Positions 1 to 64,000 of a stretch of DNA of 64,000 bases are shown in pieces. The notes beneath the pieces were generated by a model. It saw nothing but the letters and a program-made list of their open reading frames with translations. It made no database searches and was not told the origin of the DNA. The first letter of the stretch is position 1, and every line of letters begins with the position of its first letter. The stretch is taken from positions 1 through 64,000 of the forward strand of contig NZ_QLTS01000007.1 in NCBI RefSeq assembly GCF_003269275.1, in the 5' to 3' direction. This stretch comes from Phascolarctobacterium faecium DSM 14760 (GTDB lineage: Bacteria; Bacillota; Negativicutes; Acidaminococcales; Acidaminococcaceae). The translations under genes were made by a program, and so were the position numbers.

Positions 1-2
1 GC

Positions 3-110
3 ATCGTCAGTGAAGAATCGCTGGTCAAAGCTGTTTTGAACCGCGTACCGAAAGGCACTGAAGAGAAAAATAAACAGGCATTGCAGGTTGGTATGGATCT
101 GATCAAATAA
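3..110 (+). CDS. 2-oxoacid:ferredoxin oxidoreductase gamma subunit, C-terminal fragment
   Basis: Partial gene entering from the left edge; only the last 35 residues are visible. The tail contains VPKGTEEKNKQALQVG, which resembles the end of gamma subunits of 2-oxoacid:acceptor oxidoreductases (KorC/VorC type), where a VPKGT-E-N-x-A-x-x-x-G pattern is common. These enzymes oxidatively decarboxylate 2-oxoacids to acyl-CoA and reduce ferredoxin, the substrate of the Rnf complex encoded further along. It is followed immediately by a strong terminator, so it is the last gene of its operon. The call rests on a short tail, so the substrate cannot be named. Confidence 0.55.
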   Translation: MVSEESLVKAVLNRVPKGTEEKNKQALQVGMDLIK

Positions 111-118
111 GCTGCTGT

Positions 119-154
119 AATCCCCGGCATTATTAATAATGCCGGGGATTTTTG
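119..154 (+). terminator. Rho-independent terminator
   Basis: A GC-rich perfect stem (ATCCCCGGCATTA paired with TAATGCCGGGGAT) is followed by a T run, 8 bases after the stop of the preceding gene. Confidence 0.9.
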
Positions 155-216
155 CGCATTCCGACCCCTTATGTGTTATAGTAGTAATATACACATCAAC
201 ATTACGAGGTAAAAAC

Positions 217-822
217 ATGTTAACCCAACAGCTTGCTGCATCCCGCAGCGAAGACGACGGACGTATCTCCGATATGTCTTTCCATGATGAAACTCTGAAT
301 AATGAAGACCTCAGCAAAAGCATTTTTCACAATGTCCAGTTCAGCAAATGCCGCTTTACACGCTGTGATTTCTCACAATCACGCTTTTTGTCAGTCGCTG
401 TAAAAAACTGTGATTTTTCCAACTGTAATTTCAGCGAAAGCTTTTGGAAACAAGTAACTATCACCGACAGCCGCGGCAACGGTGCCGATTTCTCACAAAG
501 CTGCTGCAAGGAATTGACCTTGTGTGACAGTTCCTTTGCATACGCCAATTTCTCCAAATCACAATGGGAAAACTCTGCCGTCAGCAACTGCTCTTTCAAA
601 GAGTCCTTCTGGGCTGAAGTACGCCTGAAGAAACTTACTTTAGCAGCTTCAGTTTTCAGCGGTGCCGACTTCTTTAAAACACCTCTTAAAGACCTTGATT
701 TTTCAGACTGCAAAATCGATGGCATTACTGTTTCAGAAACTTTTAAAGAACTGCGGGGCATGCAGATCAATTTACTGCAATCCGCTGACATTGCCAGACT
801 GCTGGGCATCAAAATAGTTTAA
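217..822 (+). CDS. Pentapeptide-repeat protein
   Basis: A 201-residue soluble protein made almost entirely of pentapeptide repeats of the (C/A)-(D/N)-F-S-x type, for example CDFSQSRF, CDFSNCNFSES, GADFSQS and YANFSKS. Such repeats fold into a right-handed square beta-helix. The centre-position residue is mostly Phe and many flanking positions are Cys or Ser. No signal peptide or membrane segment is seen. The ATG at 217 is chosen because GAGGT lies six bases upstream; an in-frame ATG at 139 lies inside the preceding terminator. The gene stands alone between two terminators. Members of this fold include DNA-gyrase-protecting mimics, but nothing here proves that role. Confidence 0.85.
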   Translation: MLTQQLAASRSEDDGRISDMSFHDETLNNEDLSKSIFHNVQFSKCRFTRCDFSQSRFLSVAVKNCDFSNCNFSESFWKQVTITDSRGNGADFSQSCCKELTLCDSSFAYANFSKSQWENSAVSNCSFKESFWAEVRLKKLTLAASVFSGADFFKTPLKDLDFSDCKIDGITVSETFKELRGMQINLLQSADIARLLGIKIV

Positions 823-863
823 AATCCCGGCTGGCTTTATTTTAATTTTCACACACAACATAT

Positions 864-914
864 AAAACCTGGATTGCTGTTATCAAAAATAACAATAATC
901 CAGGTTTTATATTT
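864..914 (+). terminator. Rho-independent terminator of the pentapeptide gene
   Basis: AAAACCTGGATT pairs with AATCCAGGTTTT around a 21-base loop that itself contains a small TTAT-ATAA helix. It is followed by ATATTTTTC. Confidence 0.85.
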
Positions 915-1025
915 TTCTTGATTAATATATTTAACTTTTTATTTTTATATTCATTTAAAAAATGTTATAATTTTAATATAAAAAATTATTTATTATCGTC
1001 CTGTTTATCAGGGGGAGGATCTGCA

Positions 1026-4000
1026 ATGAAACGCTTTGACAAAAAACTAAATGCCCAGGATATCATTAACGCTATTCCCGGCGGCGTCGCAATCTATAAA
1101 GTTTCCGACATCTTTGAAACGGTTTACTATTCTGACGGCGTACCCGCTCTTTCCGGCTATAGCCGCGATGAATATGACCTACTCATAAAACAGGATGCTG
1201 CTGATCTTATCTATCAGGAAGATGCCGCTATGGTCATTCGGAAGATACGCCAGGTACTGGAAGCCGGAAAATCGGCAAGCTTTGAATTCCGCAAACAGCA
1301 TCGCGACGGACACATCGTCTGGGTCAATGTTCACGCCCGGAAAATAGGCGAAGACGGCGGTCATCCCCTTCTGCAATGTGTATTCCACAATATTTCCGCC
1401 TTCAAACAGGCCCGAGAAGAGCTGGCACACGTCATCAATTCTATTCCCGGCGGCATTGCTGCCTATGATTTTAATGATATGCAGAATCCCCGGCGTCTGT
1501 TTTGTTCCGATGGTGTTGCTAAACTTTTCGGCTGCAGTGACGCAGCTGATCTGCAGCATTATGCGGCCAATCCCTGGAGCATGGTTTTTAAAGAAGATTA
1601 TCAGCGGGTCTACGATGCTTTCCAGCATATGTTCATCAGCAGTGACACTCTTGATCTTTCTTATCGTATCACCCGAAAAGATCAGGTACTGGAATGGGTC
1701 CATCTGAATGGCAAAGCTATCAACGGCATCTTTTATGCCGTTTTTACCGGTATGTCCGATGAAGCCAAATTATTCCAGCAGATCAGCAACGAAGCGGCCC
1801 AGGGTATCTATGTCATTGATAAAAAGAACCATGACCTGCTGTATTACAATGAAAACGTAGAACTTTTTTTAACAGGTAAAAACAATGCCTGGGGTAAAAA
1901 ATGCTACACCGCCCTGCACGACAAACAGACTCCCTGTACCTTCTGCCCTTTATCAATGATCAAAAATATCGAAAAACCACAGGAGCTTACCTTCGCAAAC
2001 GGCAAAAGCTACGAGATCCGTGCCAAAGAACTTGAATGGAACGGTCTGCCTGCTTACACGCTTTTTATTAACGACATTACCGATAAAATAACCAGTTCGC
2101 GCAAAACCGAGCAACTGGAACAGTTTTATCAGACCCTTGTCCAGAATCTTCCTGGCGGCATTGCAGTCATCCGTTTTGATATGGCAAAAAAACAAATGCT
2201 CCCCGAATATATTTCCGAGGGTTTCGCCGCCATGACAGGTATGTCCACTGACGAAGCTTACGCACTTTACAAAAACGATGCCACAGCTGGCGTCCATCCG
2301 GACGACCTTGACTATATCATTGGCCGATTGAATCAGCATCTCAAGAAGCACCTTGATACCTGCGAAAGTATCTACCGGCTGCGCAAAAAAGACGGCAGTT
2401 ATATCTGGATCAAAAACAATTCTTCACTCATTTTAAGCCCAAACGAAATACCGCTTATTTATGCAGTTTACAGTGATATCACCAAAGAAATAGAAGCGCA
2501 GAACAAGCTGCGCCAAAAATACAATGATCTTTTACTTCGTCAGCAGAACTATCCGCTTTCTAACGAAATTCTCAGCGGTTACTGCGATATAACCGCCAAC
2601 AGGATCCTGCGTATTTACGACAAAACAGGTATCGATCCCCTGCAAAAATTTGGTTTCGAGCGCCAGAACTTTTTCAAGGGGCTGGCCACTCTTATCGAAA
2701 GCCCGGAAGAACGACAGCACTTCCTTAATACCTTCCTCAATGCCCCGCTGCTGGAAAAATTTGCTCAGGGCATCAACAGTCAGGAACTAGAATGCTTTAT
2801 CCGTATGCCTCATGATAACAGCGGTCATTACCTTAAATGTGTCATCAATATGATAGAATCACCGGATAACGGCCACACGATCGGCGTACTTTCCGTGCTC
2901 GATCTGACACAATTTAAGATCAACGACCAGATATCGATGCATCTGGCGCACGCCCATTATGATTTTATCGCTACCTGTGATTTCAACAGCGATAGCTATC
3001 AGCTTTTTTTCACAAACAGCAAAGCGAATCTAATGCCGCCTGAACAGGGAAGCTACAGCAAAAATATCGTCGCCTTCCTGCAGACCTTCACTGTCCCCAA
3101 AGATCGGGAATTTTGTATGGAAATGTTTGATCCCGCCAATATGCAGCGGCGGCTGTATCACGAAAATTCCTACTCCTTCCATTATTCACTGAAGGATGAA
3201 CAAGGACATATCTATACTAAAAATATGATCGTATTCCTGATCGATCAGCGGCTGAATAAAGTCGGTATGGCCCGAGCCGATATCACAGACTACGTACGGG
3301 AACAGCGAGCGCTGCTGAATACGCTGGCCTATACCTTTGAGCAGCTCAGTATCATCAATCTGGTGACAAAAGAATTTACAATGTATACCCGCAAATCTGT
3401 ACTGCAAAATCTGTCACCCTATAAATGCGCGGACTTTAACAGAGCACTGCACAAGCTCAGCCTTCCTTATACTAAACTGGCAGCGGATGAAACTGCGGCA
3501 GAAAAATTTTCTTTGCCGGTCATCCTCAGCAGGCTGGCAGAGAAACCGCAGGGTTACGAATTTACGCTGCCGTATCTTGCTAATGACGGCAGCGAAAAGA
3601 ACAAACAGATCAACGTCCTTTGGGGCGACGAAGGTCATCATACGATTTGTCTTGTCCGATGTGATGTTACTGATATCATCAGCGCCGAAAAAAATTCCAG
3701 ATCCGTACTGCAAAATGCCTTGGATCTGGCTCAGGAAGCCAACCGCGCCAAAACAGATTTTCTCTCCGCTATGAGCCACGACATCCGCACGCCCATGAAC
3801 GCGATCATCGGTATGACGGATCTGGCACTTGACGATCTGGATAACCGACAGCATCTCAGCGAATATCTCGATATTATCAAAAGCTCTTCGTCACATCTGC
3901 TGACGCTGATCAATGACATTCTGGATATGAGCCGCATCGAAAAAGGCAAACTGAAACTGGCGCGTACCTCGTTCAACTTGTCCGTCGAAATAGACAGATT

Positions 4001-4886
4001 CTGCAGCCGTTACCAGCTGTTGATGGATAAAAACAGCCTTAACTTCCTGCATAACGCAGAACTTCTTCACTGCAATTGTATCGGTGATACCGCACAGCTG
4101 CAGCGGATCTGGGATAACCTTGTCAGCAACGCCTGTAAATTCACACCTCCGGGTGGCACTGTTACCTTCAGCGCCTGCGAGCTCCCTTCAGACAATGAGC
4201 GGCTCGGCTGGTATAAATTTACGATCAGCGATACCGGTATCGGTATCGACAGCGAAAGCCTGCAGCATCTATTCGATCCTTTTTTCCGCAGCAGCGACGT
4301 CATCAGCAAGCATATCGAAGGTTCCGGACTGGGACTTGCTATCGTCAAAAATATCGTCGATTATAAAGGCGGTACGATTTCCGTCGCCAGTAAGCCGGGT
4401 GAGGGCACGACCTTTACTGTTACACTGCCGCTGCACTTCGATACTGCAGCTGAACATCCTGTAGAAAAACCAACGCACACTTTTGGCAGTGCTGATTTTG
4501 ATTTTTCAGGGAAATCGCTTCTGCTGGCAGAAGATCATCCGATCAATCAAAAGGTCGCCGAACTGATTTTGGAAAAAACGGGTGCGGCAGTCACGATCGT
4601 TGAAAACGGTCTGCAGTGCACAGAGCTTTTCACTGGATCTGCAAAGGGCAGCTTCGATGCTATCCTGATGGATATCCAGATGCCCGTCATGAACGGCTAT
4701 GAAGCCGCCCAGGCTATCCGCAGCAGTACACATCCACAGTCAGCAACGATCCCTATTATTGCCATGACTGCCAACGCTTTTGCCGAAGATATTAAAAATG
4801 CGCTGTCAGCTGGTATGAACGCCCATATTGCCAAACCTATCGACCCGCAAAAGCTCTATGAAACTCTGGCAGCTTATATCAAATAA
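1026..4886 (+). CDS. Multi-PAS hybrid histidine kinase / response regulator
   Basis: A 1286-residue cytoplasmic sensor with no obvious membrane helix. The first 880 or so residues hold a series of PAS-like modules; several begin with a repeated IPGGIA/LPGGIA motif (near residues 17, 142 and 380). A third module carries a Cys triad (C293, C304, C307, in CP-x-x-CP style). A HisKA domain follows with the phospho-acceptor His at 918 in SHDIRTPMN, then an ATPase domain (NLVSNACKFTP, DTGIGID, GSGLGLAIVK). The C-terminal receiver has the phospho-Asp at 1216 in LMDIQMP. ATG 1026 follows a strong GGGGGAGGA. No separate output regulator is adjacent, so phosphate may pass to an Hpt protein elsewhere. 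Confidence 0.92.
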   Translation: MKRFDKKLNAQDIINAIPGGVAIYKVSDIFETVYYSDGVPALSGYSRDEYDLLIKQDAADLIYQEDAAMVIRKIRQVLEAGKSASFEFRKQHRDGHIVWVNVHARKIGEDGGHPLLQCVFHNISAFKQAREELAHVINSIPGGIAAYDFNDMQNPRRLFCSDGVAKLFGCSDAADLQHYAANPWSMVFKEDYQRVYDAFQHMFISSDTLDLSYRITRKDQVLEWVHLNGKAINGIFYAVFTGMSDEAKLFQQISNEAAQGIYVIDKKNHDLLYYNENVELFLTGKNNAWGKKCYTALHDKQTPCTFCPLSMIKNIEKPQELTFANGKSYEIRAKELEWNGLPAYTLFINDITDKITSSRKTEQLEQFYQTLVQNLPGGIAVIRFDMAKKQMLPEYISEGFAAMTGMSTDEAYALYKNDATAGVHPDDLDYIIGRLNQHLKKHLDTCESIYRLRKKDGSYIWIKNNSSLILSPNEIPLIYAVYSDITKEIEAQNKLRQKYNDLLLRQQNYPLSNEILSGYCDITANRILRIYDKTGIDPLQKFGFERQNFFKGLATLIESPEERQHFLNTFLNAPLLEKFAQGINSQELECFIRMPHDNSGHYLKCVINMIESPDNGHTIGVLSVLDLTQFKINDQISMHLAHAHYDFIATCDFNSDSYQLFFTNSKANLMPPEQGSYSKNIVAFLQTFTVPKDREFCMEMFDPANMQRRLYHENSYSFHYSLKDEQGHIYTKNMIVFLIDQRLNKVGMARADITDYVREQRALLNTLAYTFEQLSIINLVTKEFTMYTRKSVLQNLSPYKCADFNRALHKLSLPYTKLAADETAAEKFSLPVILSRLAEKPQGYEFTLPYLANDGSEKNKQINVLWGDEGHHTICLVRCDVTDIISAEKNSRSVLQNALDLAQEANRAKTDFLSAMSHDIRTPMNAIIGMTDLALDDLDNRQHLSEYLDIIKSSSSHLLTLINDILDMSRIEKGKLKLARTSFNLSVEIDRFCSRYQLLMDKNSLNFLHNAELLHCNCIGDTAQLQRIWDNLVSNACKFTPPGGTVTFSACELPSDNERLGWYKFTISDTGIGIDSESLQHLFDPFFRSSDVISKHIEGSGLGLAIVKNIVDYKGGTISVASKPGEGTTFTVTLPLHFDTAAEHPVEKPTHTFGSADFDFSGKSLLLAEDHPINQKVAELILEKTGAAVTIVENGLQCTELFTGSAKGSFDAILMDIQMPVMNGYEAAQAIRSSTHPQSATIPIIAMTANAFAEDIKNALSAGMNAHIAKPIDPQKLYETLAAYIK

Positions 4887-4887
4887 C

Positions 4888-4925
4888 AAAAAACACTGTT
4901 ACGTATATACGTAACAGTGTTTTTG
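4888..4925. terminator. Bidirectional terminator
   Basis: A near-perfect palindrome (AACACTGTTACGTA paired with TACGTAACAGTGTT) is flanked by A and T runs. It lies between the convergent kinase and VanZ-like genes and can serve both strands. Confidence 0.9.
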
Positions 4926-4933
4926 CATTTTGA

Positions 4934-5365
4934 CTACCGCTTGGCCCAGCTCCAGACCTCACATGTCAGCCAGATAAAAAAGACCCCTGAAAAATCCAGG
5001 ATCACGTCCGTAACCAAGGCACTGCGCCCCGGAGCATGCAACTGGATATATTCATCGCTAACTGCTACTGCCAAACCTAAAAACAAAATATACCCTGTCG
5101 CTGTACGATGACTGACACCGAACGCCGCGTAAACATTGCACAGGATCACGCCCAGGATAGCAAACTCCAAAAAGTGTGCCAGCTTGCGGATATTATAATC
5201 CAGGTTCTGCTGCGGTACATCAATGCCGAACCATTTCCCCATACCGGTCAGAATCGAGCCGACCAGTTCACTGGCCCGGTGTGATTCTGCCGCCGGCATA
5301 GAAGAATTATAAAAAATAAAAGCTACAAAAACGATCAGTAAAAGCAGCCATACAAATCTTCTCAC
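4934..5365 (-). CDS. VanZ-like membrane protein
   Basis: A 143-residue integral membrane protein with about four hydrophobic helices. It carries VanZ-family landmarks: KLAHFLEFAILG in the second helix region, then DEYIQ and a PGR-x4-DV-x2-D-x2-G pattern before the last helix. VanZ proteins are associated with low-level teicoplanin resistance, but most homologues have no known function. The start is a GTG at 5365, preceded by GGCGAGGT. It is the last gene of the fhs-folD operon, 18 bases after folD, with no clear functional link to folate metabolism. Confidence 0.8.
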   Translation of the reverse strand: MRRFVWLLLLIVFVAFIFYNSSMPAAESHRASELVGSILTGMGKWFGIDVPQQNLDYNIRKLAHFLEFAILGVILCNVYAAFGVSHRTATGYILFLGLAVAVSDEYIQLHAPGRSALVTDVILDFSGVFFIWLTCEVWSWAKR

Positions 5366-5383
5366 GGTCTTACTTACCTCGCC

Positions 5384-6214
5384 TTATAAATTTCTGCTTA
5401 ACATATCCATGACCATCATATTGCTGACGATGCCAATACCGCCTGGAACAGGCGTAAAAGCGCTGGCTTTAGCGCTGACGGCAGGGTCAACGTCACCTAC
5501 CAGACCGCCTTCGACAGCATTGATACCAACATCGACGATCACGACGCCTTCTTTGACCATTTCAGGTTTAATGAAAGCCGGTACACCCACAGCGGCAACG
5601 ATGACATCAGCACCGCGCAGCACATCCGCAATATCCCTGGTCCGGGAATGGCAGACAGTGACCGTAGCATGCTCCTGCAGGAGCAGCAGCGCCACAGGCT
5701 TGCCAACTACATTACTGCGCCCGACAACAACGACGTTTTTCCCCTTTAACTCAATACCGTAATGAGACAGCGTCGCCATACAGGCCCGCGGAGTGCACGG
5801 TGCCCAGCGGCTGCGCCCTAAAAAGACTTCTCCGACGCTTTTAGGGTTTAAACAATCCACGTCTTTGCTCATAGTGATAGCGGCACCGACAGCATCGCCG
5901 TCGATATGCTTCGGCATCGGCATCATCGGCAGGATACCGGTAACATAGCGGTTATGATTAAGTTTTTTGATAGCGCCAATAACTTCTTCCTGTGTTGCTG
6001 TTTCCGGCATTGCCAGCACCTTGGCTTCACCGCCAAGACTTTCTACCAGTTTTACCAGACGGTCTTTATAAACATGCGAAGCAGGGTCATCTCCCACCAC
6101 AATGATCGCCAGAGTAACTTTGATCCCTTTTTCCTTTGCGGCTGTGATCTTGGCTGAAACAGTTTCTCTATATGCATCGGCAACGGGCTTGCCCTTCATC
6201 AACAAAGTTTCCAT
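5384..6214 (-). CDS. folD: Methylenetetrahydrofolate dehydrogenase/cyclohydrolase (FolD), divergent
   Basis: A 276-residue soluble enzyme of the FolD family, which interconverts methylene-, methenyl- and formyl-tetrahydrofolate using NAD(P). The nucleotide-binding VVVVGRSNVVGKPVALLLL and the C-terminal VPGGIG are clear. The active-site region is unusual. Tyr49 is not followed four residues later by the usual catalytic lysine (Leu53 instead). The conserved Gln of the VQLPLP motif is Met97 (GILPMMPMP). KDVDG reads KDVDC. The general-acid Asp120 remains. It lies 14 bases after fhs and is probably co-translated with it. It may be a distinct subfamily; cyclohydrolase activity should not be assumed. 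Confidence 0.88.
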   Translation of the reverse strand: METLLMKGKPVADAYRETVSAKITAAKEKGIKVTLAIIVVGDDPASHVYKDRLVKLVESLGGEAKVLAMPETATQEEVIGAIKKLNHNRYVTGILPMMPMPKHIDGDAVGAAITMSKDVDCLNPKSVGEVFLGRSRWAPCTPRACMATLSHYGIELKGKNVVVVGRSNVVGKPVALLLLQEHATVTVCHSRTRDIADVLRGADVIVAAVGVPAFIKPEMVKEGVVIVDVGINAVEGGLVGDVDPAVSAKASAFTPVPGGIGIVSNMMVMDMLSRNL

Positions 6215-6228
6215 TGCTACAACTCCCC

Positions 6229-7899
6229 TTAAAACAAGCCGCTGATGACGCCGTCATCACTGACATCGATTTTCTCTGCTGCCGGCACCTTCGGCAGGCC
6301 GGGCATCGTCATGATATCACCTGTCAGCACGACTACGAAGCCTGCGCCGGCAGAGATCCTGCAGTTTTTGATCGTCATGGTAAAACCGCTGGGACGACCA
6401 AGCAACGTCGGATCATCCGAAAACGAATACTGGGTCTTAGCCATACAGATCGGCAGATTGCCATAACCCAGACTTTCAAAATCCTTCAAAGCAGTTTCCG
6501 CTTCTTTAGCATAAACTACATCGCCGGCACCGTAAATCTCACGCGCCACAGTTGCGATTTTTTCCTTTAAGGTCAGCTCGTAAGCATAGATAGGAGCAAA
6601 ATCAGCCTTGCCGCTTTCTGCCAGCGCAACAACCTCCTTAGCCAGCTCCACGCCGCCGGCTCCGCCTTTGGCAAAAACATCGGACAATGCAACATTGACG
6701 CCATGTGCAGCACAATGGGCACGTACAGCTTCCAGCTCTTCCGGTGTATCCTGAGCAAAAATATTGATGGCTACTACCAGAGGCAGACCGAATTTTTTAA
6801 TATTTTCAATGTGTTTTTCCAGATTGACGATACCTTTTTTCACAGCGTCCACATTCGGCGCAGTCAAGTCCGTCTTCGGCACCCCGCCATGCATCTTCAA
6901 TGCGCGCACTGTAGCAACCAGCACAACAGCATCCGGCTTCAACCCGGCATAACGGCATTTGATGTCAAAGAATTTTTCAGCGCCCAGATCAGCGCCGAAG
7001 CCTGCTTCTGTAATCGTATAATCAGCCAGCTTCATAGCCGTCTTAGTTGCCATCACGCTGTTGCAGCCGTGGGCGATATTGGCAAACGGCCCGCCGTGAA
7101 TAATCGCCGGCACATTTTCCAGTGTCTGCACAAGATTAGGCTTCACAGCATCCTTCAAAAGGGCAGCCATAGCGCCGTGGGCTTTGATCTGCCCTGCGGT
7201 AACCGGTTTGCCGTTATAATCATAAGCAACAATAATCTTGCTTAAACGTTCTTTTAGATCGTGCAGACTGCTGGCCAGGCACAAAATAGCCATGACCTCA
7301 GAAGCAACGGTAATATCAAAACCGTCCTGACGCGGTACGCCATGCGCTTTTCCTCCCAGTCCGACAACAATATTACGCAGCTCGCGGTCATTCATATCAA
7401 CAACACGTTTCCAAACGATCCGGCGCGGGTCGATATTCAAAGCATTGCCCTGCTGCACATGGTTATCGACCATTGCCGAAAGCAGCATGTGTGCAGATGT
7501 GATCGCATGGAAATCACCTGTAAAATGCAGGTTGATATCTTCCATCGGCACCACCTGAGAATAACCGCCGCCGGCTGCGCCGCCCTTAACGCCCATGCAG
7601 GGTCCCAGAGAAGGCTCGCGCAAAGCTACGATAACGCTTTTATCAATTTTGGCTAGGCCCTGGGCCAGTCCTACGGTAGTAGTCGACTTGCCTTCGCCTG
7701 CCGGCGTAGGCGTAATAGCCGTTACCAAAACCAGCTTGCCTGCCGGTTTATCTTCCATGCGGCGGATCAGATCCATAGATAATTTAGCCTTGTAACGGCC
7801 ATACATTTCAATGTCTTCTTCGCCGATGCCGAGCTTAGCGGCAACCTCAGTGATCGGCAGCATCTTGGCCTGCTGAGCAATTTCAATATCTGATAACAT
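6229..7899 (-). CDS. fhs: Formate-tetrahydrofolate ligase
   Basis: A 556-residue enzyme that makes 10-formyl-tetrahydrofolate from formate, ATP and tetrahydrofolate. The family P-loop is visible as [18 protein letters not shown] near residue 65, together with [19 protein letters not shown] and the C-terminal [13 protein letters not shown]. Length is normal for the family. The ATG at 7899 follows GGAGGGCG. It heads a three-gene minus-strand operon with folD and a VanZ-like gene, forming the methyl-branch C1 route to purines, formylmethionine or serine/glycine metabolism. No acetogenesis genes are seen in the window. Confidence 0.97.
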
Positions 7900-8012
7900 A
7901 AATAAACGCCCTCCTCTTCACTTATACCTGTGAACCATCTTGTATATCTTCTGTGCCGACAGATTTTTTCCTGCTGCTCTGACAGCAACCTAATGTATAC
8001 ATTTAAATGTTT

Positions 8013-10034
8013 TTATTCAAACCAGATTTCCAGCTTCGTACCTTCGGCAACTACTGTTCCCGGAGGCTGCGACTGCTTCCGCGCCCGACCGCTGCCATGC
8101 GGCACCAGTACCAGACGTCCCTGCTGGATCAGTTCAGCCGTCTGCCGCATATCCAGCCCGCTGAAATCAGGCAGTTTGATCTTACCGTCTGCCAGTATCT
8201 CCATCTGCGGCATCTTAGCCGGAGGCGGCACTGTCGAATTAACAGCGGGATTATTCCGTACATGCTGCTCAAATGACGGCAGTCCTTCACTGCTGCTGGG
8301 CTGAATGCCCTTAGCTACAAGGATCTGCTGCAATGTATCGCGGAATACCGGCGCCGAAACCTGCGAACCGTAAAAAGCTCCCTGCGGCGTATCCAGCATG
8401 ATCAGCATCGCATACTGCGGCTTATCAGCAGGTACAAAGCCTACGAAAGAAGCAATATATTTACCGGCTGCATAACCGCCTGTTTCCGCAAGTTTTTCGG
8501 CGGTACCGGTCTTACCGGCAATACGGTAGCCTTTAATCCCTGCTGCTTTACCACCACCGGCGGCGACAACCTTCTCCATCATTCCGCGCATCTGTGCGGC
8601 AACTTCCTCACTCATCACCCGGCGCACCACTTTTTTCTGCCCCTGGCGCAGAACGCGTCCATCCGGCATCACGATCTTATCGATGATATACGGCTGCAAA
8701 AGCTCGCCGCCGTTAGCAATAGCGCAGATCGCACGCAGCATCTGCAGCGGCGTTACGGCAATGCCCTGACCGATAGACATGGTTGCAATATCCGGCTGAT
8801 ACATATGATCCGGATTATAAAGGATACCCTCTTCTTCACCCGGCAGCTCTATACCGGTCACACTGCCGAAACCGAACTTCTTGCTGTAATCGATCATCCG
8901 CTGTGCTCCCAGCTGCATCCCCAGCTGTACCATACCCGTATTGATAGAAAATTTTATAACATCCTGAAACGGTACCAGTCCCATGCCTTCCCCGTCCCAA
9001 TTGCGTATCGTACGGTCGGCTATCTGAATACTGCCCGTATCATTGATCATCGTGGTCGGCGTAATAATTTTTTCCGTCAGTCCCATCACGCCCACAATCG
9101 GCTTGAAAACCGATCCCGGTTCGTAAATAGTCGAAACCGCGCGATTAGTCCAGCTGGTAGCCGGATATTTATAAAAAGTATTAGGGTCAAAACTGGGCCG
9201 ATTGGCCATGCCCAGAATCGCGCCCGTATTCGGGTCCATCAAGATGACCGCCGCACTGGCGGCTTTCGTATCCTTCATCGCCTTATCCAGCGCATCCTCC
9301 AGCACAAACTGGATCTTGCTGTCCAGGGTCAGATAGACTGAAGCCATCTTCTGCGGTCTGGCTTTATTGAAACCGCTGTCACCCATGGGGCGCCCCAGCG
9401 CATCGACGACCTCCTGCTGCTGTGTTTCCGCACCCTTGACTACCGAGTCCAAAGCCAGCTCGATACCGCTGAGACCGTTATCATCCGTACCGACAAAACC
9501 CAGCACCTGAGCCGCCATTGATTTTTTTGTATAATAGCGTTTACTTTCTTCTAAAAAATGCAGCCCCGGCAGCTTATTCTCACGAATGATCCGTTCTACT
9601 TCCGCCGCTTCCTTAGGCTCCATCGTTCGTTTGAGCCAGATAAAGCGGGCTTCTGTTGTAAAATCAGCATATAATTCGTCTGCTTTCATCTGCAGCACTC
9701 CGGCCAGCAAATCAGCGGCCAGCCGCTTGACGTCACGTTCCGGCTTCTCGCCCTTTTTCGTCGGGTTATCCTGCATCTCGACCGGGTCGACATACAGAGA
9801 TTTAGACATAATGCTGACTGCCAGCTCCTCGCCGTTGCAGTCCAAAATGGCTCCGCGCGGCGAATATTTAGTTACCTTGCCGGTAACCTGATTGGCAGCA
9901 CGTCTGGCCAGCTCTTCGTTTTGAATGACCTGCAGCCAGATCAGCCGCAGAAACACCGTTCCAAAACCAAAAAAGATCAGCAGGCCGATAATGGCAAAAC
10001 GTTTTTTACCGTTTTGCAGCGAAAACTTCTTCAT
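8013..10034 (-). CDS. Penicillin-binding protein 2 / FtsI-type transpeptidase with PASTA domain
   Basis: A 673-residue bitopic membrane protein that cross-links peptidoglycan at division or elongation. An N-terminal membrane helix (about residues 14-35) precedes the dimerisation domain (RGAILDCNG). The transpeptidase motifs are SxxK in EPGSVFKPI, SxN in KFSINTG and KTG in AGKTGTAEK. A single PASTA domain occupies the last 60 or so residues. The ATG at 10034 is preferred: GGGGAGG lies at normal spacing and the codon overlaps the ftsW stop as TGATG. An upstream GTG at 10046 abuts the Shine-Dalgarno. Pairing with ftsW indicates the divisome enzyme. Confidence 0.92.
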   Translation of the reverse strand: MKKFSLQNGKKRFAIIGLLIFFGFGTVFLRLIWLQVIQNEELARRAANQVTGKVTKYSPRGAILDCNGEELAVSIMSKSLYVDPVEMQDNPTKKGEKPERDVKRLAADLLAGVLQMKADELYADFTTEARFIWLKRTMEPKEAAEVERIIRENKLPGLHFLEESKRYYTKKSMAAQVLGFVGTDDNGLSGIELALDSVVKGAETQQQEVVDALGRPMGDSGFNKARPQKMASVYLTLDSKIQFVLEDALDKAMKDTKAASAAVILMDPNTGAILGMANRPSFDPNTFYKYPATSWTNRAVSTIYEPGSVFKPIVGVMGLTEKIITPTTMINDTGSIQIADRTIRNWDGEGMGLVPFQDVIKFSINTGMVQLGMQLGAQRMIDYSKKFGFGSVTGIELPGEEEGILYNPDHMYQPDIATMSIGQGIAVTPLQMLRAICAIANGGELLQPYIIDKIVMPDGRVLRQGQKKVVRRVMSEEVAAQMRGMMEKVVAAGGGKAAGIKGYRIAGKTGTAEKLAETGGYAAGKYIASFVGFVPADKPQYAMLIMLDTPQGAFYGSQVSAPVFRDTLQQILVAKGIQPSSSEGLPSFEQHVRNNPAVNSTVPPPAKMPQMEILADGKIKLPDFSGLDMRQTAELIQQGRLVLVPHGSGRARKQSQPPGTVVAEGTKLEIWFE

Positions 10035-11242
10035 CAGCGCTGCCACCTCCCCTCAGCAGGTGAAACGACACGCATCTGCGTCCTGCGTGTATCGGGCGAC
10101 AGCCGCTCCAGCTTTTCACGTTTACACTCGTCGCGATAAACTGAAAGCACCAGTCCGATCGAAGCCAGAGTTATCAGCATCGAAGTACCGCCATAACTGA
10201 TAAAGGACAAAGGCACGCCGATTACAGGCAGCAGTCCGCACACCATTGCCATATTGGCAACCGCCTGTCCCACGATAAGCAGGCTGACGCCGGAAACAAG
10301 AATAAAGCCCCGTTCATCTTTAGTATTCATAGCAATACGAAAAAATGCCGCCGCCAGTAACAGAAACACCGAAATCAGGATCGCCGCACCCAGCAGTCCC
10401 CATTCCTGACAAAAGATAGCAAATGCAAAATCTGTATGCGCCTCAGGCAGATAAAAGAACTTGCCGCTGCCCTGCCCCCACGGCAAACCTGTCAGACCGC
10501 CGCTGCCGATCGACATCAGCGACTGTACCATCTGATAGCCCGTATTAGCCTCATCGCTCCACGGGTCCAGCCATACTTTAACACGCTGCAGCCGATAAGG
10601 GGCCATGATCGCCCCTGCCACCGCCACTGCGCCTAAAATCCCCAACAGGCCTACTACCTCACGCAGACGCAGACCTGCCAAAATATACAGACCCACCATC
10701 AGCGCTACGATAATAGCCGCCGTACCCATATCCGGCTGTTTCAAAACCAGAATGCCGTAGATCACCGTCCCCACAAAAGGCCAGACGGTATCCTTATTCA
10801 GCAGACTGATCGACTGACGCTTACGCAGCATTTCACCAAGCAGAGCTGCCCCCAGAAGGATCACGGCAATCTTCGCAAGCTCTGAAGGCTGAATAGAAAT
10901 TCCGCCCACATACAACCAGCGCTGAGCACCCTTATTAGTCGTACCGATCAGATCTACTAAAAGCAGCAGGCTGCCGACACCAAAATAGATGGCTTTCAGC
11001 CAAAAATCGTTGAGCCACGTTTTATACGAAGGCGCACGAAATCCCAGCCACAGCATCAGCATCAGTCCGGCTGCGCCAAAAATCAAGTACCGCTTCAGAT
11101 AATAATAACCATCCTCAAACATATCCCGCGCTTCGACAAAGCTGGCGCTGAACACATTGATACAGCCCACGAGCATCAGCAGTAAAGTCAGGCTGATGAT
11201 CGCATCCTTGGGATTATCCCAGATCAAAAATCGTTTCTTCAT
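10034..11242 (-). CDS. ftsW: FtsW/RodA-family SEDS glycosyltransferase
   Basis: A 402-residue polytopic protein with about ten membrane helices that polymerises lipid II together with a class B PBP. SEDS signatures include QPSELAK, the large extracytoplasmic loop with EAHTDFAFAI (probable catalytic Asp) and PLSFISYGGTSM near the C terminus. It overlaps the following PBP gene by one base, which implies translational coupling. It sits 11 bases after trmB. FtsW is preferred over RodA from the partner PBP and the PLxFISYGG motif, but the distinction is by context. Confidence 0.9.
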   Translation of the reverse strand: MKKRFLIWDNPKDAIISLTLLLMLVGCINVFSASFVEARDMFEDGYYYLKRYLIFGAAGLMLMLWLGFRAPSYKTWLNDFWLKAIYFGVGSLLLLVDLIGTTNKGAQRWLYVGGISIQPSELAKIAVILLGAALLGEMLRKRQSISLLNKDTVWPFVGTVIYGILVLKQPDMGTAAIIVALMVGLYILAGLRLREVVGLLGILGAVAVAGAIMAPYRLQRVKVWLDPWSDEANTGYQMVQSLMSIGSGGLTGLPWGQGSGKFFYLPEAHTDFAFAIFCQEWGLLGAAILISVFLLLAAAFFRIAMNTKDERGFILVSGVSLLIVGQAVANMAMVCGLLPVIGVPLSFISYGGTSMLITLASIGLVLSVYRDECKREKLERLSPDTRRTQMRVVSPAEGRWQR

Positions 11243-11253
11243 AACAGCCTCTC

Positions 11254-11892
11254 TTAAAATACCACTTCACAAAAATTTATCGGTGTCCCCAAAGAGCTGA
11301 ATTTACGCTCATATTCCGTCTGCACTTCATTATCATAATCTGAGTTATGCAGATCATAGCTCAACGCAATGATCTCCAGGCCAAATTCCTTAAATTCCTC
11401 AACTGAAAAATCGAACAGCGCTCTGTTATCCGTTTTAAAACGCAGGTGTCCGCCTTTTCCTAAAAGTCTTTGATATTTCGCCAAGAAATTACGATGCGTC
11501 AGCCGGCGTTTGGCGTGACGCGCTTTCGGCCACGGATCGCTGAAATTCAAATATAATTCTTTGATCTCGCCCGGCTCGAACCAGTCCTCCATATGCTCTG
11601 CATTAGCGCAGATGACCTTGATATTATCCATCTTATTTTCTTTGGCAGTTTTACCGGGATAATAAGCAATATCGTGTTGCGTTTCCACACCAATAAAAGC
11701 CTTTTCCGGATGCAGCTCCGCCATCCCGATAATAAAGCGGCCTTTGCCGCAGCCAATCTCCAGACATAAACGCTTACCGGGAAACAGTTCCTGCCAGCGT
11801 CCTTTATAATTTTCCAAATCATGCATCAAAACATATTCACCTTTTAAATCCTGCATTGCTTCTTCGATCCATGGTTTTTTTCTTAGTCTCAT
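11254..11892 (-). CDS. trmB: tRNA (guanine-N7)-methyltransferase
   Basis: A 212-residue SAM-dependent methyltransferase that makes m7G46 in tRNA variable loops. The SAM-binding LEIGCGKGRFI is near residue 41. The TrmB-specific YLNFSDPWPKARHAKRRLTH, with the tRNA-binding Asp-Pro-Trp-Pro and basic run, is around residues 113-132. Length is typical. It heads the trmB-ftsW-PBP transcription unit on the minus strand; GGCGGG precedes the ATG. Confidence 0.95.
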   Translation of the reverse strand: MRLRKKPWIEEAMQDLKGEYVLMHDLENYKGRWQELFPGKRLCLEIGCGKGRFIIGMAELHPEKAFIGVETQHDIAYYPGKTAKENKMDNIKVICANAEHMEDWFEPGEIKELYLNFSDPWPKARHAKRRLTHRNFLAKYQRLLGKGGHLRFKTDNRALFDFSVEEFKEFGLEIIALSYDLHNSDYDNEVQTEYERKFSSLGTPINFCEVVF

Positions 11893-12037
11893 ACTGACCC
11901 GCCTTTGTAAAATCTAAATACAAATCCAATTTATATTATATAACATAATAGAGTTCTAATCATCATTTTTATAAAAAATTACCATTGTATTGTAACCAGA
12001 AAAACCTTTCACACCTGCTGCCAATACCCTGTACAAA

Positions 12038-12072
12038 TAAAAAAAGCCTGCCGCGGCAGCAGCAGACTTTTC
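12038..12072 (-). terminator. Rho-independent terminator
   Basis: On the minus strand a CTGCCGCGGCAG-centred GC-rich hairpin is followed by CTTTTTTT. It lies just downstream of the exported repeat-protein gene. Confidence 0.8.
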
Positions 12073-12089
12073 CTATTTTAACAATAAAT

Positions 12090-12710
12090 TCATTTTACGC
12101 TGGCTATTTTTTCCCTGATCGCATCTAACTTTTCACGACTGACATCCAATTCATAAGCCACATAACTCCAGTCATGCGTCGGCGGACGATGAGCAGCCAA
12201 AATGCTCTCTGCCGTGCTGCCAGAAGCTTGTGCCAGCAGTGCGGCATGCAGCACATCATTCAGCGCGTAATTCTGACGCAGGTAAGGAAGGATGTCCTTT
12301 TCTTTCAAGCCAAGTGCAGCGGCAAAATAACGGGCATCATTTCTATCACGTGCCGCTTTAATATCGTTGGGCGTGATACCCGTTAAATATTCTACCCTCG
12401 GCCAGCTGTTGTTCTCTTTCAGACGCAGGATCTCATTGATATTTTTCCCGGAAGCCAGTGACAGCAGAGCAGCGTGGCGCAGCTCTTTAAAACCCCAGCC
12501 TCGGTCAAACTCCGTCTGCAGAACAGACGCATCAATATCAAAACGTTTACTGATCTTCTGCAGTTCTGCAGTTTCACGTACCTGCGGCGGAACCAGTACT
12601 TGTCCCGGAGCTGGCCGTACCGGTTTGGCTTCGGCCGTTTGAGCCGCAACAGAAAATGTTATGGCTGTGAAAACAGCCATAATAACGGCCGCTAATTTGT
12701 TCTTGAACAT
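12090..12710 (-). CDS. Exported protein with a duplicated helical domain, function unknown
   Basis: 206 residues with a clear signal peptide (hydrophobic AAVIMAVFTAITFSVAA, cleavage after AEA). The mature part contains two similar units of about 70 residues. Each has an AALL-x-x-ASG-x3-x-x-IL core followed by W-x-x-V-x-Y and an amphipathic helix ending in IKAAR or LDAIR. I do not recognise the family. The duplication suggests a periplasmic scaffold or binding protein. The ATG at 12710 is chosen with AGGTG seven bases upstream; an in-frame GTG at 12719 overlaps that site. The gene is monocistronic, with its own promoter and terminator. Confidence 0.75.
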   Translation of the reverse strand: MFKNKLAAVIMAVFTAITFSVAAQTAEAKPVRPAPGQVLVPPQVRETAELQKISKRFDIDASVLQTEFDRGWGFKELRHAALLSLASGKNINEILRLKENNSWPRVEYLTGITPNDIKAARDRNDARYFAAALGLKEKDILPYLRQNYALNDVLHAALLAQASGSTAESILAAHRPPTHDWSYVAYELDVSREKLDAIREKIASVK

Positions 12711-12744
12711 TGTCAACACCTGCTTTCATACTTAAGTTGGCTTT

Positions 12745-12773
12745 ATTATAATCGCTCAAATTTTACTTGGCAA
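12745..12773 (-). promoter_or_regulatory. Sigma70-type promoter for the exported repeat protein
   Basis: On the minus strand TTGCCA and TATAAT are separated by 17 bases and end about 35 bases before the chosen start codon. Confidence 0.7.
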
Positions 12774-12887
12774 TAAAACTGTACTTCATAAACTTTCTTT
12801 TTTCTTAAATTTAACCTGGTTATTTAAAAAAAGATATTGTCCAGTCTCCTCTGCGCGCCTTTATAACTATTTTAAATACTGCAAAAA

Positions 12888-12922
12888 TAAAAAACAGAGT
12901 GCAAATGCACTCTGTTTTTTAT
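12888..12922 (-). terminator. Terminator of the regulator gene
   Basis: A perfect stem (AAACAGAGTGCA paired with TGCACTCTGTTT) with a two-base loop is flanked by A and T runs. It lies 18 bases beyond the stop of the minus-strand regulator. Confidence 0.9.
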
Positions 12923-12940
12923 TTATTTTTCGAATTTTTA

Positions 12941-14830
12941 TTAATCCTCTTTGCCGACTTTAGGTCCCAGTCCATATTTTTTCAAATAACGGTACAGGGT
13001 AACACGGCTGACATCAAGCATTCCTGCCAGTTTACTGATATTACCGCCGGCAGATTTCCAGGCCGCAATAAAAGCGTCTTTATCATATTTCCAGGATTTC
13101 TCAAGCGTCCGGTCACCAGGAAGCTTGATATTATCGGATTCGATGATCGCTCCGGGAGTATGGAAGAATGCCTGCTCGATAACTCCCTGCAGCTGTTTGA
13201 TATTACCGGGCCAGCTGCAGCTTGTCAAAAGATTCAGCGCTTCCGGCGACAAACGTTTCGGCGGCAGATTATGCTGCGCCGACATTTCAGCCAGAATATG
13301 GGAAGCGATGACCTCAATATCTTTCACGCGCTCGCGCAGAGGCGGAACACGCATTGTCGTATCCAATACCAGCTCATATAAGGCTTTTGAGAAAAGTCCC
13401 TTATCAGACAAGCGTTTTAAATTAGAATCGCAGGCGGCGATCACACGCACGTTTAACTTCTTGCGAATACCGGTTTCACGGTTTACCAAACCATTTTTCA
13501 AGGCATCAGCCAGCTTATCGCCCATTTCCACAGGCAGCTTTTCGACTTCATCCAGGAATAGCGTACCACCCAGTGCCAGCTCCAGTTTACCGGCCATTGG
13601 CTGACGGTCACCGTCTACACTGCCGAAAAATTCTTCTTCCAACGCCTCGATCGGCGCATTCGAACACTTCACAACGATCAACGGCGCAGCCGCACGCGGA
13701 CTGGCCTGGTGGATACCATGGGCCAAACGCTGCTTGCCGGTCCCCGGCTCGCCCTGAAGCAGGATATTATTATCGCTGCGGGCAATACGCGAAGCCTTAT
13801 GCTGCAAAGCCAAAAATTCACTGGTCTCGCCCACCATGCTGTACAGACTGTAGCGGGAGCTATAGCCGGTAGCATGGGCAATCGTAGTTTTCAGATCTTC
13901 GATCGACATCGACATCACCAAAGCGCTTTCGACCTCACTGCCAACTTTGATCGGCATGACTGTAGTAATATCTTCATAGGTACGGTCCTGCGTGATCCAG
14001 GTGATCTCACGACGATGCGTTGGTACACCCTGCAGGGCTTTTTTGATGGGAATATGCTCATAATTCAAAAAGACGTCTTCCAGGTTCTTTTTACCATCCA
14101 GACGCTTTTGCGCATTGTTATTACAGTATTTCAGCTGCTCGTCCTGACCGATCCAGTACACGGCCACCGGCAGTTCATTCATCATCAGCTGATAAATGCT
14201 CCAGTATTCCAGCATGGAAAGATGCTGTTCGATAGAATATTTCATCGTCAAAAGCAGCGACAGCAGCAGGTCATAAGGCAGATCGTTCTGATCCAGCGAA
14301 AAGAAGGAAATAATATAGCGGATCTTACCGTTGACACAGATCGGCGCACTGCAGGCATCGCCGGAATGACTGTCTTTGATCCACATTTCCGGGCCAAACA
14401 TTAAAAACGGTACATTATGCTCACGCGCAATACTGATGCTCGAGGTACCTACGTCCTCTTCCAGTACGCGCATCCCCTGGATATCTTCGATCACTCTCTG
14501 AAAAAAGGGCAGTGCATAATTTTTGATCACATAACCGTCTTCATCGATCAGCAGCATGCTCAGATTATGAATATTGAAATGCTGTTTGCTTTGTTCATAC
14601 AAACCGTCGACATACTTTACGATAAACTCATGGGTCTTCTGATGTTCAACGATCTCCTCACGGCTCAGTTTATTGAGCTTAGGCATCGTTTCATGGGGCA
14701 GTTTCATCGCCCGGCAGCGCTGCCAGGACTCAGCCACCCAGGGATGGACGTTCGGATCGATGACACCATCTTCCATAAACTTACGATAATAGGAAGCCAG
14801 TTTTTCCTTGTTACGTTTTTCACGGATCAT
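12941..14830 (-). CDS. AcoR-like AAA+ transcriptional regulator lacking the GAFTGA loop
   Basis: 629 residues. A GAF-like N-terminal sensory region (about 80-200) is followed by a PAS-like segment (about 210-300), an AAA+ domain (330-560) and a Fis-type helix-turn-helix (597-621, NISKLAGMLDVSRVTLYRYL). Walker A is GEPGTGKQ (360-367), Walker B is LFLDEVEKLP with D427-E428, and the arginine-finger PPLRERVKDI is at 497-506. The loop that contacts sigma54, normally GAFTGA, is replaced by FGSVDGDRQPMAG (402-414). By analogy with TyrR-type proteins it may regulate sigma70 promoters. GAGGAGGGG precedes the ATG. It follows the NlpC/P60 gene by 53 bases. Confidence 0.88.
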   Translation of the reverse strand: MIREKRNKEKLASYYRKFMEDGVIDPNVHPWVAESWQRCRAMKLPHETMPKLNKLSREEIVEHQKTHEFIVKYVDGLYEQSKQHFNIHNLSMLLIDEDGYVIKNYALPFFQRVIEDIQGMRVLEEDVGTSSISIAREHNVPFLMFGPEMWIKDSHSGDACSAPICVNGKIRYIISFFSLDQNDLPYDLLLSLLLTMKYSIEQHLSMLEYWSIYQLMMNELPVAVYWIGQDEQLKYCNNNAQKRLDGKKNLEDVFLNYEHIPIKKALQGVPTHRREITWITQDRTYEDITTVMPIKVGSEVESALVMSMSIEDLKTTIAHATGYSSRYSLYSMVGETSEFLALQHKASRIARSDNNILLQGEPGTGKQRLAHGIHQASPRAAAPLIVVKCSNAPIEALEEEFFGSVDGDRQPMAGKLELALGGTLFLDEVEKLPVEMGDKLADALKNGLVNRETGIRKKLNVRVIAACDSNLKRLSDKGLFSKALYELVLDTTMRVPPLRERVKDIEVIASHILAEMSAQHNLPPKRLSPEALNLLTSCSWPGNIKQLQGVIEQAFFHTPGAIIESDNIKLPGDRTLEKSWKYDKDAFIAAWKSAGGNISKLAGMLDVSRVTLYRYLKKYGLGPKVGKED

Positions 14831-14883
14831 TATTCAGACCCCTCCTCGATTTCATCAAATATCATAAAAGCACCTGTTAAATA

Positions 14884-15570
14884 TTACACTTCACCGTTAT
14901 CGACAAGAATACGGCGCGCCCCATAATAATGGGATTTCCAATAAGTATTGTCCAGTGAATCGAGTACTACGCCGCGAGACGTCGATGCATTCCAGAACAT
15001 GCCTTTTCCGGCATAAATTCCAACATGAGATGCGCCCGGCTCATAAGTCGAGAAAAAGACCAGATCGCCTTCCTTCAGCTGGTTTTTAAGGACAAAAACA
15101 CCCTCTAAGACCTGCACATCCGCAGTACGCGGCAGCTGCGCCCTGTGCTTGCCAAAAACATACTGCACATAGGCCGAGCAGTCAAAGCCTTTAGGCGTTG
15201 TCCCTCCAAATTTATAAGGAGTACCTTTATATTTAGAAGCCGTTTTCACGACATCCCTGCCCTTGACATTGGTAATCCCTTCCTTTTTAAAGGCTTCCCA
15301 TGTGACCTTTTTATAGGTTTTATCGTCCAGGCGTCCATTCGCTTTCAGTTTATGCTTTTTCTGAAAGTTTTTCAAACTGTCGGCAGTTGCTTTACTGAAC
15401 TTACCGTCGGTACGGTCAGTAGCATATCCCAAAGTTTTCAGCTTCTGCTGAGTGACCATGATTTTCCAGTCCTTGTCACCCTCTTTAAAGGTTTTGGCAA
15501 AAGCTGCGGCAGGCAGCAGACAGATTATCAGCACAAAGGTCAGCAATGCGGTCATTTTCCTCATTACCAT
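14884..15570 (-). CDS. Secreted NlpC/P60 cell-wall hydrolase with peptidoglycan-binding domain
   Basis: 228 residues. A signal peptide (MTALLTFVLIICLLPAAAFA) precedes a PGBD-1 type binding domain (QQKLKTLGYATDRTDGKFS). The C-terminal NlpC/P60 domain has the catalytic Cys in GFDCSAYVQ and the His in SHVGIYAG. The third polar position appears to be Asn (FWNAST) rather than the more common His. The enzyme probably cleaves stem-peptide bonds, such as gamma-D-Glu-DAP. The ATG at 15570 is supported by AAGGAAGGGG. It lies 20 bases downstream of the radical SAM gene in the same direction. Confidence 0.9.
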   Translation of the reverse strand: MVMRKMTALLTFVLIICLLPAAAFAKTFKEGDKDWKIMVTQQKLKTLGYATDRTDGKFSKATADSLKNFQKKHKLKANGRLDDKTYKKVTWEAFKKEGITNVKGRDVVKTASKYKGTPYKFGGTTPKGFDCSAYVQYVFGKHRAQLPRTADVQVLEGVFVLKNQLKEGDLVFFSTYEPGASHVGIYAGKGMFWNASTSRGVVLDSLDNTYWKSHYYGARRILVDNGEV

Positions 15571-15590
15571 CGATCCCCTTCCTTGCACAC

Positions 15591-16490
15591 TCAATATCTC
15601 GTATTGTTATAAACGTCCCAGTCCTTGATCTTACCTAATTCGGAAGCGCTCCAGGCAATCTCGCCCAGCAGCCTCTCCTTGTCTTTCGGCAGGGTCCCTG
15701 CCAGCTGAACATAATTAGAAACATGGTTACTGCGGAAAATGCACGGATGATCTTCCGGCAGTTCGACAGCAGCTAAAATACTATACAATTCTTCCATTAA
15801 ACCCTGTGGTGGCAGCGGTTCAAATTCTCCGCGTTCAAACTGATCCAGCAGCTCGCTGCCGCGGTACAGCATCAAACACAACGCGCTCAGCATCGTCGGC
15901 TTGATAGCATTGATCGCTTTGGCAGTTTCCGCCGCATGGCGCTTGCTGCCTAGTTTGCCCGCCAGGCCCAGAATAATCATCATCGACAGCTTCATGCCTG
16001 CCGCAATAACCTTCCGGCCTGCTTCAACAGCCTCTTCGCCGCTGACGCCTTTCTTCACGGCCTGCAAGGTAATATCATCACCTGTCTCCATGCCGTAATA
16101 AAGCAGCTTCAAACCTGCTTCGCGCAGCTCGACCAGCTCTTCATGCGATTTACGCAGGATATCCTTTGGAGCGGAATAAGCCGCTACCCTCTGGAGCTTC
16201 GGAAAAGTTTTATATAACGCGTCTAAAATTTTTAAAAGACGCGGCGTCGACAGTACCAAAGCGTCACCGTCGGCTAAAAACACTCTGCGAACCGAATTTC
16301 TGCCGTGAACGGCAGCAGCCTCGATCTGTCTGGCGACCTCGTCCTCAGTCAGTACCTGAAACGGCACGCCTCTGTACATATTACAGTAAGTACATTTGTT
16401 ATGGGCGCAGCCGCGGGTCACACGCAAGATAAAACTGCGGGCTTCACTGGGCGGACGGAAGACAGGAGTGTCATAAGAGTCAAAAAACAT
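15591..16490 (-). CDS. Radical SAM protein (COG1032-like)
   Basis: 299 residues. An N-terminal radical SAM cluster motif is TRGCAHNKCTYCNMYRG, with spacing C-x4-C-x2-C instead of the textbook C-x3-C-x2-C. Downstream elements fit a TIM-barrel radical SAM fold: YYGMETGDD, a GMKLSMMIILGLAG strand and a basic RHAAETAKAINAIKP helix. The Cys spacing recurs in a COG1032 subgroup of unassigned function, so it is probably a real subfamily trait. GGGAGGT precedes the ATG. The substrate is not predictable from sequence. Confidence 0.85.
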   Translation of the reverse strand: MFFDSYDTPVFRPPSEARSFILRVTRGCAHNKCTYCNMYRGVPFQVLTEDEVARQIEAAAVHGRNSVRRVFLADGDALVLSTPRLLKILDALYKTFPKLQRVAAYSAPKDILRKSHEELVELREAGLKLLYYGMETGDDITLQAVKKGVSGEEAVEAGRKVIAAGMKLSMMIILGLAGKLGSKRHAAETAKAINAIKPTMLSALCLMLYRGSELLDQFERGEFEPLPPQGLMEELYSILAAVELPEDHPCIFRSNHVSNYVQLAGTLPKDKERLLGEIAWSASELGKIKDWDVYNNTRY

Positions 16491-16978
16491 GTATACCTCC
16501 CGGTATCCTAAATTGTACCGGCAGTATCAAAAATACTCAACTTGATGACTGCCAGGATTACAGTAAAGCGATTTTAAGCTCGTAATAAGCAACTTATAAT
16601 ACACTTTACGATACCTATTATAACTTATTTTACAGTATTCCGCAGTAGTTTTTCGTGAATTTTTTGAGAAAATATGGCTAAAGTGTAAAATAAATCTGCT
16701 TTTTTTGTTAAATTTATAGCAAATATTCAGTGTATTATCAGGAAAAATGCACTTTTTTCAGGTACTTCACATTTTTTGTAGACAATCGTTTTTCTCTGCA
16801 TTGTATTTACAACAAATATAGTTGACTTGCATTTTATTACATTCTTTACTATTTTTCTGATACCTGGCAATATTACTTGAAAATGTTGCTGAAACAATTG
16901 CTATTTCTGCAGTTACGCCTTATAATATATGTTAAATCTTTATTAGTATACACTATTTGTTTTTAACGAGGTGACAAC
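16491..16978 (+). other. 488-base AT-rich intergenic region upstream of rnf
   Basis: No coding potential or recognisable RNA was seen between the divergently transcribed radical SAM gene and rnfC. It is rich in A/T runs and holds at least one good promoter (16898-16926). A second candidate (TTGACT-17-TTTACT, near 16823) lies further upstream. Its length leaves room for upstream regulator sites, but no palindromic operator was convincing. Confidence 0.5.
16898..16926 (+). promoter_or_regulatory. Promoter of the rnf operon
   Basis: TTGCTA and TATAAT are separated by 17 bases. The predicted start of transcription leaves a leader of about 45 bases ending in the rnfC Shine-Dalgarno GAGGTG. Confidence 0.7.
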
Positions 16979-18340
16979 ATGTTTTCCCGTCTACATACCT
17001 TTATAGGCGGCACTCATATCGATGCTGCTAAAAATTTAACTGCGGAACTGCCGATCGAGGCTATCCCCGCACCCGAGAAAGTCGTGCTGCCGCTCTCGAT
17101 GCATATCGGAGCTCCTGCCAAACCATTGGTACAGCCTGGCGAAAAGGTATATCTTGGACAAAAGATCGCCGAAGCCCAGGGAGCAGTCAGCAGCAATATC
17201 CATGCCAGTGTCAGCGGCATGGTCGTTGGCAGCGAAAGACGCTTTCTTCCCAACGGCACCGTCGCGGCCTGTATGGTCATCAAAAATGACGGCCAGGACA
17301 CGCTCGACCCCACGATCACACCGCGTGAAAGCGGTCTGGTACTTCCGCCTGATGAGATCAGACAGCTTCTGGCAGAAAAAGGGATCGTAGGTATGGGCGG
17401 CGCAACCTTCCCGACACATGTCAAATATGCGCCGCAGAGCAGCGGCCGCATCATTGACACAGTTATCCTAAACGGTATCGAATGTGAACCCTTTATTACC
17501 GCCGACTACCGTATTCTTATCGAACATGCCGATGAAGTAATTCGCGGCCTGAAATATTTCCTGAAAGCATCTTTAGCCAACAAAGGCATCATTGCCATCG
17601 AAGATAATAAACCACGGGCTATCGAGCTTTTTAATCAGCTTACTGCTGACGATCCTAATATCAGCGTCGTTGTCTGTCCCGAAAAATATCCTCAGGGCAG
17701 CGAACGCCATCTGATCTATGCCGTTACCGGCCGCGTTGTCCCTGAGAGAGCCCTTCCCTCGGCTGTTGGCGTAATCGTCGATAATGTAGCCACTGCAATG
17801 CAGGCGGCTCTGGCAGTTAAAGACGACCTGCCCTGTTATGAGCGTATCGTCACTGTCAGCGGCAACGCCGTTCACAAACCGGGTAATTATCGTGTCCGCA
17901 TCGGGACACTTTACAGCCACCTTGTCGAGCAGGGTGCCCAGGGCCTGAAAAACGATCCGGCCCGCATCATTTCCGGCGGTCCGATGATGGGCTTTTCCCT
18001 GCATTCGCTTGATTTTCCTGTTCTCAAGGGCACTGGCGGGCTGCTGCTTTTTGATCACCAGTCTGAACTGGCCAAGCTGCCGCCTGAAAATCCCTGTGTT
18101 CGCTGCGGAAAATGTGTCGATACCTGTCCGATGTTTTTAGAACCGACCCAGCTTTTCAAAGCAGTCAAACGTCGTGATTGGCCGGCAGCTTTGGCCGGCC
18201 ACGTTGGTACCTGTATCGAATGCGGCTCCTGCGCCTATAACTGTCCAGCCCATATCCCCCTTGTCCAGTATATCCGCATGGGCAAACAGTTTATCCTTAC
18301 TGACGGCTTCGGCGGTCATAACCCTTACTATAAAAAATAA
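16979..18340 (+). CDS. rnfC: Rnf electron transport complex subunit C
   Basis: A 453-residue cytoplasmic-face subunit that binds NADH and FMN and passes electrons within the ferredoxin:NAD oxidoreductase. The N-terminal part resembles the NuoF-type NADH/FMN fold (GGATFPTHVK and NGIECEPFITADYR). Two 4Fe-4S motifs lie near the C terminus (CVRCGKCVDTCP and CIECGSCAYNCP). The complex couples ferredoxin oxidation to Na+ or H+ export. It is the first gene of the operon, preceded by GAGGTG. The C-D-G-E-A-B order matches clostridial-type Rnf. Confidence 0.97.
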   Translation: MFSRLHTFIGGTHIDAAKNLTAELPIEAIPAPEKVVLPLSMHIGAPAKPLVQPGEKVYLGQKIAEAQGAVSSNIHASVSGMVVGSERRFLPNGTVAACMVIKNDGQDTLDPTITPRESGLVLPPDEIRQLLAEKGIVGMGGATFPTHVKYAPQSSGRIIDTVILNGIECEPFITADYRILIEHADEVIRGLKYFLKASLANKGIIAIEDNKPRAIELFNQLTADDPNISVVVCPEKYPQGSERHLIYAVTGRVVPERALPSAVGVIVDNVATAMQAALAVKDDLPCYERIVTVSGNAVHKPGNYRVRIGTLYSHLVEQGAQGLKNDPARIISGGPMMGFSLHSLDFPVLKGTGGLLLFDHQSELAKLPPENPCVRCGKCVDTCPMFLEPTQLFKAVKRRDWPAALAGHVGTCIECGSCAYNCPAHIPLVQYIRMGKQFILTDGFGGHNPYYKK

Positions 18341-18373
18341 GTATCTTGTGCACGTATAGAAAGGAAGACTCTT

Positions 18374-19408
18374 ATGGAACCGGTCAAAGCTCCTGCGCCT
18401 TTAGTCATTATATCGTCATCGCCATATATCCATTGCGGCAGTACTATCAGCGCCGCTATGCGCGATGTTTTACTGTCACTTCTGCCGGCTCTGGCCGCCG
18501 CTGTTTACTTTTTCGGCTGGCCGGCGCTCAGCGTTATCCTTACCTGCTGCCTCTCGGCTGTCATCTGTGAAGCGTTATGTCAAAAGCTCATGCAGAGGCC
18601 GATTACCGTCGGTGACGGCAGTGCCCTTTTAACCGGCCTGCTGCTGGCATTTTGCCTGCCGCCCGAATTATCACTGGGTCTGGCAGCCTTCGGCAGCTTC
18701 TGTGCTGTCGTTATCGGTAAGCAGGTCTTTGGCGGCTTGGGCAGCAATATCTTTAACCCTGCCCACTTAGGCCGCGCCATCCTGCTCGCTTCCTTCCCGG
18801 CACAGATGACGACCTGGACCATGCCCTGGAACACTGCCGCCGCAGAAGCAGTTACTAAAGCCACACCTTATACCGACGCTGTCAGCAGCGCTACACCGCT
18901 GGCAGCTCTGCGCCTGGCCGAAAGCGCCTGGCAGCGCGGGCTTAATGTCGACCTGCCCTCACTGAGCGCACTGTTTTGGGGTAATGTCGGCGGTTCCTTA
19001 GGCGAAACATGTGTCCCGGCGCTGCTTTTAGGCGGAATTTATCTGCTCTGGCGAGGACACATCGACTGGCGTATCCCTGCTGGCTATATCGGCACGGTTG
19101 TCGTTATTACTGCTATTTACGGCTGGCTGCGCGAATATCCGACCTGGTTTGCCATTTATCATCTGCTTTCCGGCGGGCTGATCATCGGCGCCTTTTTTAT
19201 GGCTACTGACTGGGTCACCAGCCCGATCACCAAAAAAGGCCGGCTGATCTACGCACTCGGTCTTGGCATCCTTACAGCATTGATCCGCCTGCGCGGCGGT
19301 TATGTAGAAGGCGTCTGCTATTCGATCCTGATCATGAATATGGTCACTCCTTTGATTGACCGTTATGTAACTAACGTCCCCTTCGGAGGAGGTGCCCGCC
19401 ATGAGTAA
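18374..19408 (+). CDS. rnfD: Rnf electron transport complex subunit D
   Basis: A 344-residue polytopic membrane subunit. It carries the covalent flavin attachment region SSATPLAAL, equivalent to the SGATPL motif where FMN is linked to Thr by a phosphoester bond. GLGSNIFNPAHLGRAIL is also typical of the RnfD/NqrB family. GGAAGAC precedes the ATG. The following rnfG start lies inside its 3' end. The ApbE encoded downstream probably installs its FMN. Confidence 0.96.
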   Translation: MEPVKAPAPLVIISSSPYIHCGSTISAAMRDVLLSLLPALAAAVYFFGWPALSVILTCCLSAVICEALCQKLMQRPITVGDGSALLTGLLLAFCLPPELSLGLAAFGSFCAVVIGKQVFGGLGSNIFNPAHLGRAILLASFPAQMTTWTMPWNTAAAEAVTKATPYTDAVSSATPLAALRLAESAWQRGLNVDLPSLSALFWGNVGGSLGETCVPALLLGGIYLLWRGHIDWRIPAGYIGTVVVITAIYGWLREYPTWFAIYHLLSGGLIIGAFFMATDWVTSPITKKGRLIYALGLGILTALIRLRGGYVEGVCYSILIMNMVTPLIDRYVTNVPFGGGARHE

Positions 19409-19985
19409 AGATATTCTGCGGCTGGCGGCTATCCTGCTCGTTATCTGCGGTATTGCCGCAGCCTGCGTTGGTACTGCCCACGACCAGACAGCACCTTTGA
19501 TCGAAGCCCGCAAAGCAGACGCTGTCCGCGAAGGTTATAAGCAAGTACTGCCAGACGCCGGTCAGCTCACTGATGAACCGGCAGCAGGAAAGCATATCGT
19601 CGCTGTCAAACGTTCTGAAACAGACGGCCAGACCAACGGCTATATCTACACAGTCAATCCGGACGGCTACAGCGGTAAAGTAGTTATCATGCTGGGTATC
19701 GAATATCCCAGCGCCCGCATCAGCGGTGTAAAAATCCTGCAGCAAAATGAAACTCCCGGTCTGGGAGCAAAATGTACAGAACCGGCTTTTATAGACCAAT
19801 TTTTGGGTAAGGATCTCAGCCATGATCTGACTGTCAGCAAAAATGCTTCCCAACCGCAGGAGATCCAGGCTATTACTGCTTCGACCATCACCTCCAAAGC
19901 CGTTGTCAAAGGCATCAATTCTGCCCGCAGACATTATCAGGAACATTTCGGCGCGAGCAAAGCCGCCGCAGGGAAAGGAGTGTAA
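19401..19985 (+). CDS. rnfG: Rnf electron transport complex subunit G
   Basis: 194 residues. A single N-terminal membrane helix is followed by an extracytoplasmic FMN-binding domain. The flavinylation site is the TASTITSKAV segment near residue 160, a variant of the S-G/A-A-T-x-T/S target of ApbE. GVKILQQNETPGLGAKC is the usual upstream family motif. The ATG at 19401 follows GGAGGAGGT and overlaps the rnfD stop by eight bases. It relays electrons between RnfD and the remaining membrane subunits. Confidence 0.95.
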   Translation: MSKDILRLAAILLVICGIAAACVGTAHDQTAPLIEARKADAVREGYKQVLPDAGQLTDEPAAGKHIVAVKRSETDGQTNGYIYTVNPDGYSGKVVIMLGIEYPSARISGVKILQQNETPGLGAKCTEPAFIDQFLGKDLSHDLTVSKNASQPQEIQAITASTITSKAVVKGINSARRHYQEHFGASKAAAGKGV

Positions 19986-19987
19986 CC

Positions 19988-20590
19988 ATGCTGCCAGAAT
20001 TTACAAAAGGTATTATCAGGGAAAATCCGCTTTTTGTTCAGCTTTTAGGCGTCTGCCCGGCCCTGGCGACCACTTCTTCTTTAACTAATGCTCTTGGCAT
20101 GGGCGCGGCTTTTACTGCGGTTCTGATCGGTTCTAACCTGATTATTTCCGCACTGAAAAAATTTATCCCCGCCAACATCAGGATACCAGCCTATATCGTC
20201 GTCATCGCCTCTCTGGTTACCGTGACCGAAATGCTGATGAATGCTTATGTACCGGCGATCTACGAATCTTTAGGTATTTTTATTCCGCTGATCGTCGTTA
20301 ACTGTATCATTCTAGGACGGGCCGAAGCTTTCGCTTCTAAAAACGGCCTGTGGCTTTCCTTTCAGGACGCTGTCGGTATGGGTATCGGCTTTACGCTTGC
20401 TCTCAGCGCTATCGGCGCCTGCCGTGAATTTTTCGGAGCCGGTACCCTGCTCGGCCATGCCGTAGCACTGCCTGGAACGCAGCCCGTACTGCTGCTGATC
20501 CTGCCTGCCGGCGCCTTTCTGACCATGGGGCTGCTGTTTGGGGCACTCAACTATATCAAAGCCAGGCGGGAGGTAAACCATGGACAGTAA
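19988..20590 (+). CDS. rnfE: Rnf electron transport complex subunit E
   Basis: A 200-residue membrane protein of the RnfE/NqrD family with six predicted helices. Family motifs seen are NPLFVQLLGVCPALATTSS at the N terminus and IPLIVVNCIILGRAEAFA in the middle. AAAGGAG precedes the ATG. Its stop codon lies 11 bases into the next gene, rnfA, implying coupled translation. It forms with RnfA the core that holds a membrane iron site in characterised complexes. Confidence 0.96.
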   Translation: MLPEFTKGIIRENPLFVQLLGVCPALATTSSLTNALGMGAAFTAVLIGSNLIISALKKFIPANIRIPAYIVVIASLVTVTEMLMNAYVPAIYESLGIFIPLIVVNCIILGRAEAFASKNGLWLSFQDAVGMGIGFTLALSAIGACREFFGAGTLLGHAVALPGTQPVLLLILPAGAFLTMGLLFGALNYIKARREVNHGQ

Positions 20591-21155
20591 TTTCGCCATT
20601 ATCTTTTCTGCAGTTTTTATTTCCAATATCGTTTTATCACAATTCCTTGGCATCTGTTCCTTTCTGGGTGTTTCCAAAAGCCTGCGTAACGCGCTGGGGA
20701 TGAGCGCTGCCGTTGCCTTCGTTATGGTACTGGCTTCACTGATCTCCTGGCTGGTTTATTATCTGTTCCTGGCTCCCTATGACCTGACCTATTTAAAGAC
20801 CATCGTCTTTATTCTGGCGATCGCGTCTTTAGTGCAGCTGGTAGAAATGTTCATCAAGAAAATGCTGCCGGCACTGCATAAAAGCATGGGCGTATTTCTG
20901 CCGCTCATAACTACTAACTGTGCTATTTTAGGCGTTGCCCTTATCAATATCCAAAAAAACTATACACTCTGGCAAAGTCTGCTTAACGCTGTCAGCACCG
21001 CTGTCGGTTATACTCTGGCTTTGGTACTGTTTTCCTGCATCCGCGAACGGCTGGAAGACAGCGACGCTCCGGAATGTATGAAAAACCTGCCCCTTGCCCT
21101 GATCACGGCCAGCTGTATGTCGATCGCTATCATGGGCTTTGCCGGCATACACTAA
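20580..21155 (+). CDS. rnfA: Rnf electron transport complex subunit A
   Basis: A 191-residue six-helix membrane protein of the RnfA/NqrE family, homologous to RnfE and inserted in opposite topology. Family motifs are NIVLSQFLGICSFLGVS and FLPLITTNCAILGVAL; the Cys residues in both correspond to the iron ligands described for the complex. GGGAGGT precedes the ATG, and the gene overlaps the rnfE end by 11 bases. Confidence 0.96.
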   Translation: MDSNFAIIFSAVFISNIVLSQFLGICSFLGVSKSLRNALGMSAAVAFVMVLASLISWLVYYLFLAPYDLTYLKTIVFILAIASLVQLVEMFIKKMLPALHKSMGVFLPLITTNCAILGVALINIQKNYTLWQSLLNAVSTAVGYTLALVLFSCIRERLEDSDAPECMKNLPLALITASCMSIAIMGFAGIH

Positions 21156-21167
21156 AAGGAGAACACC

Positions 21168-22073
21168 ATGTGGAAATCTGTTGCTTTAGTAGCAGGCCTG
21201 GGCGGCATGTTCGGCGCTATTCTCGCTGTGGCAGGCCGCAAGCTGGCCGTACATACCGATCCCCGTATCGAAGAGATCACCAATCTACTGCCAGGCGCCA
21301 ACTGCGGCTCCTGCGGTTATCCCGGCTGCGGCGGACTGGCTGAAGCCATCGTTGCCGGACGCGACGGTGTTTCACCCTGTTTGGCCTGCTCGCCTGATTC
21401 TAAAAAGAAAATAGCGCGCATCATGGGCTTTACCGGCGATATACCTTTATCGCCCGACCTGCGTAAGGTCGCCCGCGTCGCCTGCAACGGCTGCAAAGAA
21501 AATGCACCCAAGCTGTACAATTATACCGGCATCAAAGACTGCCACCTGGTAGCCAAATACTACGGCGGACCGGGCAAGTGTAACTTTGGCTGTCTTGGTT
21601 TTGGTTCCTGCGTAAAAATGTGTCCCTTTCATGCCATTTCCATGAGCGAAAACGGTCTGCCTGTTATCGACTATGGTAAATGCAGCGGCTGCGGTATCTG
21701 CGCGCGGCAATGCCCGCAGATGGTATTGTATATTACCAGCGCCAGCACTAAGATCCATCTAAAATGCAATAACCGCGACAAAGGGAAAGCCGCTATGGTA
21801 GACTGCAGCGTTTCCTGCATCAGCTGCGGCATGTGCGCAAAAGTCTGCCCCGTGCAGGCCATTACCATGCGCGAAGATGCCAACGGCAGTCTGCCTGTTA
21901 TCGACCACAGTAAATGTATAGAATGCGGCCTTTGTGTTCAGAAATGTCCGCGTCATTGCCTGCATAAATTAGATCCCATTACTACCGAACACGAGCACGG
22001 CACCGTTGCTACGAATAAAAAAAGCAACTGCACATCCTGCCCGCTCGGAGAAAGCTGCGGCCAGAAACAATGA
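21168..22073 (+). CDS. rnfB: Rnf electron transport complex subunit B
   Basis: A 301-residue ferredoxin-accepting subunit. An N-terminal membrane helix is followed by a Fe-S domain with NCGSCGYPGCGGLAEAI. Ferredoxin-type 4Fe-4S motifs follow (CSGCGICARQCP, CISCGMCAKVCP and CIECGLCVQKCP), plus extra Cys sets (CNFGCLGFGSCVKMCP). A Cys-containing C-terminal tail (CTSCPLGESCG) is extra. AAAGGAG precedes the ATG. The stop codon overlaps the apbE start as ATGA. Confidence 0.96.
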   Translation: MWKSVALVAGLGGMFGAILAVAGRKLAVHTDPRIEEITNLLPGANCGSCGYPGCGGLAEAIVAGRDGVSPCLACSPDSKKKIARIMGFTGDIPLSPDLRKVARVACNGCKENAPKLYNYTGIKDCHLVAKYYGGPGKCNFGCLGFGSCVKMCPFHAISMSENGLPVIDYGKCSGCGICARQCPQMVLYITSASTKIHLKCNNRDKGKAAMVDCSVSCISCGMCAKVCPVQAITMREDANGSLPVIDHSKCIECGLCVQKCPRHCLHKLDPITTEHEHGTVATNKKSNCTSCPLGESCGQKQ

Positions 22074-23095
22074 AAAGTTACTGCAAAAAATATCTGCTCT
22101 TTCTGATACTGCTTTTAACATTCAGCATCAGCGGCTGCGGCGAAGAAGAACAGATCAAAGTCACCGACACCCGCTTTTCTATGGATACCTTCGTCAAAAT
22201 AGACGCCTACAGCGATAAACCCGGAGAAGCCCGCTTGGCTATAGACGACGCGATGCAGACCTTCCAAAAAACAGCCCAGGTCACGGACCGTTTTAACGAC
22301 GGCGGCCCCGGTTCCTTATACGAAGCCAACAGCAAAGCTGCAGCGGCCCCGGTTACGCTGGCTCCACAGCTTGCCGGACTGCTGAACTATCTGGACCATC
22401 AACCGGATGCGCAGCTCGATATTGCCATCGCTCCTGTCGTTGACCTCTGGCAGCTGGCCCGCAGCCAGAACAGACTGCCCGCTCCGGAAAAACTACAGGA
22501 ATCCTTACGCCATACAGGTAAAGACAAATATCATTTTGACGCTGCCGCACAAACACTAAGCTACAATGATCCTGACGTCAAACTTGACCTGGGTTCTGTC
22601 GCTAAAGGTTATGCCGTTGACGCGGCGGCGGCAACGCTGAAAAAACATTCTGGTATTACCTGCGCCCTGATCAACGCCGGCGGTAATATTAAAGCAATTG
22701 GTAATAAACCCGGCAACATGCCCTGGCGCGTTGCCATCCAGCACCCCCGTGATCCTGAAGCCTTTTTAGGTACGGTGATGCTCCATGACGGCCAGTCCGC
22801 CGCAACTTCCGGAGATTATCAGCGGTACTACGAACTGAACGGCATTCGCTACCATCATATTTTAGATCCGCAAACAGGGCAGCCGTCCCGTCTGCATCAA
22901 TCTGTAACAGTAATCGCGCCATCGGCGCTGGACGCTGATTATCATTCTACACTGTTCTTTTTACTGCCAACAACGGAAATCAAAAACAGGCTTACTGCTG
23001 CCAAAGATTTGGCCGTAGTCATTGTCGAAAATGACGGCAGTATTTTCGTCTCCGAAAATCTGCAGCAAACCTGGCAGCCTGCCAAAGGAATATGA
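22070..23095 (+). CDS. apbE: FAD:protein FMN transferase, lipoprotein
   Basis: 341 residues with a lipoprotein signal (SISGC, Cys near residue 23). It transfers FMN from FAD onto a Thr of RnfD and RnfG at the extracytoplasmic face. ApbE motifs are the FSMDTFVKI strand, KLDLGSVAKGYAVD, NAGGNIKAIG and the C-terminal HHILDPQTGQPS. The ATGA overlap with rnfB indicates translational coupling, consistent with a dedicated maturation factor for this Rnf complex. Confidence 0.95.
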   Translation: MKSYCKKYLLFLILLLTFSISGCGEEEQIKVTDTRFSMDTFVKIDAYSDKPGEARLAIDDAMQTFQKTAQVTDRFNDGGPGSLYEANSKAAAAPVTLAPQLAGLLNYLDHQPDAQLDIAIAPVVDLWQLARSQNRLPAPEKLQESLRHTGKDKYHFDAAAQTLSYNDPDVKLDLGSVAKGYAVDAAAATLKKHSGITCALINAGGNIKAIGNKPGNMPWRVAIQHPRDPEAFLGTVMLHDGQSAATSGDYQRYYELNGIRYHHILDPQTGQPSRLHQSVTVIAPSALDADYHSTLFFLLPTTEIKNRLTAAKDLAVVIVENDGSIFVSENLQQTWQPAKGI

Positions 23096-23097
23096 TT

Positions 23098-23466
23098 ATG
23101 CGCCGTAATGATTATCTGCTTTGTTTAGTCATCATCACAGCAGCACTGTGCGGGTTCTGGTATTCAGACAGCACTGCTGCGGACAGCAATGCCGTTGTAC
23201 GCATCACCCGGCACCACGAGCTTATCCTGCAGCAAACACTGCGTGATTTTCCCGATCAGTATCTTTTGCCAACTGAACATGGCAGCCTGACGATCACCAA
23301 AGCAAACAGCAGCCTTCGCGTCAGCGAGGCCCCCTGCCCTGATAAGCTCTGCGAAAAGCAGGGCCCAATTACCGGCAGCGGTTCTATCGTCTGCATTCCC
23401 GAAGGCGTTATTATTGAAATAATAACTTCCAAAGAAGGAGACTCTCCTGATGCGCTCCTCCACTGA
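23098..23466 (+). CDS. NusG domain II-containing membrane-anchored protein
   Basis: 122 residues. An N-terminal hydrophobic helix precedes a small extracytoplasmic beta domain of the NusG-II type with a paired-Cys pattern: CPDKLCEKQGPI, then IVCIPEGVIIEI. This protein recurs beside apbE and Gx-type genes in Firmicutes respiratory loci, but its role is undefined. The ATG at 23098 is preferred over 23092 because AAAGGA then has normal spacing. It overlaps the next gene's start. Confidence 0.82.
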   Translation: MRRNDYLLCLVIITAALCGFWYSDSTAADSNAVVRITRHHELILQQTLRDFPDQYLLPTEHGSLTITKANSSLRVSEAPCPDKLCEKQGPITGSGSIVCIPEGVIIEIITSKEGDSPDALLH

Positions 23467-23968
23467 TACGACAACTAAAACCATGCTTGTCCTGGCACTG
23501 CTGGCAGCGCTGGCAGTTTTGCTGCGTCTGGGCGAAAACCTGCTGCCCCTGCCTGTCCAATTGGGCGCAATTCGTCCGGGACTGGCCAATACTATTACTA
23601 TTTTATGTTTATATTTGTTCGGTCTGCGCCTGACCGGGCTTTTTTTGACTGCCCGCGTTCTTCTGGTCGGACTTTTGAGCACAGGCCTTTTTACACCTGG
23701 TTTTCTTATCGGCCTTGGAGGAACGCTTTTAAGCCTGCTGCTGATGGAAGCAGGACGGCGCCGTCAGCTTTTTTCACCCTATGGTATCGGCATCCTGGGG
23801 GCTGCCGCACATAATACAGGTCAGATCCTGACTGCTTCCCTGATAATGCAAAGTTTCGCTTTATTCTCCCTGCTGCCGTTACTGCTCCTTTTATCATTGC
23901 CTTTCGGATTGCTGACCGGTGCTGTTGCCGCAAAAACATTACCGTTCCTGAAACAATATCTGCATTGA
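23450..23968 (+). CDS. Gx transporter family protein
   Basis: A 172-residue integral membrane protein with five or so helices. It matches the Gx-transporter family, often annotated as heptaprenyl diphosphate synthase component I (LPLPVQLGAIRPGLANTITI near residue 35, then a Gly-rich GFLIGLGGTLLSLL). The topology resembles ECF S components. It is the last gene of the rnf-apbE-NusG-II set, overlapping it by 17 bases. It may supply a cofactor precursor, but there is no direct evidence for substrate. Confidence 0.75.
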   Translation: MRSSTDTTTKTMLVLALLAALAVLLRLGENLLPLPVQLGAIRPGLANTITILCLYLFGLRLTGLFLTARVLLVGLLSTGLFTPGFLIGLGGTLLSLLLMEAGRRRQLFSPYGIGILGAAAHNTGQILTASLIMQSFALFSLLPLLLLLSLPFGLLTGAVAAKTLPFLKQYLH

Positions 23969-23986
23969 ATTCACCGATCCTTCACT

Positions 23987-24014
23987 TTTACTAAGTTTCA
24001 GCTTATGATATAGT
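23987..24014 (+). promoter_or_regulatory. Promoter of the HlyD-like lipoprotein
   Basis: TTTACT and TATAGT are separated by 16 bases, ending 35 bases before the ATG. This suggests independent expression from the rnf operon. Confidence 0.5.
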
Positions 24015-24049
24015 AAAAGATGATATCAGATAACGAAGGAAGTTTTTAC

Positions 24050-24952
24050 ATGAAAAAATTACTGCTTTTATTCTGCAGCCTGCTGCTTATTGCCGGCTGC
24101 GGTAAACCGGCTGCTACCCTGCCCACTGTTATCGGCAGCGGCAATGTCGATATCCCAGCTTATAAAATAACAGCGCCTGCTGCCGGAAAAATCTTAGGAC
24201 TGATCCTTGAATCTGGCGAACGTATCGGTAAAGGGCAGCCTTTATTTGCAATTGAACAGCCGGAGCTTGACGCCGCTGTTGAAGACGCTGCTACCGAAGC
24301 GGCCCGCGCCGATGCTGAGCTTACTAACCTGGAAAGCGGAAGCGGTGAACAGGCCATAGCCGCTGCTGATTATTCACTGCAGAGTGCCGAGAGCTCTTAT
24401 CAGGCGGCGGAGCAGAACTATCAAAAAATGGCCTCTCTTTACGCTCAAAACGCTATCGCCAGGATCAAAGTGGAACAGGCACAGGCAGCACTGGCGGCAG
24501 CAGAAGCCAACCTGGAAGCCGCCAAAGCGCATCAGACACGTTTGACTGCCAAAGCTTCACCCGAAGCTATCGAACAGCAAAAGCAAGCAGCACTCCAGGC
24601 ACAACAGCATTATCAACAGCTGCTGCAAAAACAGCAGGCCAACGAAGCCCAGAGCCCCTGTACCGGCATAGTGACGGAAAAACTGCTAAGCAGCGGAGAT
24701 ACAGCTGCTCAGGGACAACATATCCTGACTATCCGCGCAACCGAACAATGCCAGGTAAATCTGAAAATGCAGCCGCAGCAGGCCGCAGCTTTAAAAACAG
24801 GTCAGGAAGTAATTGCCGAGGCCGCTGTACTCAAAAAAACTTTCCCCGGTACTATCACAGCCATTAATAACGGTACTGTCACCATCATGCTGGAAAACAA
24901 ACTTGAAGAACTAAAGGCAGCAATGGAAGTCAGCATCAGCCTGAAAAAATAA
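24050..24952 (+). CDS. HlyD/RND-type periplasmic adaptor lipoprotein
   Basis: 300 residues with a lipobox (LLLIAGC). A biotinyl-lipoyl-like half (APAAGKILGLILESGERIGKGQPLF, about residues 43-67) is followed by a long Ala/Gln-rich coiled-coil hairpin (about 75-200). The second lipoyl half (SPCTGIVTEKLLSSGDTAAQGQ) and a beta-barrel end come last. The architecture is that of membrane-fusion proteins that bridge an inner-membrane exporter to the outer membrane. No ABC or RND partner is adjacent. The ATG at 24050 follows GAAGGAAG. The C terminus is short for the family. Confidence 0.82.
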   Translation: MKKLLLLFCSLLLIAGCGKPAATLPTVIGSGNVDIPAYKITAPAAGKILGLILESGERIGKGQPLFAIEQPELDAAVEDAATEAARADAELTNLESGSGEQAIAAADYSLQSAESSYQAAEQNYQKMASLYAQNAIARIKVEQAQAALAAAEANLEAAKAHQTRLTAKASPEAIEQQKQAALQAQQHYQQLLQKQQANEAQSPCTGIVTEKLLSSGDTAAQGQHILTIRATEQCQVNLKMQPQQAAALKTGQEVIAEAAVLKKTFPGTITAINNGTVTIMLENKLEELKAAMEVSISLKK

Positions 24953-24976
24953 AACTTCCAAATAAAACATAATAAT

Positions 24977-25026
24977 AAAACCTTCAGCACAGAAACTTAA
25001 CGCTCTGTACTGAAGGTTTTACTTTT
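24977..25026. terminator. Bidirectional terminator
   Basis: AAAACCTTCAG pairs with CTGAAGGTTTT, with an inner ACAGAG-like helix, between the convergent adaptor and exported-protein genes. Confidence 0.85.
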
Positions 25027-25041
25027 TCATCGATTCTGACA

Positions 25042-25575
25042 TCAATAACGCTCTACCGCTACATCATGCGCCAGTTTGTACTTAAACTGCATCCCCGGTT
25101 TACAGCTGACATTTTTGCCTTTAAAAGCCAGACCTGCAAAAGGAACAGCCACACCTGCCGCCAGCGAAGTATAATTCATATCTCCTGAAAATTTTATTTC
25201 CTCATTATTCAATCTGAGCAGATAACCATTGGGCAGATAATAATCTTTAAGCCTCATCCTGATCACGCCCTTTTGTGACAGCAGCTTGCCTTTCTGCACT
25301 TTTTTCAGGTACCCTTCCAAAACAGTTCCTTTAGGAATGATGACCTCATCAGCAACACTGACAGCTTCCAATAATTTTACAGAAACAGTATCGCCGACTT
25401 TATTTCTCTTACTTTCCAGAAAATTCATCAGCTCTAACTGCAGCACAGTATCCTCTGGAATAGTAATGCCGGTTCTCGATATCTGCTGCTCTGCGGCCGC
25501 CGAACTTCCGATCGGCAGGCAGACCGCGGCAACAGCCAGCAACCCGGACAGTAAACAACACAAAAATTTATGCAC
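25042..25575 (-). CDS. Exported protein of unknown function
   Basis: 177 residues beginning at a GTG with AAGG nearby. A signal peptide (hydrophobic segment ending in SSAAAE) precedes an all-beta mature region. Motifs include TVLQLELMNFLESKRNKVGD and VIIPKGTVLEGYLKKV, a pattern seen in many uncharacterised periplasmic proteins of Gram-negative bacteria. It lies 28 bases downstream of the ion-channel gene on the same strand, so co-transcription is likely. No catalytic residues are evident. Confidence 0.7.
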   Translation of the reverse strand: MHKFLCCLLSGLLAVAAVCLPIGSSAAAEQQISRTGITIPEDTVLQLELMNFLESKRNKVGDTVSVKLLEAVSVADEVIIPKGTVLEGYLKKVQKGKLLSQKGVIRMRLKDYYLPNGYLLRLNNEEIKFSGDMNYTSLAAGVAVPFAGLAFKGKNVSCKPGMQFKYKLAHDVAVERY

Positions 25576-25603
25576 TTTTTTTGCCTTCTTTCACCAGCTG
25601 TAA

Positions 25604-26341
25604 TTATTGTTTTTTCAGATCTTCGCTGCCCTTAACGCCTGACAGCCACAAGCCAATCGCTACAACATTAATAAACTGCCCTAAAAAACCCTCCAGCAAA
25701 ACCAGCATTTTTAAAAACCGCGACTCCGGCACAATATCACCGTAACCGATAGTCAAGATACTGACGCCGCTGAAATACAGGCAATCAAGATATCCATTCA
25801 GACGATTAACAGTACGCGGCAGCAATTGTTCGTTGCCGCCACTGTCCTTATGCGGCACCAACTCCCAAAAATGCGGAACATTACGCAAAACTGTACTTTC
25901 CTGCAGTTCAGTAACATGCATATCGCCGTCCCACTCCTTCACCAATCCTTCGACACTGGTCGTATTAGTAGCCACAAAATTTTCGGTGTCGCTGAAAAAA
26001 TAATATAAATTGCCGAAGGCCAGCCAAATCATCAGATAGGCGCTGATAATAAGCATCATACGCCGCTGACCCGTAGTATTACTGTTGATTGCCGCCCAGA
26101 TCGCAATACTGATAAAACTCAATAACAAGAACAGCAGCAGCAGAACGATGCCCAACAGCAGACCTGCCTTGAAGCGGCCATTGCCGTAAATAACTATATA
26201 ATCAAATAATACACTGGCGATCACGGGTGCGCTGGCCAAAAGACCCAGTGAGATCAAAAATTTATAAAAATTTTCGTCAAGCAGCTGCTTGTACCATTTT
26301 TTCAAACCAAAAACATCGATTTTTATTTTCATTCTGCTCAT
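25604..26341 (-). CDS. Ion channel protein with TIGYGD selectivity filter
   Basis: 245 residues. Three or four hydrophobic helices precede a long extracytoplasmic stretch of about 70 residues and a pore module (LYFSGVSILTIGYGDIVPES), followed by the last helix. The TIGYGD filter is the K+ channel signature. There is no cytoplasmic RCK or cyclic-nucleotide domain, so gating is unclear. Start choice is uncertain: ATGs at 26368, 26341 and 26332 are in frame, and 26341 is taken as a compromise with AAAAGAG upstream. Confidence 0.85.
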   Translation of the reverse strand: MSRMKIKIDVFGLKKWYKQLLDENFYKFLISLGLLASAPVIASVLFDYIVIYGNGRFKAGLLLGIVLLLLFLLLSFISIAIWAAINSNTTGQRRMMLIISAYLMIWLAFGNLYYFFSDTENFVATNTTSVEGLVKEWDGDMHVTELQESTVLRNVPHFWELVPHKDSGGNEQLLPRTVNRLNGYLDCLYFSGVSILTIGYGDIVPESRFLKMLVLLEGFLGQFINVVAIGLWLSGVKGSEDLKKQ

Positions 26342-26520
26342 CTCTTTTCTTGCTGACTCTCTTTGCATTGTATCACGATTACAGGTATTTAAGAAAGTAT
26401 CCTAAGAATTTTTTTATTTAAAAACCGGGCTTCAATATTATCGTAAATATATTATCTGCACGCTTTCTATGCTATAATAAATATGAACAACAAAAATTTA
26501 TGTATCAGGAGGCAAATATC

Positions 26521-27066
26521 ATGGCACTTTTAAACAAACTTGGCGAAATAGTTAAATCCGCCGCTGAAAAAACTGAAGAACTCACTAAAACTCTTGGTGA
26601 GAAAGCAGAAGCTGCCCTCGAAATCCAGCGCCTGAACTCTCAAGTCAATAAAGAACGCAGTAAAATCAGCGATACCCACAAAAAAATCGGTGAGATCCTG
26701 TGGGCTAAATTTGAAGCAGGCGAAGAAATACCTGAAGAATTCAAGGAACACTGCACTGCTATCAGTGAAGCTTTGACCAAAATCGATGAACACAAAGTCG
26801 CTATTGCCAAAATCAAAGCAACTGCCTTTGCCGGAGAAGAACCGAAAACATCCTGCCCGTCCTGTGGCGCTCAGGTGACGCTCAACTCAAAATTCTGCGG
26901 CGAATGCGGCGGTAAAATGCCGGTCCATGAACCGGAACCCGTTGAAGAAGAAGCTGCTCCTCTGACAGAGACAGTCGACGAAACCAAAGCAGAAACTGCT
27001 GAAGTTGTGGATACTCCTGCCGAAGCAGAAGCTGCTGAAACTGAAAAAACAGAAACCAAAGCATAA
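26521..27066 (+). CDS. Coiled-coil protein with zinc ribbon and acidic tail
   Basis: 181 residues in three parts. An N-terminal amphipathic coiled coil (about 1-100, heptads such as LNKLGEIVKSAAEKTEELTK) comes first. A zinc ribbon (CPSCGAQVTLNSKFCGECGG, about 112-131) follows. The tail of about 50 residues is rich in Glu, Ala and Thr. There is no signal peptide or membrane segment, so it is cytoplasmic. AGGAGG precedes the ATG. The gene stands alone, with a terminator after it. No function is known; the layout resembles zinc-ribbon scaffolding proteins. Confidence 0.8.
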   Translation: MALLNKLGEIVKSAAEKTEELTKTLGEKAEAALEIQRLNSQVNKERSKISDTHKKIGEILWAKFEAGEEIPEEFKEHCTAISEALTKIDEHKVAIAKIKATAFAGEEPKTSCPSCGAQVTLNSKFCGECGGKMPVHEPEPVEEEAAPLTETVDETKAETAEVVDTPAEAEAAETEKTETKA

Positions 27067-27075
27067 CTGTTATAA

Positions 27076-27107
27076 GAAAAACCAGTCCATATGGACTGGT
27101 TTTTTTA
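27076..27107. terminator. Bidirectional terminator
   Basis: AAAAACCAGTCCAT pairs with ATGGACTGGTTTTT as an almost loopless palindrome between convergent genes. The T tail runs into the 3' end of the minus-strand gene. Confidence 0.9.
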
Positions 27108-28106
27108 TCTGTTCAAGATTTTACCTATATTTTTTATAGAAATAGAAATCTTTCCATCAGGGTTGCTGACAAATTCGATATAATCGTTATTTTCCAGGCA
27201 TTCAGCCGGCACGATGATCTCGATCCCAGTATCGGTTTTGATCTTCATTGACTTACTCATGCGCAGAGCATAATTTTTATCAACCGGTACCTGCTCAGGA
27301 AGCTTCGCTTCTTCCAGGCCTTTTTGCAGCTCCTGCTGCAGAACCTCTGAATCAGAAAACACCTCTTTTACCAACGCTGCTGTTTCCAGTTTACTGTCAG
27401 TTTCAGCTGTTTCCGCCAGATAGCTTTTGACCTTAGCAACGGCTTCTGTGCTGCTGTACCCGTAGTTTTCAGCGATCTGTCCTGCCATTTCCGTTACCAG
27501 CTTCACTGTTTCCCTCGTTGAGGTGTTAGTGCTGCACTGCAAAATACGCTGCGGCAAAATATAGACATCTTCTCCGCCTATACTGCGTTTTTTATCAGCA
27601 AAACGCAGCTCGCCGCTGGCAACATTAACTAAAGCAAAGGTATTGACCTTCTGCACCGGATTAGGCAGGATTGCATAGTGGCGAATGATCTCATTGCGTA
27701 CGGCAGTGCCATCGTTGACTACCTGATGGGTATACGCGGGCCGGCTGCCATAAAGCATCACTCCCAAATAACGCTCCGTTTCGATCGTAAAATCGCAAAC
27801 TACGACATCGACTATATCTGTCTCACCAGCATCTGTAAGGCAGGTATCCAGATCCTTGCAGATGCCGGCGCTGAAATCAGAGAAAGTGATATGCTCATCC
27901 AAATAATTTGATGCCGTTTGACTGAAAATGCTCTCAGGCAGGAACTGACCCGTTTTAGCCGACGCGTCCTTGAATAATTTATCGATATGCCCCGCCAGAA
28001 AATCATAAGTACCAGGCGCGCCCATATCCAGCTCTGCACCAGAATAGATGGTAGCCCCTGAATTAAAATCCATAATATGCAAAATCGCTTTGCTGATAAC
28101 TATCAT
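27105..28106 (-). CDS. Nucleoid-associated protein, NdpA/YejK family
   Basis: 333 residues. Family hallmarks are the start I-x-x-AILHIMDFN, a mid region with FALVNVASGELRFADKKRS, and the C-terminal YALRMSKSMKIKTDTGIEI. NdpA proteins are nucleoid-associated DNA-binding proteins whose mechanism is poorly known. Length matches the family. GGTG lies close to the ATG. It is a single gene, convergent with the zinc-ribbon protein, sharing the bidirectional terminator. Confidence 0.85.
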   Translation of the reverse strand: MIVISKAILHIMDFNSGATIYSGAELDMGAPGTYDFLAGHIDKLFKDASAKTGQFLPESIFSQTASNYLDEHITFSDFSAGICKDLDTCLTDAGETDIVDVVVCDFTIETERYLGVMLYGSRPAYTHQVVNDGTAVRNEIIRHYAILPNPVQKVNTFALVNVASGELRFADKKRSIGGEDVYILPQRILQCSTNTSTRETVKLVTEMAGQIAENYGYSSTEAVAKVKSYLAETAETDSKLETAALVKEVFSDSEVLQQELQKGLEEAKLPEQVPVDKNYALRMSKSMKIKTDTGIEIIVPAECLENNDYIEFVSNPDGKISISIKNIGKILNR

Positions 28107-28279
28107 TTTTTCACCAACTTTTTTAAACTCGTAGTGCTATTATACCACAAGGGTATGTATTCTCACCAGGCTCGAAACTTTGCCAAATGTTCACAATACT
28201 AAGACAAATGCCCTTTATAGCCTGCCGGTTATGTGATAAAATAAAAGCAGTTTATAAATATTATACGGGAGCAAAAACA

Positions 28280-29425
28280 ATGGAACGTCAACGATTCCTG
28301 CCGTTGCTGGCAGTCATTATCTTTATCTGGGTCCTCTGGCGTTATGAAGCGGCGCTGGCCCTGCTCGGCTTCTTCTGCAATTTAATCATGCCTTTTATCA
28401 TCGGCGGCTGCCTGGCATTTATCGTCAATGTTCCTTTGGTGCATATCGAACGCCTCTGGCAAAAACTGTTTGCACGCTTTTCTTCAGACTGGCCCCAAAA
28501 AATCAAACGTCCGGTCTGTCTGATCTTCACCCTGACTCTTATTATTGGCATCGTTCTGATCGGCGGGCTCAAAATTGGCCCCGATCTGCACCAAAGCTTT
28601 AATATGATCGTAAAAACACTGCCTAAAGCATCTGCCGAACTGACCGTCTCCCTTAAAGAAAGATGGTCCGAACTTGCCCTTTCGCCTGACACACTGGATT
28701 ACCTGCAATCGCAATGGTCAGAACTGCTGCGTGCTGTAGACAGCTACTGGGAAAATAATAAAACAACTTTATTCTATAATACATTAAATATCACGACATC
28801 CCTGATCTCACTGGTCAGCAATATTGTTATCGGCGTCGTTTTTGCGGTTTACCTGTTGCTGAATAAAGAAACAATCTCCCGGCAAACCCGTAATATGATT
28901 TTAGCATTCTGCAGCGGTAAACGCGCGGCTTACCTGCTTGATCTAGGCAGTGCCGCTCATACTATTTTCTCCGGTTACATCGGCGGTCAGCTGCTCGAAG
29001 CTTTCTGCCTGGGATTATTATGCCTCGCCGGGATGCTGCTTTTAGGGCTGCCCTATGCTCTGTCAATTTCGGTCATCGTTGGCTTTCTGGCTATTATCCC
29101 GATCATCGGCACTATCATCAGCGCCCTTTTAGGTCTTATTCTTATTGGGCTCGCCGCCCCCGGCAAAATCTGGCTGTTTATTCTTTTCTTCTTCGTACTG
29201 CAGCGTATCGAAGGCGATATCCTTTATCCTAAAATCGTCGGCAAATCTGTTGGTTTATCCGAGATCTGGGTTTTGGCAGCAATTACTGTCGGCGGCAGTC
29301 TTTACGGTGTTTTAGGCATCATCGTCAGCGTGCCTGTTGCTTCGGTTATAGCCTACATATTATCTGACAGTGTGAAAAAGCGTCTGCAGCAGAAAAACAT
29401 TGACTTTGAACAGCAAAATCCATAA
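28280..29425 (+). CDS. AI-2E family transporter (PerM/YdiK-like)
   Basis: A 381-residue membrane protein with about eight helices. N-terminal helices (LLAVIIFIWVLW) precede an extracytoplasmic loop (about 110-180) and the conserved C-terminal block IPIIGTIISALLGLILIGLA with IEGDILYPKIVGKSVGLSEIWVL. Named for AI-2 export, most members have unproven substrates, and some act as Na+/H+ or other antiporters. The ATG at 28280 is chosen from a GGGAG nearby. It stands alone, followed by a terminator. Confidence 0.88.
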   Translation: MERQRFLPLLAVIIFIWVLWRYEAALALLGFFCNLIMPFIIGGCLAFIVNVPLVHIERLWQKLFARFSSDWPQKIKRPVCLIFTLTLIIGIVLIGGLKIGPDLHQSFNMIVKTLPKASAELTVSLKERWSELALSPDTLDYLQSQWSELLRAVDSYWENNKTTLFYNTLNITTSLISLVSNIVIGVVFAVYLLLNKETISRQTRNMILAFCSGKRAAYLLDLGSAAHTIFSGYIGGQLLEAFCLGLLCLAGMLLLGLPYALSISVIVGFLAIIPIIGTIISALLGLILIGLAAPGKIWLFILFFFVLQRIEGDILYPKIVGKSVGLSEIWVLAAITVGGSLYGVLGIIVSVPVASVIAYILSDSVKKRLQQKNIDFEQQNP

Positions 29426-29453
29426 ATATCCAAAAACTACTTTGTTGTTTTTA

Positions 29454-29493
29454 TAAAAAAGGCTCTTCGCAATAATCGCGAAGAGCCTTTTCC
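29454..29493. terminator. Bidirectional terminator ending the decarboxylase-porin operon
   Basis: AAAAGGCTCTTCGC pairs with GCGAAGAGCCTTTT around a short loop, with A and T runs on each side. It serves both the AI-2E gene (plus) and the porin gene (minus). Confidence 0.9.
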
Positions 29494-29507
29494 TATCATA
29501 CTTTAAA

Positions 29508-30757
29508 TCAAAAAATATAATATAACTGTGTCCACATCATTCTATCCTTAATATTATTATTATCAGCACCCTGGTAGTCAAAATAGTTAAAAGCCGCCAT
29601 AACATTACGAGCAACAGTATAATTGACCCCTATTTCATATCCCTTTATACCTGCATAACCAGTTACCAACTCCCTATTTGTTCTCGTATCATACATTTTA
29701 TTAACATCCATATCGCTTGTATGATCATAAATAGTAGCTGCCGGCTGATCATAATAAGCCACATAAGTTCCCCATGAGCCTGGATTATTATATTTTGCGC
29801 CTTTATAATCCAATCTTGCCGCCCAACCAGCTTTACTGTAACCCTGTTCAGGTAATACAGGTTTATCTGCTTTTAAATATTCCGCATACAAAATAGTACT
29901 CTTATCAAATTTATACCCTAACCCTACTGTATAAACATCATTTTTTTGGTAAGCAACTGTATTCCCGTCATAAATTGCTTCTGGGTGATAGTAAGCCGCC
30001 TGTGCAAATATTTTTTTATTTACAGGATAAGCTAAATGAAGGCCGTATAATTTCTCATTGCTTTCCTTAGTCGTAACCATATTGGCAAACTGGCCTACAA
30101 AAGCACTGGCTTTCAAAACGTTTCCGACATCTACTTTCAATGCTTTGATATTAGTAGCGACCGCATAGAAGCCATAACCAGACTTAAAAAACTGTCGGCC
30201 TGCTGTTATCTTTACGCCATTTAAGTTTCCATGCACATAAGCACGTTTAAATAAAGTATTTTCATCACCACTATCGTTCCTAAAATTCTGCGTGTTTTCC
30301 AACATTGCGCCATATTCCCACTGATCATTGATCTTTCCGTTTATGAATAATCGCGTCCGCAGTTCATCATGACTTCTACTTTTGCTATTTTTGAAAGCAT
30401 AATCAGCAATCCTAATCTCACCTGTGATTTTTACATTATCAGACTGTTCCTCCAGATTACTCACACGAATGCCTAAATTATCAAGTTCTTCTGCAAATTC
30501 AGCAGCCAGTCGGTCTACATCTGCCCCTTTTGCCATCGCTTTAGCAACAATCTGTGCCATTTCATAGCGTGTAATCAGTCTATCACCGCCATAATGTCCA
30601 TTATTATAACCTTCAATAATACCAGCATCAACAAGCTTATTAATGGAATTATAAGCCCAATGTCCTTCAGGAACATCCGTAAACGGATTATTCGCTGCTG
30701 CTAATCCAGTAATTCCCGTCAACAAGACTGCTAAAATACCTATTCTGATTTTTTCAT
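29508..30757 (-). CDS. SLH-domain outer-membrane porin, start codon out of frame by one base
   Basis: About 415 residues. A signal peptide (IRIGILAVLLTGITGLAAA) precedes one SLH domain (NPFTDVPEGHWAYNSINKLV through ITRYEMAQIVAKAM). A short coiled region (VDRLAAEFAEELDNLG) leads into a beta-barrel ending in Phe. This architecture is characteristic of Negativicutes porins, whose SLH domain anchors the outer membrane to the wall. AGGGAGGG lies just upstream of ATG 30757. That ATG is followed by A6 and reads MKKSE-stop. One more A would give MKKIRIGIL. The in-frame alternative at 30812 lacks a ribosome site and overlaps the gene before. Terminal gene of the UbiD operon. Confidence 0.85.
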
Positions 30758-30769
30758 TTTTATCCCTCC

Positions 30770-31129
30770 CTAAATTATCTTTCTCAGCTTTTTTATAAGA
30801 ATTTTTATGCATTGTTCAAAGTTTCTTACCAATAATTCAATTTCTTCCTTCTCTGCATTATCAATATGTATCCCAACACTTACTGTAGCAACACAAGAGA
30901 ATAAAGAAGTCAATTTCTTAGCTGTATCCTCAGCTAACGCCCCTTCTTTATGCCTGTCTATGACGGTAAGGTTTGCTTCTATATTTTTTCCTAAAAGAAA
31001 CGCTATTGCACATGCCCCTATATGACCTTTACTTCCACCAACTACAGAAACATTTAAATCCTCCCCACATAAAAAACAGTTACTGATAATTCTATATTTC
31101 CCGCTACCGTAGCCACATTTTATAACCAC
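30770..31129 (-). CDS. LpdD-like protein (UbiD decarboxylase accessory)
   Basis: 119 residues from a GTG at 31129 that directly follows the ubiX stop, with GGAAGGGG upstream. It resembles LpdD of the Lactobacillus plantarum gallate decarboxylase: a VVGGSKGHIGA segment, a DRHKEGALAEDTAKKL segment (LpdD has HDGRFHKD-like residues here) and VSVGIHIDNAEKEEIELL (LpdD: TAGIHVNQITKAQI). LpdD-like proteins are thought to help UbiD enzymes, possibly with prenylated-flavin handling. The presence of ubiX and ubiD in the same operon supports this. The homology is recognised from memory and was not searched. Confidence 0.7.
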   Translation of the reverse strand: MVIKCGYGSGKYRIISNCFLCGEDLNVSVVGGSKGHIGACAIAFLLGKNIEANLTVIDRHKEGALAEDTAKKLTSLFSCVATVSVGIHIDNAEKEEIELLVRNFEQCIKILIKKLRKII

Positions 31130-31130
31130 T

Positions 31131-31694
31131 TTATTCACACCCCTTCCAAGGAATGAATTTCTCATAGTTAAGTCCAAATTGCATTAAAATTTTACCTAAT
31201 ATGTGATTTATCTGCTGTTCAACAGTAATGTCTTGATTATAAAAGGTTAACAGCGGCGGTATAATAACACAATTAAGTTCTGCTGCCTTAACTAGATTTT
31301 GCAGATGAATCTTGCCCAGAGGCATTTCTCTTGGAACTAATACTACCTTACGATGTTCTTTTAAACACACATCCGCACTCCGCAGCAGCAAATTTTCAGC
31401 ATAGCCATGGACGATACCGGCTAAAGTTTTCATGCTGCAAGGGACAATTACCATTCCATCTGTAGTAAATGATCCACTTGCAATAAGTGCTCCCAAGTTA
31501 TTATTGGCATAAGAAAAATCCGCTAACTTTAAAACCTCAGCAATATCCAGCGTAGTTTCCAATGCAAAATTTTTTATAGCACCTTCTGTTATTACCAAAT
31601 GCGTTTCTATATCAGTGTAACTTTTTAAAATTTGCAGCAACTTATAACCAAGCCAAACACCGCTGGCACCCGAAATACCTATCACCAGCCTCAT
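31131..31694 (-). CDS. ubiX: UbiX-family flavin prenyltransferase
   Basis: 187 residues. Family motifs are the N-terminal GISGASGVWLGYKLL (FMN-binding), PCSMKTLAGIVHGYAENLL in the middle, and RKVVLVPREMPLGKIHL with the dimethylallyl-phosphate-binding Arg. It makes prenylated FMN, the cofactor of UbiD decarboxylases. UbiD is encoded two genes upstream. It is separated by 13 bases from the transporter gene and by one base from the LpdD-like start, so it is part of a tight operon. Confidence 0.95.
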   Translation of the reverse strand: MRLVIGISGASGVWLGYKLLQILKSYTDIETHLVITEGAIKNFALETTLDIAEVLKLADFSYANNNLGALIASGSFTTDGMVIVPCSMKTLAGIVHGYAENLLLRSADVCLKEHRKVVLVPREMPLGKIHLQNLVKAAELNCVIIPPLLTFYNQDITVEQQINHILGKILMQFGLNYEKFIPWKGCE

Positions 31695-31707
31695 AATCTC
31701 ACTCTCC

Positions 31708-33090
31708 TCATTTATCCAATAAACCTATGTACAGCCAGTAAGGATATGTAACAACTGTCATAAATATAATACCTGCTACAACTCTGAACACCATAACTTT
31801 GATTAGATGCGTAAGCTTCAGATAACCAAATCCATATACTAGCATTAACGGTGCTATCTCATAAGGAAACAATGCCTGGTTAAATCCCATGATCATAGAA
31901 TATCCGCCTATAGTAGCGGAATATCCTAAATTACTGCATAAATTAGCTATAGGGATCATCAAAGTTGCAATTAATGCCAGTGGATTAAGTAAAAAATTAG
32001 CTAATATAGAAAAAATATAGATGCTCATTACCAGCTCGTAGCTGTTCATTTGTTCAAAATACGGTTGCACAAAATTTATTACACTTTCTGTAATGCCGAT
32101 ACTAGATGCAACAGCTCCAATAGTTACAGCTCCAGCTAAAAAAAATACTACTTTAAATTGTATTTTGCTGAAGTCATCTGATTTGAGCAGCCCTATCCCA
32201 GGAAAAAAGCCCAAGCACCCTATTCCCAACATAAGTACTCCTTCAGGCAATTTATGCCACGAAGAAAAAATCAATAATATCAGTAATGCCGTGATCAATG
32301 TCACAGTCTTTTTTTCATCGATAGTTATCTTTCCCAATTTCCTATATTCAATTTTTAAATATTCTTTATTTAAATTCAAATGCTGTGGTCTCAGAATATA
32401 AATTAAAGGTATTGATATCAGCATCCATAATATCCCAGGAATGAACATATCCTTAGCCCAAGCTAACCATGTTATTTTCACCCCCAGGTATTGCTCTAAA
32501 ATCCCCGCCGTTAGTATACTGTCAGTAGATGCTGTCATAAACGCCATTTTAGGAGACCATAAAGCGAAAAACACTACCAGCATCAAAGCTGATGCTGTCG
32601 CACTTTTTGCCTCAACCTTCAGCACCTTGCAAATACCTATGACAACTGGTACCAATAAAGCAACCTTAGCCATAATAGAAGGTATTAATGGCGTAAAAAT
32701 CGTGCATGTAAGTACTATCCCCCAAACAATCCCTTTTAAACTTCCTTTGGTCAAAAGCAGTGACTTATAAGCTATGCGTAATACCAAGCCAGATTTTACA
32801 ATCATCCCACCTATCATCAAACCTCCCAAAGTTATCCAGGGAGTACTGGTTGTCCATGCAGAAAATGCAGTTGCATAATTTGTTATATCAAACAGTATAT
32901 ATAGGCCCGGGAGCATTATTGCAACAATTTCCTCTGGCAGCAATTCAAACATCCACATCATAATCGCCCATAAAGTCACGGCTAAATATTTCTGAAAAAC
33001 ATTGCTGATAGAGCAGAAAAATGGCAACAAAACAACGATAAATGAACATATCCATTTTATTTTGTGCAGAGATAAATTATTCCACTTCAT
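31708..33090 (-). CDS. DASS/SLC13-family anion transporter
   Basis: A 460-residue membrane protein with about 12 helices. It has divalent-anion:Na+ symporter features: paired hairpin regions around TSTPWITLGGLMIGGMIVKSG and the repeat-related FFLAGAVTIGAVASSIGI, plus SNP-like NPLALIATLMIPIANL in the C-terminal half. Such carriers move dicarboxylates, sulfate or tartrate, with Na+ or by antiport. Its place between ubiD and ubiX suggests it moves the decarboxylation substrate or product. Codon use is AT-rich. Confidence 0.8.
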   Translation of the reverse strand: MKWNNLSLHKIKWICSFIVVLLPFFCSISNVFQKYLAVTLWAIMMWMFELLPEEIVAIMLPGLYILFDITNYATAFSAWTTSTPWITLGGLMIGGMIVKSGLVLRIAYKSLLLTKGSLKGIVWGIVLTCTIFTPLIPSIMAKVALLVPVVIGICKVLKVEAKSATASALMLVVFFALWSPKMAFMTASTDSILTAGILEQYLGVKITWLAWAKDMFIPGILWMLISIPLIYILRPQHLNLNKEYLKIEYRKLGKITIDEKKTVTLITALLILLIFSSWHKLPEGVLMLGIGCLGFFPGIGLLKSDDFSKIQFKVVFFLAGAVTIGAVASSIGITESVINFVQPYFEQMNSYELVMSIYIFSILANFLLNPLALIATLMIPIANLCSNLGYSATIGGYSMIMGFNQALFPYEIAPLMLVYGFGYLKLTHLIKVMVFRVVAGIIFMTVVTYPYWLYIGLLDK

Positions 33091-33111
33091 ACAGCACCTT
33101 CTTTCTAAACA

Positions 33112-33147
33112 GAACAGGTCAGCAGTAGAAATTGCTGCCGACCTGTT
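33112..33147. other. Intergenic hairpin between ubiD and the DASS transporter
   Basis: AACAGGTC and GACCTGTT flank a further GCAG/CTGC helix. In the direction of the operon (minus) the hairpin is followed by only a weak T run, so partial termination or mRNA processing is more likely than a full stop. On the plus strand the T5 tail is better, but no plus gene precedes it. Confidence 0.5.
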
Positions 33148-33158
33148 TTTAGCGTCAA

Positions 33159-34535
33159 TTATCTTTCACTACTTATTTCAGGAAAAGAATAATCTTCCCA
33201 TCCGGCAACTTCGGCAACAGTAGCATATAATTTACCAAAAGGCATTGTCGCATCTATACCAATGGTAGAGTTCGTTTTTTCCTGTAAACTATCGCCGTGT
33301 GAAGAAGGATCTAATGGTGCAGAAGGAACGTTATTTACCAAAATAACATCTCTTCCAGGGTCTACGCGAAATGACAAAGCCCATTCTACTTCAGCAGAAT
33401 CATGAACATTAATGTCAGGATCAACAACCACAATCCATTTAGGTCTTACATTACTGGACATTGCTGATAAAATCACGTGCCGAGCCTCATTGGCATATCT
33501 TTGCTTCATTGCGATTACAGCATACAACTGAACTCCACCAGATGGAGTTACCGCCACATCAGTAATAGTAGGGAATTGTTTTTTCATCGCATTATAGAAC
33601 GATGCTTCTAAAGGAATGTTTTTTAAAATATGGTTTTCCGTAACAGGCTTTCCTGTAAGAAGCACCTGAAAATAGGGATCTTTACGATGAGTTATAGCTT
33701 TTACCCTTGCGATAGGTCTTTCGCTGGCAGGCGTCATATATCCAGTATATTCACCCAAAGGACCCTCACTGACCTCAGTTTCAAAATCAATCTCCAATTC
33801 AAAAACAAATTCTGCTGTAGCAGGAACCTCAACGTCAATAGTCCTGCATTTTACCAGTTCTACCGGTTGTCCCCGGAGGGCCCCAGCTAAACTCCAATCA
33901 TCCGTAGTATCAGGGACATTCTGGACCTGACAGGTATATGCAAGGACAGGATCAGTCCCAACAACCAATGCCATCTCAAATTTTTTCATACCTAAAGCTT
34001 TTGCTTTATTACAGTTTTTCCCAAGTCTGTGAAACGGCTGCGCCATAAAGCCAAAATAATCTTTACCTATAGCTTGAAACCTGTAATGTCCAAGATCAGC
34101 AATTCCAGTTTCAGGATCTTTGGAAATACTGATACCAGCAGTTAAATATGGCCCTCCATCCAACTCAGAAAATTTCGGAATAGGAAATTTTCCAAGATCA
34201 ACATCTTCACCTTCAATAATAATCTCCTGACACGGAGCGCTTTTTACCATAACAGGTGCTATTGGTCTGTCAATTGTTTCTGCAAACCAGGAAAGTACCG
34301 TATTATTTTGTGCATTCAAAGCTCTCAATGCTTTTTTTCTATTACCAAAAACTCCTCCTACTGCTGGATAATCAGTACCGTTATTCCTGAAAATAATTAC
34401 CGGTCCATTATTTGCATAGCTTTTTTTCAAGGCCTTGCCCATTTCTAAATTAACGTCAACATACCGATCTACCTCAATCAAATCATTTTCCTTGCGGCAG
34501 CTCTCCAAAAAATCTCTTAAATCATAAAATGCCAT
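33159..34535 (-). CDS. ubiD: UbiD-family decarboxylase (gallate decarboxylase-like)
   Basis: 458 residues. Prenyl-FMN-dependent non-oxidative decarboxylase. Visible landmarks are DLGHYRFQAIGKDYFG, with the probable catalytic Arg of HYRFQ, and EGPLGEYTGY, holding the two active-site Glu five residues apart. The C-terminal TIGIDATMPF is also present. Together with UbiX and an LpdD-like protein it matches the LpdBCD set of tannin-derived gallate/protocatechuate decarboxylases, but the substrate is inferred from that resemblance only. The ATG at 34535 has AAAGGAG upstream; an in-frame TTG overlaps that site. It is 24 bases after the permease gene. Confidence 0.93.
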   Translation of the reverse strand: MAFYDLRDFLESCRKENDLIEVDRYVDVNLEMGKALKKSYANNGPVIIFRNNGTDYPAVGGVFGNRKKALRALNAQNNTVLSWFAETIDRPIAPVMVKSAPCQEIIIEGEDVDLGKFPIPKFSELDGGPYLTAGISISKDPETGIADLGHYRFQAIGKDYFGFMAQPFHRLGKNCNKAKALGMKKFEMALVVGTDPVLAYTCQVQNVPDTTDDWSLAGALRGQPVELVKCRTIDVEVPATAEFVFELEIDFETEVSEGPLGEYTGYMTPASERPIARVKAITHRKDPYFQVLLTGKPVTENHILKNIPLEASFYNAMKKQFPTITDVAVTPSGGVQLYAVIAMKQRYANEARHVILSAMSSNVRPKWIVVVDPDINVHDSAEVEWALSFRVDPGRDVILVNNVPSAPLDPSSHGDSLQEKTNSTIGIDATMPFGKLYATVAEVAGWEDYSFPEISSER

Positions 34536-34559
34536 TATAAACTCAACTCCTTTCAATCA

Positions 34560-36056
34560 TCAAATAATAAACAGGGACATTACACAAATAATAAACAACT
34601 GTATTAATTGCCATTTAAAAGCCAGATTAAACATATCGCTATCTCTATTGGTAATATTCGCTAAAGAAGACGTAAATTGCAGCAATGATGGCTTCAACGG
34701 ATTTGCCGGCCCCATCGTAATCATCGCAGCCAGTCCGACTAAAACAGAAGCATTCACATGCAACATTTCAGAAGATGCCATCTGCATTTTCGAAAACATC
34801 GCACAAGCCGGTATGCCCTGTCCAAAAGCCATCCCTGCCAAAAAACCCAATCCAGACAACAACAGACCATAAACCGAACTGCCCCATTGCGTCATATGGC
34901 GTGCAAGTAATGTAATCTGTCCTGTATCCAGCATAAGATTTACCATTGCCCCTCCTAAAAATAAGGTGATCAACGAGGGCAGTCCTCTTTTAGAAGCAAT
35001 AATAAAATCTGCTGTAAAGGTACTGGTTTTCTTTATCGCAAAAACATAACACAGTAAAGCCGTAATCAAAATATATGTACCAGGAGTATTGATCAAATTA
35101 ATACTGACAGGTGCATATCCCCATAACGACAATTTAAATGCAGTTTTAGCCATAATAGCTTTCAACGGATAAGAAAATATTATTACGATAATAGAACCAA
35201 CGATCAATGGTAAGAAAGCTTTAAACGCTAACTTTTTAGAAATAATCTCCTTATCATTGGAAGTATTGCTGTAAGTCGCACCTTTTTTACTGTACAGCCA
35301 TAAAAATAAAAAACTTAATGTTGCCGCAGCAATCAAAGTCAAAATATATAATCGAGGAAATATCTGAGTAAACAGAATAACAGCAGACATATTTGCTGCT
35401 ATAGTTAAACAGGCTATATTGCGGTTATCACTGTTTTTTAAATCAAAATCAAGAATCTTAAAAAAACCTACTACAGAAACAATTATCATCGGCAGTGTCA
35501 ATAAACCCATAGTCTGGACGATTCCTTCAATAGGTAATTTTGTAACGCTGCTGGCAATTGTAGCAGCAATAAACAAACTTACGAACGCTATACTCCAGGA
35601 AAAATAAACCAAATAGCCAACAGCCGCACGAAAACCGTCAATACCCTGTCTGACCAGTCCTGGTATAGTAACAGGGTAAGTGGCAAACCCATTGAAGGCT
35701 CCTAAATAACCTCCTACTACTGAACATAATGTCACAGCTTTTCCCGTTTTACTTGGCAAAACCTGATCTAAGGTATTCAACAGCATATTCAAAGCACCTG
35801 TACTTCTAAAACATTGTCCAAAAATCTGTCCCGTCCACAAAACAAGAAATCCATTCCAAATGGTTATATTCCCCCATACAGACGCGGTCAACGTTTTTTG
35901 TACTGGCATATGAAAAAATACAACAACTGCAAAGATTTCCAAAAGCCATACATAAAGGCTCAAACGTAAAGCATTCATCTTAAAAACTAAAAAGCCCAGC
36001 AGTAAAATAACAAATGGTAGTAATGCTACTATAGTTTGCAAAAACTCATTATCCAT
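34560..36056 (-). CDS. Lactate-permease-family transporter
   Basis: A 498-residue membrane protein with about 13 helices resembling the LctP/LldP family. Seen are GYLGAFNGFATYPVTIPGLV in the first half, the long GFLAGMAFGQGIPACAMFSKM near the C terminus and GPANPLKPSLLQFTSS. The family imports lactate, glycolate or related hydroxy-acids with H+. It is the first gene of the decarboxylase operon, with GGAAGGAGG before the ATG. With a second, DASS-type carrier in the same operon, one may import and the other export the product. Confidence 0.72.
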   Translation of the reverse strand: MDNEFLQTIVALLPFVILLLGFLVFKMNALRLSLYVWLLEIFAVVVFFHMPVQKTLTASVWGNITIWNGFLVLWTGQIFGQCFRSTGALNMLLNTLDQVLPSKTGKAVTLCSVVGGYLGAFNGFATYPVTIPGLVRQGIDGFRAAVGYLVYFSWSIAFVSLFIAATIASSVTKLPIEGIVQTMGLLTLPMIIVSVVGFFKILDFDLKNSDNRNIACLTIAANMSAVILFTQIFPRLYILTLIAAATLSFLFLWLYSKKGATYSNTSNDKEIISKKLAFKAFLPLIVGSIIVIIFSYPLKAIMAKTAFKLSLWGYAPVSINLINTPGTYILITALLCYVFAIKKTSTFTADFIIASKRGLPSLITLFLGGAMVNLMLDTGQITLLARHMTQWGSSVYGLLLSGLGFLAGMAFGQGIPACAMFSKMQMASSEMLHVNASVLVGLAAMITMGPANPLKPSLLQFTSSLANITNRDSDMFNLAFKWQLIQLFIICVMSLFII

Positions 36057-36109
36057 ATAAAGAACCTCCTTCCATTTTGCTTATATTAACTGTCCTCCTT
36101 TCTGATTTC

Positions 36110-36177
36110 AGTATAATCAATTGTTTATAAAAATTCTGTCATTAACATTACATACTGTTTGTAGCCTATGCTACAAA
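36110..36177 (-). promoter_or_regulatory. Putative promoter of the decarboxylase operon with upstream palindromic operator
   Basis: The minus-strand -10 candidate TATACT is at 36110-36115. The perfect dyad TTTGTAGC-CTAT-GCTACAAA is at 36158-36177. Its centre lies roughly 62-64 bases upstream of the expected transcription start, a normal class I activator distance for CRP/FNR proteins. No good -35 is seen, as expected for an activated promoter. Confidence 0.6.
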
Positions 36178-36259
36178 TTTATTATCTGCTCCAAAACATA
36201 TAGAATTATATTTTTCTCAATGTTATAGTTAATATAAGGACAGAAAGGAGGCGATTCTT

Positions 36260-36862
36260 ATGAAAAAATTCCAATCTACCTGTCAAAATTGTACCAATAA
36301 GTTTTGTACAAAGCTTTCTACCGAAGTCAGAGAGGAAATATTCAAAAACAGAATATGGTTTAATTTAAATGCCAAAGAAGAACAACTCTTTTATTTTAAT
36401 AATAAACAGATTCTTATCATCGAATCAGGCAGTTTCATGACAATTCGTCAAAATAATCAAGGTAAACAAATTGGTGTTGATATTTTAAGGCCCGGCGATT
36501 TGTTAGGAATTTTAAACTTTAACGCAGAATCTCCTCAAGATCATATTTTAATCCTGCCATTGACAGATGTTTCAGGCTGTCTGGTTTCAAAAACTATTTT
36601 TGATACTTTAATCCAAAAACATTTGTCTCTCAACATAATCATTATCCATCATTTATCTTCCCGTTTTTACCGTATCATCAATCATTTGACCAATCTCGTT
36701 TTTGATACCAGTAAAGAACGTATTGAATATTCGTTAAAACTGGCGCACCACAACTTAGGCAATTTTTATCTGACACACGAACAGATTGCTTTATTATCAG
36801 GTTTAAACAGGGTCACCGTTTCCAAAACTATTAAAGATGTCAGCTATGACTTTGATAAATGA
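36260..36862 (+). CDS. CRP/FNR-family regulator with FNR-like cysteines, short C terminus
   Basis: 200 residues. A cupin-like sensor domain (GVDILRPGDLLGILNF) and a helix-turn-helix (LTHEQIALLSGLNRVTVSKTI) are clear. Cys8, Cys11 and Cys16 at the N terminus plus Cys107 mimic the four-Cys layout of FNR, so an oxygen-labile 4Fe-4S cluster is plausible. The protein ends eight residues after the recognition helix, lacking most of the usual beta wing. AAAGGAGG precedes the ATG. It is divergent from the permease-led operon, with the palindrome between, so it is the probable regulator of that operon. Confidence 0.85.
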   Translation: MKKFQSTCQNCTNKFCTKLSTEVREEIFKNRIWFNLNAKEEQLFYFNNKQILIIESGSFMTIRQNNQGKQIGVDILRPGDLLGILNFNAESPQDHILILPLTDVSGCLVSKTIFDTLIQKHLSLNIIIIHHLSSRFYRIINHLTNLVFDTSKERIEYSLKLAHHNLGNFYLTHEQIALLSGLNRVTVSKTIKDVSYDFDK

Positions 36863-36911
36863 TGACAAAGTTGCTTTTAATATAACTATGTCAATAATCA
36901 GCTTTATTAAA

Positions 36912-36953
36912 ACAACCCCAGAACCTTCACAGTTGCAATGGTTCTGGGGTTGT
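36912..36953. other. Strong hairpin overlapping the tRNA promoter
   Basis: ACAACCCCAGAACC pairs perfectly with GGTTCTGGGGTTGT around a 14-base loop. It lies 50 bases beyond the regulator stop. The tail (GCTATAATATTTT) is only moderately T-rich. It probably ends the regulator transcript while its right arm forms the spacer of the tRNA promoter. Confidence 0.65.
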
Positions 36954-36961
36954 GCTATAAT
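36933..36961 (+). promoter_or_regulatory. Promoter of the tRNA-Gly gene
   Basis: TTGCAA and TATAAT are separated by 17 bases, 14 bases before the mature tRNA 5' end. Confidence 0.7.
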
Positions 36962-36975
36962 ATTTTAGTAATCAT

Positions 36976-37050
<75 letters not shown>

Positions 37051-37061
37051 TAAAATATTTT

Positions 37062-37092
37062 GCCGCAGAACTTAGTTCTGCGGCTTTTTTAT
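37062..37092 (+). terminator. Terminator of the tRNA gene
   Basis: GCCGCAGAAC pairs with GTTCTGCGGC around a three-base loop, followed by TTTTTT. Confidence 0.95.
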
Positions 37093-37161
37093 TTCTTTGA
37101 GTACACTTATAATTTTTCTAAATAAAAAATAAGCTTACCATTACAGCAAACTTTTACTCTG

Positions 37162-37656
37162 TCACTGATATCTGGAATTTACGATCTTCAAATTTATTAC
37201 AGAATAAAGCTCGTCCTGATTCCAAATTTTTATTTTACCTTCCTGCACATTTCTTCTATAAATATTTTTTGAAGGTACAGCGATTTCTAAATTTATTGGC
37301 ACTGTATTTTTACTGCGTTTTACTAAAACATCTTCAGATTTTAACTTTTTCCAAATCCCTTTTTTAGAGCCTTGTGAAATTATAGCATCCACGCCTTCTG
37401 TTTCACAACGCAGTTTCAAGGTATCGTCCTCCGTCTGACAACGCAAAGCAACGGAAAAAACATTCGGCTCCAGCCAGTATTTAAGCAGACCCATTTTCCC
37501 TACGTCAACAGTATATTCAACACTTTTATTTTTATTCAAAACTATTTTTTTAAAGCTCCTGTCGCCTTCATTCTGCATTTTGAAACTGCTGAGTAAGATC
37601 ATTACCATAACAGCAGCCAACACCAGAAGTATTTTTTTCCCAAGCTGTTTATTCAT
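37162..37656 (-). CDS. Membrane-anchored or exported protein of the cobalamin operon, function unknown
   Basis: 164 residues. One N-terminal hydrophobic helix (KKILLVLAAVMVMILLSSF), without a clear cleavage site, precedes an extracytoplasmic domain rich in alternating beta-type residues. Two Cys sit in RCQTEDDTLKLRCETEG. I do not recognise the family. It overlaps the preceding small Cys-rich gene by eight bases, with GGCGGG upstream, and is the last gene of the riboswitch-controlled operon. Confidence 0.7.
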   Translation of the reverse strand: MNKQLGKKILLVLAAVMVMILLSSFKMQNEGDRSFKKIVLNKNKSVEYTVDVGKMGLLKYWLEPNVFSVALRCQTEDDTLKLRCETEGVDAIISQGSKKGIWKKLKSEDVLVKRSKNTVPINLEIAVPSKNIYRRNVQEGKIKIWNQDELYSVINLKIVNSRYQ

Positions 37657-37846
37657 ACCTGGCCCGCCTTTTTTCAGCTATCTTCTTAGAAAAAATTTTA
37701 ACAGATAAAATAACGACAGCCGCCGCTCCCGGCAAACAGCTTAACTGGCAGCTGCCACAAATACCGGTGCAGCCAAAGGTGCTGCCCCAAGAAGAAATCG
37801 GTATACCCATAGCTGCACAAAAAGTAATTACTTTATTCCTCATCAT
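37649..37846 (-). CDS. Small Cys-rich membrane protein
   Basis: 65 residues from ATG 37846, with GGGAGG just upstream inside the end of the NapH-like gene. A Cys cluster (C26, C30, C33, C37; spacing C-x3-C-x2-C-x3-C within GCTGICGSCQLSC) lies directly before a single membrane helix (PGAAAVVILSVKIF) and a basic tail. This could hold an Fe-S cluster or metal. Overlaps on both sides (14 bases with the NapH-like gene, 8 with the next) argue that it is translated. No known family was recognised. Confidence 0.7.
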   Translation of the reverse strand: MMRNKVITFCAAMGIPISSWGSTFGCTGICGSCQLSCLPGAAAVVILSVKIFSKKIAEKRRARYE

Positions 37847-38657
37847 CTTTCCTCCCGTATCTGATCGCCTTTTCCGGACATTTACTGATACAGACCCCAC
37901 ACAGGATACAATTATGTACGCAATTCACAGCTTTCCGCTCTTCTATCACCATCGCTTCCATAGGACAGGCAAGGCTGCAGCTTTTACAGCCAATACATTT
38001 TTGGCGGTCTATAATCAACCGATAAACGAATGGCAGCCTGCTGCTGAAAGAATACAACAAATTCTGTACCGCTCCTACAGGGCACAAAAAATTGCAAAAT
38101 CCGCGGCCGCCTTTAGTAAAGATACCAAACAGACCTGCCCACAAAAACAACGTCAGAATCATACTGGAGCTCAAAGAAATAAAATACCCAAAAACGAAAT
38201 AGTTAACAAACAAATCAAATAGAAAGAAATTGCAATATGCACATGCCAGCAGACTATCAAAAAATGGCAATATCACAAACCCGGCCAGCATGCCATAACG
38301 AAACGGAACGATCTCGGTATAAGTACGCCAGCTTATCTGCAGCCTTGATGGTATGACTTTGCTTAAATACTCGGTAAAAGCTCCGGCAGGACATAATCTG
38401 CCGCAAAATACAGGACCAAAAAACAAAGTAACTATCAGCAAGATCACGATACAAGCAATAAAAGGAAGCGACATCAGCAGCAACTTTCCATCCAGTAAAT
38501 GCTCTGTCTGAATGCGAAAACAAAGGCTATGAATGGTCAGCTGCTGCCACTTGCCCGTAAAAGCAAAAAATATTATTTTTTGAAATAGCGCAAAAGGAGC
38601 ATAGAATAAAATAAAACCTAAAAAATACCCCAAAAGCCGCTGATATTTAAACCCCAT
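37833..38657 (-). CDS. NapH-like polyferredoxin membrane protein
   Basis: 274 residues. Four or so membrane helices carry two CxxxCP motifs on the cytoplasmic side (GPVFCGRLCPAGA and GFCNFLCPVGA), as in NapH, NosR and CcoG relatives. Two 4Fe-4S ferredoxin motifs follow at the C terminus (CIGCKSCSLACP and CILCGVCISKCP). The protein should move electrons between cytoplasmic donors and the membrane or periplasm. No nitrate or N2O reductase genes are near. It follows the TonB receptor by 61 bases in a cobalamin-riboswitch operon, so a role in corrinoid handling is an inference. The ATG at 38657 has GTGGAG upstream. Confidence 0.85.
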   Translation of the reverse strand: MGFKYQRLLGYFLGFILFYAPFALFQKIIFFAFTGKWQQLTIHSLCFRIQTEHLLDGKLLLMSLPFIACIVILLIVTLFFGPVFCGRLCPAGAFTEYLSKVIPSRLQISWRTYTEIVPFRYGMLAGFVILPFFDSLLACAYCNFFLFDLFVNYFVFGYFISLSSSMILTLFLWAGLFGIFTKGGRGFCNFLCPVGAVQNLLYSFSSRLPFVYRLIIDRQKCIGCKSCSLACPMEAMVIEERKAVNCVHNCILCGVCISKCPEKAIRYGRKDDEE

Positions 38658-38681
38658 TTTTATCTCCACTTCCATGAATTT

Positions 38682-38708
38682 TCAGGACAGGGAAAATCCC
38701 TGCCCTGA
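38682..38708. other. Intercistronic hairpin after the TonB receptor
   Basis: TCAGGACAGGGA pairs with TCCCTGCCCTGA with one G-U pair. In the operon direction it is not followed by a T run, so it probably does not end transcription. It may stabilise the receptor mRNA or dampen expression of the downstream genes. Confidence 0.5.
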
Positions 38709-38718
38709 TTTTATTTAC

Positions 38719-40962
38719 TTAAAAGCTATAACGCAGGCCTACGTTATATGTCCTGCCGGAAGTTGCTTCGCTGGCATAAAATTCTTTATCAAACAGGTTG
38801 TTAATACCGAATTGTAAAATCGTATCTTTAGCAATTTCATAATTAAAGGCAGTATTAACGATAAAATACGCGTCTTCCGCCCCATACTCTCCTGTCACAT
38901 CATCAGGAGCCTGACGAGCGCTCACATACTGACAATCCAGTATAGCGTTGAACTTATCCTTATTATAATTGACGCCGGCATGCAGCAGATGTTTAGGAAT
39001 GCCATAGTCTGCGCTGTCAGCATCTTTCAGGTTAGTTCCCGCCACCGCATTTTGTTTCACTTTCCCCTGCTGCCATGCATAATTAAAATATGTGCCCCAG
39101 TTATCGTTAAATTTATGGTCGACCGTAAATTCTACACCGCGGCGTTTTTCCGTACCGTAGTTTTCATATTTTTTATATTCTGCTGTTGTTGTTCCAGGCT
39201 GATAATGGGTCGTATAAAGGATTTTATCATCTGTTTTCACCTGATATAAAGAGATCCCCAGATTAGTCTGCCGCGACAATTTCTTCTTCATGCCAATCTC
39301 AAAAGTATTTGAGGTCTCCGGATCAAGATCAGGATTAGCCACTACACCGCCCATACTGCCACCGCCGTCACGATAGACCTGATACAAAGGCGGCGGATTA
39401 AAAGAATGTCCATAAGAAACATAGTAATTAGTCTTTTCATCAGCTTTATAATCAAATGCTATTTTCGGGCTGAATTCACTATAACTGACTTCATCATAGT
39501 CCAAAGAACGTGTTAAAGCACCGGTATTTTTATCATAATATCTGCTTTTACCGTCCATTTTTGTAAAATGATCATAACGTACGCCTAAATACATCGTCAT
39601 CGGATCGCTGATCTGATATTCATCCTGCACAAATAAAGCTATGTTCCGCGCTTTACCGCCATGGTTTTCATAAACACCGTTATCGCCAAGTCCGCTGATA
39701 ACAGAATCATGATCGCGCCAGTTGCTAAGATATTTACGCAGCTGATCAAAGCTCTCCTGTTTAAAACTGCCTCCTACTAGAATAGAATGTTTGCCTACAT
39801 TATCCCACGCTTTTTGTACATCAAAATTATAGGTTTCACCGGGATAGAAAGAATCAGTACCGGCACCGTTCCAGTCTATAGATTTTGGACTGCTGGAACT
39901 GCTATAGCCATTACTTTTCATATCCAGGTACCCAAAGTTGGCACTGAATTTATTTTTATTGTCATTATATGACAATGTATGTAAATCGGATTCTTTCCGC
40001 CCGTCATAACCAAGATATGTTCCAATGCTTGGCTTCACTATCTGTCCATTACCAACATCAACACTGCCACTAAATACGGGCTTACCGTCTTTATAAATTG
40101 TCGTCCACGGATTTTGGTAGCGATACTCACTTTCCGTATGGATAAAAGTATATTTTAAAGATCTGTCTTCATCAAAATCATATTTCACATTAGCGGAAAT
40201 GTTTTCATTTTCCCAAACCTTTTCTCCGCGTCCGCCTAAAACATATTTGCCGTTACTGAGCTGCGGCAATTCGTGGTCAGGCTTAATCCCTCCACTGCCT
40301 TTGGAAGCGCTACCAGTATAATAATAACCCCTATATCCATCTGATTTTCTGTTTTCATAACCTACGCCGAAAGATAATTTTTTATTCACTCTTGCATCTG
40401 CGTATAAAGCTTTTTTCCAGGTATTATTACTGCCATAGCTGACTACAGCATTTACACTGGCTCCTTTTTTTTCAGGATTATCCTTAGTGATAATATTGAC
40501 AACCGCGCCCACAGCCCTACCGCCATATAAAGAAGAGCCTGCTCCCCTTACAACTTCAATTCTGGCTATTTTTTCCACAGGTACCATTTCCCATTCCATA
40601 CCGTTATTATAAGTAGTATTCATCGGAAGCCCATCCAGCAAAACCAAAATATCACTGGAGCTGAAGCCCCTGATCTGAATCCCTCCCTGTGCTGCTTGGT
40701 TCATATAGACGCCCGGCAGAGTCTGCAGAGCTTCAGGTACAGAATTAATATTTCTTTCTTCTATATCCTGTGAGGTGACAACACTGACGCTGGAAGGTAC
40801 CTCCTGTAGTTCTTTCATAGTTCTGGTTGCTGTAACAACCATCTGATCCAGATTAAATTGCTGCAGCCCCTCTTCGGCGTATACTACTGTGCCCCCCCAA
40901 ATGACATTGCCAGTTATAAGTACTGTCATCAGTATACTTTTACCCATACCCTTTTTCAACAT
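38719..40962 (-). CDS. TonB-dependent outer-membrane receptor, probable cobalamin/corrinoid transporter
   Basis: 747 residues. A signal peptide (ending VVYAEE) precedes a TonB-box-like MVVTATRT and a plug domain (VPEALQTLPGVYMNQ, IQIRGFSS, VVRGAGSSLYGG). A 22-strand-type barrel ends in LRYSF. The sequence alone would fit the FepA/CirA/BtuB class. The cobalamin riboswitch in its leader makes cobalamin or another corrinoid the best substrate guess. The ATG at 40962 has GGGAG upstream. No BtuCDF genes are in the window. First gene of a four-gene operon. Confidence 0.93.
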   Translation of the reverse strand: MLKKGMGKSILMTVLITGNVIWGGTVVYAEEGLQQFNLDQMVVTATRTMKELQEVPSSVSVVTSQDIEERNINSVPEALQTLPGVYMNQAAQGGIQIRGFSSSDILVLLDGLPMNTTYNNGMEWEMVPVEKIARIEVVRGAGSSLYGGRAVGAVVNIITKDNPEKKGASVNAVVSYGSNNTWKKALYADARVNKKLSFGVGYENRKSDGYRGYYYTGSASKGSGGIKPDHELPQLSNGKYVLGGRGEKVWENENISANVKYDFDEDRSLKYTFIHTESEYRYQNPWTTIYKDGKPVFSGSVDVGNGQIVKPSIGTYLGYDGRKESDLHTLSYNDNKNKFSANFGYLDMKSNGYSSSSSPKSIDWNGAGTDSFYPGETYNFDVQKAWDNVGKHSILVGGSFKQESFDQLRKYLSNWRDHDSVISGLGDNGVYENHGGKARNIALFVQDEYQISDPMTMYLGVRYDHFTKMDGKSRYYDKNTGALTRSLDYDEVSYSEFSPKIAFDYKADEKTNYYVSYGHSFNPPPLYQVYRDGGGSMGGVVANPDLDPETSNTFEIGMKKKLSRQTNLGISLYQVKTDDKILYTTHYQPGTTTAEYKKYENYGTEKRRGVEFTVDHKFNDNWGTYFNYAWQQGKVKQNAVAGTNLKDADSADYGIPKHLLHAGVNYNKDKFNAILDCQYVSARQAPDDVTGEYGAEDAYFIVNTAFNYEIAKDTILQFGINNLFDKEFYASEATSGRTYNVGLRYSF

Positions 40963-41052
40963 ACTCAACTCCCTTTCCTATTTTTTGTATATTACTAAAA
41001 TATTTTATGCATTAACCTAATAGATATATGCATAATAACTTTTATTAGAATC

Positions 41053-41087
41053 AGAAAATACCCTGTGCATAAGACGCACAGGGTATT
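41053..41087 (-). terminator. Riboswitch expression-platform terminator
   Basis: On the minus strand AATACCCTGTGC pairs with GCACAGGGTATT, followed by TTTCT. It lies between the aptamer and the receptor start, as expected for transcriptional control by the riboswitch. Confidence 0.85.
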
Positions 41088-41140
41088 AAATAGCTAGATA
41101 AAAGCTGTTCCATTACCAAACTGTCTCACGCAGCAGTAAA

Positions 41141-41302
41141 TTAATCATCAGGCAGTTCTTCTGACTCAAGTTCATCGCTCCTCCAAGCCTTCCCGGATAA
41201 CTCCAGTGACATAAATATGGATTTGCTCACTTTTACAGCGACGGGATCGTGTGGGCTTTACACCCAGCTTCTCTATTAAGACCTGCGTCACCTGATAACA
41301 TC
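41141..41302 (-). ncRNA. Cobalamin riboswitch aptamer
   Basis: On the minus strand the conserved cobalamin elements occur in order. They are a GGGTGTAAAGCCC box, CCCGTCGCTGT, GTCACTGG, CCGGGAAGGC, GCGATGA and GAGTCAGA. A closing helix pairs TATCAGG with CCTGATG. The B12 box and the GGGAAGG-GATGA core are diagnostic. A terminator hairpin follows, so binding of cobalamin should switch off the TonB receptor operon. Confidence 0.93.
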
Positions 41303-41428
41303 ATTATTCACTTTTTATATTTTATGATATTATATTCTATTTTATATTAATAATTATATGTTATAATATCATATATGATATATTACTATGTATAGCTACT
41401 AGACAGTCAATAGGGAGATAATTATTTT

Positions 41429-42259
41429 ATGAAAGAACCAATTGATAATTATTTTACAACAGGTGAGTTAGCCAAGCTTTGCAAAATACCTCGAAAAACT
41501 TTGCTTTATTACGACAGTTTAGGTCTTATAACGCCTGAAGTTATTGAAGAAAATGGTTATCGTTATTACAAACGCACTCAATTATTTGCACTAGAATTGA
41601 TTTTGACGATGCGTAAACTGGATATTCCTTTAGCAGAAATCAAAACTTATTTATCTAACAAATCCTATACTAATTACAGAAATATTATGTCTGATCGTGA
41701 AATATTTCTTGAAAAATTACTCAAAAAGATAATTAAAACAAAAAATGAACTGCATCATTCCCTCCTTATTCTTAACCAATTGGAAAACATTAAATTTAAT
41801 GATGTACTAACAGTTCGAACAGACAATGAATTTTTATATTTAAGTAAACCAGTCTCTCCCAAAATGAACTTTAAAGACAGAACAAAAATATCCGCCAGTC
41901 TGTTTATAAATCTTGCTGAACATATTCCCCTTAACAATCATACTTTTGGTTATGTTGTAGATAAAAATTCACTTTTAGATCAAAAAAAACCTCGTCATAT
42001 CAAATATTATTTCTGTCCTGTTTTCACTAAAACCGATTATCCGAAATGTTCCATAAAATCAAAAGGAACTTACCTTACCCTTTATTTCAAAGGTATCTAC
42101 ATGAACAATTATGACAAGTATATCAACACTCTGTCAGAATACTGCAAGCATAATATGCTCGTTCCTATATCCGATATTTATATCACATCAATAAAAAACT
42201 TTTGGCTTACTGATGAAATCAGCGAATATATTTACAAAATAGAAGTACAAATAAAATAA
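41429..42259 (+). CDS. MerR-family regulator with GyrI-like effector domain
   Basis: 276 residues. The N-terminal MerR helix-turn-helix (FTTGELAKLCKIPRKTLLYYDSLGLITP) is followed by a coiled helix (about 90-125). A C-terminal half of about 150 residues looks like a BmrR/GyrI-type small-molecule-binding domain. The gene is notably AT-rich compared with its flanks, suggesting a different origin. It is divergent from the riboswitch operon, but its target is unknown since no transporter lies next to it on the same strand. GGGAG lies upstream of the ATG. Confidence 0.85.
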   Translation: MKEPIDNYFTTGELAKLCKIPRKTLLYYDSLGLITPEVIEENGYRYYKRTQLFALELILTMRKLDIPLAEIKTYLSNKSYTNYRNIMSDREIFLEKLLKKIIKTKNELHHSLLILNQLENIKFNDVLTVRTDNEFLYLSKPVSPKMNFKDRTKISASLFINLAEHIPLNNHTFGYVVDKNSLLDQKKPRHIKYYFCPVFTKTDYPKCSIKSKGTYLTLYFKGIYMNNYDKYINTLSEYCKHNMLVPISDIYITSIKNFWLTDEISEYIYKIEVQIK

Positions 42260-42293
42260 ACCGTTTTCTAATCTAGAAAACGGTTTATTTTAT
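42252..42293 (+). terminator. Terminator of the MerR gene
   Basis: AAATAAACCGTTTTCTA pairs with TAGAAAACGGTTTATTT. The left arm includes the stop codon region. Confidence 0.85.
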
Positions 42294-42373
42294 TACTTGT
42301 GAAAATATAATTTCTCTAATATTACCAGATATTTTTCTATTTAGATACTTCTTAAAAATACCCCCTATACGAT

Positions 42374-42402
42374 TTGCATTGTTGCAAACGAAATGTTATA
42401 AT
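42374..42402 (+). promoter_or_regulatory. Promoter of the DUF554 gene
   Basis: TTGCAT and TATAAT are separated by 17 bases, about 30 bases before the ATG. Confidence 0.7.
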
Positions 42403-42431
42403 GATGCGATTTTTTGCAAGGAGGTAAAAAA

Positions 42432-43133
42432 ATGTCTATTGGAATCATCGTCAATTCAGCCTGCGTACTTATCGGCGGCCTGCTCGGCAGTTTTTTCGGA
42501 AGACTGCTGCCAGTCAAAATGCGTGAATCGCTTTATGGGTTATTCGGTTACTGCTCCATCATCATCGGCATCATTCTGCTGCAAAATATAAAATCTATGC
42601 CGGCAGTTACATTAGCTCTGATCTTGGGTACTATCATCGGCGAAGCACTTCGAATCGAAGACCAGATCAATTTCGCTTCGCTTAGGCTTAAAACACTTAT
42701 CGAACGTATCACCAATACTGCGGCAGCAGATAATGATGCTTATATCAGCCGTTTCGTCGGCCTGCTGATGCTGTTCTGTACCGGCAGTACAGGAATTCTC
42801 GGCGCGATTGGTGAAGGCGTAAATGGCGACAGCACTGTTCTTTTAACAAAATCTGTTATGGACATTTTTGCAGCATTTGCTTTTGCTGCTCATATGGGTC
42901 CTATGATCGCCTGTATCGCAATCCCCCAGTTTCTTTTTTTCAGCATCCTCGCCGGCTTCATCATGCCGCTTACAGATCCTCTGATGATTGGTGATTTTAT
43001 GGCCTGCGGTGGCATTTTAGCTATTATTACCGGCTTTCGTATCTGTGAATTGAAAGACTTCCGTGTCGCCAATACGCTGCCGGCTTTATTTATCGTAATG
43101 CCGCTCAGTTATCTTTGGCGCACTTATTGCTGA
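42432..43133 (+). CDS. DUF554-family membrane protein
   Basis: A 233-residue protein with six or seven membrane helices. DUF554 traits are the start MSIGIIVNSACVLIGGLLGSFFG, ALILGTIIGEALRIED near residue 65 and LLMLFCTGSTGILGAIGEGVNGD near 120. The function of this family is unknown; a transport role is often assumed. AGGAGGT lies seven bases before the ATG. The gene is monocistronic, with its own promoter and terminator. Confidence 0.9.
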   Translation: MSIGIIVNSACVLIGGLLGSFFGRLLPVKMRESLYGLFGYCSIIIGIILLQNIKSMPAVTLALILGTIIGEALRIEDQINFASLRLKTLIERITNTAAADNDAYISRFVGLLMLFCTGSTGILGAIGEGVNGDSTVLLTKSVMDIFAAFAFAAHMGPMIACIAIPQFLFFSILAGFIMPLTDPLMIGDFMACGGILAIITGFRICELKDFRVANTLPALFIVMPLSYLWRTYC

Positions 43134-43145
43134 ACAGTTAACACT

Positions 43146-43182
43146 AAAAAAACAGGCCCTGCATACAGGGCCTGTTTTTATT
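43146..43182. terminator. Bidirectional terminator
   Basis: AACAGGCCCTG pairs with CAGGGCCTGTT between the convergent DUF554 and exported-protein genes. Confidence 0.9.
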
Positions 43183-43199
43183 CCATGATACCTGAATCC

Positions 43200-43700
43200 T
43201 CAATAATAATCCAGCTCACGCTCAAAAATAACGCCGGTGGCAGGATTAAACTTTAATTCCCCCTTAAATTTAAGGGTAGTAAATTCGGCTTCATAGTAGG
43301 AATTATTGCCTTCTTTGTCCATAGTTACAACAATATTGCGGGCATCCGGGTATTCAGCCATAACAAAGCGCTCGATATCTGCCGGAGTTTTGTTGATAAT
43401 AGTGCTGCCTTTGACAAATGTTGCACCCTTGACTTCTATCTCTTTGATTTTGGAAGTAGCCGTTGCAACCTTCACATAATAATATTCCAAAGTGTCAGGG
43501 TCTTGAAAAGTAATACGGCTTTCATCACCTTTAGTTGTATAACCAATCAGATTACAGTTTGCCGGAATTTCTGCTTTAGCAACTTCGATCGCCGCCCTGC
43601 TTTGCCCAAGCTGACTGGGAGCAGGGGCCGCCACAGCCATAGCGCCTACACATAAAACTACTAAAGCTGCCAGTAATGAAAAAACATTTTTCAATTTCAT
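43200..43700 (-). CDS. Exported PepSY-like protein
   Basis: 166 residues. A signal peptide (SLLAALVVLCVGAMAVAA) precedes a mature part resembling two PepSY-like units. One has SRITFQDPDTLEYYYVKV, and the second has YYEAEFTTLKFKGELKFNPATGVIFERE with the typical x-D/N-P-x-T-G turn. PepSY proteins are often inhibitory or regulatory partners of secreted proteases. The ATG at 43700 has AAGGAAG upstream, and an in-frame GTG precedes it. It stands alone. Confidence 0.72.
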   Translation of the reverse strand: MKLKNVFSLLAALVVLCVGAMAVAAPAPSQLGQSRAAIEVAKAEIPANCNLIGYTTKGDESRITFQDPDTLEYYYVKVATATSKIKEIEVKGATFVKGSTIINKTPADIERFVMAEYPDARNIVVTMDKEGNNSYYEAEFTTLKFKGELKFNPATGVIFERELDYY

Positions 43701-43881
43701 TCGATTCACTTCCTTAAATTATTTTGTATTACTGCTTAAATACATCATACAAAACATTTTTGTTAATTTCAACTGTGTGCTATCTCCTATTTGAATTTAT
43801 TAATTAATTTATTCCATATTATCAATATTACAAGCATTTATTTTGTTAAAATTCATAAATCTGTTAAGCCCTTCCCATAAT

Positions 43882-43923
43882 AAAACAGACCTCGGCATAT
43901 TTATGTCCGAGGTCTGTTTTATT
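43882..43923 (-). terminator. Terminator of the small membrane protein gene
   Basis: AAAACAGACCTCGG pairs with CCGAGGTCTGTTTT around a 10-base loop, immediately beyond the minus-strand stop. Confidence 0.85.
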
Positions 43924-43927
43924 ATAA

Positions 43928-44173
43928 TCACTGTTCTGCCGATTGTTTTGCATCTTCTTTACAGACCGTTGTTTCTTCGTCTTTAAAAAAATATTTCATC
44001 ACACCGCCGACCAGCCCCTGTACCAAAAGAAATTTATATTCGTTTTCGATCCGTCTTACTTCCCGCTGTACCTCTCTCTTAATGATCCAGAAGGACAAAG
44101 CCACACCCAGCATCGCCCCAAACAAGGCTCCAAAAAATGCGATCCAGATCGCAGGTATCGAAATATTGATCAT
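43928..44173 (-). CDS. Small single-pass membrane protein
   Basis: 81 residues. One Gly/Ala-rich N-terminal membrane helix (IWIAFFGALFGAMLGVALSFWII) is followed by a charged amphipathic helix (KREVQREVRRIENEYKFLL) and a hydrophilic tail. I recognise no family. The ATG at 44173 or the GTG at 44182 could be the start, with GGCGG nearby. Presence of its own terminator supports it as a gene. Confidence 0.65.
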   Translation of the reverse strand: MINISIPAIWIAFFGALFGAMLGVALSFWIIKREVQREVRRIENEYKFLLVQGLVGGVMKYFFKDEETTVCKEDAKQSAEQ

Positions 44174-44262
44174 TATTGCCACCGCCTGTCTGTTTTCTTT
44201 GACTTCAAAATATCACATTAGCTATTGCCTGTCAAATTAAAGAAAATTCACATTTTCTTCTA

Positions 44263-44292
44263 TTGCAACTGCAAGGACAAATATTATATAAT
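44263..44292 (+). promoter_or_regulatory. Promoter of purC
   Basis: TTGCAA and TATAAT are separated by 18 bases, about 45 bases before the purC start. No purine riboswitch was seen in the leader. Confidence 0.6.
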
Positions 44293-44337
44293 ATTAGAAC
44301 AGTTCCAATACTTTAAAAAGTGAAAGGGTTGTTACCA

Positions 44338-45021
44338 ATGGAGAAAATTTACGAAGGCAAAACTAAAACAGTATATTCCCTGGAAAACGGCAATGTACTC
44401 TTAAAATTCAAAGATGACTGCACCGGCAAAGACGGTGTTTTTGATCCCGGTGAGAATACCGTCGGGCTGACTATCGAAGGTATCGGCAAAGCAAATCTTG
44501 AGACTTCGATCCACTTTTTCGAGATCCTCAAAAAAGAAGGTGTAAAAACCCACTATGTCAGCGCAGATATCGATAACGCCACTATGGAAGTCCTGCCTGC
44601 TAAAGTATTCGGTAAAGGCCTTGAAGTCATCTGCCGCTTGAAAGCAACCGGCAGCTTCATCCGTCGTTACGGTGACTACATTGCTGACGGCACTGTTCTC
44701 GAAGGCGGCTACGTTGAAGCTACTTTAAAAGACGACGCTAAAGGCGATCCTCTGATCACTTCTGAAGGTTTGGCGGCTCTCGGCATCATGAGCCAGGAAA
44801 TGTTCAACAGTATGAAGGAACAAACCCTTAAAATCACTAAAATCGTTGCTGCAGACCTGGCAAAAATGGGTCTGGATCTATACGATATCAAATTTGAATT
44901 TGGTTACAACAACGACGAAGTAATTCTGATCGACGAAATCGCCAGCGGTAACATGCGCGTCTATAAAGACGGCAAATATGTCGATCCCATCACTCTGACT
45001 TCAATCATCCTCGGTAAATAA
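44338..45021 (+). CDS. purC: SAICAR synthetase (phosphoribosylaminoimidazole-succinocarboxamide synthase)
   Basis: 227 residues. Catalyses the ATP-dependent joining of CAIR and aspartate in purine synthesis. The PurC signatures are [11 protein letters not shown] at the N terminus, [14 protein letters not shown] in the middle, and the C-terminal DIKFEFG with [14 protein letters not shown]. Length is typical of bacterial PurC. It stands alone with its own promoter and terminator, away from other pur genes. AAAGGG precedes the ATG at 44338. Confidence 0.97.
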
Positions 45022-45032
45022 ATCTTTATATT

Positions 45033-45062
45033 TAAAGGCACAGCTTTTGCTGTGCCTTTTTT
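45033..45062 (+). terminator. Terminator of purC
   Basis: AAAGGCACAGC pairs with GCTGTGCCTTT, followed by TTT. Confidence 0.9.
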
Positions 45063-45089
45063 GCTTCTTAGGCATGTTGATGCTATAAT
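45061..45089 (+). promoter_or_regulatory. Promoter of the M20 amidohydrolase gene
   Basis: TTGCTT and TATAAT are separated by 17 bases. The -35 overlaps the end of the purC terminator. Confidence 0.6.
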
Positions 45090-45147
45090 TATTTTAAAGC
45101 GTTTTTAAAGCCCGCTTTAATTTTTGAAAACAAAGGAACGATGCATT

Positions 45148-46248
45148 ATGAACAAATTAGATCCGCGTAATATTTATGACGACTTACATCAAATTCCTGA
45201 ACTTGGTTTTGAAGAGTTTAAAACCTCTGCCTATCTGGCAGATAAATTAGAAGCAATGGGCTACAAAGTTACCCGTAACATCGGCGGTACCGGCGTTATC
45301 GGCGAAATCAAAGGCTCAGAGCCCGGACCTGTAATGATGCTGCGTGCCGATATGGACGCACTGCCCTTTCTGATCGACGGCGAAAAGAAAAATATTCATG
45401 CCTGCGGCCACGACGCCCATTCCGCCATGCTTTTAGCCGCTGCCTCCGATCTGGTAGGCAAGGTTAAACGCGGCACCCTGCGCATCCTGTTCCAACAGGG
45501 TGAAGAAACCTTAAAAGGCGCTTTGGCAGTTATTGATGCCGGCGTAATTGAAGACGTCGATATCGCTCTTGGTCTGCACATCCGTCCTGTACAGGACATT
45601 GCCTACGGCGAAATGTCGCCAGCAGTGCGCCATGCTTCCAGCACCTTCGTTAACGTCGTTATCAACGGTTTATCCAGTCACGGCGCACGTCCGCACCTGG
45701 GTGTCAACGCAATCGAGGCAGCCGCTGTCGCTATCAATGCGATTACGGCTATTAAAATCAATCCTATCATCCCCTGGTCCTGTAAAGTTACCGGCATCAA
45801 AGGCGGCGTAGCCCCCAATATCATTCCTGATAAAGTTGAAATGATCGTCGATGCCCGCGCACAAACCAACGAAGCTATGACCGAACTGCTGGAAAAACTG
45901 CGCCGTGCAGTTACCAATGCTGCCGCTGCTCTTGGGGCTACTGCCGAAGTCACTACTCCCGGCGGTGTGATCCCCGCTGCTGAATACGATGACGAACTGA
46001 CTGCAGAAGTTGCAGAATGTATCGTCGAGGTAGTAGGCGAAGAAAAACTCGCAAAAGAACTCGTTAACCCCGGCGGTGAAGATTTCCACTACTTTGTTAA
46101 TAAATATCCCCATATCAAAGCTGCTTACTTCGGTGTCGGCGCAGCTGCAGCTCCGGGCCTGCATCATCAGGATATGCAGCTGAACAAAGAAGCTCTGCCC
46201 AGCGGTACTGCGGTCCTCGTTAAAATGGTAGAACGTAAATTAGGCTGA
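45148..46248 (+). CDS. M20-family amidohydrolase (N-acyl-amino-acid hydrolase type)
   Basis: 366 residues. A two-metal hydrolase with a dimerisation domain. Metal-site and catalytic motifs are RADMDALPF, HACGHDAHSAMLL, FQQGEE and the C-terminal GGEDFHYF. A Cys in HACGHD is the usual ligand for the HipO/AmaA/IAA-hydrolase subgroup, which removes acyl groups from amino acids or hippurate. No signal peptide. The ATG at 45148 has AAAGGAA upstream. Monocistronic, with a terminator after it. The exact substrate cannot be read. Confidence 0.92.
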   Translation: MNKLDPRNIYDDLHQIPELGFEEFKTSAYLADKLEAMGYKVTRNIGGTGVIGEIKGSEPGPVMMLRADMDALPFLIDGEKKNIHACGHDAHSAMLLAAASDLVGKVKRGTLRILFQQGEETLKGALAVIDAGVIEDVDIALGLHIRPVQDIAYGEMSPAVRHASSTFVNVVINGLSSHGARPHLGVNAIEAAAVAINAITAIKINPIIPWSCKVTGIKGGVAPNIIPDKVEMIVDARAQTNEAMTELLEKLRRAVTNAAAALGATAEVTTPGGVIPAAEYDDELTAEVAECIVEVVGEEKLAKELVNPGGEDFHYFVNKYPHIKAAYFGVGAAAAPGLHHQDMQLNKEALPSGTAVLVKMVERKLG

Positions 46249-46287
46249 TCACTGTTTATTTTTCGTTGCTGAATTATATATAACTGC

Positions 46288-46333
46288 AAAAACTCAGACT
46301 TCCATAAATTATGAAAGTCTGAGTTTTTTATTA
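46288..46333. terminator. Bidirectional terminator
   Basis: AAAACTCAGACTT pairs with AAGTCTGAGTTTT around an 18-base loop, between the convergent amidohydrolase and cupin genes. Confidence 0.85.
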
Positions 46334-46363
46334 CTGTACTATGCTTAACTCATTTTCGTATAT

Positions 46364-46909
46364 TTATTTAAGCTGACTGTAAACATTCTGGTCAACAGGC
46401 TCCAGCCAGGTAGTACCTGCACCCTTGCTCATAATCGACAGATGCTGGAACCAGCTGTTGCCGGCAGCGCCATGCCAGTGTTTAGTCCCTTCCGGGATCG
46501 TCACACTTTCACCGGCTTTCATTTCTACCGGATCCTGTCCCCAGATCTGATAATATCCACGGCCTGATACCCCGACCAGGACCTGACACGAACCGCTGTG
46601 AGTATGCCAGTTATTGATACAGGACGGAGCAAAAGTCACGTTAGACACACTTACAGTATCGTTAGCCATTGGAAAAAGAAAGCTCTGTCCGGTAAAATAT
46701 CTGGCATAAGCCGCATTATCATTACCGATAGGAAATACTGTACCACCTGCCTGCAGCAGCGACGCGCTGATTATCTTTGTCTGTTCCTCTGTTACAGGCT
46801 CACCGGCTGCCAAAGCTGCATCTGTACCGCCCATGACCGCAGCAGCCACAACCAGAGCCGCAGCTATTCCTCTAAAAGTGTTTTTGTTGAATCTCTGCCA
46901 AAATTTCAT
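46364..46909 (-). CDS. Exported cupin-domain protein
   Basis: 181 residues. A signal peptide (GIAAALVVAAAVMGGTDAALA) is followed by a single cupin. Metal-ligand candidates are the two His of NNWHTHSGSCQVL and the His of GTKHWHGA. The glycine-rich turn is VGVSGRGYYQIWG. Most cupins of this carboxymuconolactone-decarboxylase-associated type are cytoplasmic, so export to the periplasm is unusual. GAGGAGG precedes the ATG at 46909. It is 46 bases downstream of a MerR gene in the same direction. Confidence 0.85.
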   Translation of the reverse strand: MKFWQRFNKNTFRGIAAALVVAAAVMGGTDAALAAGEPVTEEQTKIISASLLQAGGTVFPIGNDNAAYARYFTGQSFLFPMANDTVSVSNVTFAPSCINNWHTHSGSCQVLVGVSGRGYYQIWGQDPVEMKAGESVTIPEGTKHWHGAAGNSWFQHLSIMSKGAGTTWLEPVDQNVYSQLK

Positions 46910-46955
46910 ATTATTTTCCTCCTCATAATAAATCATTTGTTTATCAACTTCTGGA

Positions 46956-47363
46956 TCAGATTGCTAGTGCTTTCGAAGCCGGATGCCTGTTTAATAAAGC
47001 ATATGTTTCCGGCTGTAACAAATTCTCATAATTTCTCAGCTGATAATCTGCCAGTTCCGCAACCAGCTGCAAACTGTTGATTTTATCAAGCAGCGTTTCA
47101 CGAGCCTCTGCCAGCAGCTTTTTACGCTCCTGTATCGTAGCATCGCCCATTTCTGCCAGCCGAATATAATCAATGATATGTTCCAGTGACATCCCGCTGG
47201 CTTTCAGCTTTTTGATAAAATTGATAAAATTTACAAAATACTCATCATAATTGCGGATCCCGGCCGCATTCCGTGGCACCGGAGGCAGCAGCCCGATCCT
47301 TTCATAATATCTTAAAGTATCAGTTGACATATTGGTTTTTGCGGCAATTTCCCGAATCGTCAT
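46956..47363 (-). CDS. MerR-family transcriptional regulator
   Basis: 135 residues. The winged helix is at the N terminus (TIREIAAKTNMSTDTLRYYERIGLLPPVPRN), followed by a dimerising helix. The C-terminal part is short and has no Cys cluster for metal sensing. This size fits the YfmP/AdhR-type subgroup that governs stress or aldehyde responses. GAGGAGG precedes the ATG, located in the end of the upstream small gene. It probably controls its own operon with the exported cupin. Confidence 0.92.
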   Translation of the reverse strand: MTIREIAAKTNMSTDTLRYYERIGLLPPVPRNAAGIRNYDEYFVNFINFIKKLKASGMSLEHIIDYIRLAEMGDATIQERKKLLAEARETLLDKINSLQLVAELADYQLRNYENLLQPETYALLNRHPASKALAI

Positions 47364-47365
47364 TT

Positions 47366-47617
47366 TTACTCCTCCTCACAGTGATTATGCCTGAGCTGAT
47401 AAATACTGTAATCTACATTATCCAGCAGCTGTTGTTTAAAATGGATATCATCCAGCAGATAAAAGCGCAGATTTTTCAGCAGCTTGATTTTCTGTTCCTC
47501 TGTATTATCGCTGTGCTCAATGATATTTAAAGCTGCTTTTAACCGCTCCGGCCGCTGTTCTGCCGACTGCAGCAGCTGCTGTAAATTCTCCTGCGTACAT
47601 TTCTGCATCTTTTCCAT
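47366..47617 (-). CDS. Small helical protein upstream of MerR, function unknown
   Basis: 83 residues, highly charged and predicted mostly helical (QENLQQLLQSAEQRPERLKAALNII), with no signal peptide. The final codons (GAG GAG GAG) also supply the ribosome site of the MerR gene, so the two are translationally coupled. Its own ribosome site is weak. No known family was recognised. Confidence 0.6.
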   Translation of the reverse strand: MEKMQKCTQENLQQLLQSAEQRPERLKAALNIIEHSDNTEEQKIKLLKNLRFYLLDDIHFKQQLLDNVDYSIYQLRHNHCEEE

Positions 47618-47873
47618 AGCTACTCAGCCCCACTAAAAATTCTCTCTTTAAACTTTTCCATAACACGTGTTCCCGGATCACTTTCATTATAAATTATTCT
47701 TTCTTATATGTATAATACCTATTTCTCATATCCATCAATGCCTTTTAGGCATTGATTTTCCACGACTGTACAAATAAAAAAAGTGCAAGCGCAATCACTT
47801 CTGGTGATCTGCACTTACACTTTCTGACCACAGCCTCTGATTCAGCTGCAACTGTCTGCTATTGCTTTTATCT
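47618..47873. other. Intergenic region with two hairpins
   Basis: About 255 bases between the small helical protein and the LysR gene. It contains a palindrome around ATCAATGCC-GGCATTGAT (47736-47758, T-rich tail on the plus side) and the LysR terminator (47774-47817). No gene was seen in it. Confidence 0.5.
47774..47817 (-). terminator. Terminator of the LysR gene
   Basis: On the minus strand AAGTGCAGATCAC pairs with GTGATTGCGCTTGCACTT (with bulges), followed by a T7 run. Confidence 0.75.
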
Positions 47874-48773
47874 TCACTGTTCCCTATTATTATATGTTTT
47901 CACAAAATTTTTGGCAAACTCAATAAATTTCGTCGTCGTTACACTGAAAGGCTGTCGTTTTTTCCAGGCCAGCACTGTAGTAGCAGCAAGTTCAGGATAC
48001 AGCGGCAGCGAACAGACCTGTGAGCGGTCCAAAAAAGGCCGTGAACCCTCAATATGAAAAGCATATCCCAGCCCGTTCCGTACCATTATCGAAGCATTCG
48101 TACTCATATTGCAGGTATACGGAACCCTGACCTGCGGAAAATAATCACCAAACCAGCTGACCAGCTCATTTTGCACTTTCAGCCGTGCGGGAAAAAGCAG
48201 CTCCTTCCCCACCAGATCTGCCGCCGTAACAAAGCCCTTTTGCACCAGCGGATCTTCGGCAGGCAGCAGCACGGCCCAGCGTTCTTTGACCCCCAGACGG
48301 ATAAAATCATACCTGTCAATATCCACGGGTTCCAGAAACAAAGCAATATCTGACAGACCTTTTTCGATACGTTCATTAGTATAATCCGCATTACCGGCAT
48401 ATAATTCGTAAGTTACAGCAGGATACTTTTCTTTAAAAGCCCGGAACATTTCAGCAATGACCTGTACGGAAGCCAACTCGCCGCAGCCCACCGATACTAC
48501 GCCGTTGATCAGCTCGTCGCGTTCTGTCAGTTCTTTTTCCGTTTTATCTGCCAGATCAACGATCTCCTCGGCCCGCCGGCGCAGCAGCATTCCTTCGTCA
48601 GTCAACGTCACCTTACGCGCGCCGCGCGAAAACAGCGTTACTCCCATATCTTCCTCTAACTGTGCCAGCTGTCGGCTCAATGTCGGCTGCGTGATATGCA
48701 GCAGCTCAGCCGCTTTTGTGATATTCTCCTCACGTGCCACTGCCAGAAAATACCTCAGTATCCGCAATTCCAT
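47874..48773 (-). CDS. LysR-family transcriptional regulator
   Basis: 299 residues. The N-terminal winged helix is MELRILRYFLAVAREENITKAAELLHITQPTLSRQL. The C-terminal two-lobed effector domain carries VGCGELASVQVIAEMFRAF and the hinge-like IMVRNGLGYAF. AGGAGG precedes the ATG. No divergent target gene is next to it; the flanking genes on both sides run in the same direction, so its target may be elsewhere. Confidence 0.95.
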   Translation of the reverse strand: MELRILRYFLAVAREENITKAAELLHITQPTLSRQLAQLEEDMGVTLFSRGARKVTLTDEGMLLRRRAEEIVDLADKTEKELTERDELINGVVSVGCGELASVQVIAEMFRAFKEKYPAVTYELYAGNADYTNERIEKGLSDIALFLEPVDIDRYDFIRLGVKERWAVLLPAEDPLVQKGFVTAADLVGKELLFPARLKVQNELVSWFGDYFPQVRVPYTCNMSTNASIMVRNGLGYAFHIEGSRPFLDRSQVCSLPLYPELAATTVLAWKKRQPFSVTTTKFIEFAKNFVKTYNNREQ

Positions 48774-48884
48774 TGCCTCTGCCTCCTTTTATCCTGGTCA
48801 ACTGCATCTGCCTGTTCTGCCCTTTTCTTTCTATCATAAAGTATTTTTATGCTCTCAGGCAAGCTTTATCTGTCCTTAAACATA

Positions 48885-48924
48885 GAAAAGGCATTATTTC
48901 CCCAAGGAAACAATGCCTTTCTTT
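48885..48924 (-). terminator. Terminator of the M23 peptidase gene
   Basis: AAAGGCATTATTTCC pairs with GGAAACAATGCCTTT with one mismatch around CCAA. On the minus strand it ends in TTTTCT. Confidence 0.8.
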
Positions 48925-48928
48925 ACTG

Positions 48929-49906
48929 CTATTTATTCAGCCGCTGGCCGATTTTCAGCATATACATCGGGTCAACGTTCTGCCCATCGACAAAAACCTC
49001 AAAATGCACATGCGGGCCGGTACTATATCCGCTGCTGCCGACAAAGCCGATGATCTCACCCTTACGCACGCTTTGACCGGGCGCAACGGCAATCCCGCTC
49101 ATATGCCCGTAAGCAGTTTCATAACCGTTGCCGTGATTGATACGTACATAGCGTCCATAACCGCCGTTCCAACCGGCAACCTCTACCGTTCCCATCGCAC
49201 TGGCGTAAACCGGCTCGCCAAATTCAACAGCAATGTCAACCCCGGGATGCCAGTCGTAACCGCCACCGATCGGTCCCGTACGTCCACCGTAGGGAGAGCT
49301 GATCGTACCACCTTTGGTCGGCCACAAATCAGGAAAGACCGAGCGTTTATTATTGCGCCCTTCCAACTCCGAAAGCAGTTCACTCATCGAAGTTTTCTTC
49401 TCGTCGATCTGCTGCGCCATATTTTTATTCTGAGCCGTCAGTACTGCCGCCATTTCCTTCACGCCCAAATCAGCAGGACCTCCCTGTCCCAAGTAACGAG
49501 GAGCATTGCCTGCCGTTGCCGTTTCGCCTGACGCGCTGCTCAAATCACTGCCCAGCTTAGTACTGTCAGTGTCACGAATCAATGCCCGGCGCAGTTTAGT
49601 TTCCAATGTCATGATTTCAGACATATCACGCAGCATTTTTTCGTTATCCGCCAGCAGGCTTTGCAGCTGTGCTTCCAACTCGCCTTTTTTAGCCTGATAT
49701 TCTAAAAAATCAGTCCGTTCCTGACGGAACTGATAAAAATTATAACCCATATAACCAAGCGCGCCCACCATACAGACAGTACATATCAATACAGCGCCGG
49801 CCAGCAATTTAAACCGCCGGGCGCCAAAATGGTAAACTTTCTGCCCTTCCGCCCGAGGTACTGTAAAGGTATATTCTTGCTGTTTCTGTAAATCTTTTTC
49901 TTCCAT
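48929..49906 (-). CDS. M23-family cell-wall endopeptidase, membrane-anchored
   Basis: 325 residues. One N-terminal membrane helix (about 34-55) is followed by a coiled coil (about 60-115), a linker, and a LytM/M23 domain at the C terminus. Zinc and catalytic motifs are the H-x-x-x-D of HPGVDIA, AYGHMS and GPHVHFEV. Such proteins either cut cross-links or regulate amidases at division. It is 11 bases after the SpoVB-like gene. GAGG precedes the ATG. Confidence 0.93.
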   Translation of the reverse strand: MEEKDLQKQQEYTFTVPRAEGQKVYHFGARRFKLLAGAVLICTVCMVGALGYMGYNFYQFRQERTDFLEYQAKKGELEAQLQSLLADNEKMLRDMSEIMTLETKLRRALIRDTDSTKLGSDLSSASGETATAGNAPRYLGQGGPADLGVKEMAAVLTAQNKNMAQQIDEKKTSMSELLSELEGRNNKRSVFPDLWPTKGGTISSPYGGRTGPIGGGYDWHPGVDIAVEFGEPVYASAMGTVEVAGWNGGYGRYVRINHGNGYETAYGHMSGIAVAPGQSVRKGEIIGFVGSSGYSTGPHVHFEVFVDGQNVDPMYMLKIGQRLNK

Positions 49907-49917
49907 ATTTTAACCTC

Positions 49918-51534
49918 TTATCTAAAATACCCTAACTTCTGACCTGCTGCCAGCAGCCTGTGCCCAATAAAAGGCAGACTTTCCAGATCATCCTTACCCA
50001 TACCGCCCACTGCCAGCAATACGCCGCCGTAAACAGGCACAGCCACGGCAATAGCCGCTAAAATCGCCCAGGCTCCCCAGCTTGCCGCCAGCGTGATCAC
50101 GCCATAAACAGCCGCTCCCATAGCTGCGGCTGACACAGCAGGCTTAAATACACCGCTGAAGGATAAAGCAAAACCTGTATATTTGTAAATAAAAATCATA
50201 TTTAAAACTGCTGCCAGGCCAAAATCCACTACCGTAGCCATTGCCGCACCCTTGATACCCAAAGTCGGTATTGCCGTCAGCGTCCAGCTTAAAAACACCT
50301 TGACCGCAGCCGCTAAAATCATATTGATGACCGGGATCGAAGTCCGACCCAGCCCCTGCAGAATTCCTGTACTGATCTGATGCAGACCCAACAGCAAGAT
50401 ACCTACGCTCATAGTTTGGATAGCATCGGCAGCTCCAGGCGCATTATAAATCAGCGCCGCTATTTTTTCAGCCAGAAAATACATACCTACAAAACAGGGA
50501 CAGGTAATGATCAAAGCGACTCTGAAGGCCGTCCTGGTTTTGGCCCTGATGCCGAAAACATCATTCAGTGCCCGCGATTCAGAAATCGCCGGTACCAGGC
50601 TGATCGTCATAGCCGCCGTGAAGATAGTCGCTAAATTGATCAACGGCACAGCCATACCTGTCAGATAACCGAAAAACTCTGTCGCCTGACTGATATGAAA
50701 ACCAGCCGCTTCCAACCGCTGCGGCACGATCAAAAGATCAAGGTTCGCCACAACCGGCAGCATCAGGCTGGACATGGAAACAGGCAGCGCCAGCCGCAGC
50801 AGGCGGCTGATGATGGCCCGCGCCGACTCTCTCGTAGCCAGTGGATTCTGCTGCTGCAGATCTGCTTTCAGCTTCTGCTTGAGCCGTCCATAGAACCACA
50901 TCAAAACCAAAAGCGCGCAGAAGGCGCCGACTCCGGCGCCCATACTGGCGCCGCCAGCCGCATAAGCCAAACCATGCGGCATAAACATATTCGCAAAAAC
51001 GATCATCGTCACAACACGCATCAGCTGCTCTACTATCTCGGAAGCCGCCGTTGGCGTCATGATCTGCCAGCCCTGCAGATAGCCGCGGAAACTGGCTAAA
51101 AATGTAACAAAAAATACGGCCGGAGCCAAAGCAATAATAGAGTAATAAGCGCGGCTGTCACGGATCCAGTGATTATCGATCAGCCAATGAGCGCCGAAAA
51201 AAAGTGCCGATGCAAAAACCAGGCCTGTAACGAACAATAACCGCAGAGAAACATTAAAGACACGTTTGGCTCCCAGAAAATCCTTCTGCGCCAGCTTTTC
51301 AGCCGTAATAATCGAAATTGCGACCGGTATCCCTGCCGATGACAATGTTATTGCCATCAGATAGATCGGAAACCCCATCTGGTAAAGGCCGATCCCTTCG
51401 CCGCCCAGTACACGCGACAAAATGATCCAATTCAGCGAACCGATGACCTTGACGACGATACTGGAAACCGTCAAAATCAGTGTACCTTTTAAAAATTTAT
51501 TATTACTGCTAGCACTCTTTTCGGTATCGCTCAT
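49918..51534 (-). CDS. SpoVB/MurJ-type polysaccharide flippase
   Basis: 538 residues with about 14 membrane helices of the MOP superfamily. N-terminal GTLILTVSSIVVKVIGSLNW and the conserved arginine-bearing ILSRVLGGEGIGLYQM are characteristic of SpoVB-type proteins. Negativicutes and other Firmicutes use these as lipid II flippases, not only in sporulation. The ATG at 51534 has GGCGGG upstream. It is followed closely by an M23 peptidase, supporting a peptidoglycan role. Confidence 0.88.
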   Translation of the reverse strand: MSDTEKSASSNNKFLKGTLILTVSSIVVKVIGSLNWIILSRVLGGEGIGLYQMGFPIYLMAITLSSAGIPVAISIITAEKLAQKDFLGAKRVFNVSLRLLFVTGLVFASALFFGAHWLIDNHWIRDSRAYYSIIALAPAVFFVTFLASFRGYLQGWQIMTPTAASEIVEQLMRVVTMIVFANMFMPHGLAYAAGGASMGAGVGAFCALLVLMWFYGRLKQKLKADLQQQNPLATRESARAIISRLLRLALPVSMSSLMLPVVANLDLLIVPQRLEAAGFHISQATEFFGYLTGMAVPLINLATIFTAAMTISLVPAISESRALNDVFGIRAKTRTAFRVALIITCPCFVGMYFLAEKIAALIYNAPGAADAIQTMSVGILLLGLHQISTGILQGLGRTSIPVINMILAAAVKVFLSWTLTAIPTLGIKGAAMATVVDFGLAAVLNMIFIYKYTGFALSFSGVFKPAVSAAAMGAAVYGVITLAASWGAWAILAAIAVAVPVYGGVLLAVGGMGKDDLESLPFIGHRLLAAGQKLGYFR

Positions 51535-51639
51535 GATTACCCGCCTTGTCAAATTTTACAATTACACATACTCATACATTATAATTATCACCTTAAAGCC
51601 ACTTTTTGACAAGCTTTTTCGGTTTTATTTCACAAAATA

Positions 51640-51668
51640 TTGCTTTATTGCCCGGCCATTGTTACAAT
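51640..51668 (+). promoter_or_regulatory. Promoter of the BMP lipoprotein gene
   Basis: TTGCTT and TACAAT are separated by 17 bases, about 35 bases before the start codon. Confidence 0.65.
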
Positions 51669-51704
51669 TAAAGTCAGAAATAATTTATCAAGGAGGTCAT
51701 TTGC

Positions 51705-52805
51705 ATGAAGAAAATCCTGTCCATCGCTCTGGTTAGTCTGCTGGCCTGCGGCGCGTTACTTGCCGGCTGCGGCGGTGAAAAGAAAGCTGACCCTAAGGCT
51801 GCAGGCGACAAAACCAAAGTTGCCTTCGTTTATGTCAGCTCCGCCAAAGACGGCGGCTACTCTATGGCACATGAACTGGGGCGTCAGTATGTTGAGAAAA
51901 ACATGCCCAACGTTCAAGCAAGTTACATCGAATCAGTTCCTGAAGGTGCCGATTCCGAACGTGTAATTACACAACTAGCTTCCCAGGGCAACAAAGTTAT
52001 TTTCACCACCAGCTTTGGTTATATGGACCCGACGATCAACGTCGCGAAAAAATACCCCGACATTACCTTCCTGCACTGCTCCGGCTTCAAAACAGCCCCC
52101 AACGTAGGCAACTACTTCGGCCGTATGTACGAAGCCCGCTATGTCACAGGTATCGTTGCCGGTAAAGAAACAAAATCCAACGTTATTGGTTATGTAGCAG
52201 CGTTCCCGATCCCGGAAGTAATCCGCGGCATCAATGCCTTTACCCTGGGCGCGCAAAGCGTCAACCCTGACGTACAGGTCAAAGTCCTCTGGACCAATAC
52301 CTGGTATAATCCAGCTACCGAAAAACAGGCTGCTATCACACTGATCGATGCCGGTGCCGATATCATCGCTCAGCATCAAAATACCCCCGGTCCGCAGCAG
52401 GCAGCTGAAGAACGCGGCAAATATGGCATCGGCTACAATGTCGATATGTCTGCCAATGCTCCTAAAGCATCCTTGACCTCCGCGATCTGGAACTGGGGAC
52501 CGTATTATGAAGAAACCATCAAACAGGTTAACAACGGTACCTGGAAATCCGGCGCTTACTGGGGTTCCATGAAAGATAAAGTAGTCGACATCGCTCCCTA
52601 CGGACCCGCAGTCAGCGATGAAACAAAAAAACTGGCTGATGCTGCCAAAGCAGATATCATTGCCGGCAAACAAAAAGTTTTCACCGGCCCGCTGTATGAT
52701 CAAAGCGGTGCCGAGAAAGTTCCTGCAGGCACTACTCTGACCGATAAGGAACTTTTGAGTATGGACTGGTTCGTCAAAGGCGTTGACGGTAAAATCCAGA
52801 ACTGA
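51705..52805 (+). CDS. BMP-family substrate-binding lipoprotein
   Basis: 366 residues with a lipobox (ALLAGC) near residue 22. The mature domain matches the basic membrane protein/Med family that binds nucleosides or related ligands. Seen are AFVYVSSAKDGGYSMAHELG, FHTTSFGYM-like FTTSFGYMDPTINVAKKYP, and ADIIAQHQNTPGPQQAAEERG. Normally it partners with an ABC permease and ATPase, but none lies nearby. It is followed 36 bases later by a small beta-barrel gene. AAGGAGG precedes the ATG. Confidence 0.92.
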   Translation: MKKILSIALVSLLACGALLAGCGGEKKADPKAAGDKTKVAFVYVSSAKDGGYSMAHELGRQYVEKNMPNVQASYIESVPEGADSERVITQLASQGNKVIFTTSFGYMDPTINVAKKYPDITFLHCSGFKTAPNVGNYFGRMYEARYVTGIVAGKETKSNVIGYVAAFPIPEVIRGINAFTLGAQSVNPDVQVKVLWTNTWYNPATEKQAAITLIDAGADIIAQHQNTPGPQQAAEERGKYGIGYNVDMSANAPKASLTSAIWNWGPYYEETIKQVNNGTWKSGAYWGSMKDKVVDIAPYGPAVSDETKKLADAAKADIIAGKQKVFTGPLYDQSGAEKVPAGTTLTDKELLSMDWFVKGVDGKIQN

Positions 52806-52841
52806 CTCGCTTGAGTGTTTTAGTAAGGAAGGTATAAAGGA

Positions 52842-53444
52842 ATGAAAAAGACATTAATTTTAAGCTTAGCACTGGCTTTAGGAATCACCACTGTTTGCGC
52901 TGCTTCTCCGCTCAAAAACTATAACGCGGGCAAAGTAGCTGTTGATCTGGGGCTTAACGTCCCTACCAGCAATACTTATGAAGGACACAGCGTCGGCAGC
53001 AAAAAAACGTCTCCCTATGCCGGTATCACCGTAGGCCTTGGCAGCAATACCGCTGTCAACTACAAATGGAATCAATACAAAAACAGCGGCAGTAACAAGA
53101 TCGAAGCCCAGCAGCTCAACCTGATGTACAAAGTCCTGCCAGTACTTGATGTTTACGCAGGTTATGTCGACAGTGACATCAAACTGCACGGCGACAGCCG
53201 CAGCCGCAGTTCCGGCCAAGTCGGTGTCCAGGGACGTGTCGAATTGCCTTTTCTCTGTACTTTATGGGGCAGAGCAGGCGTGGGCAACAAGCTCAACAGC
53301 TATGAAATCGGCCTGAGCCGTACTCTGGTATCCAATGTAGAGCTGAATCTGTCGTACTATGACAACAAATTCAAAGATTCTGCTCCCGGCGGCAGCGACG
53401 TCAAAACCAAAGGCGTTAATATGGGTATCACCGTCAAATTCTGA
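52842..53444 (+). CDS. Small exported outer-membrane beta-barrel protein
   Basis: 200 residues. A signal peptide (LILSLALALGITTVCA) precedes a mature sequence of alternating hydrophobic strands with Gly and aromatic positions, such as YAGITVGLGSNTAVNYKW and NVELNLSYYDNKF. It ends in a C-terminal Phe (MGITVKF). This is the pattern of an 8-to-10-stranded outer-membrane barrel. GGAAGG precedes the ATG. It is likely co-transcribed with the BMP lipoprotein, and both end at the same terminator. Confidence 0.8.
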   Translation: MKKTLILSLALALGITTVCAASPLKNYNAGKVAVDLGLNVPTSNTYEGHSVGSKKTSPYAGITVGLGSNTAVNYKWNQYKNSGSNKIEAQQLNLMYKVLPVLDVYAGYVDSDIKLHGDSRSRSSGQVGVQGRVELPFLCTLWGRAGVGNKLNSYEIGLSRTLVSNVELNLSYYDNKFKDSAPGGSDVKTKGVNMGITVKF

Positions 53445-53480
53445 CCTGCATCTATTAATCATCTAACTAAATAAACTTCA

Positions 53481-53520
53481 AAATAAGGCCTGGAAGCAAA
53501 AATTCCCGGCCTTATTTTTC
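53481..53520 (+). terminator. Terminator of the BMP/barrel unit
   Basis: AAAATAAGGCCTGG pairs with CCGGCCTTATTTT-type sequence with a bulge, followed by a T run. Confidence 0.8.
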
Positions 53521-53544
53521 TATAATACTAACGGATAATTATTA

Positions 53545-53573
53545 TTGACAACTGACAAAAGCTGTGCTATTAT
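53545..53573 (+). promoter_or_regulatory. Promoter of the rubrerythrin gene
   Basis: TTGACA and TATTAT are separated by 17 bases, leaving a leader of about 70 bases. The -35 is perfect, suggesting strong expression. Confidence 0.7.
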
Positions 53574-53651
53574 AATTACATTGAAAACTTACATCTGCGT
53601 AAGTTCTGCTCACAAAAAAAATAAATTTTATAGCACTTGGAGGAATGAAGA

Positions 53652-54197
53652 ATGAAAAAATTCGTATGTCAAATCTGTGGTTATGTTTATGAAGGCGAAG
53701 CAGCTCCTGAGTACTGCCCGCAATGTAAAGCTCCTGCATCCAAATTCACCGAAATGTGCGGCGACCGTACCTGGGCTGCTGAACATATCGTAGGTATAGC
53801 AAAAGACGTCGCAGAAGACATTAAAATGGATCTGCGCGCTAATTTTACCGGCGAATGCACCGAAGTTGGCATGTACCTGGCAATGAGCCGTGTTGCTCAT
53901 CGTGAAGGTTATCCTGAAATCGGCATGTACTGGGAAAAAGCAGCTTTTGAAGAAGCTGAGCATGCAGCTAAATTCGCTGAACTTTTAGGCGAAGTCGTTA
54001 CCGACTCCACTCAAAAGAATCTGGAAATGCGTGTAGAAGCCGAAAACGGCGCTACCGCAGGTAAATTCGATCTGGCCAGCCGCGCTAAAGCAGCAGGACT
54101 GGATGCTATCCATGACACCGTGCATGAAATGGCAAAAGACGAAGCCCGCCACGGCAAAGCTTTCGAAGGCCTCCTGAAACGTTATTTCAACAAATAA
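53652..54197 (+). CDS. Reverse rubrerythrin (peroxide reductase)
   Basis: 181 residues. The rubredoxin-like Fe(Cys)4 domain comes first ([20 protein letters not shown], residues 5-24) and is followed by a ferritin-like diiron domain. Diiron ligands lie in EEAEHAAKF and the final [10 protein letters not shown]. Having rubredoxin at the N terminus defines reverse rubrerythrins, which protect anaerobes by reducing hydrogen peroxide with electrons from NADH or rubredoxin. GGAGG lies before the ATG. Monocistronic, flanked by a strong promoter and a terminator. Confidence 0.95.
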
Positions 54198-54245
54198 TAA
54201 GTACCTTACCCACTACCTTTATACATCATCTACTTCCCTCAACAA

Positions 54246-54289
54246 AAACAGCCCCTGTTTCCTTCAGGAAACAGGGGCTGTTTGATTTT
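54246..54289 (+). terminator. Terminator of the rubrerythrin gene
   Basis: AAACAGCCCCTGTTTCC pairs with GGAAACAGGGGCTGTTT around a four-base loop, one of the strongest hairpins in the window. Confidence 0.95.
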
Positions 54290-54367
54290 ACACACCATAT
54301 TTTTCTTTACTCTTACATACGTTTAAACTTTTTTACCACTTTTGCCGACTTTTACCAGTCCTTTTCC

Positions 54368-55708
54368 TTATGCGGCCCTTAAATAATACATATTCGGCAT
54401 TTTCAATTTTTCGCCGATTTTATTAAAGCGCAGAACAAGTTTTCCTGTACTACCGCTTTGCCCGCCAATACTAATAAGACCTGCAGACTGCATCTGTCCA
54501 TAAAAGGTAGCTGTCACATTTCCGCTGACCAGCATTTGCATATTACCTGCCGAAGAAAGGAAACAGCCGCCGTCAAGCTGTTTATCTGCATTGATAAAAG
54601 GGTCTGACAAACTCAAATTTTTATTGGCAATAAAAAGTATCCTGCTGTTGTCTACCGACTTGATCGAATTTACAGCTATCGACCCACCGGAAATAAAGCT
54701 TACCTGCCCACCGCCCTTGATCGTAATATTCTTTAAAACCACATTATCATAATCTTTGATAGTACCATAGTCACAAATAATAAATTCTAAAGTTTTTCCT
54801 TTAGGAACAGTGATTTCTACGTTATCCATAGTTAAAAAATTTTTATACAACATATAGCCAATACCCAGCTGTTCACCGATCAATAAAACAGTATTATTGG
54901 CAACACTTATCTTCGTTCCCGAAAAGCTGGCTTTAGCGGCCCAATATTGCCCGTTGGTAATATTCCAGTTACTTAAAGGCCTGTCTTCAGTCGCACCTGT
55001 AGACTGAAGCTCCGGATAAGTAGCTTTTTCAAAAACTTCCGGCGATGCAGCACTTTTATATTTAGGCTCTGTCACAAACTCCTTATTGATTACCTGCCCG
55101 CCCACTGTATAGTCACCAAAATATCCACTGTAATATACCTTATTATTGGGATCATAATCTACATCGTTATTAATAATCAATGCTCCGCTTGAAGTAATAA
55201 AGCTGTCATTTATATAGGCGTCTGGAGGCTGCTCCGGTTCTTCTCCGCCTCCGGTACCGCCATTATCACCTAACGTATGGACTTTACGGATAACCTTGCG
55301 AATCCCCTGGCAAGCTCCTACTGAGGTTATTTGATAAGCAGCGCTCTCTTCAGGAGTATAGTCAGATGCCAGATCAATATTATTTTCAGTAATTCCCACA
55401 GCGTACCAGATGCCATTCTGGTCAGCTTTACCGCCGTCTATACTTAAATGTCCAAAGCTGCCGCTGTCACTGCCTTGTATATAGTTTTCCGGTGTCAGCC
55501 ACGTCCAGTTGCTGTTTTTATTATCTAAAGCTGCAACAGCTTTTTTATATCCGGCTTCAGCAGCATACCATGCCTGCTGCTCCCGATAATCTGATGAGGC
55601 AGCCGTTTTTTCTATTGTCATCATCGGCAGCCAGGCAATGGCCACTACCATCAAAAACAACAGCATTACTATAGCTATGACAGTTACCGAACCACGTTGT
55701 TTCTGCAC
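54368..55708 (-). CDS. PilX-like minor pilin paralogue 1
   Basis: 446 residues from GTG 55708, chosen because GAGGTG lies six bases upstream and because the paralogues share this spacing. The N terminus is QRGSVTVIAIVMLLFLMVVA, a prepilin-type helix without Glu5, as in PilX/GspK minor pilins. It is followed by the conserved EKTAASSDYREQQAWYAAEAGYKKA. The large C-terminal half is rich in beta-type repeats and Gly (for example KVYYSGYFGDYTVGG) and differs from the other two copies. It is the outermost copy. A terminator-like hairpin separates it from paralogue 2, so it may have its own promoter. Confidence 0.8.
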   Translation of the reverse strand: MQKQRGSVTVIAIVMLLFLMVVAIAWLPMMTIEKTAASSDYREQQAWYAAEAGYKKAVAALDNKNSNWTWLTPENYIQGSDSGSFGHLSIDGGKADQNGIWYAVGITENNIDLASDYTPEESAAYQITSVGACQGIRKVIRKVHTLGDNGGTGGGEEPEQPPDAYINDSFITSSGALIINNDVDYDPNNKVYYSGYFGDYTVGGQVINKEFVTEPKYKSAASPEVFEKATYPELQSTGATEDRPLSNWNITNGQYWAAKASFSGTKISVANNTVLLIGEQLGIGYMLYKNFLTMDNVEITVPKGKTLEFIICDYGTIKDYDNVVLKNITIKGGGQVSFISGGSIAVNSIKSVDNSRILFIANKNLSLSDPFINADKQLDGGCFLSSAGNMQMLVSGNVTATFYGQMQSAGLISIGGQSGSTGKLVLRFNKIGEKLKMPNMYYLRAA

Positions 55709-55962
55709 ACATTTCACCTCATCGCTCTTTTTGTATATGTTATAAATTAAAACCTATAATATAAATTATTTGATATTTTTTAATTTATTATATCATTTGT
55801 ATTATAAAATCACAATATATTGTACCTATTTTAATAAATATTTATTTAGGCTATATTTAATAATCTTTTATTAAACAAATATAAAACCTGTCAATACCAT
55901 ACAAAAAAAACAGTACCGCTGCTATATAATAGCAGCGGTACTGTTTACTTCTTTATGCGTTT
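55709..55962 (-). repeat. Duplicated AT-rich intergenic unit, copy 1
   Basis: The region upstream of paralogue 1 is visibly similar to 57271-57522 upstream of paralogue 2. Shared features are a TTATATCATTT-x-ATTATAAAAT core, the AAAAAAAACAGTA hairpin and TTTATGCGTT downstream. Together with the genes it marks tandem duplication of a unit of about 1.55 kb. Confidence 0.7.
55902..55950 (-). terminator. Terminator of PilX-like paralogue 2
   Basis: On the minus strand AACAGTACCGCTGCTA pairs with TAGCAGCGGTACTGTT, followed by T8. Confidence 0.85.
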
Positions 55963-57270
55963 TTATTTCATACCTTTGGGAACGGTAAAACCAGGAGCTT
56001 TGAGCACACTATCATTAAACTGTATCAGACCACTTGTCTTAAAATTGCCCCTGCACTGAATCTGACCTTGAAATGAAGCACTCTCAACTATCGTAATATC
56101 TTTATCAGAAGATAAAAATCCTCCACCCGGATTATTTTTATAACTCCAAATACTGCTGCATATTTTCATATCACCATTAGACATGAACATCGTCAAGCCA
56201 TTATAGGCAACGGTCTCAGTCCCCATGCCAAACTGAAAATCGCCGGCAAAAAACATTCGTACGTTGCCTGTAATCGTTCCAGTTAAAACTACTGGTTTAA
56301 GCGCGCTGAAAATAAAGGTTACAGGCAAATCACTTTCAGGACCGTTGATTTGATTTAATTGTATTCCATTATTGTAATTTTGATTGTCTATAAAAATTAT
56401 TCTACCGGCAGAGTTCCCTGCATCTACAACTTTAACTCTTTTTATATTATAAGGATCACTCTCATCTACTAAATTAGACAAATCCCAATAATAATCTGTA
56501 TTCTTTGCTGTCTTAATTGTAGAAGGCCATGTCATGTCAGGCATAGGAGGCATTTTGGGATATTTACTTATATCAAAAATTCTCTCCGGAAGTCTTGTTT
56601 TTAGAGTCGGCCTGTTAACACTGTCAGTCCATTCATTCGTAAATGAATTATTATTTTTCACGTTGTAAAAACCAGATCCATATAATTTTCCCAGAAACCT
56701 AGTATCTATATCGTCAATATTAAAATCCTTTTGGTCTTGTACTACTGTGACCGTACCTCCGGCCTGTACCAAGCCAGGTAATTCCAAAACTTCTTCTCCC
56801 ACGCTGTCACCACCGCCAGACCCTCCGTCATCACCAAAAATATAGGTTTTTCGCATAACTTTGCGTATACCCTGGCAGGAACCGACTGATGTAATTATAT
56901 AGTTGGCCTTATCGCCTGGTATAGTAACATCCACTTCATTGTCATCTTTGATCTCCGTAATCGCAGTTGCATACCAGACTCCCTGCTTATCTGCTTTTTG
57001 GTTATCAAGGCTATTTAAATAAAAATCCCCAGACTTTATTTCTGCGATTTTACTTAACCAATTATTCCATTCACTACTCCCATCATTAAGAGCAGCTATT
57101 GCACGCTTATATCCGGCTTCAGCAGCATACCACGCCTGCTGCTCCCGATAATCTGATGAGGCAGCCGTTTTTTCCATTGTCATCATCGGCAGCCAGGCTA
57201 TCGCTATAATCATTAAAAACAACAGCATTACTACAGCTATAACAGTTACCGAACCACGTTGTTTCTGCAC
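55963..57270 (-). CDS. PilX-like minor pilin paralogue 2
   Basis: 435 residues from GTG 57270 with GAGGTG upstream. It shares with the other copies the N-terminal RGSVTVIAVVMLLFLMIIAIAW helix, the EKTAASSDYREQQAWYAAEAGYKRA segment, a conserved VGSCQGIRKVMRKTYIFGDDGG and a Gly-rich linker. The central passenger region is different. The C-terminal LKAPGFTVPKGMK is almost identical to that of paralogue 3, showing recent common origin. Its role is probably a pilus tip or a diversified surface adhesin; no sequence proves binding. Confidence 0.8.
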   Translation of the reverse strand: MQKQRGSVTVIAVVMLLFLMIIAIAWLPMMTMEKTAASSDYREQQAWYAAEAGYKRAIAALNDGSSEWNNWLSKIAEIKSGDFYLNSLDNQKADKQGVWYATAITEIKDDNEVDVTIPGDKANYIITSVGSCQGIRKVMRKTYIFGDDGGSGGGDSVGEEVLELPGLVQAGGTVTVVQDQKDFNIDDIDTRFLGKLYGSGFYNVKNNNSFTNEWTDSVNRPTLKTRLPERIFDISKYPKMPPMPDMTWPSTIKTAKNTDYYWDLSNLVDESDPYNIKRVKVVDAGNSAGRIIFIDNQNYNNGIQLNQINGPESDLPVTFIFSALKPVVLTGTITGNVRMFFAGDFQFGMGTETVAYNGLTMFMSNGDMKICSSIWSYKNNPGGGFLSSDKDITIVESASFQGQIQCRGNFKTSGLIQFNDSVLKAPGFTVPKGMK

Positions 57271-57522
57271 AAAATTCACCTCGCCGCCTTTTGATATAAA
57301 TTATAAATCTAGGTTAAAAGCATATATTATTTGTTATTCTTTAATTATTATATCATTTACATTATAAAATAACAATATATCAAGTTTTTTGTAAACATTT
57401 GTTTAATCTATACTACGCCAATTCTTCATTAAACTAATATATATAACGCTACTAAAATTCAAAAAAAACAGTATCGCTGCTATTTATATAGCGGCGATAC
57501 TGTTTACCTCTTTATGCGTTAT
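57271..57522 (-). repeat. Duplicated AT-rich intergenic unit, copy 2
   Basis: Similar in order and motif to 55709-55962: an ATATCATTTACATTATAAAATAA-type core and an AAAAAAAACAGTATCGC hairpin. No gene was found in it. Confidence 0.7.
57461..57508 (-). terminator. Terminator of PilX-like paralogue 3
   Basis: On the minus strand AACAGTATCGCCGC pairs with GCAGCGATACTGTT, followed by T8. Confidence 0.85.
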
Positions 57523-58758
57523 TTAATTCATACCCTTGGGAACTGTAAAACCAGGAGCCTTTAAAACAGCATCACTGTAATGAATTGTACCTTTAGTTTC
57601 GAAATTTCCTTTGACTTGAGCCTGCCCATAGAAAGCCTGGTTGGCAATTATTATATTTTTGTCAGATGACAAAAATCCTTTATTTATAGAACCAATTATT
57701 TCCATTTTTCCGTTGGACATAAACATAATCAATCCTGTTGCTGCCTGATTATCAAAAGTAAAATCAGCAGAAGTAAATATTCTCACATTTCCAGTAATCT
57801 TAGCATTTATTTTGATAGTTTTTGTAAAAATAAATGTTACCGGTTTTCCTTGGCTTGGCCCTATTATATTTCCCTTAAGGTACTCAGTACTATTATCAAT
57901 AAAAATAAACTTCCCCGATGATTCTTCAGCATTTATTGTACACTCATTACCAACATAATTACCAACATTCCAGGCAACATCACTTTTTAAATCCCAAATA
58001 TAATTCTTACCTGCTTCCAAATTAAAAATCCAATTCCATTGATCTGTTCTTAACATAGTATTCAAATCTTTATAACTACTTTTTTGAAAAACACTTTCAG
58101 GGATATGTGTCTTCAATGTATTTGGATATGTTCCCTGAGTATGTCCACTACTAAATTGGTTTCCGCTGGAATCAAAAAAACCTGAACCATATAAATCGCC
58201 GTTTAATTCTCCTGCCTGGTTATTGGTTATGGTCACAGTACCGCCAGCCTGTACCAGACCTGGTAATTCCAGTGTTTCCTCACCGCCGCTGTCACCACCG
58301 CCAGAACTGTCGTCATCACCTAAAACATACGTTTTACGGATAACCTTACGAACGCCCTGACAGGAACCGACAGCAGTGATCTGGTAAACAACATCTTCTC
58401 CAGGAATATATCCCGAAACTATATCAGCATTATTTCCCATAATACTAACAGCGTACCAAATTTCATCTTGGTCAACTTTATTACCATCTATACTCAAATG
58501 CGCAAAATTCGCACTATCACTATCTCGAATATATTCTTCCGGTGTAAGCCATCGCCAGTCATTATTTTTGTTTGATAACGCAGCCACAGCTCTTTTATAG
58601 CCGGCTTCGGCGGCATTCCAAGCCTGCTGTTCCCGATAATCAGACGCAGCAGCCGTTTTTTCCATTGTCATCATCGGCAGCCAGGCTACGGCAACAACCA
58701 TTAAAAACAACAGCATTGCCAAAGATATGACAGTTACCGACCCGCGTTGATCTTTCAT
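57523..58758 (-). CDS. PilX-like minor pilin paralogue 3
   Basis: 411 residues from ATG 58758 (GAGGTG upstream). The N-terminal QRGSVTVISLAMLLFLMVVAVAW helix and EKTAAASDYREQQAWNAAEAGYKRA match the other two copies, as does the C-terminal LKAPGFTVPKGMN. The passenger has a predicted beta-rich fold with alternating hydrophobic residues. It starts 20 bases after the PilW-like gene and is the first PilX-like member of the operon. Confidence 0.8.
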   Translation of the reverse strand: MKDQRGSVTVISLAMLLFLMVVAVAWLPMMTMEKTAAASDYREQQAWNAAEAGYKRAVAALSNKNNDWRWLTPEEYIRDSDSANFAHLSIDGNKVDQDEIWYAVSIMGNNADIVSGYIPGEDVVYQITAVGSCQGVRKVIRKTYVLGDDDSSGGGDSGGEETLELPGLVQAGGTVTITNNQAGELNGDLYGSGFFDSSGNQFSSGHTQGTYPNTLKTHIPESVFQKSSYKDLNTMLRTDQWNWIFNLEAGKNYIWDLKSDVAWNVGNYVGNECTINAEESSGKFIFIDNSTEYLKGNIIGPSQGKPVTFIFTKTIKINAKITGNVRIFTSADFTFDNQAATGLIMFMSNGKMEIIGSINKGFLSSDKNIIIANQAFYGQAQVKGNFETKGTIHYSDAVLKAPGFTVPKGMN

Positions 58759-58778
58759 TTCGTCACCTCATAATCAAA

Positions 58779-59846
58779 TTAACTTCTACCAACGATTTCC
58801 CATCCAGATCCATTAATCAAATCTTTTACTTTATTAAATGGCAAACTGACCGATACACCACCATTTTTAATTAAGTGATACCATTTCTTATTTTCCGGAT
58901 TATAAACATAATTTACATTCCATCCGGTTGTTTTATCCGGGTCGGTATAGCCAATAAGAAAAACATTATCTACAGTAATGGGAACATTTGTATCACCATA
59001 TCCATATGGATTCATATAGACTGTTTTGCCATTTATATTTACGCTAAACCAGGCTCCACCATATTTTTCACTTAATAAATACTCTCTTATTTTATCATTA
59101 TTACCCAATTGCCAAAGTGAATCATTACTTGTTCCAAAAAATTTCTTAAAATCGTCTAACGAATTTCTTTCTGAACTTGTTAAAACTTCTCCATTTTTTA
59201 GCTTATGCCAAATACTTACTAAGCTTGTATATTCTTTAAGCATTTTTTCTTCAGGTGTTTCTGTTACTTCTTCTTCACTCGGCACAACTTTAGTTTCCAA
59301 GGTCTGTGTTTTCATTTGCCCATTAAATTCATACTGCAGCGGCAAAGCGATCTTATACATGATCACTGTATTACCGTCATTTAAAGTAAGCGTTTCAGAA
59401 GTAACAGGAAATTTACCCTCGAAAATACTATTATTGCTGTCATTTGGAAAAACAGTTATTTTTTTACTGCCGTCAGTAATATCTTCCCGCGTTACCTGCA
59501 ATTGTTTTTTTGTATCATCTTTCCACTCGACAGTCACTTTATATTCTTTATTGGTTCCTTGAGCAATATCCATATGCCTGTCCCAAAGATTACCTTTATA
59601 GGAAAATTTACTTGTGCTGACCGTCGGCTGCTCCGGATCAATACTGTCCTTATCTGCATAACGCAGCGTAGTTTTCAGTTCGTTCATCAGCAAACGCGCC
59701 TCTTCATAAACGACTTCCTGCCTGGCGCCTACATGCAGACTGGTAACACTGCTGCCAAACAAATGTACCATTGCCCCCATGATCAGCCCCAATACTGCCA
59801 TCGCTACCACTAATTCTATTAATGTAAATCCGGACTGCTTCTTCAT
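58779..59846 (-). CDS. PilW-like prepilin with type IV N-methylation site
   Basis: 355 residues. A class-III-like prepilin leader (MKKQSG) is followed by FTLIELVVAMAVLGLIMGAMV, with Glu5 and the hydrophobic stalk. The long body (about 310 residues) is larger than in most PilW/GspJ pseudopilins and contains a Lys/Glu-rich segment (EEEVTETPEEKMLKEYTSL). AAAGGAG precedes the ATG. It is 17 bases after the PilV-like gene. The pilus ATPase, PilC and prepilin peptidase are not in the window. Confidence 0.88.
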   Translation of the reverse strand: MKKQSGFTLIELVVAMAVLGLIMGAMVHLFGSSVTSLHVGARQEVVYEEARLLMNELKTTLRYADKDSIDPEQPTVSTSKFSYKGNLWDRHMDIAQGTNKEYKVTVEWKDDTKKQLQVTREDITDGSKKITVFPNDSNNSIFEGKFPVTSETLTLNDGNTVIMYKIALPLQYEFNGQMKTQTLETKVVPSEEEVTETPEEKMLKEYTSLVSIWHKLKNGEVLTSSERNSLDDFKKFFGTSNDSLWQLGNNDKIREYLLSEKYGGAWFSVNINGKTVYMNPYGYGDTNVPITVDNVFLIGYTDPDKTTGWNVNYVYNPENKKWYHLIKNGGVSVSLPFNKVKDLINGSGWEIVGRS

Positions 59847-59863
59847 GCCGCCGCTCCTTTAAA

Positions 59864-60301
59864 TCAATCTTTTGTACGGATATATGTCTGCAGATCCAAG
59901 ACCTGCGGCTTGGGATCTGTCCACTTCACTTCTACCCTGACCAAATACAATTCGCTCTCACCCGGATAATTATTCCCCAGGCTTCCATCACCGCCGCGAG
60001 CATTAATCTGGTACTCAATGCCGTCCTGGGTAACTGTATTATTACCTTCTTTATTGATATATTCAACTATTTCTCTGATATCACTGCTGCTGTGCCCATC
60101 GGCTGCCTTTAACAGTTCAATTTTCTCCGATGCTATCTGTACAGCCTTTTCCTGTCTGTCCGCCGATACCATCACACCGATACCATAAGTATATAAAGCC
60201 GCTAATGCAGCCAGGCCGATAGCTACTACCAAAACCCCGATCATAGCATCGACCAGTAAAAATCCCTGTTTATTTTTGCGGAACTGTTTTATGCCATTCA
60301 T
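59864..60301 (-). CDS. PilV-like prepilin
   Basis: 145 residues. A charged leader ends in KQG, and the stalk is FLLVDAMIGVLVVAIGLAAL, where position 5 is Asp rather than Glu. This is the PilV/GspI type. The C-terminal part is a small beta domain with YLVRVEVKWTDP. The ATG at 60301 follows AAAGGA; an in-frame GTG is six bases upstream. It is the first gene of the minor-pilin operon, with its promoter upstream in 60302-60415. Confidence 0.85.
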   Translation of the reverse strand: MNGIKQFRKNKQGFLLVDAMIGVLVVAIGLAALAALYTYGIGVMVSADRQEKAVQIASEKIELLKAADGHSSSDIREIVEYINKEGNNTVTQDGIEYQINARGGDGSLGNNYPGESELYLVRVEVKWTDPKPQVLDLQTYIRTKD

Positions 60302-60415
60302 CTTCACAGCCGTCCTTTACTCATAAAATCCCATATTTATTATATCACATATTTTCTTTAGTTTATAAATAATAACTATCATATATTTTAAAAATACTTA
60401 GAAAAATATGTATTA

Positions 60416-60456
60416 AAATTGCCTCTTCTTAATTAATTAAGAAGAGGCAATAAATT
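60416..60456. terminator. Terminator of the M48 protease gene
   Basis: TTGCCTCTTCTTAATT pairs with AATTAAGAAGAGGCAA as a near-perfect palindrome, with A and T runs on both sides. Confidence 0.9.
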
Positions 60457-60461
60457 TTCAG

Positions 60462-61550
60462 TTATTTCTTTTTATCTTTACTCTTGGACTGCACTGCCGT
60501 ATCGTTGGCATTCGCAACCGGCACCCACTGGCGCAGCAGCTCGGTACAGGCCGCCGCATAGCTGCCGGCACTGCCGAAGCCGCCCGCATACGCATCCTGA
60601 TTGTAAACAGTGAGGATCTCGATGTCATCATAGTAAATAGTGGCACTGCCGCCGTTATCATAGACGATAAAGCGATATGGATCGATATGGCCCTTATCAC
60701 GTTCACGCACGCAGTATAAACCGCCGGCAAGCATATAAGCGCGATATTCCGGGCGGTCATTACCGACAGTCTGCGTGATATTAAACCCCCAGTCACCTTC
60801 ATGCACTCTGGCTGTATTATCTTCGTTAAGAGTTATTTCCGGATGTACTTTAAGCGCTTTGATCTGCTTCATAACACGTTTCAAACGTTCTTCCGGCTCG
60901 GGATGGCTCGAAAAAATACCATAGCCTGGATTACCCTGTTCCTTCGCCAGGTCTTCCAGCTTGTTGATCGTCAGCACGACACTGTAAGGATTATAACCGG
61001 CTGCTACACACAGATTAAAACCGCCCTTATCTGCGCCGCGTTCGTCGGTACGGCTGTAACCGGCCGCTAAAGCCTGCGTCGCCAGTCCCGCTATGCCTAA
61101 ATCACCTTTGGTAACGATAGCAAAAGCCAAAGTCGTTAAAAGCTGTTTTTCTATTTGATGCACAGTGTGCTTTTTGACAACGTGTGTGATCTCGTGACCT
61201 AATACGCCAGCTAATTCTGCATCGGACGGCATATAATCGATCAGTCCCTTGAATACATAAATGAAACCGCCGGGGCAGGCCAGCGCATTTACTTCGTCAC
61301 TGTTCAGCACCTTAAAGCTGTATTCCAGATCCTGCCGTTCGCTGACCTTGACCAGACTCTGACCGATCCGGTTGACACGTTCCTGCAAGGCATAATCCTG
61401 CACGACACCGTATTTAGCTTCCAGCTGCATCGCCGTCTGCCGGCCCATCTCTATTTCCTGTTCCTTGCTGATCAGCCCCGCTTCTGCCGGCGGCGTCATC
61501 CCCAGGCTGCAGCAGAATACAAAGACTATTGCTAAAATAAAGCGTTTCAT
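60462..61550 (-). CDS. M48-family exported metalloprotease
   Basis: 362 residues. A signal peptide (ILAIVFVFCCSLGMTPPAEA) precedes a zinc protease core with GHEITHVVKKHT and a C-terminal domain of about 140 residues. The architecture resembles LoiP/YcaL-type periplasmic proteases that handle outer-membrane protein quality. AAGGGG precedes the ATG. It is 31 bases downstream of the CoA-transferase gene in the same direction. There is no TPR domain, unlike BepA. Confidence 0.92.
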   Translation of the reverse strand: MKRFILAIVFVFCCSLGMTPPAEAGLISKEQEIEMGRQTAMQLEAKYGVVQDYALQERVNRIGQSLVKVSERQDLEYSFKVLNSDEVNALACPGGFIYVFKGLIDYMPSDAELAGVLGHEITHVVKKHTVHQIEKQLLTTLAFAIVTKGDLGIAGLATQALAAGYSRTDERGADKGGFNLCVAAGYNPYSVVLTINKLEDLAKEQGNPGYGIFSSHPEPEERLKRVMKQIKALKVHPEITLNEDNTARVHEGDWGFNITQTVGNDRPEYRAYMLAGGLYCVRERDKGHIDPYRFIVYDNGGSATIYYDDIEILTVYNQDAYAGGFGSAGSYAAACTELLRQWVPVANANDTAVQSKSKDKKK

Positions 61551-61581
61551 CTTTTCACACCCCTTGTTTTAACGTAAACTG

Positions 61582-62733
61582 TCAAATCGCACCATTTTCT
61601 TTCAACTTCATAATCTCTGGCTCCGTATAACCCAGTTCAGTCAGCACCTCAGCCGTATGTTCTCCTAAAAGCGGCGCCCGGCGTTCGATGCTGCCCGGCA
61701 TATCCGACAAACGGATCGCCGGTTTGACATACTGCAAAGTGCCGATATCCTCCTGTTTTTGCGCCAGCATTTCTGACTGCTGTGTCAGCTCGCTGTTTAA
61801 GGCTTCCTCCAGCGAACAGACCGGCGTCACGCAGAATTCTTCCTCACCGATCAACGCCAGCCATTCGGCCTGCGTTTTGGTCTGGAATACTGCTGCCAAA
61901 TGCTCCTGAAGCTCATTACCATGTTCAAAATCATGCTGACGCTCGATCAGCTCTTCACAACCCAGGATTTCGCACAAACGCCGCCAGAATTTAGGTTCGA
62001 TCGTCCCCACGCTCAAATAACGGCCGTCCTGCGTCCGGTAAATATTATAATAATGTGCCGTGCGCCCGAAAGGCTGACAACCTGTAGCCTTACAGCCCCA
62101 CAAGCTGCTGATGCCGGTTGTCTGCAGACTCAGTGAAGTATTATATAAATTGATATCTACAGCCTGACCTTCCCCGGTACGTTCGCGCGCCAGCAAAGCC
62201 AGCAGAATGCCGCTGACAGCGTTCATACTGCTGCCCAGCGCCGCAATCTGTACCTCTGAAACGCAGGCACTGCCAACGTCATCCAGTGAATTCAGACCTG
62301 CAAGTCCGATCACATTCAGGTCATGGGCCGGTTTATGACGGTAACTGCCAGTCTGCCCAAAGCCGGTGATCGAACAATAGACCAGCTGCGGGTTGATTTC
62401 CCTGACAGTTGCGTAATCCAAGCCATAACGCGCCAGATAACCCGGCCGGAAGCCTTCTAAAAATACATCTGCTTCTGACAGAAGACGTAATAAAAGCTTA
62501 CGTCCGCCTTCAGTTTTTATATCGGCCGTAATGCCGCGTTTATTACGGTTAAGCGCCAAATGCCAATAGCTCATGCCTGGCAGCGCTTCCGGAAAAAATC
62601 TGCGTGTATCATCGCCTGCAGGCGTTTCCACTTTGATAACATCGGCGCCGAAATCTCCCAATACCATACCGCAGTACTGCCCCGGCAGCCATTTAGAAAA
62701 ATCTATCACCTTGATACCGGTCAAAGCCTTCAT
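61582..62733 (-). CDS. Family III CoA transferase / alpha-methylacyl-CoA racemase-like
   Basis: 383 residues of the CaiB/BaiF superfamily. The N-terminal GIKVIDFSKWLPGQYCGMVLGDFGADVIKVE and the nucleophile-bearing KPAHDLNVIGLAGLN (Asp of AHDLN) are characteristic. ADVFLEGFRPGYLARYGLDY is also typical. These enzymes move CoA between acids or racemise 2-methylacyl-CoA. The HDLN motif resembles racemases more than formyl-CoA transferases, but substrate cannot be assigned. The ATG at 62733 has GGGGG upstream; a TTG lies 15 bases before. Confidence 0.88.
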   Translation of the reverse strand: MKALTGIKVIDFSKWLPGQYCGMVLGDFGADVIKVETPAGDDTRRFFPEALPGMSYWHLALNRNKRGITADIKTEGGRKLLLRLLSEADVFLEGFRPGYLARYGLDYATVREINPQLVYCSITGFGQTGSYRHKPAHDLNVIGLAGLNSLDDVGSACVSEVQIAALGSSMNAVSGILLALLARERTGEGQAVDINLYNTSLSLQTTGISSLWGCKATGCQPFGRTAHYYNIYRTQDGRYLSVGTIEPKFWRRLCEILGCEELIERQHDFEHGNELQEHLAAVFQTKTQAEWLALIGEEEFCVTPVCSLEEALNSELTQQSEMLAQKQEDIGTLQYVKPAIRLSDMPGSIERRAPLLGEHTAEVLTELGYTEPEIMKLKENGAI

Positions 62734-62878
62734 TCTTCTGACCCCCAATATTTTAACTGCAAAATATCCTCTGAAAATATACTTTATAATATTCTACATT
62801 TTTTACTGTTTCCCTTTAATTTATTTGCTGTGAAATGCTATAATAAGTTATAGAAGTTGTCTGAAGAGGTGTCATTAC

Positions 62879-63394
62879 ATGAAGATCCATAAGCTCACTT
62901 TAACGGCGCTGCTGGTTGCCATCGGCACCCTGAGCGCGCATCTTATTTATATACCGGCCGGCATTTCCAAATGCTTTCCCGTGCAGCATGCCATCAACGT
63001 GCTGGGAGCGGTGATTTTAGGCCCCGGCTATGCGACAGCAGCGGCCTTTGTCATTTCCTGCCTGCGCAATATGTTCGGTACCGGCTCACTGCTGGCTTTT
63101 CCCGGCAGTATGATCGGTGCCTGTCTGGCCGGACTTTGCTATAGCAGGTTCGGCTCTGTCAAAGCGGCTATGGCCGGCGAGATTTTCGGCACCGGTATTT
63201 TAGGCGGACTGACTGCCTGGGTCATCGCCCGTTTCTTCTTGAACAGCGCGGCAGCAGCCTGGTTCTTTATCCCGCCGTTCCTGATCAGCACTGTCGGCGG
63301 CAGCATCATCGCCGGACTGATCATTAAAAGCGGTATCCTTGCTTACGCTCTGCCAAATCTTTTTGCTAATAAAGGAAATAAATCAAATTTATGA
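62879..63394 (+). CDS. thiW: ThiW, ECF S component for a thiazole
   Basis: 171 residues with five or six helices. ThiW traits are PVQHAINVLGAVILGPGYATAAAFV and LRNMFGTGSLLAFPGSMIGACLAGL. ThiW is the substrate-binding part of an energy-coupling-factor transporter for the thiazole precursor of thiamine. No TPP riboswitch is visible in the leader. It overlaps the next gene by four bases (ATGA). No ECF ATPase or T component is nearby, as expected for S components that share them. Confidence 0.92.
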   Translation: MKIHKLTLTALLVAIGTLSAHLIYIPAGISKCFPVQHAINVLGAVILGPGYATAAAFVISCLRNMFGTGSLLAFPGSMIGACLAGLCYSRFGSVKAAMAGEIFGTGILGGLTAWVIARFFLNSAAAAWFFIPPFLISTVGGSIIAGLIIKSGILAYALPNLFANKGNKSNL

Positions 63395-63663
63395 ATATTG
63401 ATACCATGCTTTCACAAATTTTATATTGCCTGAGCGGCTTCCTTTTCGGTATTTTCGCCTCACGCTACAGCGTCATCAGCTGGCGCACTCTGGCCAGCCG
63501 GCCGCCGCTGCTGCAATGCGCGCCCTACGTGCTGTTTATCATCGCAGCTTTTACGCTGTTTCCCTTCTGGCTGATTACCCGTACCGAAGCCGGCGGTTTT
63601 ATTTATTATGCGACGCTGCTGTTCTTTTTCACAAAGGGCTACCGCGCTGATAAGAAAGGATGA
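63391..63663 (+). CDS. Small membrane protein, function unknown
   Basis: 90 residues with three hydrophobic helices (ILYCLSGFLFGIFASRYS; LLQCAPYVLFIIAAFTLFPFWLI; FIYYATLLFFFTKGY). I recognise no family. Its ATG overlaps the thiW stop, so it is translationally coupled. An ArsR-type regulator follows eight bases after its stop. It may be an accessory part of the ThiW transporter or of a metal response. Confidence 0.65.
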   Translation: MNIDTMLSQILYCLSGFLFGIFASRYSVISWRTLASRPPLLQCAPYVLFIIAAFTLFPFWLITRTEAGGFIYYATLLFFFTKGYRADKKG

Positions 63664-63671
63664 GCCCCAAC

Positions 63672-64000
63672 ATGAGCGAAAATAAAACTAACAATACTGT
63701 GATCTGCGATTCCTGCGGACACAGCGCCAGAATCCACCCCCAGCTGGCCGATAAATATGTACAGCCGATGGCGGAAATATTCAAGGTTTTAGGTGACCCG
63801 ACCCGCATTAAAATTTTAGAACTGCTCTCCCACGAGGATATGTGCGTCAGTAATATCGCCGAAATGCTGGATATGACCCATTCTGCTATTTCTCATCAGC
63901 TGCGGCAGCTGCGCCATGCTCAGCTGGTCAAGTTTTCCAAGTCCGGCAAAGAAGTCATTTATTCGCTGGACGACGAACACGTCCTGACGCTGTTTGCCCA
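63672..64000 (+). CDS. ArsR-family metal-responsive regulator, truncated by the window end
   Basis: About 109 residues visible of a winged-helix regulator. The N terminus has CDSCGHS; the DNA-binding part is LGDPTRIKILELLSHEDMCVSNIAEMLDMTHSAISHQLRQLRHA. The wing continues with SKSGKEVIYSLDDEHVLTL. The N-terminal Cys pair, the Cys in DMCVSN and the Asp-x-x-His pattern near the end are typical metal-ligand positions of CadC/SmtB-type sensors. The 3' end and any downstream metal transporter lie outside the window. Confidence 0.88.
   Translation, partial: MSENKTNNTVICDSCGHSARIHPQLADKYVQPMAEIFKVLGDPTRIKILELLSHEDMCVSNIAEMLDMTHSAISHQLRQLRHAQLVKFSKSGKEVIYSLDDEHVLTLFA

Follow-up and report, generated by a model that had tools for sequence, protein, structure and literature searches.

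A cobalamin-riboswitch operon of Phascolarctobacterium faecium that joins a TonB-dependent receptor to a putative three-protein membrane redox module

Layout and control of the receptor operon

The window, a 64,000-nucleotide stretch of contig NZ_QLTS01000007.1 of P. faecium DSM 14760, contains an operon of four minus-strand genes headed by a cobalamin riboswitch and a terminator. The genes encode a TonB-dependent receptor (38719–40968), a four-TM NapH-like polyferredoxin of 280 aa, here called NapHL (37833–38675), a 65-aa membrane peptide, CysP (37652–37846), and a protein of 164 aa, Sec164 (37162–37656). All three genes that the initial annotation had placed behind the receptor – for a NapH-like protein, a 65-residue Cys-rich peptide and a secreted protein – were found in that order and strand. 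They are indeed overlapping or close: NapHL and CysP overlap by 14 nt, CysP and Sec164 by 5 nt, and the gap between the receptor and NapHL is 43 nt. A hairpin in this gap (38688–38702) was called terminator-like for the plus strand only; on the coding strand it lacks a T-tract. Transcription is thus not predicted to stop behind the receptor, and the first terminator-like hairpin downstream of the gap lies at the operon end (37062–37084), past Sec164.

The aptamer matches the RF00174 covariance model at full length, with 98.5 bits against a gathering score of 31.5 and 189 of 189 model positions covered. A cobalamin aptamer had been claimed at 41141–41302 of the minus strand; a full one is present, though its true span (41134–41310) is slightly longer. 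The expression-platform terminator described with it is also there, as a 14-pair hairpin downstream of the aptamer (41087–41057, minus strand) that is present in the RNA fold as well and is followed directly on its 3' side by the T-rich tail TTCTGATTCT.

A candidate MerR-type promoter lies at 41380–41410 on the minus strand (TTGACT, a 19-bp spacer and TAATAT). Spacers of 19 bp are typical of MerR-activated promoters, and a MerR-family regulator (PF13411) is encoded divergently at 41429–42259 on the plus strand. Among the genomes compared, which are given G numbers (G000 is that of the window), G036 has an identical −35 element and 19-bp spacer upstream of its receptor; the promoter start TTGACTGTCTAG is common to both, and the region upstream of a paralogue on contig C11 of the window's genome is similar. 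Homologues of the MerR gene are divergent from the receptors in G036 and on contig C11. The G036 receptor has no riboswitch upstream, yet it has the MerR homologue alongside. The receptor operon of the window may thus be under double control, by riboswitch and MerR regulator.

The receptor is 749 aa long when read from a TTG start, and an ATG at 40962 has a good ribosome site before it. Its plug (PF07715) and beta-barrel (PF00593) domains both score above cut-off. Like the BtuB–BtuFCD system, the operon has a TonB-dependent receptor behind a cobalamin riboswitch, but the receptor falls far below the cut-off of the BtuB model TIGR01779 (174.2 bits, cut-off 599.7). Its best models are heme/hemoglobin receptors, which at 231.9 bits score higher than BtuB and are also below cut-off. 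We know of no BtuB system with membrane redox genes. A survey of 300 Negativicutes genomes found relatives of the receptor in 55, many of them riboswitch-led. A cobalamin riboswitch lies directly upstream in 8 of the 20 receptor-relative loci tested; on this count the receptor family is riboswitch-led in at least eight further genomes.

The operon belongs, with many others, to a large B12 regulon: 15 cobalamin riboswitches were counted in the window's genome. Behind them lie genes for several TonB-dependent receptors, cobU/cobT-like and cbi-like genes, an ExbB–ExbD–TonB set, a cluster with NifH/D/K-like and CobN-like genes, methylmalonyl-CoA mutase and a dipeptide/nickel-type ABC transporter (genes that have no family call were named by reading the sequence). 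The ExbB–ExbD–TonB genes, at 50323–52607 of contig C11 (L015), have their own riboswitch, and similar arrangements occur in G192 and G108. Contig C11 also carries, at 14387–23808 (L013), a riboswitch followed by genes for a NifH-like protein, two nitrogenase component-1-like proteins, a substrate-binding protein, a permease and a 1238-aa CobN-like chelatase; this is a nitrogenase-like reductase within the B12 regulon. On contig C2 (L004, 1841–3171), a riboswitch-led receptor is split into two overlapping frames and is possibly broken.

The riboswitch on contig C5 (44993–45168, L016) precedes the genes for both subunits of methylmalonyl-CoA mutase. Repression by B12 would be odd for an enzyme that depends on it, and an ON switch is worth considering there. 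That riboswitch bears on one idea of the initial annotation, that the redox genes supply electrons to a B12-dependent enzyme, since the mutase is such an enzyme in the same genome. However, no B12-dependent enzyme is encoded in any operon seen with the three genes, and methylmalonyl-CoA mutase does not, to our knowledge, use a membrane polyferredoxin. We consider this role very improbable.

Predicted anatomy of NapHL, CysP and Sec164

NapHL matches PF12801 (Fer4_5) with 61.2 bits against a cut-off of 22, and also carries PF00037. Its model (pLDDT 83) has long helices and a ferredoxin fold, which fits the NapH-like polyferredoxin superfamily, whose members combine Fer4_5 and several TM helices with a C-terminal 2[4Fe-4S] domain; in a fold search the ferredoxin domain alone found matches, and NapHL gave none with E below 0.001. 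The NapH/MauN profile TIGR02163 is matched by 21 of 22 NapHL relatives with E below 1e-12, but the score of NapHL itself (66.6 bits) is far below the curated cut-off of 213.05. In an alignment of 22 NapHLs the cytoplasmic CxxxC, the ferredoxin cysteines and the residues H49, C52, C145 and C148 are invariant. By charge bias, the N-terminus, the ferredoxin domain and the CxxxCP loop would be cytoplasmic, and the two loops that carry H49/C52 and C145/C148 would lie on the outer side of the membrane, in agreement with the helices of the model; these four residues are therefore predicted to face the periplasm. An in-frame TGA in the NapHL of genus g6 was considered as a selenocysteine codon, but the TGA proved to be the stop codon at the end of intact frames.

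CysP has no known family in Pfam. Its Cys-rich segment, GCTGICGSCQLSC, contains a GCxGxCGxC-x3-C motif that is invariant in the alignment. The C-terminal hydrophobic stretch ends in many Lys and Arg residues, so the cysteines probably lie at the periplasmic face of NapHL.

Sec164 has an N-terminal membrane helix and an Ig-like beta-sandwich (model pLDDT 87.7), and no significant Pfam family. The best fold match is the N-terminal domain of PAD2 (Z 9.0, rmsd 2.9 over 102 residues); an Ig-like sandwich is a common arrangement, and this match was not taken to name a function. The earlier description as a secreted Cys-containing protein is right in that the protein is exported and has two cysteines, C73 and C84, but these are not kept across the Sec164 family, which makes a role as a cluster or disulfide carrier unlikely.

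NapH-like proteins have been described as modular extracytosolic electron carriers that work with different partners (PMC8238504). NapHL shares the multi-TM PF12801 polyferredoxin with the NapH, PceC and NosR systems. It differs from NapH-like systems in its low score against the NapH/MauN model and in its operon, in which neither an FMN_bind domain nor ApbE, the marks of flavinylated NapH-like systems, was found; CysP and Sec164 are not part of the NapH, PceC and NosR systems. A second likeness is to the cupric reductase CcoG/FixG, in which a membrane 4Fe-4S polyferredoxin is joined to an Ig-like periplasmic domain (PMC7558416) and Cu(II) reduction has been described as cytoplasmic. In contrast, the Ig-like domain of the operon is a separate protein, Sec164, and a Cys-rich peptide is added. 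The FixG_C domain (PF11614) matched one member of the Sec164 family, weakly (E 0.11).

Conservation of the trio and the slot behind the receptor

NapHL, CysP and Sec164 form a conserved trio. Of the family's 59 genomes, 21 have NapHL, and a profile search found CysP in precisely these 21; Sec164, also by profile search, is found in the branch nearest the window and in some few families besides. Where the contigs are long enough to show it, the three genes are neighbours.

The initial annotation had raised the co-occurrence of receptor, NapH-like protein and Cys-rich peptide behind B12 riboswitches as a point to survey, and the combination does recur in other genomes. Besides that of the window, three genomes have a riboswitch-led trio, two of them from other families. 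G074, of another family, has a riboswitch (112.6 bits), receptor, NapHL, CysP and Sec164 in the same order as the window. In G010, the riboswitch is ahead of NapHL, CysP, Sec164 and then the receptor. In G148, which belongs to a third family, a tightly packed run on one strand starts with a riboswitch that has a terminator of its own; the run encodes a 133-aa protein, a receptor, a BtuFCD-like set, a CGGC protein, a second receptor, NapHL, CysP and Sec164. A riboswitch lies at most 700 nt upstream of 3 of 14 trio loci, against 0.018 expected (P about 6e-7, under a null that uses the riboswitch count of each genome and treats loci as independent), so the recurrence of this layout is beyond chance. 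In the NapHL tree the riboswitch-led members are spread over several branches; those of the window and G148 share a supported group of four rows.

No riboswitch precedes the trio in G025, G036, G024, G026, G038, G051, G075 or the f9 and f21 genomes. The idea that riboswitches had been missed by the threshold was rejected, as none was found before the trio in G025, G036, G051, G038 or G021 even at E up to 1. A redox module is unusual for a cobalamin operon, as first noted, but the trio is not exclusive to B12 operons. In G036 (L060, 497–7911), a cassette of riboswitch, receptor and ABC transporter is flanked by one complete and one partial Sec164 copy, and a group II intron is weakly matched close by; this may be a recent duplication or insertion.

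The gene that follows the receptor is NapHL in the window's genome and in G148, G036, G025, G074 and the frame-broken G117. The trio is found with this receptor family in seven genomes, including G010 with its trio ahead of the receptor. In other members of the same receptor family, the slot is taken by a PepSY_TM gene – in the riboswitch-led loci of G108, G084, G067 and G214, and in G150 and G192 (assigned by PF03929, except G214, which was assigned by similarity to the others). None of the loci compared has PepSY_TM and NapHL together at one receptor, and none of the four operon proteins of the window matches PF03929. The receptor tree requires at least two changes between the PepSY_TM and NapHL states, and G084 (PepSY_TM) and G074 (NapHL) share one supported four-row group. 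The trio and PepSY_TM are thus exchanged behind the same receptor family.

Characterised PepSY_TM proteins are periplasmic ferrisiderophore reductases (PMC13038864). Like the trio, PepSY_TM reductases (FoxB, FpvG, FsrB and HiuB, and CrpH for copper) are encoded directly behind a TonB-dependent receptor, and both are membrane electron carriers expected to act on an imported metal complex. PepSY_TM reductases are heme-based, whereas the trio is predicted to be Fe-S-based and is unrelated in sequence. It is chiefly because unrelated membrane electron carriers occupy the slot of one receptor family that the trio is read here as a reductase of the receptor's cargo.

That cargo could be something other than a corrinoid, such as an Fe(III) chelate, heme or another metal complex, with B12 control reflecting a shared need for cobalt or tetrapyrroles. 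The heme/hemoglobin models that score best against the receptor, the ferrisiderophores used by known PepSY_TM reductases and the trios without riboswitches are all consistent with this. Cobalamin riboswitches, however, stand repeatedly before this receptor family in several bacterial families, the run in G148 includes a BtuFCD-like set, and in G032 the trio adjoins cobalt-transport-like and cobalamin-biosynthesis-like genes. A different cargo therefore appears rather unlikely, and a corrinoid is the likely one. The trio of G051 adjoins transport genes similar to those of G032.

Other neighbours of the trio suggest other partners. Nitrogenase-like pairs adjoin it in G024, G026 and three f9 genomes, and the nitrogenase-like and CobN-like genes on contig C11 are under a B12 riboswitch; electrons might therefore flow inward or laterally, to a nitrogenase-like reductase in the cytoplasm whose substrates would be corrinoids or related compounds that it modifies. 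Against this direction of flow, the operons of the window, G074, G148 and G010 include no nitrogenase-like gene, the export of Sec164 and the predicted periplasmic position of the invariant Cys and His residues speak for an outward direction, and the same slot can be taken by PepSY_TM. Such a role seems improbable, as does a role in general envelope redox maintenance (such as the supply of an exported flavodoxin or of thiol pathways), which a B12 operon would have taken over with no action on the cargo. The latter is suggested by a more distant NapHL–CysP pair in other genera, whose neighbours are TatC and an exported flavodoxin, with neither Sec164 nor a riboswitch present; it is opposed by the company of one receptor family in those seven genomes and by the confinement of Sec164 to this branch and a few other families. 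Taken with the cobalamin-biosynthesis and sulfur genes beside some trios, the nitrogenase-like neighbours mark the trio as an electron-transfer module that can be put to several uses, and not as a set dedicated to B12.

The f9 loci (L141, L142 and L143) place the trio among nitrogenase-like pairs and sulfur genes (O-acetylhomoserine sulfhydrylase), and resemble methylthio-alkane reductase clusters. Their Sec164 proteins have a His-rich C-terminal tail.

A possible role in corrinoid uptake

As an uptake-and-reduce operon, the four genes would act on an imported corrinoid or cobalt chelate; we put this at close to an even chance. When B12 is low, the riboswitch would not terminate transcription, and the divergent MerR regulator would probably provide a second control. 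The receptor would bring the corrinoid or cobalt chelate into the periplasm. By way of its ferredoxin domain and two CxxxCP sites, NapHL may accept electrons from cytoplasmic ferredoxin, or from quinol, and pass them across the membrane to a periplasmic-face site formed by H49, C52, C145 and C148 with the four CysP cysteines. The membrane-tethered Ig-like domain of Sec164 might hold or present the cargo while its metal, most likely Co(III), is reduced at that site, and the reduction could release the metal or a ligand, which would then pass through an ABC transporter of the Btu type.

The initial annotation had suggested reduction or dealkylation of the imported corrinoid. A redox module that reduces imported cargo is supported by the conserved co-occurrence and by the exchange with PepSY_TM, with the corrinoid itself no more than the likely cargo; no specific evidence for dealkylation was seen. 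The more specific proposal, of an Fe-S-based three-component cobalt reductase at the periplasmic face, which includes the unnamed CysP and Sec164 families and is exchanged for the heme-based PepSY_TM, is offered tentatively.

B12 uptake is taught as a receptor and an ABC transporter, with reduction only inside the cell, and we know of no need for periplasmic reduction in uptake by BtuB–BtuFCD of E. coli. A receptor with a partner reductase is a known kind of system for iron and has been proposed for copper. Searches of the open literature yielded no description of the Fe-S trio or its B12-controlled use, nor of NapH-like or PepSY genes in B12 riboswitch operons. If the proposal is true, it adds an envelope redox step to B12 uptake in gut Negativicutes, helps to explain which corrinoid or cobalt sources these propionate producers can use, and assigns a function to each of the small, unnamed CysP and Sec164 families. 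Owing to the exchange with PepSY_TM, the reductase idea can be tested directly in culturable genera.

Three other regions of the window were noted. An Rnf complex with an apbE gene directly behind it lies at 16979–23095 (apbE at 22070–23095, outside the trio operon) and is a possible source of low-potential electrons for NapHL. The region 31131–36862 encodes a UbiX-like flavoprotein, a DASS-type transporter, a UbiD decarboxylase and a lactate-permease-like transporter – possibly a decarboxylation operon – with a CRP-like regulator upstream on the opposite strand. At 54368–58758 there are three tandem paralogues which, by reading, have prepilin-like N-termini and divergent C-terminal halves.
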